From: an uncultured Opitutia bacterium
GTDB lineage: Bacteria > Verrucomicrobiota > Verrucomicrobiia > Opitutales > Opitutaceae
Length of the DNA stretch: 34,545 bases
Direction of reading: 5' to 3'
NCBI GenBank assembly: GCA_903900845.1
Contig: CAIUOU010000030.1
Location: 1-34,545 of the forward strand
In this document: one piece after another, positions 1 through 34,545 of the stretch
How the letters are laid out: the number at the start of each line of letters is the position of its first letter
How positions within the stretch are numbered: position 1 is the first letter of the stretch
Notes under the pieces: generated by a model
Seen by the model: only the letters and a program-made list of their open reading frames with translations
What the model was told of the DNA's origin: nothing
Database searches by the model: none
Position numbers and translations under genes: made by a program

Positions 1-2243
1 GTCTCGCGGCCGCCGCCGCGGCGGCGCGCCACGGCGGGACCGGGCTGGCCGCTTCGCAACCGCCGGTCGCGCCGGCGGCACCCGCGCCCGGCCGCACGCT
101 GACGCTGGTCTTCCGGACGAAGACCAGCGGCCTGACCTTTGAGGCGATGTGGCTGGAAGCGGACGGTAAAACCCGCACGCCGGCGCTCGGGCCCGAGGTC
201 GCGGCGCACCACCTGCACGTGTCGACCTCGGAACGCGCGAAGCTGATCGGGCTCGCCGCCTACGCCCGTAAGGCGCACTTCCATTACCATCAGGAAACCG
301 GGGCCTACCTGCTGGAGTCGCTGGCGGAGATCCCGAACTTCCTGCGCACGGTGCTGCCGGCCTGGAGGAAGCTCTTCGCGGTCGACCTCGACGAACGGTC
401 GGCGAACCTCCTGAAAGGCACGCGGACGGTGGAGATCGAGGCGGTGGCGGAGAAGACGCCGGCGAACAGCACCCGGTTCGGCACGGGCGGCACCGGGTTG
501 AACTTGCGGTGGATCTTCCGGGCGGGCGAACGCATGCTCACCGACTCCGAGGTGAAGGCGCTGGTGCGCCGCGGCGGGCAACCGGTGATCGTGCCGAGCA
601 TCGGCATCGTGAGCATTTCGCCGGAGAAATGGGAAAGCTACCGCGCGTGGCAGGACAACGTGCGGGAGACCCGGCCGGGCGATGCCGGGGAGGACGAGCC
701 GCTTTCGCCCTACCTGGTGTTCTCGCTGTTCAACGACGCCCGCCTGCGGCTGACGCTGTCGCCGGAGATAGAAGCGTGGCGGAAACAAGTGCTCGGCCCG
801 CCGCCGGTGCCGCCCGAGTTGCCGGCGATCCTGCGCCCGTACCAGCGGCGCGGCGTGGAGTGGCTGCACCACCTGTGCGATGTGGGCTGCCACGGGCTCC
901 TCGCCGACGAGATGGGCCTGGGCAAGACCCTGCAGGTGCTGTCGCTCCTCGCGGTGCGCCAGGTGAAGGACCGGCCGAGCGTGATCGTCTGTCCCGCGAG
1001 CGTGGTGCCCGTGTGGCGCGAGGAGATCGCGCGGTTTTTCCCCCATCTGCGGGTCGACACGCTGAAGACCGGCCATGATTTCGCGCACCACCGCGAACCG
1101 GTGATCTGGATCGCCAGCTACACGCAGCTGCGGAAGCACCGGGCGCTGCTCCCGGACGTGGCGTTCGCCTACGCCATCCTCGACGAGGGGCAGTTCATCA
1201 AGAACCCCGACGCGAAGATCACGCAGACCTGCTTCGCGCTCCGCGCGGAGCACCGCATCGTGCTCACGGGCACGCCGCTGGAGAACCGCCAGCTGGATCT
1301 CTGGAGCATCTTCCGGTTCCTGCTGCCCGGCCTGCTCGGCTCGCGGACGGCGTTCGAGACCGCGCTGACGACCGACCGCGACGGCACGCTGACCCGCCTG
1401 CGCACCCAGCTTTCGCCCTTCATCCTTCGCCGCACCAAGGGTGAGGTCGCGCAGGAACTTCCGCCGAAGGTGGAGATGGACCTCATCTGCCCGCTGACGG
1501 ACGTCCAGCGGGCGGAGTACGCGAAGATCTGCAGCGAGGGCCTGGAACGCCTCGGCGACGACGTCGGGGCGGCCATGCGCGAGAAGTCGTTCGGCTTCCT
1601 CGCGCTGCTCACCCGCCTGCGGCAGACCTGCTGCGATCCGGACATGCTGCCGTGGCTGAAGTCGCCGCTGAGCGATTCCGGCAAGATCAACCTCCTCGTG
1701 GAAAAGCTCACCGAGGTCGTGGGCAGCGGCCACAAGGTCGTGATCTTCTCGCAGTTCGTGATGCTGCTGGAGCGTGTGCGCGAGGCGCTGACGCGGAACT
1801 TCCCCGACCTGCCGCGCTATGAGCTCACAGGGATGACACTCGACCGCCTGAAGCCGGTGCAGGGATTCCAGCAGGCGCGGGGATCCGCCGCGATGCTGGT
1901 GTCGCTCAAGGCGGCCGGCACCGGCATCACCCTCCACGCGGCCGACTACGTCTTCCTGCTCGATCCGTGGTGGAACCCGGCCGTCGAGGCGCAGGCGGTG
2001 GACCGCGTGCACCGGATCGGGCAGACCAACACGGTCTTCGTCTACCGCATGGTCACCGCCGGCACGATCGAGGAGCGCATCCAGGCGCTCAAAGCCTCCA
2101 AGCGGGACCTGTTCGACCGGCTGATCGGCGGGCTCGGCGGCGACTTCGATCTCAGCCAGCACTTCACGTCCCTCCGCGGGCTGGTGGCGCTCACCGCCCC
2201 GCAGGAGCCCGAGGAGGTCCAGGAGCCCTATACGATCGACTGA
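1..2243 (+). CDS. SNF2-family DEAD/DEAH-like helicase, 5'-truncated by the window edge
   Basis: The reading frame is open from the first bases of the window through an ATG at 147, and the upstream codons look coding, so the true start lies outside the window. The protein carries the SNF2 ATPase signature in order: motif I DEMGLGKT (906-929), motif II DEGQ (1182-1193, a variant of the usual DEAQ/DEAH), motif III LTGTPLENR (near 1262), and in the second RecA lobe motif VI QAVDRVHRIGQ (near 1992). This is the layout of bacterial HepA/SNF2 double-stranded DNA translocases, which remodel nucleoprotein or RNA polymerase complexes by ATP hydrolysis. The segment before motif I (about 250 residues) is not recognised. 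The ClC-type gene follows on the same strand after about 50 bp, but no functional link is evident. The family is clear; the exact role is not. Confidence 0.93.
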   Translation, partial: LAAAAAAARHGGTGLAASQPPVAPAAPAPGRTLTLVFRTKTSGLTFEAMWLEADGKTRTPALGPEVAAHHLHVSTSERAKLIGLAAYARKAHFHYHQETGAYLLESLAEIPNFLRTVLPAWRKLFAVDLDERSANLLKGTRTVEIEAVAEKTPANSTRFGTGGTGLNLRWIFRAGERMLTDSEVKALVRRGGQPVIVPSIGIVSISPEKWESYRAWQDNVRETRPGDAGEDEPLSPYLVFSLFNDARLRLTLSPEIEAWRKQVLGPPPVPPELPAILRPYQRRGVEWLHHLCDVGCHGLLADEMGLGKTLQVLSLLAVRQVKDRPSVIVCPASVVPVWREEIARFFPHLRVDTLKTGHDFAHHREPVIWIASYTQLRKHRALLPDVAFAYAILDEGQFIKNPDAKITQTCFALRAEHRIVLTGTPLENRQLDLWSIFRFLLPGLLGSRTAFETALTTDRDGTLTRLRTQLSPFILRRTKGEVAQELPPKVEMDLICPLTDVQRAEYAKICSEGLERLGDDVGAAMREKSFGFLALLTRLRQTCCDPDMLPWLKSPLSDSGKINLLVEKLTEVVGSGHKVVIFSQFVMLLERVREALTRNFPDLPRYELTGMTLDRLKPVQGFQQARGSAAMLVSLKAAGTGITLHAADYVFLLDPWWNPAVEAQAVDRVHRIGQTNTVFVYRMVTAGTIEERIQALKASKRDLFDRLIGGLGGDFDLSQHFTSLRGLVALTAPQEPEEVQEPYTID

Positions 2244-2291
2244 CGCGCCGGCCCGGGCCCGCGGGACTTGTCTCCCCCGGCCGCGGCCGCC

Positions 2292-4109
2292 ATGCTCCCG
2301 CCCCTTGAAAAACGACGCCGCGCCGACCCGCCGCCGATGAAGGTCGTCACCGACCCCGCGACGCTCCTGCTCAACCGGTTGCTGCGGCTGCTCCGCTGGC
2401 GCGTGTGGGTGCAGGAGCGGCTCCAGCCCTCGGAATGGCAGGTCACGCTGTTCTGGGCGGCGGTGGCGGGCTTCCTTGGCGCGCTGTCCGCGATCCTCTT
2501 CACCACGCTCACCGAACGGGTGCACGACTGGTTCGGCAACTCGAGCCTGGGCATCGTCGACTCCATGGCGCGGCTGCCGTGGTGGGCCTGCCTGCTGGTG
2601 CCCGCGGCCGGCGGGGCGATCGCGGGCGCGGTCCTCGTCTTCGGCGAGAAGCTCACCCGGGCGCAGAGTTCGACCGACTACATGGAGGCGATCGTGATCG
2701 GCACCGGCCGCGTGCCCGGGCGCGCCAGCGTCGTGCGGATCGTCGCGGCGCTTTTCTCCATCGGCTCGGGCGGCTCGATCGGGCGCGAGGGCCCGCTGGT
2801 GCAACTCGCCGCGGTGGTGGCCTCGCGGTTCGGGCGCTGGCGAAACCTCACGCCCCCGAAGCAACGCCTGCTCGTCGCCTGCGGCGCCGCGGCCGGCATC
2901 GCCTCCGCCTACAACGCGCCGATCGCGGGCTCGTTCTTCGTCGCCGAAATCATCCTCGGCACCATCGCGATGGAAAGCCTTGGCCCCCTCGTGGTCTCCG
3001 CCGTCACCGCCACGCTCACCCTGCACGTCCTCACCGCCGCCCACGTGCTCTACCGCGTGCCGGCCTTCGGCGAGGTGTCGCCCCTGGAGATGCTGACCTA
3101 CGCCCTCCTCGGGATCGTGACCGGTGTCCTCGCGCCGGTATTCCTCGCGACGCTCAAGAACGCGGAACGCTTCTTCGTCGCGCTCCGGCTACCGGTCGTC
3201 CTGCGGCTCGCCCTCGGCGGCCTCGCGGTGGGCGCCATCGCCATCAACGTGCCGCAGGTCTGCGGCAACGGCTACCCCGTCATCGTCGAGCTGCTCAAGG
3301 GCAACTACCTCGCCGTCACCATCGTCGGCCTCGTCGCGTGCAAGTGGCTCGCCACCATGGCGTCGTTCGGCTCCGGTGCGCCGGGAGGGATCTTCACCCC
3401 CGCGCTCTTCATGGGCGCGGGCAGCGGCCTGCTCCTCGGCAACGCCGTCCACCAGGTCTGGCCCGCCGCGGCCACCAGCCCGATCGCCTTCGCGCTCGTC
3501 GGCATGGGTGCTTTCCTCGCCGCCGCCAGCCACGCGCCGCTCATGGCCGTCATTCTTCTTTTCGAGATGACGATGAGCTACGACATCATCCTTCCGCTGC
3601 TGCTCAGCAGCGTCGTCGCCTACTACACCGCCCGCGGAATCAGCGGCGCCTCCCTCTACTCCGAGGCCCTGCGCCGCAAGACCGAGGCCGCCGCACCCGC
3701 CCCCGCGGAGACCCTCGTCGCCGACCTGATGCGTCCCGACTCGCGCGTCGTCGAGCCCACCGCGCGCTTCGCCGACCTCGCGAAGCTCTTCCTGCGCCAC
3801 CGCGTCAACAACCTCTACGTGACCGAATCCGACGGCCGCTTTCTCGGAGCCGTCTCACTGCCCGACATCAAGCCCTACCTGCACGAACCCGACCTCGCCG
3901 GAGTGGTGCTCGCGCGCGATATCCTGCGGGAGGACTTCCCGCGCCTCGCGCCCGACCAGACGTTCACCGACGCGCTGGCGGGCTTCCTCGGCATCACCGC
4001 CGAACGGCTGCCAGTCGTGGACGCGCGGGGGATCCTGCGCGGCAGCCTCGCCCGGAGCGATCTCCTGCTGACCATCGCCGAGCGCCGCAAGCGGCCCGTG
4101 GCCGCCTGA
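2292..4109 (+). CDS. ClC-family chloride channel/transporter with C-terminal tandem CBS domains
   Basis: An inner-membrane anion channel or H+/Cl- antiporter of the ClC family. Visible signatures are GSGGSIGREGP with the gating Glu (near 2771-2800), the APIAGSFFVAEI segment, and GSGAPGGIFTPALF in the second half. The text around IAMESLGPLVVSAVTATLTLH is most like the ClcB subgroup. At the position of the intracellular 'proton' Glu of E. coli ClcA (..FIIEEM..) the sequence reads FVAEII, so that residue appears to be Ile, as in ClcB-like proteins. After the last helix come two CBS domains (about 3710-4090), a nucleotide-sensing regulatory module. An ATG at 2292 was chosen. An upstream in-frame TTG (2268) and a downstream ATG (2337) are alternatives, and none has a good Shine-Dalgarno sequence. 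The gene converges on fabF with only 15 bp between stop codons. Confidence 0.92.
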   Translation: MLPPLEKRRRADPPPMKVVTDPATLLLNRLLRLLRWRVWVQERLQPSEWQVTLFWAAVAGFLGALSAILFTTLTERVHDWFGNSSLGIVDSMARLPWWACLLVPAAGGAIAGAVLVFGEKLTRAQSSTDYMEAIVIGTGRVPGRASVVRIVAALFSIGSGGSIGREGPLVQLAAVVASRFGRWRNLTPPKQRLLVACGAAAGIASAYNAPIAGSFFVAEIILGTIAMESLGPLVVSAVTATLTLHVLTAAHVLYRVPAFGEVSPLEMLTYALLGIVTGVLAPVFLATLKNAERFFVALRLPVVLRLALGGLAVGAIAINVPQVCGNGYPVIVELLKGNYLAVTIVGLVACKWLATMASFGSGAPGGIFTPALFMGAGSGLLLGNAVHQVWPAAATSPIAFALVGMGAFLAAASHAPLMAVILLFEMTMSYDIILPLLLSSVVAYYTARGISGASLYSEALRRKTEAAAPAPAETLVADLMRPDSRVVEPTARFADLAKLFLRHRVNNLYVTESDGRFLGAVSLPDIKPYLHEPDLAGVVLARDILREDFPRLAPDQTFTDALAGFLGITAERLPVVDARGILRGSLARSDLLLTIAERRKRPVAA

Positions 4110-4114
4110 GCGCC

Positions 4115-4137
4115 CGCGCCGGCCTCAGGCCCGCGCG
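4115..4137. terminator. GC-rich dyad at the ClC/fabF convergent junction, possible bidirectional terminator
   Basis: Two 11-nt arms (4115-4125 and 4127-4137) are complementary with one mismatch around a single central base. The dyad overlaps the fabF stop codon. There is no T-tract on either side, so intrinsic termination is uncertain. Confidence 0.3.
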
Positions 4138-5447
4138 AAGACAAGCGACGCGTTGGTGCCGCCGAAACCGAAGCTGTTCGAGAGCGCCGCGCGCACCGGC
4201 CGCCGGACGGCGGTGTTGGGGGTGACGTTGAGCCCCAGATCGGCGCAGACGGGGTCCAGGTTCTCGAGGTTGATCGTCGGCGGGACGACTCCGTGGTGAA
4301 TCGCGAGCACGGCGGCCAAGGCACCCATCGCACCGGCCGCACCCAGCAGGTGGCCGGTCATCGACTTCACGCCGCTCACGCTAAGGGCGGCCTTGTTCTC
4401 CGCGAAAACCGTCGCGATCGCGGTCGCCTCCTCCCCGTCTCCGCCCGGGGTCGAGGTGGCGTGCGCGGAGACGTAGTCGACCTCGCCGGGCGCCATCGCC
4501 GCGCGCGCCAGCGCCATGCGCATCGCCCGCGCCGAGCCCTCGGCGCCGGGAGCGAGCGAGGAAAGGTGGTAGGCGTCGGCCGAGGCGCCGTAACCGCGCA
4601 GTTCAGCGTAGATCCGCGCGCCGCGCCGCAGCGCCTGCTCCCGCTCCTCCAGGACGAAGACCACCGAACCTTCGGAGAGCACGAAGCCGTCCCGGTCGCG
4701 GTCGTAGGGCCGCGAGGCCTTCTCCGGAGCGTCGTTGCGGGTGGAGAGCGCGCGCATCTGGGCGAAGGCGCCGATGGCGAGCGGCGTGACGGTCGACTCG
4801 GCCCCGCCGGCGATCATGACGTCGGCATCGCCCCGCGTGATCGCGGCGGCGGCCTCGCCGAGGGCATGCCCGCTCGTGGCGCAGGCGGAGGCGACGCTCA
4901 TGTTGGGCCCGCGGGCGTCGAGCAGCAGGCTTACCTGGCCCGCGAGCAGGTTCGGCGCGATCTGGATGATGAAGAACGGCGAGATTTTCCGGAAGCCTCC
5001 GGCCTTCCACGTGTCGTGGGTGGCCTCCATCTCCGGCAGGCCCCCGAGTCCCACGCCCAGGTTCACGCCCATGCGCTCGGGCGCGAGCGCGGCGCGATGG
5101 GCGTCCAACCCGGAATCGGCATAGGCCTCGACCGCGGCGGCGACCCCAAGGTGGGTGAAGCGCCCGAATTTCTTCACGTCCTTCGGCGTGAGCGCCTGCG
5201 CGAGCGGCTCGCCCGCCGCGCCGCGGGGCCGGAGCGGCGCCGGCAGCGGCCGCGCCGGGTCGAAATCCCGCACCTCGCCCGCGATCTGCGCGGTGCAGCC
5301 GGTGGCGTCGAAGCGCGTGACCCGCCCGATGCCGCTGCGCCCCGCGACCAGGGACTCCCACGTGGCCGCCGCCGAATTCCCGCACGGGGTCACCGCCCCG
5401 AGACCGGTGATGACGACGCGACGTTGGGAGGAGGGGAAAGAGGACAT
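4125..5447 (-). CDS. fabF: 3-oxoacyl-[acyl-carrier-protein] synthase II (KAS II, FabF)
   Basis: Condensing enzyme of type II fatty-acid synthesis, elongating acyl-ACP with malonyl-ACP in the cytosol. The 440-residue protein, slightly longer than the usual 410-415, has the thiolase-fold active site complete: nucleophile Cys189 in SACATSG, His329 in SAHATST (the usual HGTST here has Ala for Gly), and Lys361/His366 in KSMTGHLLGAAG. The C-terminal SNSFGFGGTNAS signature is present. I start at the ATG at 5447, which gives MSSFPSSQRRVVITGLG; the frame stays open upstream to 5762, but that part is antisense to the DUF1501 gene and not protein-like. The gene lies 95 bp downstream of the DUF1501 gene on the same strand. 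No acpP or other fab gene is in the window, so it may be an accessory paralogue. Confidence 0.93.
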   Translation of the reverse strand: MSSFPSSQRRVVITGLGAVTPCGNSAAATWESLVAGRSGIGRVTRFDATGCTAQIAGEVRDFDPARPLPAPLRPRGAAGEPLAQALTPKDVKKFGRFTHLGVAAAVEAYADSGLDAHRAALAPERMGVNLGVGLGGLPEMEATHDTWKAGGFRKISPFFIIQIAPNLLAGQVSLLLDARGPNMSVASACATSGHALGEAAAAITRGDADVMIAGGAESTVTPLAIGAFAQMRALSTRNDAPEKASRPYDRDRDGFVLSEGSVVFVLEEREQALRRGARIYAELRGYGASADAYHLSSLAPGAEGSARAMRMALARAAMAPGEVDYVSAHATSTPGGDGEEATAIATVFAENKAALSVSGVKSMTGHLLGAAGAMGALAAVLAIHHGVVPPTINLENLDPVCADLGLNVTPNTAVRRPVRAALSNSFGFGGTNASLVFARA

Positions 5448-5542
5448 GGTGGGAACGGCCACAGGATGCGGAACGGAATGGGTTTTCAACCAGAACCATC
5501 CCGCGCCCCGAGGGGCCCGGAGGGCCGCCACCAAGGCCCCGT

Positions 5543-6979
5543 TCAGGCGAGGAGGCGGCGCACGACGTGGCCGTGGACGTCGGTCAGGCGGAAATCTCGG
5601 CCGCTGTGGCGGTAGGTGAGGCGCTCGTGGTCGAGACCGAGGAGATGGAGCACCGTCGCCTGAAGGTCGTGCACGTGCACGCGATCCTGCACCGCGCGGA
5701 AACCGAAGTCGTCCGTCGCCCCATGGACCATCCCGCCGCGAACGCCACCGCCGGCCAGCCACATCGTGAAACCGTGGTGGTTGTGGTCACGACCGAGCGT
5801 CGGGCCGACCTTCTCGCCCTGCGAGAGCTCCACCGTGGGCGTGCGTCCGAATTCCCCACCCCAGACGACCAGCGTGTCCTCGAGCAGACCGCGCTGCTTG
5901 AGATCGGTGAGGAGGGCGGTGATGCCCTGGCAACTCTCCTGCGCGAGGCGGCGGTGGGCTTTCTCGATGTTGTCGTGGCTATCCCAGGGCTGGAGCGTGC
6001 CGTGCCAGACCTGCACAAACCGCACGCCGCGTTCCACCAGGCGCCGCGCGATCAACATCTGCCGCGCCTGCGCGGTGTCGCCGTACATCTCGCGCACGTG
6101 CGCGGGCTCGCGGCCGAGATCAAAGGCGTCCGTCGCCGCCACCTGCATCCGGAAAGCGGTCTCGAAACTATGGATGCGCGCTTCCAGCGCGGGGTCCGAC
6201 CGCCCGGCGAGATGGCGGCGGTTCAGGGCCGCGGCCAGATCGAGCTGCGCCCGCTGCTCCGCGGGGGAAACCGCCGGGTTGCGCAGGTGCTCGATGAGCT
6301 GATCGGCGGACTTGTCCTGCGTCTCCAGGTACGCGCCTTGGTAACTGCCGGGCAAAAAGGCCGCCTGCCAGTTGTCGGCGCCGGCCACCGGCATCCCCTT
6401 CGGCACGAGCACCACGAAACCGGGCAGGTCGCGGTTCTCGGTGCCCAGCCCGTACGTCACCCACGCGCCGATGCTCGGCCGGGCCATGATGCTCGCCCCG
6501 CAATTCATCAGGCGCAGGCAGTTCTCGTGCACCGGCGTGTCGGTGTGCATCGAGCGGATCACGCAGAGGTCGTCGGCGTGCTTCTCCGCCAGCGGCGCGA
6601 ACAGCTCGCTGACCTCCAGGCCCGACTGGCCGTAGCGCCGGAACGTGAAGGGTGAACCGAGCGCCGTCGCGGTCGGTCGCTCCGTCTCCAAATGGATCGG
6701 CAGGCGCCGGCCATGGAAACGCGTCAGCTCCGGCTTAGGGTCGAAGGTGTCCATCTGCGATGGTCCGCCGTTCGCGAGGATCTGGATCACACGTTTCGCC
6801 CGCGGACGGAAATGCGGCGCGCGCGGCGCCAGCGGGTCGGACGCCCGAGGGGCCTCGGCGGCGCGCGCGGCGACGTCGCCCAGCAGCGCGGCCAGACCCA
6901 CGGTGCCGAAACCCGCGCCGCAGCGGCGCAGCATATCGCGGCGCGAGAGCGGATCGGAAAACGGGGGCGGCGGATTCAT
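5543..6979 (-). CDS. DUF1501 family protein with Tat signal
   Basis: Member of the DUF1501 family (PF07394), a sulfatase/alkaline-phosphatase-fold group greatly expanded in Planctomycetes and Verrucomicrobia. The chosen start is the ATG at 6979 (478 residues), because it puts a twin-arginine motif, SRRDMLRR, near the N-terminus followed by a hydrophobic stretch (GFGTVGLAALLGDVAARA), implying export in folded form. Family hallmarks are IQILANGGPSQMDTFDPKPE near the start and, towards the C-terminus, VVWGGEFGRTP and GRDHNHHGFTMWLAGGGVRGG, with several His/Asp that could bind metal. It starts 10 bp after the stop of the DUF1553 gene, so the two are almost certainly co-transcribed; this pairing is typical of the PVC group. 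The substrate is unknown; sulfated polysaccharide or other polymer breakdown has been proposed for such pairs. Confidence 0.93.
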   Translation of the reverse strand: MNPPPPFSDPLSRRDMLRRCGAGFGTVGLAALLGDVAARAAEAPRASDPLAPRAPHFRPRAKRVIQILANGGPSQMDTFDPKPELTRFHGRRLPIHLETERPTATALGSPFTFRRYGQSGLEVSELFAPLAEKHADDLCVIRSMHTDTPVHENCLRLMNCGASIMARPSIGAWVTYGLGTENRDLPGFVVLVPKGMPVAGADNWQAAFLPGSYQGAYLETQDKSADQLIEHLRNPAVSPAEQRAQLDLAAALNRRHLAGRSDPALEARIHSFETAFRMQVAATDAFDLGREPAHVREMYGDTAQARQMLIARRLVERGVRFVQVWHGTLQPWDSHDNIEKAHRRLAQESCQGITALLTDLKQRGLLEDTLVVWGGEFGRTPTVELSQGEKVGPTLGRDHNHHGFTMWLAGGGVRGGMVHGATDDFGFRAVQDRVHVHDLQATVLHLLGLDHERLTYRHSGRDFRLTDVHGHVVRRLLA

Positions 6980-6989
6980 GCGGGGAGGT

Positions 6990-9761
6990 TCAATCGCAAT
7001 GGGAAAACTCGTTCGCCAGCAACAGCACCTGCGCGAACCGCGCCCACCGCTCCGGGCCTGGGGTCGGCCCGAGGAATTCCTCCGCCAGCGCGCGTTCCTC
7101 GGCCGCGGGTTCACGCCAGAGCACGCGACGGTACAGCAACGCGACCCGCGCCGCGACGCCGGCCGCCTCGGCGATCTCCGGCTGGCGGTTCAGGGCCTCC
7201 GCCTGCGCGAGCACGAACGGGCTGTTCAGGAAGAAAAGCGCCTGCAGCGGGTGGGTCGTCTCCGCGCGCCGGGCGATCGAGGTGTCAGGGTTGGCCACAT
7301 CGAAGTTGCGCAGCAGCGTCGGGATCCGGAAGCGATCCGTCTGGCCGTACAACGCGCGGCGGGTGTAGTCGTCCGTCAGCGGCATGCCCCGCCCGCCGGG
7401 CCGCACGTCGAGCCGGCCAGCCACCCGCAGCAGGCCGTCGCGCATCGCCTCGAAGTCGATCCTTCGCGGGCTCATCCGCCAGACCAGACGGTTCCCGGGA
7501 TCCTTCTCCAGCGCGGCGGCCTGCGGCGCGCTGGACTGCCGCCACGCCTCGGAGGTCATCAGATGCCGGTGAAGCGCCTTCAGCGACCAGCCGTTGCGCA
7601 TGAACCACGCCGCGAGATGATCGAGCAACTCGGGATGAGAGGGCCGCTCACCGGTCACCCCGAAATCGTCGGCGGTCGCCACCAACCCGCTGCCGAAGTG
7701 CTGCTGCCACACGCGGTTGACGATCACCCGCGCGGTGAGCGGGTTTTGCGGGCTGGCGAGCGCCGCGGCGAGGCGCCGGCGGCCGTCGTCGGCAAACTCT
7801 TCGTCGTCGACCATCGCCAGCACGCGCGGGATCCGGCGCGGCACCGGTGCCCCGGGTTTCAGGCGGTCGCCACGCGTGAGCACGCGGGGCGCGAACGGCT
7901 CGCGCGTGGCGCCGACCACCTGCGCCCGCGCCACCGGTGCCGTGGCCTCCAGCGTCACCAGATCGGTGCGGATCTTGCCCGCCGCCTCCCCTTCGCGCCG
8001 CAGCACCAGCTCATGCTCGCTCACAAAGCGCAGCACGTCGCGGCGGATCTCGTCGTTCGGGAAATCCAAGGCATTGCCCGGCGCATTGATCAGCCGGGCG
8101 AGCGCCGATCCTTCCGGACATTCCAGCGCGTCGCGGACCACGCGTCCGAAAGCATCCGCCACGTCGTGCATCGCGGCCGGCGGCCGCCGGCGCAGCTCCG
8201 CCAGCACCGCCGGTTCATGCATCTCCGCCCGCTGCTCGGCGGACTCGAGCACCGCCCGCGCCCGTTCCGCGAAGCCTTCCCGCGGCAACGCCTCCAGCGC
8301 GGGCCAGAGCGCGAAGAACTTCTCGCCGCGCGCGACGCTCGCCTCGATCAGCGCCCGCCACCGCGGCGGCCCGCCGCGCGTGAGCAACCCGCGCGGGGTG
8401 TCGAGGGGGATGAACCCGTCCACCGTGCGATGGTTGGGAGACTCCTCCACGAGGTAACGCAGGTTTTCCGTCGCCAGTTCCCGCAGGCGCCGCCGCGCGT
8501 TCCCGGCGATCTCGTCGATCAGGCGTTCGTAAGCCGCCAAAAACCCGGCGCGCTTCGCCCGGTACGCGCGCACTTCATCATTTTCCGGCGCCGCACCCAC
8601 CTCGGGCAGGTCAAGCGGCTCGTCGGTGCTCGCGAGAATGCCGAACAGGGAGTAATAGTCCGCCGTCGGCAGCGCGTCGAACTTATGGTCGTGGCAGCGC
8701 GCGCACGCGACCGTGAGGCCGAGGAAGCCCCGGCTGACCACATCGATCCGGTCGTCGATGACCAGTTCGGCGGCGTCCAGGTTCCCCTCAAAGCGGCGTC
8801 CGACAGTGAGGAAGCCGAGGGCGCGGAGATCCGGGCTCTCCGCCGCGGGCAGCAGGTCGGCCGCGATCTGCTGGCGGACGAATCGGTCGTACGGCAAATC
8901 GCGGTTGATCGCCTCGACCACCCAGTCGCGGTAAGTGTGCGCGAACGGGATGCGGCGCTCGCTGTCGGTCGATTTGTCGGTGGTGTCGGCGTACCGCGCG
9001 ACATCGAGCCAATGGCGCGCCCAGCGCTGACCGTGCTCGGGCCGGGCAAGGAGTTCGTCGATCAGGCGTTGCCAGGCCCCGGGCGAGGAATCGGCCGCGA
9101 ATCGCTCCACCCGTTCGTAAGTCGGCGGCAGGCCCAGCAGCACATGGTAGGCCCGACGCACGAGCGCGCGCGGTTCGGCCGGCGGATTCGGCCCGAGTCC
9201 TTCCGCAAGCAGCCGTGGCCGCAAGAGGCGGTCGATCGGATGCCTCTCCGGCTCGCCGGCGGGGAGCACCGGCGCGACTACCGGTCGGAAGGCCCAGTGG
9301 GCAAGGGCCTCGTCGAGGGTCATGGGGCCGGCCTTCCGCGCGATCGGCGCCGCGGCGTCGCGCGGGTCGGGCGCGCCGCGTCGTATCCACTCTTCAAGGA
9401 TGGCGATCTCGGCCGCGGGCAGGCGTTCCTTCGGGGGCATCCGCAGGTCCTCGCTGGCGTGGCGCACGGCCGCGATCAGCGGACTCGCCCCGGGGTCCCC
9501 CGGCACGATCACCGCGCCGCCATTGCCACCCGCGCGCCACGCCGCCGCGGAATCAAGGCGCAGCCCGCCTTTCTGTTTCTGTTCACCGTGACACTCCAGG
9601 CATCGGTTGATCAGCAGCGGCCGCACCTCGCGTTCGAAGAAATGAACATCCTCCGCCGCGGAACGGGCCTGACCGTGCAAATCAATGAAAAGCGGGAGAC
9701 CCACCGCGAGCGCGACCCGCCCGAGGCGGGGAAACGAATGAGGTCGGCGAGCTGCGGTCAT
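6990..9761 (-). CDS. PSCyt1-DUF1549-DUF1553 cytochrome-like exported protein
   Basis: A 923-residue exported protein of the planctomycete-type cytochrome family. From the ATG at 9761 it has a short basic N-terminus and a hydrophobic segment (about residues 13-30) that looks like a signal peptide. A PSCyt1 domain (PF07635) follows, with a class I c-type haem motif CLECH (Cys54, Cys57, His58) and a candidate distal Met in MPPKERLP (Met108). The DUF1549 domain (PF07583) contains QRWARHWLDVARYADT and a second CARCH motif in the segment CARCHDHKFDALPTADYYSLFG. The DUF1553 domain (PF07587) is at the C-terminus, with NPLTARVIVNRVWQQHFG and DDFGVTGERPSHPELLD. The frame stays open to 10214, but the extra N-terminal text is low-complexity and unlike the family. 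It is first gene of an operon with the DUF1501 gene. Function is unproven; a periplasmic redox role is implied by the haem motifs. Confidence 0.93.
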   Translation of the reverse strand: MTAARRPHSFPRLGRVALAVGLPLFIDLHGQARSAAEDVHFFEREVRPLLINRCLECHGEQKQKGGLRLDSAAAWRAGGNGGAVIVPGDPGASPLIAAVRHASEDLRMPPKERLPAAEIAILEEWIRRGAPDPRDAAAPIARKAGPMTLDEALAHWAFRPVVAPVLPAGEPERHPIDRLLRPRLLAEGLGPNPPAEPRALVRRAYHVLLGLPPTYERVERFAADSSPGAWQRLIDELLARPEHGQRWARHWLDVARYADTTDKSTDSERRIPFAHTYRDWVVEAINRDLPYDRFVRQQIAADLLPAAESPDLRALGFLTVGRRFEGNLDAAELVIDDRIDVVSRGFLGLTVACARCHDHKFDALPTADYYSLFGILASTDEPLDLPEVGAAPENDEVRAYRAKRAGFLAAYERLIDEIAGNARRRLRELATENLRYLVEESPNHRTVDGFIPLDTPRGLLTRGGPPRWRALIEASVARGEKFFALWPALEALPREGFAERARAVLESAEQRAEMHEPAVLAELRRRPPAAMHDVADAFGRVVRDALECPEGSALARLINAPGNALDFPNDEIRRDVLRFVSEHELVLRREGEAAGKIRTDLVTLEATAPVARAQVVGATREPFAPRVLTRGDRLKPGAPVPRRIPRVLAMVDDEEFADDGRRRLAAALASPQNPLTARVIVNRVWQQHFGSGLVATADDFGVTGERPSHPELLDHLAAWFMRNGWSLKALHRHLMTSEAWRQSSAPQAAALEKDPGNRLVWRMSPRRIDFEAMRDGLLRVAGRLDVRPGGRGMPLTDDYTRRALYGQTDRFRIPTLLRNFDVANPDTSIARRAETTHPLQALFFLNSPFVLAQAEALNRQPEIAEAAGVAARVALLYRRVLWREPAAEERALAEEFLGPTPGPERWARFAQVLLLANEFSHCD

Positions 9762-10113
9762 GGGGCGGGGTTGGCCATATTCCGACGCCCGCGATTCCGC
9801 GACGCAACATCTCGAGCAACCGGCGGTGAGCATTGTGCCCAAGGCCGGAGCCCCGCCGGTGCGGCTTACTTCCTTTCTACCGGCGGGGCCGCTTTCCGTG
9901 ATTGCAAACCTAAGTCCAAACGGAATTTCTGGGACTCCCCCGACCGCACCCCCGGTCCTACCCGCTTGAAGCCTCAGTCTGACGCGACTGCATGCGCCCT
10001 CCCGTCGTTCTCCGCCCGCGGACGTGGTTCCGAAGCGAGAGACGACTGGATGAAAGACCATGTAAGAATGCAGACCTTTAAGCCGCGTCAGCAAGCGATT
10101 GGCTAAAGCAAAG
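9762..10113. other. Divergent intergenic region between the DUF1553 operon and the PAS-HTH gene
   Basis: This 352-bp gap holds the promoters of two divergent units. Its only clear structure is the perfect 11-bp inverted repeat at 9850-9889. No convincing -35/-10 pair was found on either strand. Confidence 0.6.
9850..9889. promoter_or_regulatory. 11-bp perfect inverted repeat between divergent genes
   Basis: The arm gccccgccggt (9850-9860) and its exact reverse complement (9879-9889) are separated by 18 nt that are visibly AT-richer than the arms. No gene ends nearby and no T-tract follows, which argues against a terminator. It lies 89 bp upstream of the DUF1553 start codon and 224 bp upstream of the PAS-HTH ATG, so it may be an operator or a hairpin in the 5' leader of the DUF1553 operon. 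Confidence 0.4.
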
Positions 10114-10743
10114 ATGCCGACGATCCGGGCCCAGAACGTGGCGATTCGCGGTTCTCGACTGGGAAACCTGCTCGAGGAGTTTCCGCATGCAGCGACGGTT
10201 GCCAACGCGGACAACCAGATCGTTTTTGTGAATCGCGCTTTTTCGTCCCTTTACGGTTGGGAGGAGGTGGAGATCCTCGGGCTCACCCCGCGCCTGATGG
10301 CGGGCCAGGACCATCCCGAAGCCAACCTGCGGGAGATCCGTCAGGCGATTTCATCCGCGACCTCCGGCTGGTGCGGGCAGTTGGAAAACATCACCAAGAC
10401 CGGCCGGAGGTTTCTCGCGCGGGTGTGGGCCGCGAGGGTGAAACCCGACGCCTCCCTGCCCCGACTGTATTACCTCGGACTCACCGTACCCGTGGAATCC
10501 GGCCTGCGACCAGAGGAGGAACTCACCTCGCGCCTGGCCGGCACGTTGTTGCGCGACAAGCACGCTCCTCATCCGGGAACCGAGCGACACACTCGCGCCC
10601 AGCAGATCGCCAACTTCCGGTCGCTCGGCTATTCCACCAAGGAGATCGCGACGATCCTAGGCGTGGAACCCAACACGATCAATGTGGCGCTGCATCGCGA
10701 GCGCCGTCGCACCAGCAGAGGCCAAGGCGGGGGCGGTTCGTAG
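10114..10743 (+). CDS. PAS-domain transcriptional regulator with C-terminal helix-turn-helix
   Basis: About 209 residues from the ATG at 10114; an in-frame TTG at 10099 is an alternative start, and neither has a clear ribosome binding site. Residues ~15-130 form a PAS domain (FPHAATVANADNQIVFVNRAFSSLYGW.., then the typical NITKTGRRFLARVWAARV strand). The C-terminus has a helix-turn-helix of the LuxR/sigma-region-4 type (GYSTKEIATILGVEPNTINVALHRERRR). A one-piece PAS-HTH regulator of this kind senses a small molecule, redox state or protein contact through PAS and binds DNA directly. It is divergent to the DUF1553-DUF1501 operon and could control it, but that is inference from position only. 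Confidence 0.82.
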   Translation: MPTIRAQNVAIRGSRLGNLLEEFPHAATVANADNQIVFVNRAFSSLYGWEEVEILGLTPRLMAGQDHPEANLREIRQAISSATSGWCGQLENITKTGRRFLARVWAARVKPDASLPRLYYLGLTVPVESGLRPEEELTSRLAGTLLRDKHAPHPGTERHTRAQQIANFRSLGYSTKEIATILGVEPNTINVALHRERRRTSRGQGGGGS

Positions 10744-10826
10744 GGTCAACGGAAGTGCGCAACCCGGGCACTCTTCCGCCGGGGCTCCGTCCCACGATCG
10801 GTGATTGACTGGCCGGGTCGGCTGGG

Positions 10827-11134
10827 GTGTCCGGCGAAAAGGCGTTGTGGCAGATCCGGCGCCGCGTTTTCCCGCTCCGCCTGCGGGCGGCCGACACGCT
10901 GCGGTTTCTGGTTTCCGGGCATGTCCTCACGGCGGAATGGGATCTCGTGCGTGACCTCGCCGGTTGCGACTCGGTCGAGGCCATCGGCGCGGCTTTCTCC
11001 AGCTACCGTCACTCTCCCTTCCCATGTCCGTCCCGCTGCGCGCGATCCTCGGTGAGCCGCGCCAGCAGCGCGCGGTGGCGCTGTATCGCACGTCCAAGGA
11101 CGCCTGGGGCGCCCGTCAAGGCCACGGGGCGTGA
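10827..11134 (+). pseudogene. Possible frameshifted coding remnant
   Basis: The 448-bp gap 10744-11191 contains no confident gene. In one forward frame, 10827 to about 11010 reads as normal protein with G/C-ending codons (for example RAADTLRFLVSGHVLTAEWD and GCDSVEAIGAAFSSYR). It then turns into Ser/Arg/Cys-rich nonsense. From 11024 another frame opens with an ATG and reads MSVPLRAILGEPRQQRAVAL and onward to a TGA at 11132-11134. The pattern suits a gene broken by a one-base shift near 11010-11024, or two tiny overlapping ORFs. I do not recognise the family. Confidence 0.25.
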
Positions 11135-11191
11135 CGGGACGCGGCCGGAACCTCGATCCGGAACCCGTGCGCCGAGGGGCGGAATAAGTCC

Positions 11192-11707
11192 TCAACCAAA
11201 GAGCACTTCCGAGGCGCAGCGCGCGGCGGCGCAGCGGTTTTCAACGGTCAGCTTCGCGAGGATGTGCTCGACGTGCGTCGCCACGGTGCGACGAGCGATG
11301 CCGAGGATCACCGCGATCTCCGGGTTCGTCTTCCCCTGAGCGATCCAGAACAGGACCTCCGCCTCACGTCTGGAGAGTCCGAGTCCCACCAGTTCCTCCG
11401 GCCCCCGACCCGGCGGTCGCATCCCGCCTGCCACCCGCCGGAGCTCGCCGTGGTGCTCCTCGGCGTAGCACTCCACCCAGAAGCAGCCGACGTTTCCGGG
11501 CGATTCGCCGCTGTCCGCCGGACCAACCGAATTTTTCACAACCACGCCACACCCGAAAGCGGAAGTCAGCAGACGCTGCATTCGATCTCGCAAGTCGCCG
11601 CTTCCGATGCCGGAGGGAGGAACCGGGAGGGCCTCGACGGCTGACGTGAGACCGCGTCCGAAAGGCGGCAAACCGGAATGGGCGGAGGAACTAATTAACG
11701 AGTGCAT
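11192..11707 (-). CDS. LuxR-type HTH transcriptional regulator (no receiver domain)
   Basis: A 171-residue protein. The C-terminal ~60 residues are a GerE/LuxR DNA-binding domain: LSRREAEVLFWIAQGKTNPE, then IAVILGIARRTVATHVEHILAKLTVENRCAA. The arrangement LSxREAEVL..GKTNxEIA..L.I..RTV..HV..I..KL is canonical. The N-terminal 105 residues show no receiver, PAS or autoinducer-binding signature that I can recognise; there are several Cys (Cys53, Cys75, Cys80). It lies downstream of, and on the same strand as, the response-regulator gene at 11794-12597, with an 86-bp gap containing a hairpin, so it is probably transcribed separately. Confidence 0.85.
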   Translation of the reverse strand: MHSLISSSAHSGLPPFGRGLTSAVEALPVPPSGIGSGDLRDRMQRLLTSAFGCGVVVKNSVGPADSGESPGNVGCFWVECYAEEHHGELRRVAGGMRPPGRGPEELVGLGLSRREAEVLFWIAQGKTNPEIAVILGIARRTVATHVEHILAKLTVENRCAAARCASEVLFG

Positions 11708-11771
11708 ACCGTAGCCTACAGGACGCCTTTCCGGTTGAACATCGGGTCCGGCGTATTTCCCCTCAGGCGGA

Positions 11772-11794
11772 ATCCACGGGGCCCCCTAGTGGAT
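11772..11794 (-). terminator. Hairpin immediately after the response-regulator stop codon
   Basis: Arms atccac (11772-11777) and gtggat (11789-11794) are complementary, with further G/C pairing inside. The stem starts at the stop codon of the minus-strand gene. There is no long T-run after it, so it may be a weak or Rho-assisted terminator, or a site shared with the downstream LuxR gene. Confidence 0.4.
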
Positions 11795-12597
11795 CAGCCG
11801 GCGACGGCCATCGTTCCCGCGACCGCGCTGGAGACGGCGGCGTGGACCAATTGCGCGCAATTGGTCAGGCTGAGCTTGCGCTTGATGCCCGCCCGATAGC
11901 TCTCGATCGAGCTTACGCTCACGCGCAGACGCCGCGCGATCTCGGAAGTGCCGAAAGCCTGACCGATGAGCAGAAAGACCTCGAATTCACGATCGCTCAG
12001 GCGCGAGGTGTGGTCAGCCCGGCCCTTTCCGATGTCATGCAGTTGTGAAACGATGAGATCGGTGACCGCCTCGCTGGCGTAAACCCGGCCGGCCACCACG
12101 CGCCGCACGGCCGAAATCAGCATCGCGGGCTCGGCCGACTTCATCACGTAACCCAGCGCACCGGCACGGAGCGCGCGAACCGCGTACCAAACCTCCGGGA
12201 ACGCCGAAAAAACGAGCATTCTGAGCCCGGGATACTTCTCGGCCGCCTGCCGGATGAAATCGAGCCCGCTCGGACCGTTAAGGTTCAACTCAAGGATCAC
12301 CAGATCAGGGCGTGACGCCGCTAGCATCGACCATGCCATGGCGGCGGAGTCAGCTTGGCGCGGCACGCAGTCTCCAGACATATCGCCCAGAAGCGCTATC
12401 GCTCCCGCCCTCGCCACGGGTTGTGTGTCCAGGACCAAAAGGTCCAAAGAGCTACCTGCCGAACGTGGCCTTACAGTGGGGGTTAGAATAACCCCGTCTG
12501 GTACTGCACAAGGTCGAGGAAGCAACTCCCTGGCAGGTTTTGGGACAAAGAAATCGGTTTTCCGGACAGCGGGACCGCGATTCTTAGATTCAGGCAT
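11794..12597 (-). CDS. NarL/FixJ-like response regulator with Glu at the phosphoacceptor position
   Basis: A 267-residue regulator with a receiver fold (about residues 51-172) and a LuxR/GerE helix-turn-helix (about 200-255: LSDREFEVFLLIGQAFGTSE, then IARRLRVSVSSIESYRAGIKRKL). In the receiver, the phosphoacceptor segment reads PDLVILELNLNGPSG, placing Glu103 where Asp is normal. The acidic pair is reduced to Asp57 in LLVLDTQP. The conserved Lys153 (GYVMKSAEP) and Ser131 remain. Glu at this place can mimic phospho-Asp, so the regulator may be constitutively active or controlled by other means. The ~50-residue N-terminal extension has no alternative Met and may be partly untranslated. No kinase is adjacent. 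Confidence 0.88.
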   Translation of the reverse strand: MPESKNRGPAVRKTDFFVPKPARELLPRPCAVPDGVILTPTVRPRSAGSSLDLLVLDTQPVARAGAIALLGDMSGDCVPRQADSAAMAWSMLAASRPDLVILELNLNGPSGLDFIRQAAEKYPGLRMLVFSAFPEVWYAVRALRAGALGYVMKSAEPAMLISAVRRVVAGRVYASEAVTDLIVSQLHDIGKGRADHTSRLSDREFEVFLLIGQAFGTSEIARRLRVSVSSIESYRAGIKRKLSLTNCAQLVHAAVSSAVAGTMAVAG

Positions 12598-12782
12598 GGT
12601 GAAATCCCTAGATCTATCTCTAGCTTCTGATTATCAGGACTTAACGCAATAACAAGGGGGGGGTGGGGGGGGGTAACTGAGAGGTTAAATGAGAAAAATT
12701 CTCACCGAACGCAATAACTTTTCAAGAAAGCCGGCTCGTTTTGACCGCGGAGAGCTCTGGTTTCGCGCGCCGCAAAAGCGGA
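12598..12782. promoter_or_regulatory. AT-rich control region with duplicated 11-mer, short palindromes and G-tracts
   Basis: Upstream of the response regulator (minus strand) the composition falls sharply from the surrounding high GC. The 11-mer aacgcaataac occurs twice in direct orientation (12643-12653 and 12708-12718). Short palindromes are ctgat-t-atcag (12627-12637) and gagaa-aaa-ttctc (12691-12703). Between the 11-mers lies G8-T-G9 (12656-12673). The paired 11-mers look like binding sites for a regulator, possibly the neighbouring gene product; the G-tracts could form a quadruplex or vary in length. Confidence 0.5.
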
Positions 12783-13445
12783 TCACTTCGGCAGATGCCC
12801 GCCGTAACCCCGGCGGATAAGCTCGCGCACCGCCTCGGCGACTTCGGCTGGGATGGACACCCTCACCTGCCAACCGCGCTCCGGATAAACGCGGAGGCGC
12901 TCGGCGTCGCCCACCAGTTCCTCGATCAGGTCGCGGATGGTGCGACCGGGCGCGAGATCCCCCGCGAACGGGACACGGGCGGCGGCGAAATCGGCCCGGA
13001 GCCCGGGCCAATGGATCGGGAGCGTGGCGCGGCCGCGCGCCAGCATGTTGGGCTTGGCCACGAGGATGATCGACCGCACACCACGGGCCTCGAGCAACGG
13101 GCGGGCGAGCCGGATATTGTCGGCGGTGTTGCGCGCCGCAGGCTCGATGATCAGGGCTTCCTCCGGCAGCCCGAGTTCGCGGGCGCGGTCGGCGAAAGCG
13201 TGCGCCTCCCCGCGGGGGAAAAGGCCCTCGGTGAAGTTGCCGCTCGCTCCGGAGAAGCAGACGAGCCGGACCCGTCCGGCGCGGAACAACTCCACGCAAC
13301 GATCGGCGACGCGAATATCGTAGCTGCCCAAACCGAGCGCGGCGTCAGCTGGTGCCGGCTCCTCATGCGCCGACTGCCAGTCCCAAAGGATTCGCGCGAG
13401 ATCGAGATCGGCGGGAGGGACGGAACCGGGCGCAGGTGCGGTCAT
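12783..13445 (-). CDS. YdcF/SanA-like (DUF218) family protein
   Basis: A 220-residue protein of the DUF218/YdcF group. The signs are LGLGSYDIRVADRCVELFRA, VRLVCFSGASGN, the segment EAHAFADRARELGLPEEALI, and EPAARNTADNIRLA, matching the family pattern in which a conserved Glu and the 'xTxxNA/D' segment line the pocket. There is no membrane anchor or signal peptide, so it resembles cytosolic YdcF (reported to bind S-adenosylmethionine) more than the membrane-bound SanA/ElyC. The start at the ATG 13445 precedes a natural N-terminus. It is followed on the same strand by the long AT-rich control region of the response regulator, so the two are not one operon. The physiological role of the family is poorly known. 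Confidence 0.85.
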   Translation of the reverse strand: MTAPAPGSVPPADLDLARILWDWQSAHEEPAPADAALGLGSYDIRVADRCVELFRAGRVRLVCFSGASGNFTEGLFPRGEAHAFADRARELGLPEEALIIEPAARNTADNIRLARPLLEARGVRSIILVAKPNMLARGRATLPIHWPGLRADFAAARVPFAGDLAPGRTIRDLIEELVGDAERLRVYPERGWQVRVSIPAEVAEAVRELIRRGYGGHLPK

Positions 13446-13548
13446 AGCAGCGGGGAATCTGGGCAGTGCACGCGTTCCGAAGCCGCATGGCGAGCTGAAG
13501 GGCGCGCCGGGCGGGCACGGCTGGCCAGGCGGTCAGGGACGCGATCGC

Positions 13549-13908
13549 TCAGCGGGATCGCGCCCACCGGACGCCTCGCGCCACCAGGCCGCCAATCCCC
13601 AGCAGCCAACCCGCCGGGTAGGGCAGGATCAGCACCACCCACCACCAGGAATACCCCCGCTCCCCGCCCAAACCGCCCCGTGAACTCAGGAAAAACATCA
13701 TTGCCACACCCGTGGCCGTCAGGGCGAAAACGCTGATCCAGAGCGCCAGCCTCCGCTGCTTCCCCACCCTCAGGATTTCACCCGCCAGCAGGAGCGCACT
13801 CCCACCCAGCACGACGACGGAACCCTCGAGCGGATCAACCGCGCCTACGACAAAGGCCACCGCACCCGATGCGGACAAAAAACGCGCCCGACGAGATCGT
13901 GCGTTCAT
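13549..13908 (-). CDS. Small hypothetical membrane protein
   Basis: A 119-residue protein with a basic N-terminus (MNARSRRARF) and about four hydrophobic segments: ~11-30, ~32-46, ~54-73 and ~86-108 (WWWVVLILPYPAGWLLGIGG), ending in a basic tail. The charge distribution and codon use look like a real gene. No family was recognised. It lies 103 bp upstream of the YdcF gene on the same strand and could be co-transcribed with it. Confidence 0.6.
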   Translation of the reverse strand: MNARSRRARFLSASGAVAFVVGAVDPLEGSVVVLGGSALLLAGEILRVGKQRRLALWISVFALTATGVAMMFFLSSRGGLGGERGYSWWWVVLILPYPAGWLLGIGGLVARGVRWARSR

Positions 13909-14083
13909 GAGCGTGCGATAAAGACTCTGCCGAAAATAAATCCACCTCGGCCGGGTTTTCAGCTTCGGCCGTGACCGGGACCAACCGGCGAGCTGCGCAA
14001 CCTCATCAAGAGGTCCACTGCCCTTGCGGTCTGACGCCAGTCAGCCGCTGGATTCGGCCTGCCAGCCGTAGGCTCGGCGGAGG

Positions 14084-14103
14084 CTGGCGGAGAGGGGGGG
14101 ATT
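14084..14103 (+). repeat. Direct repeat of the tRNA-Ser 3' end (att-like, distal copy)
   Basis: The sequence ctggcggagagggggggatt is identical to 15043-15062. Similarity continues for five more bases with two mismatches (attttaac versus attcgaac), so the copy spans the CCA end, acceptor strand and part of the T-arm. The bases ccagcc..ggctgg just before it also form a small inverted repeat. Confidence 0.7.
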
Positions 14104-14230
14104 TTAACAAGAACATCCGCGGCGCTAATAACTGCAGAAGAGGTCGAGTGCTGCCGGTTCCTCGAGCGCTCTTCTTCTCCCGATCGCAGTGGGCAACTGG
14201 CAGGCGCCGCTGTCGAAATCGTGTCTGACC

Positions 14231-14258
14231 TTGCCAGTGGTTTCGCGTGCAGTAATTT
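14231..14258 (+). promoter_or_regulatory. Candidate promoter of the toxin-antitoxin operon
   Basis: TTGCCA (14231-14236) and TAATTT (14253-14258) are separated by 16 bp; the ATG follows 7 bp after the -10. The start point would then fall at or next to the ATG, implying a leaderless or nearly leaderless mRNA. No Shine-Dalgarno sequence is visible. Confidence 0.4.
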
Positions 14259-14265
14259 TCGACCC

Positions 14266-14493
14266 ATGAGCACCCTGCAAGAGATTGAAGCTGCTATCCT
14301 CCGTCTGCCGGAGAGCGATCGGCTGCACCTTGCTGACACGCTCTTGGGGAGCCTTCCCCTGCCGCCAGCTGCTCACGAACCCGACGAGATAATTGCCGAG
14401 GCACTCCGTCGAGATGCGGAGCTTGAAAGCGGCCGAGTGCAGCCGCTGAGCGAAGAGCAATTCTGGGCAGGGGTGCGGCGCTCGCGCGGATGA
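14266..14493 (+). CDS. Addiction-module antitoxin (PF09720-like)
   Basis: A 75-residue acidic protein with the pattern of the 'putative addiction module component' family: EIEAAILRLPESDRLHLADT, then LLGSLPLP, and a C-terminal ELESGRVQPLSEEQFW. Such antitoxins have a short N-terminal helical region and a flexible tail that wraps the RelE/ParE partner. The start is the ATG at 14266; an in-frame GTG at 14221 would add residues overlapping the candidate promoter. The stop overlaps the toxin start by 4 nt (ATGA at 14490-14493), the usual antitoxin-first arrangement. Confidence 0.88.
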   Translation: MSTLQEIEAAILRLPESDRLHLADTLLGSLPLPPAAHEPDEIIAEALRRDAELESGRVQPLSEEQFWAGVRRSRG

Positions 14494-14789
14494 CGCTGGA
14501 GTTCCATCCGGCCGTTCAGCAGGACTTCAACGCGGCGATCGATTATTATGCCGCAGAAGGCGGCGGGCACTTGGCAGATCGGTTGGAGGCTGAAATGCGG
14601 GACTGTCTGGCGGCGATTAAGTCCGAGCCGCGGCAGTTTGCGTTTTACCAAGGTACCACCGCATTCCGACGGATTCGACTCCGCCATTTTCCTTACGTTG
14701 TCGTCTATCGCGAGAAACTGGACGTCGTGAGGGTCACGATTCTCAAGCACGAGAAACGCCACCCACGTTTCGGTATGAATCGGTGGTGA
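14490..14789 (+). CDS. RelE/ParE-superfamily toxin
   Basis: A 99-residue protein of the RelE/ParE fold. It opens with EFHPAVQQDFNAAIDYYAAE and ends with FRRIRLRHFPYVVVYREKLD followed by VVRVTILKHEKRHPRFG, the characteristic 'R(R)..L..FPY.v.Y' strand pair and the C-terminal H..R.P..W-like tail. Members act either as ribosome-dependent mRNA nucleases (RelE) or gyrase poisons (ParE); the text does not settle which, and this branch usually pairs with PF09720 antitoxins. It is translationally coupled to the antitoxin by the 4-nt overlap. It is the only cargo gene pair between the two att-like repeats. Confidence 0.9.
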   Translation: MTLEFHPAVQQDFNAAIDYYAAEGGGHLADRLEAEMRDCLAAIKSEPRQFAFYQGTTAFRRIRLRHFPYVVVYREKLDVVRVTILKHEKRHPRFGMNRW

Positions 14790-15042
14790 CACGCTTCGAC
14801 GCGTCCGGCATTTTAACGGTTGGTCGGTTTTGGCGCGAATTCGCCCCGAAAGTTTTGGCTTCCATACCACTCGCCTGGTGACGGCCGCTGGGACAAGCGC
14901 ACGCCAGAAGTACGCACGATGCTGCGTCGTTGCTTGGCTGCTTACGGAAAATCTTGGCCGTGAGGGAAAAGGCCGATTGAGGCGAAAGAGAGTTTCCCTC
15001 TGCAGTGACCATGGGCCAGCCAGTCGTTGTCTTGAGAAAAAA

Positions 15043-15133
<91 letters not shown>

Positions 15134-15359
15134 GGGTGCCCGTCCGGAAGTTTTTTCAACGTCCGGCGGTTGGCGAAGGGGCAAGGAAGGTCGCCGCCGA
15201 GACGAGGGTCAACCGCAAATCTGGGACGCCGTGAAAGATGCGCTGGGTGGTGATTTCGATGGGGCAGACCCGCTAATTTACCGCGGCCGTCCTGGCGGAA
15301 CTTGCCCTCGCGGGGTATTTCGCGACGAATTCGCTCGTTCCCCATCCGCCTCCGCCCCG

Positions 15360-16049
15360 ATGCCCAAATCCGAGCCGAAACCCTCCGTCGCTCCCGGCCG
15401 CGCTTGCCGCGTTTGGATCACGGAGGATCACCTTTCGATCCGCCAGCTCCTGCAGTCATTCATTTCCCTGCAGCCTGGCTTCGTGGTGGCCGGCTCCAGC
15501 CCGGACGCCCCCCCGGCGCTCGGCGCGGCGCGCGCCGGTGAGGTCGACATCGTCATTCTCGATCTGATGCTGCGCGGAGACGGCGGCATCGCCGCGCTGA
15601 TGAAGCTGGGCGAACTGGCCCGCCCGCCGCGCGTGCTCATCTACTCCGCCACCTCCACCGCCCACTCACTGCAACTCGCGCTCGCCCACGGGGCCGCCGG
15701 CTACGTCGAGAAGAGCGACTCCCTCGATGAATTGAGCCTCGCGCTGAGCCGGCTGCGGGAGGGCGGCATGCATTTCAGTCCGGGGCCGAGCCGGCTGCTG
15801 ACCACCCTGCTGCGGCCCGAGGTGCGCGGCCGCCGGCGCGGCGAGGATATCGAGTTGAAAGTCCTGGAGAAACTCGCCCGCGGCGTGGCGGTAAAGGCCG
15901 CCGCCCATGAGCTCGGCCTCTCCGTGCAGAAGGTTTACCGCGTGCGCCAGACCCTGATGGAGCGAGCCAACGCGCCCACGGCGCAGGACCTCACCCGCTA
16001 CGCGATCGAGATGGGTCTGGTCGGGGCCCACCGAGCGGACATCAGCTGA
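15360..16049 (+). CDS. Response regulator: receiver plus divergent LuxR-like HTH
   Basis: A 229-residue protein from the ATG at 15360; a GTG at 15231 is in frame, but the added residues do not look like protein. The receiver (residues ~16-135) is complete: acidic pair Glu22-Asp23 (VWITEDHLSIRQ), phosphoacceptor Asp68 (VDIVILDLMLRGDGG), Ser96 and Lys118 (GAAGYVEKSDS). The C-terminal part has a helix-turn-helix (LKVLEKLARGVAVKAAAHEL then GLSVQKVYRVRQTLMERANA) placed like GerE but with little sequence match to classical LuxR. A tail of the form QDLTRYAIEMGLV ends the protein. It is the first gene of the signalling cluster and shares this architecture with the next gene, 101 bp downstream, which has lost the phosphoacceptor. 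It is probably the DNA-binding output of one of the cluster kinases. Confidence 0.88.
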   Translation: MPKSEPKPSVAPGRACRVWITEDHLSIRQLLQSFISLQPGFVVAGSSPDAPPALGAARAGEVDIVILDLMLRGDGGIAALMKLGELARPPRVLIYSATSTAHSLQLALAHGAAGYVEKSDSLDELSLALSRLREGGMHFSPGPSRLLTTLLRPEVRGRRRGEDIELKVLEKLARGVAVKAAAHELGLSVQKVYRVRQTLMERANAPTAQDLTRYAIEMGLVGAHRADIS

Positions 16050-16150
16050 GCCGGCCCGGGCCGCGCGGGCGGTCGCCGGCGGGCGAACGGCTGATTCGGC
16101 GGCGATTTTTGTTGGGTGGCTCCCCGCTCTCCGCCCTCATCTGGGTAATA

Positions 16151-16888
16151 ATGCATCAGGAAACGAGGACCGCGGAGCCTTGGGCTGGGGTTAAACCCAA
16201 GCGGATCCTGATCGTGGAGCCTCTGGAGCTCTTCGCCGCGATGCTCGCCGACACGCTGCGCGCCCAGTCCGGTTTCACGGTTGTGGCTCGCCTCGGCACC
16301 GCCGCCGAAGCGGAGACGGCCCTCGAAAACCGCAGAATCGACTTGGTGCTGCTCAACTTGTCGCTTCCTGACCGGGGCGGACTGGAACTCATCGCCGCCC
16401 TCGGCGAACGGAAGCACCCGGCCCGGATCGTGGTCTGCACCTCGGTGAACCACCCTTCGGCCATCGCCACGGCTTTCGTCCTGGGCGCGCACGCGTTTGT
16501 TGAAAGATCCAGCGGATTGCCGGAACTCGTCGCCACGCTGCGCCGGGTCGCGCGCGGGGAACACTGTCTCGGTCCCCGCGCGGCCGAGGTGCTCCGCAAC
16601 CACGCGAGCGGCCGGGAGGAAACCGAAGTGCTCCAAGCCACCGATCTCACGGTGCTGCGGCGCCTCGCGCTCCGCGAGCCAGTCCGCGACATCGCCGCCA
16701 GCCTCAACCTCTCGGCCTCGGGCGTCTACAAGGTGCGCCGGCGCATCGCCCGCGCGACCGGCGCCCGCACCAAACGCGATTTTCATCGGGCCGCCCTCAC
16801 CCTGGGCCTCGTTCCCGGCGAACCCGTTGGCGCGGCAATCGACGATGGTGCAACCGCCGCCACGGATCGGATAGGCGCCGGCCCATGA
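16151..16888 (+). CDS. Response-regulator-like protein with a non-phosphorylatable receiver (Asp to Asn)
   Basis: 245 residues from the ATG at 16151; a TTG at 16109 is an alternative. The receiver fold (~17-135) is recognisable, but its key residues are changed: the acidic pair is reduced to Glu23 (ILIVEPLELF), the phosphoacceptor is Asn69 (IDLVLLNLSLPDRGG) and the invariant Lys is Arg119 (GAHAFVERSSG). The C-terminal HTH (LRRLALREPVRDIAASLNLS, then ASGVYKVRRRIARATGARTK and a DFHRAALTLGLV tail) matches that of the gene just upstream, so they are paralogues. The protein should not be phosphorylated in the normal way and may act as a constitutive or protein-controlled DNA binder. Its stop overlaps the next start (ATGA, 16885-16888), coupling it to the small HATPase protein. 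Confidence 0.88.
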   Translation: MHQETRTAEPWAGVKPKRILIVEPLELFAAMLADTLRAQSGFTVVARLGTAAEAETALENRRIDLVLLNLSLPDRGGLELIAALGERKHPARIVVCTSVNHPSAIATAFVLGAHAFVERSSGLPELVATLRRVARGEHCLGPRAAEVLRNHASGREETEVLQATDLTVLRRLALREPVRDIAASLNLSASGVYKVRRRIARATGARTKRDFHRAALTLGLVPGEPVGAAIDDGATAATDRIGAGP

Positions 16889-17637
16889 CCGCCAGACGTT
16901 CACCTGCGGCCGCCCCGCCCTTCTGGCGCGAGCCTGAATTCATCGGACGCGCGGTCCATCTCCTGAAGAACCACGCCACCGCGCTTCAGGCCGCGTCCCA
17001 CCTGCTGCTGCAATCCGGCCCCGGGATCGACAAGTCCGCGCGGAAGCGCTGGCGGGCGGCGTTGCGCGATTCCGGCGCCAGGCTGACGCGGTTGCTGGAC
17101 CAGTTGGGCCAACTGGCGCAGGTGCACGAAGGGGGGCCAGACGCCTTCGCGCCCGTACCGCTGGCGAAGTGGCTCGGCGAGCAAGTGCGGGATGCCCGCG
17201 CCGCGGAGCCAAACAGCCGCGTGCGATTGACGCTAGCCCGCAGCCCGGCGGGCGCGTGGCGCCTCTCCGCCGCGCCGGTCGCGGTCGCCTTGGGCGCCCT
17301 CCTGCGCAACGCCCTCGTTCATGCGACCGGTGGGACGCGCGCGAAGCTCACGGTCACCACGCGGCCGGGTGGGCTCCTTTTCGCCATCCGCGACCACGGG
17401 CCGGGCGTCCCGCCTGCGGAACGACCGGTTCTTTTCACCCCGTTCTTCCGCGGGAAGGGCGCGCTCGACCGGCCGGGAGCCGGGCTCGATCTCGCCCTCG
17501 CCCGCGCGGCCGTCGCGCAAACCGGAGGCCGGATCGCCCACCGGCCGGCAAAGCCGCGCGGGGCCCGCTTTGAACTGTTCGTGTCCGCCTCGCGGGCCCG
17601 GAATCCCCGCGTGAACCGTCTCCATACCGACCGATGA
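16885..17637 (+). CDS. Minimal histidine-kinase-like protein (H-box and HATPase only)
   Basis: 250 residues, soluble, with no sensor domain. The N-terminal helix EFIGRAVHLLKNHATALQAA has a candidate phosphorylatable His25 in an H..KN context, and a second helix follows (LRDSGARLTRLLDQLGQLAQ), together resembling a dimerisation domain. The ATPase domain carries an N-box (ALGALLRNALVHA), a G1 box (IRDHGPGVP), an F-box (LFTPFFRGKG) and a G2 box changed from GxGLGL to GAGLDL. Both ends are overlapped by 4 nt (ATGA at 16885 and at 17634), so it is tightly co-expressed with the degenerate regulator before it and the hybrid kinase after it. It could be a kinase controlled by partner proteins, or a phosphotransfer or phosphatase component. 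Confidence 0.83.
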   Translation: MTARRSPAAAPPFWREPEFIGRAVHLLKNHATALQAASHLLLQSGPGIDKSARKRWRAALRDSGARLTRLLDQLGQLAQVHEGGPDAFAPVPLAKWLGEQVRDARAAEPNSRVRLTLARSPAGAWRLSAAPVAVALGALLRNALVHATGGTRAKLTVTTRPGGLLFAIRDHGPGVPPAERPVLFTPFFRGKGALDRPGAGLDLALARAAVAQTGGRIAHRPAKPRGARFELFVSASRARNPRVNRLHTDR

Positions 17638-20525
17638 AAGACCCGATCCGCCTCCTGCACCTGGATGACGACGCCACCGAGCGGGCGGAACTCGGCCGCC
17701 TCGCGCGGGACCAAAACCCGCCTTGGAGCATCACACCGGCCGGTGGCCTCGCGGAGGCGCGCGCCCTGCTCGCGGTGGAGTCGTTCGACGTCATCGTCAC
17801 CGAGGCGCGCTTGCCGGACGGCGCCACCTTTGAGCTTTTCCCCAACGGGAACGCCGCGGCCGGCCGCACCATGCTGCTCGTCACCGGTCGCGGTGACGAG
17901 GGGACCGCGGCCCGCGCGCTCGAGGCCGGCTTTTCCGGCTACGTGGTCAAGCGCGCCGGTCGCGAGCACCTCGCGGAATTGCCCGGACGGATCGCCGCCG
18001 CCCTCGCGGCGCGGGCGGAGCAGCGGACCCTGCGCGAAACTGCCGCCCGGTTGAGCGACCTGTTCGACGGCACGTCGGAGATCATCCAGAGCGTGGATCC
18101 GCAAGGCCGCATTCAGTACGTGAACCGCCGCTGGCGGGAGACCTTCGGCTACGGCGACGAAGAGATCGCGGGGATCAATCTCTTCAACCTCATCCATCCG
18201 GAGGAGCAGGCCCACTGCGGGATGCTGTTCCAGCGCCTGATGTCCGGCGAGGACATCGGCGAGATCGAGACCCGCTTCGTCGCGCGCGACGGCCGCAGCG
18301 TCGTGCTGCGCGGCCGCGCCACCGTGCGGTTCGAGCAGGGCCGCCCGATCGCGACGCGGACGGTCCTCCGCGACGTGACGGCGCAACGCCGGGCGGAGGA
18401 GATCGAGCGCCGGCGAAGCGAGCGCGTCCTGCGCCTCCAGTCGAACCTGCTGCTGCTCCGCGAACGGAGCGACGGGGAGCTCGAGGAGTACCTCGACCTC
18501 GTCGCGCGTTCCACCCGCGAGTCGGTCGGCCTGTCCGTATCTTCGGTCTGGATGCTTTCGCCCGACGGCGTCGTCCTTGAGTGCCGGAGCCGCCGCCGCG
18601 AGACGGCCCCGGGCGGGGCGCGGGTCGCGCGCCCCGCCGACCCCGGACCGGTGCTCGCGGCGATCAACGGAGAGTTCCCCGTCGCGGTGAACCGGCTCGC
18701 TGACTCGCCGGCGCTGGCGGGTCTCGCCGGCACGGACTTTCTGCCGGCGGAAACCACGGGCGCGATCGTGGCGCCGGTGATGCTGCAAGGCCGACCAGCC
18801 GGGTATGTGGTTTTCGCCCGCGAGGCCGAGGGTACGGAGTGGGAGGCCGAGGAGGTGCGGTTCGCGGCCGCCGCGGCCGCCTGCGTCGTGCTGGCTTTCG
18901 AACGCGAGCGCCGCCGCCGGGCGGAGGAGGCGAACCGCGCGCTCCGCCAGAACCTCGAACGACTGGTCGCCGAGCGCACCATCGAACTCGCCGAGTCGGA
19001 GCGGCGCTTCCGCCAGCTCGCGGATAACATCGGCGATGTCTTCTACACCATTGAGCTCGCCACCGGGCGCTTCCTCTACGTCTCACCTGCGTTCGCCAAG
19101 GTCTGGGGCCGTCCGGAGGATCACCTGTGGGCCTCCGACGAGGCCTGGCTCGAGGCCGTCCACGAGGAGGACCGTGCGGCGGCCCGGGACTTCGCCGCCC
19201 GCCGTGGCGCCGGCCCGGCCGAGCTCGAGTACCGCATCCGGCGCCCCGACGGCGTCATCCGGCGCGTGCAGGACCGTTCCTTCCCGGTGTGCGACGCCGC
19301 GGGCGCCGTCTACCGCGCGGCCGGGCTCGCGGTGGACGTGACGGAGAGGCGCAACGCGGAGGCGGGGCGCATGCAGCGCCAGCGGCTCGAGGCGATCGGC
19401 AACCTTGCGAGCGGCATCGCCCACGACCTCAACAACACCCTCACGCCGATCACCCTCGGTCTCCAGCTCCTGCGCCGGAAGCATCCCGGGGAGGACGAGA
19501 TCTACGGGCGCCTGCTGAAGAGCGCCGCGCACGGCAGCAACGTCATCCGCCAGCTGCTCACCTTCGCCCGCGGGGCCGGCGGCGAACGCACGCTCGTGCG
19601 GTCCGGCGAAATCCTCGCCAATTTAGCGGCGCTCGTCGGCGCCATGTTCCCGCGCAACATCCGCGTGCAGACCCGCTGCGCGCCCGACACCCGGCCGGTC
19701 CTCGGCGACTTCACCCAGCTCCAGCAGGTGCTCCTCAACCTCTGCGTGAATTCCCGCGACGCGATGCCCGACGGCGGCTCGCTCGAGATCGAGGCGGGCA
19801 ACCTGCTGGTCGACGCGGCGTACGCCGCGGGGGCGGCCGAGGCGCGCCCCGGCCACTATGTCGTGTGGCGGGTGCAGGACTCGGGGGTGGGTATCCCCAA
19901 GGGTATCATCGGGCAGATCTTCGAGCCCTTCTTCTCCACCAAGGGTCCCGAACCGGGCACCGGGCTGGGGCTCTCCACGCTCGCCGGCATCGTCCGCGAA
20001 CACGGCGGCTTTGTGACCGTGAGCTCCGAACCGCACCGGGGCGCCTGCTTCCGGGTCCACCTGCCGGCGGCCGCGGCAGAACTGGAGACCGGCTCGCAAC
20101 CGGCCGCCACCTCGGTCTCGCCGGCCGCCGCCCCCGCGGCCAGTGGCGCAGGGAGGCATATCCTCGTGGTCGACGACGAGGCACTCGTGCTGGAGACCCT
20201 CTGCGCCACGCTGCAGGGCATGGGTTACCGCACTTCCGCCGCGGCCGACGGCACCGAGGCGCTCATCAGGGCCGCCGAAGAACGCGCCGGACTCCATGCG
20301 CTTGTCACCGACATCCACATGTCGGGCGTCGACGGCCTGAAGCTCATCCGCACCTTGCGGCACATGCTGCCCCGTCTGCCCATCGTGGTCGTCAGCGGCC
20401 GCGTCGACACCGCCCAGCAGCGCGAGCTCGCCCAGGCCGGGGTCGCGCAAATCATCCTCAAGCCATTCACCGAGGAACAGCTGGCGGCCGCGCTCGAAGG
20501 CGCCCTCGCCGGCCCTCAAGGCTGA
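17634..20525 (+). CDS. Soluble hybrid histidine kinase: REC(Glu)-PAS-GAF-PAS-HisKA-HATPase-REC
   Basis: 963 residues and no membrane segment. Domains in order: an N-terminal receiver (1-125) with an acidic cluster Asp11-13 and Lys106 but Glu57 in place of the phosphoacceptor Asp (FDVIVTEARLPDG); PAS (~138-248); GAF-like region (~286-420); a charged coiled coil (~420-455); PAS (~458-570); HisKA with His597 in GIAHDLNNTLTPI; HATPase (~690-815; CVNSRDAMPDGG, DSGVGIP, GTGLGLS); and a C-terminal receiver (~845-960) with Asp893 and a LKPF Lys motif. The C-terminal receiver can accept phosphate from His597, the first step of a relay. The start ATG overlaps the previous stop (ATGA, 17634-17637). A gap of 18 bp separates it from the next kinase. 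The input is probably cytosolic or relayed by a partner through the N-terminal receiver. Confidence 0.92.
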   Translation: MKDPIRLLHLDDDATERAELGRLARDQNPPWSITPAGGLAEARALLAVESFDVIVTEARLPDGATFELFPNGNAAAGRTMLLVTGRGDEGTAARALEAGFSGYVVKRAGREHLAELPGRIAAALAARAEQRTLRETAARLSDLFDGTSEIIQSVDPQGRIQYVNRRWRETFGYGDEEIAGINLFNLIHPEEQAHCGMLFQRLMSGEDIGEIETRFVARDGRSVVLRGRATVRFEQGRPIATRTVLRDVTAQRRAEEIERRRSERVLRLQSNLLLLRERSDGELEEYLDLVARSTRESVGLSVSSVWMLSPDGVVLECRSRRRETAPGGARVARPADPGPVLAAINGEFPVAVNRLADSPALAGLAGTDFLPAETTGAIVAPVMLQGRPAGYVVFAREAEGTEWEAEEVRFAAAAAACVVLAFERERRRRAEEANRALRQNLERLVAERTIELAESERRFRQLADNIGDVFYTIELATGRFLYVSPAFAKVWGRPEDHLWASDEAWLEAVHEEDRAAARDFAARRGAGPAELEYRIRRPDGVIRRVQDRSFPVCDAAGAVYRAAGLAVDVTERRNAEAGRMQRQRLEAIGNLASGIAHDLNNTLTPITLGLQLLRRKHPGEDEIYGRLLKSAAHGSNVIRQLLTFARGAGGERTLVRSGEILANLAALVGAMFPRNIRVQTRCAPDTRPVLGDFTQLQQVLLNLCVNSRDAMPDGGSLEIEAGNLLVDAAYAAGAAEARPGHYVVWRVQDSGVGIPKGIIGQIFEPFFSTKGPEPGTGLGLSTLAGIVREHGGFVTVSSEPHRGACFRVHLPAAAAELETGSQPAATSVSPAAAPAASGAGRHILVVDDEALVLETLCATLQGMGYRTSAAADGTEALIRAAEERAGLHALVTDIHMSGVDGLKLIRTLRHMLPRLPIVVVSGRVDTAQQRELAQAGVAQIILKPFTEEQLAAALEGALAGPQG

Positions 20526-20543
20526 ACCCGTCCCGCCCGACCC

Positions 20544-23500
20544 ATGATCGAAGAACTGAGCTCCTCGCTGCCGCGCCATCTCGACTACGTCGCCTTTGTC
20601 GTGCTGCTCGCGGCGGGCCTGGGCGCACTGCGCTCCTACCTGCGACGCCGCACCGGGATCCCGCAACGACCCTGGCAGTGGCTTGCCCTCGCCGCCATCG
20701 CCACGGCCTGCTGGTGGCCCGTCAATTGGGCCGGGACAAAGGCGCAGCAGGGCATCCGCGACCTGCTGGTCGACCTCGCCCCGCTCATCGCGGATCAGCT
20801 CGAACAGGGCGGTCACCACCGCATCACGCTGCGGACACCCCCCGACGACCCGGGCTACCTCGCGCTCATCGAGACCCAGCGCAAACTCCTGCGGCTGGCG
20901 CCGCACGTGAGCGACATCTACACGATGCGCGGCACGCCCGACGGGAAGGTCGTGCTCGTGGTGGATTCGGAGACCGACTATGACCGCAACGGCCGGATCG
21001 AGGGGGAGCGCGAGCAGCGCACGCCCATCGGCAAGCCTTACCCGGAGGTCACGCCGGAAATCGAGCGCGCCCTGCGCGGCGAGGCCCTCTTCGAGTTCGA
21101 GCCCGTCACCGACGAGTGGGGCACCTGGATCACCGCGTGGGTGCCGCTGCACCGCCCGGACGGCTCGGTCGAGGCGGCGATGGGGGTGGATTTCTCCGCC
21201 GAGGACTGGGAGGCCGCGCGCCTGCAGGCGCGCGTGACTGCGCTCGGCGTGCTCGCGACCCTCGTGCTGCTCGGCGGGCTCGGGCTGGCCGCGTACCACC
21301 GCGTCCGCGCCCAGCTCTCCGCTCTGGAACAGGCCCAGGGGCAGGTCCGAGACGGCGCGGCCCGCACCCGGCAGATGCTCGACTCCGCGCTCGAGGCGGT
21401 GGTGACCACCGACGGGACCGGCCGCGTCGAGTTCTGGAACCGGCGCGCCGAATCACTCTTCGGCTGGCCGGCCGCCGAGGCGGCCGGCCGCGACCTGGCG
21501 GAGCTCATCGTCGTCGACGAGGACCGCGCCGGTTTCGCGCGGGACTTCCGCCGGTTGGTCGAGACCGGATCCGGAGACGACATCACACGCCGCATCGAGG
21601 TGCGGGCGCGGCGCCGGGACGGGGTGGAGATCCGCACGGAGTTCTCCCCCTCCGTGACGCAGGTCGGAGGCCGGCGGAGCTTCAACGCGTTCATCCGCGA
21701 CGTCACCGAGCGACTCCGCGCCGAGGCCGCGCTGCGCGAGAGCGAGGGCCGCTTCCGCGTGCTCTTCGAGAACGCCGGCGTCTCCATCCTGCTGCAGGAC
21801 GCCGAGACCGGGGCGATCCTCCAAGCCAACCGCAAGGCGATCGAGTCCTACGGGCTCACCTCGCTCGAGGAGCTGCAACGTTTCGACTTCTGGATCGAGC
21901 CTCCCTACTCCGCCGCCGACGTGCTCCGGGTCGTGCACCGGGCCGCCCGCGAGGGCGCCCACCGCTTCGAGTGGAAGAACCGCGACCGCCACGGGCGCGT
22001 CTTCTGGGAGGACGTGGTGCTCGACCGCATCATGGTCGACGGGGTCGTTCGCGTCATCGCGATCGCGCAGGACATCACCGAGCGTAAGCAGGCCGAGACC
22101 GAGATGCGCCGCCTCGCCGGGCGCCTCGCCCGCTCCCAGGAGATCGGCAAGCTCGGCGTCTGGGAGGTCGACCTCGCCACCGGCCGGATCGACTGCTCCG
22201 ACCAGGCGCTCGCCATCTTCGGCCATGACCGCTCCGGCCCGAAGCCGGACCGCAACCTCTTCCGCTCCCTCGTCCACCCCGAGGATCTACCGGGCCACGC
22301 CGCGGGCATCGAACGCGCCGTCCGCACGGGGCAGACCTACATCAACTCCCTGCGGATCATCCGGCCCGACGGGTCAACGCGGAACATCCAGATGCGCGGC
22401 GAGGTGGTGCGCGACGACAGCGAGCGGGTCACCGGGCTCTCCGGCACGGTGATCGACGTCACGGATCTCGTGATCGCCGAGGAGGCGCGCCAGCGCTCCC
22501 GCCGGCAGTTCGAGGTCTTGTTCGAGTCGGCCGTTTCCGCGCTGCTGATGATCGACGGGGAGGGCTGCATCCGCCTGGCGAACCGGCAGACCGAGGAGAT
22601 GATCGGCCGGGCGCGCGCCGAACTGACGGGCCGGCCGCTGCTCGAGATACTGGTTTCCGCGGGCTTCCTGCCCCCCGGGCGCGCCCTGCCCGCGCCGGGC
22701 GAGCAGGTGCGCTCACTGCGCCTCACCGGACGCCGCCGCGACGGCACGGAGTTCACGGGCGAGCTCCACGTCCAGGCCCTGGACAGCGGCCCGGAGGGCG
22801 GCGTGGTCGTGCAGATCGACGACGTGACGGAGCGCGAGCGCGCGCGCCACAACGAACTGCGCGCCCAGCGCATGGAGAGCATCGGCACGCTGGCGGGCGG
22901 GATCGCCCACGATCTGAACAACGCCCTCGCGCCTATCGCCATGGGACTCGAGTTGCTCCGCACCCGCTATCCGCAGAACGCCTCGCTGATCGACACGATG
23001 GAGAAATGCACCCGGCGCGGGGCCGGCATGGTGAAACAGCTGCTCACGTTCGCCCGCGGCACCGAGGGCGAGCGCCGCAGCCTCCAGCCGCGCCGCATCA
23101 TCGACGAGATGGCGCAGATCATCCGCAGCGCGTTCCCCAAGAACATCACCCTCGAGGTCGAGCTCGCGCCCGGCCTGTGGGACGTGATGGGCGACGCCAC
23201 CCAGCTCCACCAGGTGCTGCTCAACCTCTGCGTGAACGCCCGCGACGCCATGCCCGACGGCGGCACCCTCATCATCGAGGCCGCCAACGCCGCGGTCGAC
23301 GGCACCTTCGCCAGCGGCACCGAGGGCGCGCGCGCCGGCAACTTCGCGCGCTGGACCGTGCGCGACACCGGCGCCGGCATGCCGCCCGAGGTGATCCAAC
23401 GCATCTTCGACCCGTTCTTCACCACCAAGGAGCAGGGCAAGGGCACCGGCCTCGGCCTCTCCACCGTGCTCGGGATCGTGTGCAGCCACGAGGGCTTCCT

Positions 23501-23990
23501 CCGCGTCGAGTCCAAGCCGGGCCTTGGCAGCGCCTTCGAGATCTACCTCCCGGCAGCCGCCACCTCCTCCACCGCCGCGACGAGCGAGGCCCGTCCCGGG
23601 GTCTTCCGCGGCAATGGCGAGACCATCCTGGTCGTCGATGACGAGGACACCGTGCGCGAGATCAGCCGCACCGTCCTCACCGGTCTCAACTTCAACGTGC
23701 TGCTCGCCGGCGACGGCACCGAGGCCCTCATCCAGGTTGCCGACCACCCGGGCGAGATCCGGCTCGTCATCACCGACTACGACATGCCGCACATGAACGG
23801 CCAGATGCTCGTGCCCGCGCTCCGCCGCATGATCCCCGAGGCCCGCATCGTCCTCGCCAGCGGCACCCTCGACGAGCAGAAGACCGCCGCCCTCGCCGTC
23901 GAGGGCGTCGACGCCATCCTCGACAAGCCCTTCTCCCAGGCGAAGCTCGTCGAGGCGCTGCAGCAGGCCCTGGACCGGAGCCGCCCGTGA
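20544..23990 (+). CDS. Membrane hybrid histidine kinase with four PAS domains: TM-sensor-TM-PASx4-HisKA-HATPase-REC
   Basis: 1148 residues. Hydrophobic segments near 14-29 and 46-64 precede a ~165-residue probably periplasmic domain (65-230), followed by a further membrane helix (~233-251, ALGVLATLVLLGGLGLAAYH). The extracytoplasmic part contains DTETDYDRNGR-like acidic text and GEALFEFEPVTDEWGTWITA followed by GSVEAAMGVDFS, which resembles the distal part of Cache-type sensors. Four PAS repeats follow (~279-387, 405-512, 534-640, 656-762), several ending in D(V/I)TER. HisKA has His789 in GIAHDLNNALAPI, HATPase has CVNARDAMPDGG and GTGLGLS, and the terminal receiver has Asp1078 (VITDYDMPHMNG) and a DKPF Lys motif. 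The stop codon overlaps the GTG start of the substrate-binding protein gene, linking the two products. Confidence 0.93.
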   Translation: MIEELSSSLPRHLDYVAFVVLLAAGLGALRSYLRRRTGIPQRPWQWLALAAIATACWWPVNWAGTKAQQGIRDLLVDLAPLIADQLEQGGHHRITLRTPPDDPGYLALIETQRKLLRLAPHVSDIYTMRGTPDGKVVLVVDSETDYDRNGRIEGEREQRTPIGKPYPEVTPEIERALRGEALFEFEPVTDEWGTWITAWVPLHRPDGSVEAAMGVDFSAEDWEAARLQARVTALGVLATLVLLGGLGLAAYHRVRAQLSALEQAQGQVRDGAARTRQMLDSALEAVVTTDGTGRVEFWNRRAESLFGWPAAEAAGRDLAELIVVDEDRAGFARDFRRLVETGSGDDITRRIEVRARRRDGVEIRTEFSPSVTQVGGRRSFNAFIRDVTERLRAEAALRESEGRFRVLFENAGVSILLQDAETGAILQANRKAIESYGLTSLEELQRFDFWIEPPYSAADVLRVVHRAAREGAHRFEWKNRDRHGRVFWEDVVLDRIMVDGVVRVIAIAQDITERKQAETEMRRLAGRLARSQEIGKLGVWEVDLATGRIDCSDQALAIFGHDRSGPKPDRNLFRSLVHPEDLPGHAAGIERAVRTGQTYINSLRIIRPDGSTRNIQMRGEVVRDDSERVTGLSGTVIDVTDLVIAEEARQRSRRQFEVLFESAVSALLMIDGEGCIRLANRQTEEMIGRARAELTGRPLLEILVSAGFLPPGRALPAPGEQVRSLRLTGRRRDGTEFTGELHVQALDSGPEGGVVVQIDDVTERERARHNELRAQRMESIGTLAGGIAHDLNNALAPIAMGLELLRTRYPQNASLIDTMEKCTRRGAGMVKQLLTFARGTEGERRSLQPRRIIDEMAQIIRSAFPKNITLEVELAPGLWDVMGDATQLHQVLLNLCVNARDAMPDGGTLIIEAANAAVDGTFASGTEGARAGNFARWTVRDTGAGMPPEVIQRIFDPFFTTKEQGKGTGLGLSTVLGIVCSHEGFLRVESKPGLGSAFEIYLPAAATSSTAATSEARPGVFRGNGETILVVDDEDTVREISRTVLTGLNFNVLLAGDGTEALIQVADHPGEIRLVITDYDMPHMNGQMLVPALRRMIPEARIVLASGTLDEQKTAALAVEGVDAILDKPFSQAKLVEALQQALDRSRP

Positions 23991-24970
23991 ACCACCGCTA
24001 CCGCCGGCGGGCGCTCATCGCCGCGCCCCTTCTGCTCGTCCTCGCGGCGTGCACCCGCGAATCGCCGCCACCGCCGCTGCGGATCGCCGTCAACGTCTGG
24101 CCCGGCTACGATACGCTCTGGCTCGCCGAACAGCTCGGCTTCACCGCCGCCGAGGGCGTCGCCGTGCGCATCCTCACCACCGACGGTCTCGGCGCCTCCC
24201 GCCGGCTTCTCAAGCTCGGCGAGGCCGACCTCATCGGCGGCACCCTCGTCGAGCTCATCGCCTCCTCCGCGTACGACGGGTGCGCGCCCCGCGCCATCTC
24301 CCTGCTCAACGTCTCCCTGGGGCCCGACGTGATTCTGGCGCGGCCCGGCATCAACGGCGTCGCCGAGCTGCGCGGGCGCCGCGTCGGCATCGAGCCCGGC
24401 ACGTCGGACCTCCTGCTGCTCGCCGCGGCGCTCCGCGCTCACGGCCTCGCCCCGGACGACATCCGGGAAGTCCCGCTCTCCCACCCCGCGAAACTCGCGG
24501 CGCTCCGCGCGGGCGAGGTCGACGCCGTCTGCACCTATCCGCCGGAAGCCGAGGAAACGGTCCGCGCCACGGGCGCACGACGGATTTTTTCCAGCGCCGA
24601 CGCCCCGGGGGCGATCATCGACGTGCTGATCGCCGACGCCGCGACGGTGCGGGCGCGCGGCCGGGAGCTGGCGGCGCTGCTGCGCGCCAACCAGCGCGCG
24701 CTGGATACGTTGCGCACCGACCCCGCCGCCCGCCGGCTTTTCGCCCGGCGCGGCGGTGTCACCGAGGAGGAGCTCGCGCGCCAGCTCGCGGGTCTCGAGC
24801 TGCCCAGGCTTTCCAGCCAGCCCGCCCGGTTCGGCCCCGGCGGCACCGTGCGTCTCGCCACCGAAGGCGCCATCCGCGCCCTGCGCGACTACGGGGCCCT
24901 GACCCGGGACATCCCCGCGGCCGAGCTCCTCGAACCCGCCGTCCTGCGCGAGGCGCTGAATCCGCGATGA
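23987..24970 (+). CDS. ABC-type substrate-binding lipoprotein (NMT1/SsuA-like), without transporter
   Basis: 327 residues starting at GTG 23987, which overlaps the previous stop as GTGA. The N-terminus MNHRYRRRALIAAPLLLVLA is followed by AC, giving a lipobox LAAC with Cys22: a lipidated, periplasm-facing protein. The mature part follows the NitT/TauT and thiamine-precursor binding fold: LRIAVNVWPGYDTLWLAEQL, GVAVRILTTDG, EADLIGGTLVELI, LRGRRVGIEPGTSD and GEVDAVCTYPPEAEE. Such proteins bind small organic ligands (sulfonates, nitrate, pyrimidine precursors) for an ABC importer. No permease or ATPase gene is near; the gene is embedded between two membrane hybrid kinases with overlaps at both ends. 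I infer it presents a ligand to one or both kinases. The ligand cannot be told from the sequence. Confidence 0.92.
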   Translation: MNHRYRRRALIAAPLLLVLAACTRESPPPPLRIAVNVWPGYDTLWLAEQLGFTAAEGVAVRILTTDGLGASRRLLKLGEADLIGGTLVELIASSAYDGCAPRAISLLNVSLGPDVILARPGINGVAELRGRRVGIEPGTSDLLLLAAALRAHGLAPDDIREVPLSHPAKLAALRAGEVDAVCTYPPEAEETVRATGARRIFSSADAPGAIIDVLIADAATVRARGRELAALLRANQRALDTLRTDPAARRLFARRGGVTEEELARQLAGLELPRLSSQPARFGPGGTVRLATEGAIRALRDYGALTRDIPAAELLEPAVLREALNPR

Positions 24971-27900
24971 GCAGAGGAACCGGATCCGGCTGGCTCGCGA
25001 TGGTCCGCGCCTCGACCGCGCGGCGGGTGCTCGCGCCGATGTTCGCGGCGATGTTCGTCTGGTCCCTCTACGGCCTCTGGCAGCTCGACCGCACGCTGCA
25101 CTCGGCCGTGCGCGATCCGGCCGTGCTCCGCGCCCGCGCCTACCTCACCTCCGTCGTCACCGCCGCCGAGGCGATCGCCGACGAGACGAAACTGCGCGAG
25201 ATCATCGGCCGCCTAGCGCTCGGCGCCAACCTCGAGCAGCTTGTCATCCTGGGCCTGCCCGAACGGGTGGTCGTCGCCTCGGGCCGGCCCGACGACCTCG
25301 GCCAGCCGCTCGCCCGCCTCGGGGACCCCCGCCTGGTCGCGGACCTGCGCGGCTTTCTCGAGACCGCGGACTTGCGGCCGGGCGTGCGCACCGACGGCGA
25401 AACCGTGGTCGCGCTCGCGCCCATCCAATTGCCGTGGCGGACCTCCGGTCTCCGCGGCATGCCGCGCGAGGCCGTGGTCTACCTGCGCGCTTCGATCGCG
25501 GAGGAACTGGGCCTGGCGCGCGCGGCCGTCGTCTCGCTCTCGCTGCAGCGCATCCTTTTTTCCACCGCCGCCCTCCTCCTCGCCGCGTGGCTGATCCACC
25601 GCTTCGTCCACCGCCCGGCCAACAGCATACGCGACGCCGTGCGGGCGTTCGCGGCCGGCGAGGACGACGCGCGCGTCGGCGGGGTCCACCACGCTGAATT
25701 CGCCCAGCTCGCTGAGGCCGTGAACCAGGCCCTCTCAACCACCCGGGAGGTGCAGGACCGCCTCCGGGTGCTCACCGAGGCGGCACCCACCGGCATCTTC
25801 TCCCTCGACCATCGGGGGGGCTGCCTCTCCACCAATCAGCGTTGGCGCGACATGACCGGCTTATCCGAGGCCGAGGCACTCGGCCACGGCTGGCTTCGCG
25901 CCATCCATCCCGAGGACCGCGAGGCCATGCGCGCCGTGTGGGATTCGCCCGCGACGGCCCGCGACGCCGCGCCGCTCTACCACTGGCTGCAACGCCCCGA
26001 CGGCGCGGAGCGTTGGGTGATACGTACCTTGACCCCGCTGCGCGACCACGCGGGGGCCGTCACCGGGTTCATCGGCAACCTGGCCGACATCACCGAGCTT
26101 CGCGTGCTCCAGGACCGCCTCCGCGGCAGCGAGCAGCAGCAGCGCCTGCTCTTCGAGTCGATGCCTCAGGGCGTCATCATCTACGACCATTCCGGCCGTG
26201 TCATCGAGGCCAACCCGGCGGCCGAGCGTTTCCTCGGCTACTCGCGCGAGGAGCTGGTGCGCGGGGAGCACCGCGCCGGCGTTTCCCAGGGCCCTTTCCG
26301 CGAGGACGGGTCCTTCGTCCCCGTCGAGGAACGCCCTTCCCACGTCAGCCTGCGCGAGCGGCGCGAGGTGCGCGACGTCGTCCTCGGCCTCGTCTCGCGC
26401 CAGGACGGCCGCCTCGGCTGGTATCGCGTCAATGCCATCCCGCTCTTCGCGGGGCGCAACGGCGCCGAGGCCCGAGTCTACTTCACGATGGAGGACATCA
26501 CCGGGATCCGCACCGCGCAGGAGGCGCTGCGGCGCTCGGAGGGCCGTTACCAGGACCTCGTCGAGACCTCGCCGGATCTGATCTTCGAGACCGACATCCG
26601 CGGCGCGCTCACCTACGTGAATCGAACCTGGCGGCAAAGCACGGGCCACGGGCCCGACCGGTTGATCGGACTGCCCTGGTGGCATCTGGAACCGGTGCCC
26701 CCCGGGGGCGCTCGCGCCGCCGGCGAGGCGGCCTTCGGTCGCCTGCTCGCGGACCGCGAGATCAGCGGGGTAGAGCTGGAGTGGCAGTCGGCCGCGGGCG
26801 CGCGGATCAGCGTCGTGGTCAACGCTCGCGTGGTGGCCGGAGCCCAGGGCGAGCCTGCCGGCTTCCGCGGCACCGCCTACGATGTCACCCAGCGCAAGGC
26901 CACGCTCGCCCTCCTCGCCGAAAGCCAGGAGCGCTTTTCCTCTTTCTTCGACCAGGCGGTCGACGCGATGTTCGTGAGCAACGACCAGGGCATCATCCTC
27001 GAGGTGAATCCCGCCGCCTGCCGCCTGCTCGGCCGCACCCGCGAGGGGCTGATCGGTCGCGGGCGCGACGTCATCATCGATCTCTCCGATCCCCGCGCGG
27101 CCGAGGCGGTCGCCCGAAACACGAGCGACGGCCTGTTCCATGGCGAGCTCTACAGCCGCCGCGCCGACGGCGAGCGCTTCGAGGTCGAGGTGACCTCGCA
27201 GACTTACCGTGCGCGCGATGGCCGCCGGCAGGCCGGCACCATCCTGCGCGACATCTCCGCCCGAAAACGCGAGGAGGCGATCCGGCTGCGCTCCCAGCGC
27301 CTGGAAAGCATCGGCACGCTAGCCGGCGGCATCGCCCACGACCTCAACAACGCCCTCGCTCCCATCACCCTCGGCATCACCCTCCTCCAGCGCCGGTTCC
27401 CGGAGCGCGCCGATATCCTCGGGACGCTTCAGGCCAGCGCCACCCGCGCGGCCGGGATGGTGCGCCAGCTCCTGACGTTCGCCCGCGGCGCCGACGGGGA
27501 ACGGAAGCCCGTCGATTCCGCCCGGCTGCTCGACGAGGTGGTCGCGCTCACCGGCAGCACCTTCCCACGCGCCACGACGGTGTCCTGCGAGGCCGCGCCC
27601 GATCTGCCCGACGTCCTCGGCGACGAGACGCAGCTGCACCAGGTGGCGCTCAACCTCTGCGTCAACGCCCGCGACGCCATGCCCTCCGGCGGCGCGCTCC
27701 GCATCACCGCCCGTCGCGAGCAGATCTCCACCGCGGAATCATCCCCGTTGGGCGACCTCCGGCCCGGCCCCCACGTGGTCTGGCGTTTCACCGACACCGG
27801 GTCCGGCATCGACCCCGCGGTGCTTGAGCGCATCTTCGATCCGTTCTTCACCACGAAGCCCGCCGGCGAGGGAACCGGGCTCGGGCTGCCCACCGCGCTG

Positions 27901-28422
27901 GGTATCTTGCGCAGCCACGGCGGCGCCATCCGTGTCGAGTCCCAACCCGGCCGCGGATCCACCTTCAGCGTCTTCCTCCCCGCCGCGGGCCGCGAGGCCA
28001 CCGCGCCCACTCCCGCCACCATCGCCGCCAACCCTGCCGCCGCCGGATGGTCGGGTCGCGGGCAGGTCGTCCTCCTCGTCGAGGACGAGGCCGCGGTGCG
28101 CGAGATCGCCGCCCACGTGCTCCGCAACCTCGGCCTGGAGGTCCAGACCGCCGCCAATGGGGCCGAGGCCGTGCACGCCCTTTCCTCCGGCGCACCTCCC
28201 GCCGTGGTGCTCACCGATTTCCAGATGCCCGTGCTCGATGGGCTCGGGCTTGCCCGCTGGATCCGGGAAAACCGGCCCGACCTCCCCGTGATCGTCGCCA
28301 GCGGCCGCATCGACGAAGCTGGCATCGCGCAGCTGCGCTCCCAGGGCGTCGCGCATTTTCTGCCGAAACCCTTCGAGGAGGAACGTCTCGTCGAGACCCT
28401 GCGCCGCGTGCTGCGCGACTGA
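24967..28422 (+). CDS. Membrane hybrid histidine kinase: TM-sensor-TM-HAMP-PASx4-HisKA-HATPase-REC
   Basis: 1151 residues from ATG 24967, which overlaps the stop of the binding-protein gene (ATGA). The frame stays open far upstream, but that part is a shadow of the binding protein. One membrane helix (~22-38) and another (~190-213, LFSTAALLLAAWLIHRFVHR) bracket a ~150-residue periplasmic sensor of unrecognised type. HAMP (~214-265) follows, then PAS repeats (~268-376, 395-512, 528-642, 658-765), HisKA with His791 in GIAHDLNNALAPI, HATPase (CVNARDAMPSGG, DTGSGIDP, GTGLGLP) and a terminal receiver with Asp1084 (VVLTDFQMPVLDG) and a PKPF Lys motif. From HisKA onward it closely resembles the kinase at 20544-23990, so the two are probably duplicates with different sensors. 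No DNA-binding domain is present; phosphate must pass to a separate protein. Confidence 0.93.
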   Translation: MSRGTGSGWLAMVRASTARRVLAPMFAAMFVWSLYGLWQLDRTLHSAVRDPAVLRARAYLTSVVTAAEAIADETKLREIIGRLALGANLEQLVILGLPERVVVASGRPDDLGQPLARLGDPRLVADLRGFLETADLRPGVRTDGETVVALAPIQLPWRTSGLRGMPREAVVYLRASIAEELGLARAAVVSLSLQRILFSTAALLLAAWLIHRFVHRPANSIRDAVRAFAAGEDDARVGGVHHAEFAQLAEAVNQALSTTREVQDRLRVLTEAAPTGIFSLDHRGGCLSTNQRWRDMTGLSEAEALGHGWLRAIHPEDREAMRAVWDSPATARDAAPLYHWLQRPDGAERWVIRTLTPLRDHAGAVTGFIGNLADITELRVLQDRLRGSEQQQRLLFESMPQGVIIYDHSGRVIEANPAAERFLGYSREELVRGEHRAGVSQGPFREDGSFVPVEERPSHVSLRERREVRDVVLGLVSRQDGRLGWYRVNAIPLFAGRNGAEARVYFTMEDITGIRTAQEALRRSEGRYQDLVETSPDLIFETDIRGALTYVNRTWRQSTGHGPDRLIGLPWWHLEPVPPGGARAAGEAAFGRLLADREISGVELEWQSAAGARISVVVNARVVAGAQGEPAGFRGTAYDVTQRKATLALLAESQERFSSFFDQAVDAMFVSNDQGIILEVNPAACRLLGRTREGLIGRGRDVIIDLSDPRAAEAVARNTSDGLFHGELYSRRADGERFEVEVTSQTYRARDGRRQAGTILRDISARKREEAIRLRSQRLESIGTLAGGIAHDLNNALAPITLGITLLQRRFPERADILGTLQASATRAAGMVRQLLTFARGADGERKPVDSARLLDEVVALTGSTFPRATTVSCEAAPDLPDVLGDETQLHQVALNLCVNARDAMPSGGALRITARREQISTAESSPLGDLRPGPHVVWRFTDTGSGIDPAVLERIFDPFFTTKPAGEGTGLGLPTALGILRSHGGAIRVESQPGRGSTFSVFLPAAGREATAPTPATIAANPAAAGWSGRGQVVLLVEDEAAVREIAAHVLRNLGLEVQTAANGAEAVHALSSGAPPAVVLTDFQMPVLDGLGLARWIRENRPDLPVIVASGRIDEAGIAQLRSQGVAHFLPKPFEEERLVETLRRVLRD

Positions 28423-28517
28423 ACCCTCGCACCGGCCAACTCTCCTACGCGTCTTCCCCTTGTCCCCTTTTCCGCGTCGTCCTCCCACCGCTCGTGCCGC
28501 CGTCGACGCCTGAGGGA

Positions 28518-28546
28518 TTGACTCCCCCTGCAAACCGGGGCTTTAC
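28518..28546 (+). promoter_or_regulatory. Candidate promoter before the CheY-like gene
   Basis: TTGACT (28518-28523) is followed after 17-18 bp by the poorly matching -10 element TTTACC (about 28542). The 140-bp gap before the CheY-like gene is the largest inside the cluster apart from its first junctions, which allows separate transcription. Confidence 0.3.
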
Positions 28547-28562
28547 CCTACCCGTCCCCATC

Positions 28563-28931
28563 ATGGCGAAACTCCTTCTTGTAGACGACAACCAGGACCT
28601 GCTCGGCATGCAGGGCGAGTTCCTCCGGATGTCGGGTCACGAGGTGGAAACCGCCACCAACGGCGAGGAGGCCATCGCCCACGCCGCCAGCAGCCATTTC
28701 GACCTCATCATCACCGATATCATCATGCCGACCAAGGACGGCATCGAGGTGATCATCACCCTGCGCAAGACGATGCCGGCCCTGAAGGTCATCGCCATCT
28801 CCGGCGGCGGACGGTTGAACGCCAAGGACTACCTCAGCATCGCCCAAAAGCTCGGCGCCGCCGCCACCCTCGCCAAACCGTTCAGCGGTTCCGAATTGGT
28901 GGCCACGGTCGACCGCGTGCTCGCGAACTGA
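28563..28931 (+). CDS. CheY-like single-domain response regulator
   Basis: 122 residues, receiver only. All active-site residues are present: Asp8-Asp9 (LLLVDDNQDLL), phosphoacceptor Asp52 (DLIITDIIMPTKDG), Ser80 (KVIAISGGG) and Lys105 (LAKPFSGSEL). With no output domain, it could be a phosphate shuttle or act by protein contact. It follows the third hybrid kinase on the same strand after 140 bp. The start is the ATG at 28563; the frame is open upstream, but that text is a shadow of the kinase gene. Confidence 0.93.
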   Translation: MAKLLLVDDNQDLLGMQGEFLRMSGHEVETATNGEEAIAHAASSHFDLIITDIIMPTKDGIEVIITLRKTMPALKVIAISGGGRLNAKDYLSIAQKLGAAATLAKPFSGSELVATVDRVLAN

Positions 28932-28945
28932 TTGGCCTGGGGAAA

Positions 28946-28964
28946 CGTCCGCCTCCGGCGGACG
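28946..28964 (+). terminator. Hairpin downstream of the CheY-like gene
   Basis: Perfect 8-bp stem cgtccgcc / ggcggacg with a 3-nt loop, 14 bp after the stop codon. The following bases are only mildly T-rich. A second 7-bp hairpin (gaacgcg-cca-cgcgttc, 28990-29006) follows. Together they plausibly end the signalling cluster transcript. Confidence 0.5.
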
Positions 28965-29289
28965 CGTTCAAGTTGGGGTTCTGGCTGAAGAACGCGCCAC
29001 GCGTTCCTCCTCTCGCTACCCCAACCTCAACTTCGCACCGCAGAGGGCGGTGGGAGCCGCGGTGATTTACCCGCCGTAGCTTCTGAAAATCAGTGATGCC
29101 CAGGATCGCGAGGAAGCCGGTAAAAAGTGCCCGCACTCCTGCATCGCTCCGCACTGCTATGCCTGAAAAGCGTGTTTTTTCGGCAGGATTCCCCCCTCTC
29201 AAGCCAGCGTCGGATTCATCTGCGCCATCCGGGAAATCCGCCGTTCAATTTCGCTGCGTTCGGAGCAGCCTTTGGCCGTCACGCACGCG

Positions 29290-29315
29290 GCATGGTCCGC
29301 GGCGGGCGGCCGCGG
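29290..29315 (+). repeat. REP-like element, degenerate copy
   Basis: 26 nt beginning gcatggtccgcggcgggc, matching 29707-29732 with one mismatch. Its right arm diverges after the central part, so it can form only a shorter hairpin. Confidence 0.55.
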
Positions 29316-29532
29316 CTACACGGGATGCCTTTGGTCCGGAAGGGCCGAACCGCCTTTCGTTAAGAAACGCATGCGATGTAGCCGGGGGTGTTTACCCGCC
29401 TCAGGCGGGCAACCCTCGGATCGTCGGAAACTCCTTACGCCAATTCCCCCTATCTCGCTCTCGTCTTCAGTCGCCCCTCCCCGGGCGGCCGAACGCGTGG
29501 CGTGGACTTCAACTTCAACCCTCAACTTCAAC

Positions 29533-29553
29533 ACGGCCGCCGAAGGCGGCCGT
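29533..29553. repeat. Perfect 9-bp hairpin
   Basis: Arms acggccgcc and ggcggccgt flank a GAA loop, directly after the direct copies of the 'caacttcaac' repeat. Confidence 0.6.
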
Positions 29554-29593
29554 CCCATTCGTGTCCGTTCGTGTCCGTTCGTGTCCATTCGTG
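29551..29593 (+). repeat. 10-nt tandem repeat (gtgtccgttc)
   Basis: Units at 29561-29570, 29571-29580 and 29581-29590 (last one gtgtccattc), with a degenerate unit before and after. This 'cgtgtcc / ccgtgg' wording is a common type of intergenic repeat in PVC and some other genomes. Confidence 0.7.
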
Positions 29594-29650
29594 GTTGCTC
29601 CACGCGGAGCGATTCCGCGGCGCTTCCCGCTCGCCGCATCATCCGTGTGC

Positions 29651-29796
29651 ATCCGTGGTTAAAAAACCCGCGGGGTACCGAATAGCCTTCGGCGGCACCT
29701 TCCTCCGCATGGTCCGCGGCGGGCAGCCGCGGACCATGCCGAAGGACATACCGCAGAGGCCCCTCCTTCCTCGCTCCGCGTTTTTTGACCACGGAT
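29651..29796. repeat. Inverted repeat pair around a REP-like palindrome
   Basis: Arms atccgtggttaaaaaa (29651-29666) and ttttttgaccacggat (29781-29796) are complementary with one mismatch in 16. They enclose the palindrome at 29707-29739, a layout reminiscent of a small non-autonomous element. Confidence 0.5.
29707..29739. repeat. REP-like palindrome, 14-bp perfect stem
   Basis: Arm gcatggtccgcggc (29707-29720) and its exact reverse complement (29726-29739) flank the loop gggca. A partial copy is at 29290-29315. No RAYT transposase is in the window. Confidence 0.65.
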
Positions 29797-29919
29797 CACG
29801 CGGTTTTCACGGATGAAACCACCGCCGACGGCCCTCCAGGTTGAATTCAAGGTCCACGCCACCCGTCCCCCCCCCCCCTCCTCACCCACGACCCATCAGC
29901 TTTGAGCCCTCGCCCATTC

Positions 29920-30279
29920 TCACGCCGTCAGCCGGCGCACCTCGCTGAGAACACGCGCCAGCGGCGCCGTCTTCGGCAAATAGGCGGTCACAAGCTTGCT
30001 GATCGAATCACGCACGACCTCCTCGTCGAACAGGATCCCGGTGAGCAGGATCACCGGCAGCGCCGGGAGCTTCGCGCGGATCTTGGCGATCATCGCGAGG
30101 CCGTCCGAGTCCTCGAGCTGCAGATCGGAGATCAGCAGGTCAGGCGGATCGGAGTCGACCACACTGAACGCCTGCAGCGCCGAGGGAGCCTCCGTCACCC
30201 GGAAACCGCTCTGGGTGAACATCTGCGAAAGGATCTCCCGGATCGGGGCCTCGTCGTCGACGATGAGAATGTGCTTCAT
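29920..30279 (-). CDS. Single-domain response regulator (receiver)
   Basis: 119 residues, receiver only, with Asp8-Asp9 (ILIVDDEAPIREI), phosphoacceptor Asp52 (DLLISDLQLEDSDG), Thr80 (VILLTGILFD) and Lys103 (AYLPKTAPL). It is the last gene of a three-gene minus-strand operon, 21 bp after the CHASE3-PAS sensor. With no kinase or DNA-binding domain in the operon, it must take phosphate from, or signal to, proteins encoded elsewhere; the convergent kinase cluster about 1.5 kb away is a possible partner. Confidence 0.92.
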   Translation of the reverse strand: MKHILIVDDEAPIREILSQMFTQSGFRVTEAPSALQAFSVVDSDPPDLLISDLQLEDSDGLAMIAKIRAKLPALPVILLTGILFDEEVVRDSISKLVTAYLPKTAPLARVLSEVRRLTA

Positions 30280-30300
30280 GAATTTGAATCCCAGGCCGGT

Positions 30301-31440
30301 TCAGGCGCCGGTGTCCCGCGTCCGCAGGATGACGACCCCGCCCACGACGCGGTCACGGTCCCGTAGCGGGAAAAGCTTGAACGAGACCGGCGTCTCGCGA
30401 CCCGACCGATCCTGCACGAAGGCCTCGGCCTCGCGGTACTCCCGGCCCTCGCGCAGGGCCTGCGCCAGAGGATCGAAGCCCGCGGGTCGCGCCGCGCCAC
30501 CGAGGCGCACGAGGCTCTGCAGCGGGCGGTTGACCAGCTCTTTGGTCTCGAAGCCGGTGGCGTGCGTCACCGCCGGATTGAGACGGGAAATGTTCTGCGC
30601 CTTGGTGAGCACGAACACCAGGTCGCTGATCGAGTTCACGATGAGCTCGTTGTAGCGCAGCTGGTGCTCCAGCGCCTGGGAGCCCCAGGCCCGCTCGAGG
30701 TTCTCCGCGCGCAGCACCTCGTTGGCGTTCGCCAGCTCGGTCGTACGCTCCCGCACGCGCAACTCCAGCCGCTCGTTGGCCTCGTGCAGCACTTCCGCCG
30801 CCCGCCGCCGCGCCCGCACGTCGTCGCGCACCAGCCAGCCAGCCAGGCCTAGCAGCAGGAAATTCAGCACCACGCCGGTGCCCACGGTCCAGCGCGTCGT
30901 CTGCGCCTGCAGGTAAGCCTCCCCGTCCCGCGCCGCCAGCAACGCCATCTGCTCCGTCTTGAGCTTCTCCACCCCTCGCCGCACCTCGGCGGTCGAACCC
31001 GCCGCCGTGTCGGCCAGGACCAGCGAGCGGATCCGGTCGGGCTGGGCCGCGCGGCGGGCCGCCAGCGCCTCGCGGGTGAGCGTTGCGCGCCCTTCCGCCA
31101 GCGCGTCAAGCCGCTCCAACGCCGGACCCGCCGCACGGTCCGAGCGCAGCAGCGCCCGCAGGACCTCGAGGTTTTCCAGCACCGCGGCGCTCGCCTCCCG
31201 GCAAGCCGCCTCGTCCTGCTCCGATCCCGTCACGAGCAACGTCCTCAGCGCCGCGTCGCTCGCCTGGAAGGATCCGCGCAGGGCGCCCAGCTCCAGAATC
31301 GCCGCATGGGTCTGGTTAACCCAGTCGTTGCTCGCCGTCGCCCGGCTGATGTTGCGCAACGCCACCACCGCCACAACCACCAGGACGGCGGCCACGGTGG
31401 CGAACAGGGCCACGATACGGCGGATGATCGGATCGCTCAC
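30301..31440 (-). CDS. CHASE3-PAS membrane sensor without catalytic output domain
   Basis: 379 residues from a GTG at 31440. A membrane helix (~7-29, ALFATVAAVLVVVAVVALR) is followed by a helical extracytoplasmic region (~30-180) with the look of CHASE3 (..ASNDWVNQTHAAILELGALR.., LVTGSEQDEAACREA). A second membrane helix (~183-203) follows, then a long charged coiled coil with ERLELRVRERTTELANANEV and a PAS domain (~258-375, NELIVNSISDLVFVLTKAQN). The protein then ends. This is the front half of a typical CHASE3-PAS histidine kinase, but HisKA, HATPase and GGDEF domains are all missing; the next ORF begins 21 bp later. It is either a natural sensor that works through protein contacts or a truncated kinase. 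Confidence 0.85.
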   Translation of the reverse strand: MSDPIIRRIVALFATVAAVLVVVAVVALRNISRATASNDWVNQTHAAILELGALRGSFQASDAALRTLLVTGSEQDEAACREASAAVLENLEVLRALLRSDRAAGPALERLDALAEGRATLTREALAARRAAQPDRIRSLVLADTAAGSTAEVRRGVEKLKTEQMALLAARDGEAYLQAQTTRWTVGTGVVLNFLLLGLAGWLVRDDVRARRRAAEVLHEANERLELRVRERTTELANANEVLRAENLERAWGSQALEHQLRYNELIVNSISDLVFVLTKAQNISRLNPAVTHATGFETKELVNRPLQSLVRLGGAARPAGFDPLAQALREGREYREAEAFVQDRSGRETPVSFKLFPLRDRDRVVGGVVILRTRDTGA

Positions 31441-31462
31441 AGCGGGAAGGGGTGGCGAGGGT

Positions 31463-32059
31463 TCAGCGGGAGGCTTTGGCCGGGGTCGGGTTGCGGTCGG
31501 GATCGTTGGCGGGCGGGTCGGTCTTGACGACGGTGACGCCGAAGCGCTTCCGGTCTTCCTCGTAGGTATAGGAGAATTCGGATACGGAAGTCCAGTTGGC
31601 CTTGAAGGATTGCGCGACCTGCGTGGCGATCTCCCGCAACGACGGCCCGCACCGCTCCACGTTGATCGCGTACTGGCGGTTGTTGTAGTCGAGGTAGGCC
31701 TTCGACTCCGTCACATAACACACGGCGTGCGCCACGCGGCCCACCATGCGCACGTGGATCAAGCGGGGCGTCTGCCGGTGGTGCCGCAGCACGAGGTCCG
31801 CCAGCACCGCGTAGTCGTCGCAATCCCCCTTGCGCCGCTGCAGAAACACCGCGGCCGGCAGGACGTCCGCCGCAAACTCGTACTCGAAATCGGCGAAGCG
31901 GGACGCGAACTTCTTCGGGGTCAGCTCCTTTTCGGCGAAAAGATCCTGCAGCGTGAACGCGCCCGCCGGCCCCGGCGCGAACAGCACGGCGACCGCCGCC
32001 GCCAGCCACCGGCGGACCGCCGGCGACCGGCGTCCACAGGATTCGGCACGCGCGCGCAT
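31463..32059 (-). CDS. Exported transglutaminase-like cysteine protein
   Basis: 198 residues with an N-terminal signal sequence (RRWLAAAVAVLFAPGPAGA, cleavage likely near residue 34). The core has a transglutaminase-like triad: Cys80 in RRKGDCDDYAVLADLVL, His111 in GRVAHAVCYV and Asp124 in AYLDYNN. Spacing and wording suit small bacterial transglutaminase-like cysteine peptidases; LapG-type proteases are a related group, but the match is not close enough to call LapG. The product should act in the periplasm or at the surface as a protease or cross-linking enzyme. It is the first gene of the operon with the CHASE3-PAS sensor (22-bp gap) and the receiver, which suggests its activity is tied to that sensor. 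Confidence 0.85.
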   Translation of the reverse strand: MRARAESCGRRSPAVRRWLAAAVAVLFAPGPAGAFTLQDLFAEKELTPKKFASRFADFEYEFAADVLPAAVFLQRRKGDCDDYAVLADLVLRHHRQTPRLIHVRMVGRVAHAVCYVTESKAYLDYNNRQYAINVERCGPSLREIATQVAQSFKANWTSVSEFSYTYEEDRKRFGVTVVKTDPPANDPDRNPTPAKASR

Positions 32060-32641
32060 GCCCCACTAGCGGGCCGCCGCCGCGCCCGCACAAACCTTTT
32101 TCCACCTCCAGCGCGCATCCCGCGCGCAGTTGAAGCCGGAACTCGGAAGCTGAGGTTGAGGAGATGGGCACCCGTGCGGGCAGAACGAGCCGGTCATGCT
32201 CATGGGTGATGGGGCATGGGTCTTCCCCGCCCCCACCCAACCTTTTGACCGCGGATAACTCGGATTTCGCGGATCGAAGGAGCACGCGTTGCGCGCTCCG
32301 GTTTAGGTTTAAAGTTGAAGTTGAGGTGACAGCCACCGGCTCCGCCCGTCTTCAACTTCAACCCGGTCGCCACCCGCCGTCTCGTTGGTCTCCCCCAGAC
32401 CGACGGACCAAGGGACGAAGGGACTAAAGGGCCAAGGGAGTGGGGCTAGGGACGGCGCGTCCCGCGCCGCGGTTGAGGTCGGAAGTTTAAGCCCCCTTCG
32501 GGTCGTCTCGCCCCATCGCCTCTCGCCTCTAGCCTCTCGCCCGGTCTCACACGTCTCCCACTCTCCCACCGCCTCACTCTCTTCCCGCCCCTCGTCCGCC
32601 GCGTTGCCCGTTGCGGCCCGACCCCTTCACGACGGCCGCCC
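32060..32641. other. Intergenic region with dispersed repeats
   Basis: 582 bp with no convincing gene. It holds a 'ttttgaccgcggat..' fragment (32245-32275) of the same family as 29781-29796, repeat copy A (32281-32382) and short 'ggaccaagggac' repeats (32405-32440). The promoter of the 32059 operon should lie at its left edge; I could not identify it. Confidence 0.7.
32281..32382 (+). repeat. Dispersed ~100-bp repeat, copy A
   Basis: Nearly identical to 33535-33657: from gcgcgctccggtttaggtt (32291 onward) to cttcaacttcaaccc and ggtcgccacccg, with a few substitutions and a 12-nt difference. It contains an inverted repeat, gttgaagttga (32314-32324) and tcaacttcaac (32352-32362). Confidence 0.8.
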
Positions 32642-32920
32642 CTAGCCTCTACCCTGGCGCGCTCCGCGCGCGACCGCCTGTGGCATCCTGTCCCAAAGCT
32701 CAGTGGGATTCCCCGCGGGAACCTTGTCCAAAACGCGCCGCACCGCTTTTTCGTCCGCCCGCGCGACGCGGCGGAGCACCTCACCCGCCGACTCCACCGC
32801 CGAGACTTTCTCCGCCACCGCGGCAGCCACCAGCTGCTCCAAGGTGATTCCATCGTTCGCCGCCATCCGCTCCGCCTTCCGCGACACGGAGTCAGGTAAT
32901 TGCACGGTCAGTCGGGTCAT
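32642..32920 (-). CDS. Antitoxin partner of a PIN-domain toxin
   Basis: 92 residues. MTRLTVQLPDSVSRKAERMA followed by ANDGITLEQLVAAAVAEKVS is the pattern of a ribbon-helix-helix-like DNA-binding N-terminus (beta strand, then two helices). The C-terminal part is charged and presumably binds the toxin. I start at the ATG 32920 and not the ATG 32935, because 32920 overlaps the toxin stop as ATGA. The order is unusual: the toxin gene comes first. The pair is flanked by the two copies of the ~100-bp repeat. Confidence 0.82.
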   Translation of the reverse strand: MTRLTVQLPDSVSRKAERMAANDGITLEQLVAAAVAEKVSAVESAGEVLRRVARADEKAVRRVLDKVPAGNPTELWDRMPQAVARGARQGRG

Positions 32921-33333
32921 CTTGAGAAATAACATGACACGAATTCCGCGGGAGTCACCACTGCAACCCGGAATCGCCCTGCCGGCCGGAAATCCCGGAC
33001 GTTCGACGTGATCAGAAACTCCACACCTCCCGCCACCGCAAGTTCCAACAGCATGTCGTCATCCGGATCGTTCAGGACCGGCCGCCAGCCGAAATAGACG
33101 GGCTGATCGATGCCACAGGCGCACCATCCGTCCAGAAACGCCTCGATGTCAGCTGCTTCAAGATGCGGCAGCATCCCCGTACGTTTCATCACCTCCTCAT
33201 GTTCCAAAACCAGCGGCACACTCAGCACCGGCCTCAAGCGTCTGGCGAAGACCAGTCGGATGATCGCGTGAGAGGCTCCGCCGGAACACCTCAGCCCGGC
33301 GATCACCACGTTAGTGTCGATCACCACCCGCAT
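32917..33333 (-). CDS. PIN-domain toxin (putative toxin-antitoxin component, COG1569 type)
   Basis: 138 residues with the PIN nuclease fold: Asp6 in MRVVIDTNVVIAGLRCSGGA, Glu44 in SVPLVLEHEEVMKR, an acidic cluster Asp91-93 (LNDPDDDMLLELAVAGG) and Asp114 in FLITSNVRDFRP. This order (DTN..E..D.D..N.RDF) is that of Mg-dependent VapC-like RNases, in the 'PIN family toxin component' subgroup. The ATG at 33333 is preferred over a TTG at 33354, because it gives the canonical MRVVIDTN start and has a GGAG about 10 nt upstream. It overlaps the antitoxin start by 4 nt. Confidence 0.87.
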   Translation of the reverse strand: MRVVIDTNVVIAGLRCSGGASHAIIRLVFARRLRPVLSVPLVLEHEEVMKRTGMLPHLEAADIEAFLDGWCACGIDQPVYFGWRPVLNDPDDDMLLELAVAGGVEFLITSNVRDFRPAGRFRVAVVTPAEFVSCYFSR

Positions 33334-33512
33334 CGCCTCGCCTCTCCAGACCAAGCCTGAAATGCCCGCGACGGATTACACTCCCAGGTAGCTCCAGCCA
33401 CTGTACCCGGTGCCGTCTCCGACCGGTGATCAAAAGGGTGGCGGAATGGCATCGGCGGAATCGGGTTTAGCCGCCATTCGGAACAACGCCGTCATCCCTC
33501 ACAGTAATTCAC

Positions 33513-33532
33513 TCACCCCAAAACAGGGGTGA
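33513..33532. repeat. 7-bp hairpin tcacccc / ggggtga
   Basis: Perfect arms 33513-33519 and 33526-33532 around a 6-nt loop, directly beside repeat copy B. It could be part of the repeat boundary or a regulatory hairpin. Confidence 0.4.
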
Positions 33533-33534
33533 AA

Positions 33535-33657
33535 GAGCGCACGTCGCGCGCTCCGGTTTAGGTTCAAAGTTGAAGTTGAGATGACAGCCACCGGCTCCGC
33601 CCGTCTTCAACTTCAACCCTCAACCTCAACCCGGTCGCCACCCGCGACCGCCGTCTT
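33535..33657 (+). repeat. Dispersed ~100-bp repeat, copy B
   Basis: Same orientation as copy A (32281-32382) and lying on the other side of the PIN toxin-antitoxin pair. It has the extra segment tcaacctcaacc after the shared cttcaacttcaaccc. It sits in the 526-bp gap 33334-33859, which otherwise holds 'ttcgtgg'-type repeat fragments (33690-33740) and the two divergent toxin-antitoxin promoters. Confidence 0.8.
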
Positions 33658-33824
33658 CCTCTTTTCCGCGTGTTCCGAGTGTTCCGTGGGCCCAACTCCG
33701 AACTTTCGTGGATTTAGTGCCTTTCGTGGTCTCAACTCCATGGCTCCGTGGTGAATCCCCCGAACCTCCAGACTCACGAAGGGGCTTTTTCTTGGGACTC
33801 ATCAGCGGTTCGCCTCACCGATCC

Positions 33825-33856
33825 TTGACGTCCTGACTCCTGCACTACACTTGTAG
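33825..33856 (+). promoter_or_regulatory. Candidate promoter and operator of the second PIN module
   Basis: TTGACG (33825-33830) and TACACT (33846-33851) are 15 bp apart. The palindrome ctaca-ct-tgtag (33845-33856) overlaps the -10 element and ends 3 bp before the ATG. This is where an autoregulating antitoxin would bind. The -10 ends 8 bp before the start codon, implying a leaderless transcript. Confidence 0.45.
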
Positions 33857-33859
33857 CGC

Positions 33860-34081
33860 ATGAGCACGCCCACTTCCCTGCGCATCTCCCCCGGCGTCAA
33901 ACGGCGCATCGCCGCCGCTGCCCGGCGCCGCGGGATCAGCACCAACGAGTTCATGCTCGCCGCCGCCGTGAAGGAAGCCGCCCGGCCGGACTGGTCCGCC
34001 TTCTTCCGCGAACACCCGCCGGTCAGCCTCCCCAAGACTGCCGCCCGCAATCTCTCGACCCGTGAAGGCTTCGGAAGTTAG
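33860..34081 (+). CDS. Ribbon-helix-helix-type antitoxin
   Basis: 73 residues. The N-terminal half (MSTPTSLRISPGVKRRIAAA, then ARRRGISTNEFMLAAAVKEA) reads as a strand-helix-helix DNA-binding unit with the GxSxNEF turn typical of RHH/CopG-like antitoxins. The C-terminal tail (FFREHPPVSLPKTAARNLST) would contact the toxin. No Shine-Dalgarno sequence precedes the ATG. It overlaps the downstream PIN toxin by 20 nt. Confidence 0.8.
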   Translation: MSTPTSLRISPGVKRRIAAAARRRGISTNEFMLAAAVKEAARPDWSAFFREHPPVSLPKTAARNLSTREGFGS

Positions 34082-34487
34082 GTACCTCATCGACGCCGGC
34101 CCGCTGGTCGGAGCGTTTTGGCCGGCCGACCAGTGGCATGATTGGAGTCGCAAAACCCTGGTTACCATCGGCGCCTCGGTCTACACCACCGAAACCGTCT
34201 TCGCCGAAGCCGCCCACCACCTCAAGGCGAGCCTGCCGGCGCTGCTGCAACTCTTCCGGGCCGTCGACACTGGACTGGTGCAACTGGTGGCCGTCTTTCC
34301 CCGGAATATTGGCCGCGCCGCGGAAATTGTGACTGCATATCGGCCCCGCAGCGATGCCGGCGATGCCTCATTGCTCATCCTCTCCGAACTCTTCCCGAGG
34401 GCAAAACTGCTGACCCTCGACCGCGCCGATTTCAGCGTCTATCGTCGCCGCGACGGGCGGCCCGTCCCCTGCCTCATGCCGCCGTGA
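34062..34487 (+). CDS. VapC-like PIN-domain toxin
   Basis: 141 residues starting at GTG 34062 inside the antitoxin gene. PIN residues: Asp11 (YLIDAGPLVGAF), Glu44 and Glu49 (TTETVFAEAAH), Asp98 and Asp101 (YRPRSDAGDASLLILSE) and Asp120 (LLTLDRADFSVYRR). These form the acidic Mg-binding site of VapC-type RNases. The antitoxin-first order is standard here, unlike the neighbouring module. It is distinct in sequence from the PIN toxin at 32917, so the two are not recent duplicates. Confidence 0.87.
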   Translation: MKASEVRYLIDAGPLVGAFWPADQWHDWSRKTLVTIGASVYTTETVFAEAAHHLKASLPALLQLFRAVDTGLVQLVAVFPRNIGRAAEIVTAYRPRSDAGDASLLILSELFPRAKLLTLDRADFSVYRRRDGRPVPCLMPP

Positions 34488-34545
34488 CCGTCTGGCCAAA
34501 GCCCTGCCCCGTCGCGCGGCACCGAGGGACCAAGGGACTAATGGA

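Follow-up and report, generated by a model that had tools for sequence, protein, structure and literature searches.

We found that a substrate-binding lipoprotein (SBP) of an uncultured Opitutia bacterium is probably the part that binds the ligand in a receptor made of two proteins, the membrane half of which would be K2, the hybrid kinase encoded by the next gene, a reading supported by gene order, co-evolution, and structure models. Two marks of an SBP-activated sensor kinase are present, i.e., an SBP gene tied to a kinase with a periplasmic sensor, and co-evolution of SBP and sensor. The window analyzed here (34,545 nt) is the whole of contig C30, from a genome of 4.4 Mb that is 96% complete, and all the genes described lie on its forward strand.

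The SBP gene (positions 23987-24970) is part of an array of signaling genes. The array includes the hybrid kinase K0 (17634-20525; two receivers, PAS, GAF, PAS, HisKA, and HATPase_c by Pfam), the hybrid kinase K1 (20544-23990; 1148 amino acids, with PAS repeats, HisKA, HATPase_c, and a C-terminal receiver by Pfam, and a periplasmic sensor different from that of K2), the SBP, K2 (24967-28422), and, at the 3' end, a single-domain receiver protein (28563-28931; Pfam Response_reg, start codon judged by eye). Upstream of it are a response regulator (16109-16888, Pfam), with a 4-nt overlap to the next gene, and a HATPase_c protein of 250 amino acids (16885-17637, Pfam) with 4-nt overlaps on both sides. 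The original prediction was that the SBP gene is joined to both flanking kinase genes by 4-nt overlaps, and the coordinates confirm it, with K1 and the SBP joined by GTGA and the SBP and K2 by ATGA. Considering that 4-nt overlaps are ordinary in operons and that the genome codes for 37 HATPase_c domains (4 of them on this contig), we placed the weight on conservation and not on the overlaps. Promoter and terminator scans of the array provided nothing useful.

The SBP (327 amino acids, GTG start) has an LAAC lipobox (Cys22, read by eye) and no transporter partner. It belongs to the NMT1/THI5-like family PF09084 (Pfam, 55.2 bits, the curated cut-off being 20.5, E 1e-14), and its AlphaFold2 model (pLDDT 94.5) predicts a two-lobe fold, for which the nearest Foldseek matches are TauA and SsuA. 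Compared with 17 relatives, it is identical at 17 of the 21 columns with a conservation of at least 80%, the start Met and the lipid Cys being counted. The protein has a long branch in the tree (1.81) and an unusual letter make-up, and when it was used alone as query in a first scan of the genome contigs, no relative was found. One feature counts against K2 as its receptor: it has Thr at position +2 from the lipid cysteine, and the rule for Escherichia coli lipoproteins would then place it in the outer membrane.

K2 (1151 amino acids, ATG start) consists of a transmembrane helix, a periplasmic sensor, a second transmembrane helix, and, by Pfam, HAMP (a match slightly under the cut-off), four PAS domains, HisKA, HATPase_c, and a receiver; its first transmembrane helix (about residues 22-40) was placed by eye, the hydropathy scan being under threshold there. 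The sensor (25072-25560, about residues 41-195) is predicted by AlphaFold2 (pLDDT 92.9) and Foldseek to be one single-Cache-like domain of about 155 residues. Its predicted fold resembles those of the single-Cache/PDC sensors PctD, WalK, and KinD (weak Foldseek matches, E down to 3e-5), from which it differs in matching no PDB sequence and, for the window row, no Pfam family at E up to 1. Its assignment to a known Pfam Cache or PAS family was therefore rejected; among 19 rows of the sensor family, one matched sCache_3_2 weakly (0.0016). A sensor profile built without the window matched K2 at 40.7 bits and left K1 and K0 unmatched. Given also its co-evolution with the SBP (see below), the K2 sensor is the likely docking site of the SBP.

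The kinase-SBP-kinase order, for which conservation among relatives had been suggested, turned out to be local, while the pairing of the SBP with the downstream kinase is widespread, so the absence from all relatives that had been named in advance as a refutation was not observed for this pair. With an SBP profile of six rows (A6), we collected 80 named loci, using similarity of the SBP as the sole ranking criterion, from eight phyla, three of them represented by one metagenome-assembled genome each. The gene after the SBP codes for the sensor in 74 of these loci (69 of 75 once the five query rows are set aside), and the six loci that lack it include two at contig ends. A strain is named in 13 of the 80, with isolates such as Shewanella, Pseudoalteromonas, Deefgea, and Pseudomonas fluvialis. 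The output of the receptor varies (histidine kinase, HisKA_2, GGDEF, or GGDEF-EAL), the SBP and the sensor being the constant parts. The same genome contains a second pair on contig C129, where an SBP 36% identical to that of the window over residues 126-278 is followed, with a 4-nt overlap, by a HAMP-PAS-HisKA kinase.

Among 372 genomes of the order, with scoring limited to the top 5 and top 10 candidates of each genome, the sensor profile had 16 matches, 14 of which adjoin an SBP match (seven of nine when the rows used to build the profile are excluded). In 20 further loci, SBPs scoring at least 254 bits were accompanied by signaling genes (11/11) and those at 212 bits or less by ABC genes (9/9). 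The A4 profile found matches at E 1e-50 in 39 of 288 genomes of the phylum (a count of sequence matches). In another genome (G052, locus L088), a PAS-HisKA protein carries a fused NMT1 domain that belongs to a different subfamily. The neighborhoods of 69 loci (257 neighboring ORFs) provided no clue to the ligand; the largest groups of homologs occur at 8 and 7 loci, and those that could be named are receiver or kinase genes.

The phylogenetic tree clustered 52 of the 54 signaling-linked SBPs, together with three others, in one clade with an SH-aLRT support of 97, and the SBP of the window is one of its members. A mirror-tree analysis of 77 of 82 pairs, with kinase cores taken from the same receptors, gave a correlation of 0.75 between SBP and sensor versus 0.34 between SBP and kinase core (difference 0.41, bootstrap 0.31-0.50), and of 0.70 versus 0.28 after the removal of near copies. 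The SBP-core correlation is also beyond chance, being reached in 0 of 1000 permutations, and the window row fits the co-evolution less well (0.57 with the sensor and 0.12 with the core). The computation thus shows that this SBP clade co-evolves with the Cache-like sensor rather than with the kinase core.

NMT1 proteins are typical subunits of importers, and the SBP shares its fold and Pfam family with TauA and SsuA, so we considered whether it could be an orphan transport protein serving an importer encoded elsewhere, adjacent to the kinases by chance. TauA and SsuA work with a permease and an ATPase, whereas none is adjacent to members of the receptor clade, which stands apart from the sampled transporter-linked SBPs: 22 of 27 of these fall in another clade and none within the receptor clade. 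No match to the BPD_transp_1 permease was found on the contig, and queries with the SsuB-type ATPase and permease of this genome gave no match in the window at E 1e-3; the absence of an ABC permease and ATPase noted in the original prediction thus stands for those of NMT1 type. A partner elsewhere had been proposed as a refutation; the genome does code for two NMT1-type ABC systems (contigs C71 and C147), but each already has its own NMT1 protein. Genes resembling the reference ABC ATPases or permeases of NMT1 type occur in none of the 80 named loci (930 kb in all), in contrast to the receptor pairing in 74. We rejected the SBP as the binding protein of an ABC importer with adjacent permease and ATPase, and the orphan version is highly improbable.

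It would also be conceivable that the SBP binds both K1 and K2, turning one ligand signal into two phosphorelays, as the original prediction of a ligand-sensing complex with two kinase outputs implied. The SBP gene is overlapped on both sides, and the order K0-K1-SBP-K2-receiver is common to three species, if SBP remnants are included, with the 4-nt overlap between K1 and the SBP (or its remnant) retained in the other two (loci L074 and L155). Against such a symmetric complex, the K1 sensor falls outside the SBP-linked profile, and in those two species the array has been kept although the SBP has not stayed intact. Moreover, K1-type sensors occur in 31 other genomes of 303, in one of which (G051) the sensor is part of an array of like make-up with a remnant SBP; none of the other places with such sensors is near the listed SBP places (compared by contig and position in the 303 genomes). 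We regard two kinase outputs as unlikely, and K1, judging from its sensor and the distribution of that sensor, is probably a neighbor of the SBP and not a conserved partner. What survives of the predicted complex is a transporter-less binding protein that would present its ligand to one kinase. The same decayed copies raise the question of whether the SBP is being lost, K2 now sensing directly. The SBP of L074 lacks the equivalent of window residues 92-216 (in the model, the two hinge strands together with lobe 2), and that of L155 is reduced to an ORF of 83 amino acids whose leader resembles that of L074, while K1 and K2 are still open in both (the one-lobe and remnant SBPs, G025 and G051, are known from a single assembly each). 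Both arrays contain a K0 counterpart and, at the equivalent place, a copy of the receiver protein (57% and 54% identical, respectively). The upstream response regulator has no match in either stretch at E 1e-5, and the HATPase_c protein has none in L074 at that threshold, its single L155 match being weak and located within the K0 counterpart. Receptors with a K2-type sensor and no intact SBP gene alongside (G051 and G128) indicate that the receptor can persist without the SBP. However, the SBP of the window is full length, has a confidently predicted fold, and keeps 17 of the 21 conserved positions, which makes its dispensability here very unlikely.

The proposed receptor of SBP and K2 is similar to LuxP-LuxQ, TorT-TorS, XylFII-LytS, and BctC-BctE in combining a periplasmic binding protein with a membrane kinase, while LuxP, TorT, and XylFII belong to SBP families other than NMT1. 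In LuxPQ and TorS, the binding protein signals via the periplasmic domain of the kinase, which is a tandem PDC in LuxQ and helical in TorS (PMC8534201), in contrast to the single-Cache-like domain predicted here. Membership in the LuxPQ family was rejected, the SBP being NMT1 and the sensor single, with LuxQ (3c38) reached only at a Foldseek E of 0.058. BctC, of the TctC family, also serves a transporter (PMC9602780). The same paper, the reference list of which contains the title on XylFII-LytS as a binding protein and kinase, counts only about ten characterized examples of sensor kinases activated by a binding protein. SBPs encoded with c-di-GMP enzymes, as in our loci L164, L170, and L182, recall ScrB-ScrC, from the ScrABC operon (PMC10269520), and NspS-MbaA (named in a title cited by PMC11113362), in which the output is a GGDEF-EAL enzyme instead of the kinase of the window. 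Among 99 genomes of the genus of locus L183, only its own SBP reached the score level of the family described here (320 bits, with 152 for the next), in a sample that may lack ScrB-bearing species. Adjacency can mislead: a study of the SBPs encoded near AgtS and AruS found no evidence that they activate either kinase (PMC11113362). The principle is known from LuxP-LuxQ, while the pairing of an NMT1 SBP with a Cache-like receptor, or any NMT1 protein tied to a kinase, was not found in the open-licence literature searched (including PMC8534201, PMC11113362, PMC9602780, PMC10269520, and PMC11264596).

In the receptor formed by the SBP and K2, a small molecule would close the SBP, which in its closed form would dock on K2 at its Cache-like domain. 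From there the signal would pass through the second membrane helix, HAMP, and the PAS repeats to the HisKA/HATPase core, and the phosphate would be transferred to the receiver of K2 and then to further regulators, possibly including the receiver protein at 28563. K1 would have the gene array in common with the SBP and respond to its own, separate stimulus.

Beyond this genome, the evidence leans towards an undescribed, phylum-spanning class of receptors, in which a clade of NMT1 lipoproteins and a Cache-like sensor would form a two-gene cassette mounted on kinase, GGDEF, or GGDEF-EAL outputs, the lipoprotein having become one-lobed or lost in some lineages. If this is true, the cassette, present at 74 of the 80 named loci, which span eight phyla, would greatly raise the number of known SBP-kinase cases, and the unnamed sensor domain of K2 would gain a function. 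The one-lobe and remnant SBPs would provide a natural test of the receptor without its binding protein, and the ligand of the whole class could be found by screening one soluble protein.

The NMT1/SsuA-type solute-binding lipoprotein (SBP; 23987-24970, GTG start, NMT1 in Pfam) sits within a longer run of signalling genes: a response regulator at its upstream end (16109-16888), a HATPase_c protein (16885-17637), the hybrid kinases K0 (17634-20525) and K1 (20544-23990), the SBP itself, the hybrid kinase K2 (24967-28422) and a single receiver (28563-28931). Pfam assigns PAS repeats, HisKA, HATPase_c and a receiver to both K1 and K2, and in K2 also a HAMP match slightly below the cut-off. The coordinates originally predicted for K1, the SBP and K2 are correct, as are the GTGA overlap with K1 and the ATGA overlap with K2. 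The SBP leader, MNHRYRRRALIAAPLLLVLAAC, was judged by eye to be a lipoprotein signal. As had also been claimed, no ABC permease or ATPase of the SBP's type was found in the window. Further signalling genes, a receiver protein and a CHASE3-PAS protein, face the array on the minus strand (29920-31440).

The genome carrying this contig (4.4 Mb, 96% complete) has four NMT1 matches, on contigs C30 (the window), C71, C129 and C147. Those of C71 and C147 adjoin ABC genes. The C129 gene, cut by the contig end, overlaps by 4 nt a 609-aa kinase with HAMP, PAS, HisKA and HATPase_c domains and a sensor of the same family as that of K2, forming a second SBP-kinase pair (L049:1667-4221). Since C30 and C129 both lead into kinases, each NMT1 gene without a visible ABC gene precedes a kinase, the region upstream of the C129 gene lying beyond the assembly.

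Matches to the window SBP (E up to 0.001) were present in 37 of 95 genomes, its own included, and 40 stretches (37 from other genomes and three from its own) were annotated with reference domains. Besides L049, the SBP lies directly upstream of a kinase in nine loci (L052, L053, L055, L057, L058, L059, L068, L074, L075), while at most of the remaining loci it lies beside ABC genes; at L078, L083 and L087 neither adjoins it, and at L079 the kinase is upstream. In L088:9470-13225 (genome G052) a single 1251-aa frame combines an NMT1 domain (138 bits) with PAS and HisKA as a fusion, and the kinase core runs on in a second frame; this NMT1 domain belongs to another subfamily (12 bits against profile A4). 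Profile A1, built from the kinase-linked SBPs, matched (E up to 1e-30) at least 68 of the 372 genomes searched in the order, a lower bound because five candidates were scored per genome. Among 20 further loci, all 11 scoring 254 bits or more adjoin signalling genes and all nine scoring 212 or less adjoin ABC genes. Some of the high-scoring 11 are atypical: at L125 the SBP is followed by a HAMP-PAS protein that lacks a kinase core, at L128 by a kinase with a dCache_1 sensor, and sensor matches are weak at L124, L125 and L126 (19 to 24 bits). An exact 4-nt overlap joins SBP and receptor in 11 of the 17 pairs with a readable junction (L055, L121, L125, L126 and L128, with unclear starts, were left out). 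At L132:7016-9154, next to genes for an ABC permease and ATPase, two SBP domains are fused in a single protein of 712 aa.

The SBP phylogeny comprised 84 rows (54 signalling-linked, 27 transporter-linked and three with neither partner), including 36 of the 80 loci from named genomes described below and leaving out the one-lobe SBP of L074. One clade holds 52 of the 54 signalling-linked SBPs, the three partnerless ones and the window SBP (SH-aLRT 97), and another 22 of the 27 transporter-linked SBPs (SH-aLRT 100). The window SBP has a long branch (1.81), and its position within the receptor clade is unsure. When only kinase- and transporter-linked rows are considered, two label changes are required on the tree. 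The SBPs of L068 (2543-6183) and L128 (5677-10484) form a separate branch (SH-aLRT 100) beside a transporter-linked row (81), and their kinases are unmatched by the SBP-linked sensor profile and match dCache_1 instead (L068 below the cut-off); hence, this lineage is likely an independent second recruitment, to kinases with dCache-like sensors.

The periplasmic part of K2 aligns with those of SBP-linked kinases at 10-24% identity. A sensor profile built without the window scored K2 at 40.7 bits and left K1 and K0 unmatched; when the two nearest relatives were also removed, K2 was still found at 19.0 bits (E 1.7e-7 in a three-protein set). Across the 372 genomes, with ten candidates scored per genome, the profile gave 16 matches, 14 of them adjoining an SBP; seven of the 16 are the profile's own rows, and seven of the other nine adjoin an SBP. 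The exceptions are in G051 and G128. The K2 sensor matched no Pfam family and no PDB sequence, and AlphaFold2 predicts confidently a single-Cache-like fold (pLDDT 92.9), with weak fold matches to PctD, WalK and KinD. At L156, upstream of 7115 on the minus strand, a receptor that has a sensor of this family but no SBP is preceded by a frame that by eye resembles PLP-dependent enzymes, which recalls ScrA of the ScrABC system.

Outside the order, contigs of named genomes were scanned with six kinase-linked SBPs (A6) and the best 80 of 184 relatives were taken. Because the queries are kinase-linked, these loci sample their clade, though they were ranked by SBP similarity and not by neighbours. The gene after the SBP carries the sensor in 74 of the 80, or 69 of 75 when five query rows under public names (L157, L161, L173, L220, L228) are excluded. 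By reference, 66 of these genes have a HisKA-type core, two are cut by contig ends and six lack one: five encode GGDEF or GGDEF-EAL enzymes (L164, L168, L170, L182, L213) and the sixth (L177) has HisKA_2. The sensor gene is missing at L195 and L222 (contig ends), L171, L227, L219 and L221. In the last two, from Caenispirillum (L219:5911-8078, L221:5890-8158), a receptor-clade SBP is followed by a histone-deacetylase-like gene and no receptor. The 74 loci belong to Pseudomonadota (49), Verrucomicrobiota (8), Planctomycetota (5), Bdellovibrionota (4), Acidobacteriota (3) and, with one locus each from metagenome-assembled genomes in which misbinning is possible, Myxococcota, Bacteroidota and Chlamydiota; two are unassigned. 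Only 15 of the 74 receptors overlap the SBP by exactly 4 nt (nearest start codon used), so the overlap is no general mark of the pair. The 80 stretches (930 kb in total) yielded no ABC ATPase or permease resembling the references, and the ATPase probe did pick up such genes at other loci. Neighbouring genes are mixed (257 ORFs in 69 loci), the largest homologue groups spanning eight and seven loci; those that could be named are receiver or kinase genes.

Tree distances were compared for 77 of the 82 assembled SBP-receptor pairs, five having failed a filter for a clear kinase core. The correlation was 0.75 between SBP and sensor, 0.34 between SBP and kinase core and 0.28 between sensor and core, none of which was reached in 1000 permutations. 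The difference between the first two (0.41, bootstrap 0.31-0.50) persisted without close pairs (0.70 versus 0.28) and with rank correlation (0.69 versus 0.31); the window's own row gave 0.57 and 0.12. Given that sensor and core are in one polypeptide, common history alone would not produce this gap; read most simply, SBP and sensor form a single functional unit with an exchangeable output.

The original suggestion was of a ligand-sensing complex with two kinase outputs, K1 and K2, with conservation of the kinase-SBP-kinase order as a check. The order of K0, K1, K2 and receiver is kept in L074, from genome G025 of the same genus, and in L155, from G051 of the same family, but the SBP has decayed in both. 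The L074 SBP (10525-11148) has lost in frame window residues 92-216, which in the window model include both presumed hinge strands (101-110, 211-217) together with the entire lobe 2, so the predicted inter-lobe pocket is gone. In L155, the sole ORF between K1 and K2 (7634-7885, minus strand; 83 aa) overlaps K1 by 4 nt, has a leader resembling that of the L074 SBP and is apparently the remnant of a lost SBP. K1 and K2 thus persist in order beside decayed SBPs. The K1 sensor, found in 32 of 303 genomes (own included), is known in such an array outside this genome only in G051, and none of its other sites is, by contig and position, close to the SBP sites listed from the A1 search of 372 genomes, themselves a minimum. 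A dual-output complex is therefore possible but not favoured, and we conclude that K1 is a neighbour in the array.

Beyond the predicted fold, orphan state, pairing, clade and co-evolution of SBP and receptor, which computation shows, ligand would close the SBP lobes, the loaded lipoprotein would dock on the Cache-like domain of K2, and the signal would pass via HAMP and PAS to its kinase core and receiver. The structures nearest the SBP bind taurine-like compounds, sulfonates, pyrimidines or PQQ, which is only a weak hint to its ligand. Binding proteins driving kinases and c-di-GMP enzymes are established (PMC8534201, PMC9602780, PMC11113362, PMC10269520), with about ten characterised SBP-activated kinases and 13 of the 22 SBP families encountered known to act on receptors (PMC9602780). 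PMC11113362 reports no evidence that AgtS and AruS are activated by SBPs encoded nearby, a warning against reading activation from gene proximity. In the open-licence literature searched, no description of an NMT1-kinase pair was found. Hence, the principle of SBP-driven signalling is already known, and this particular pairing is, against that literature, apparently new.
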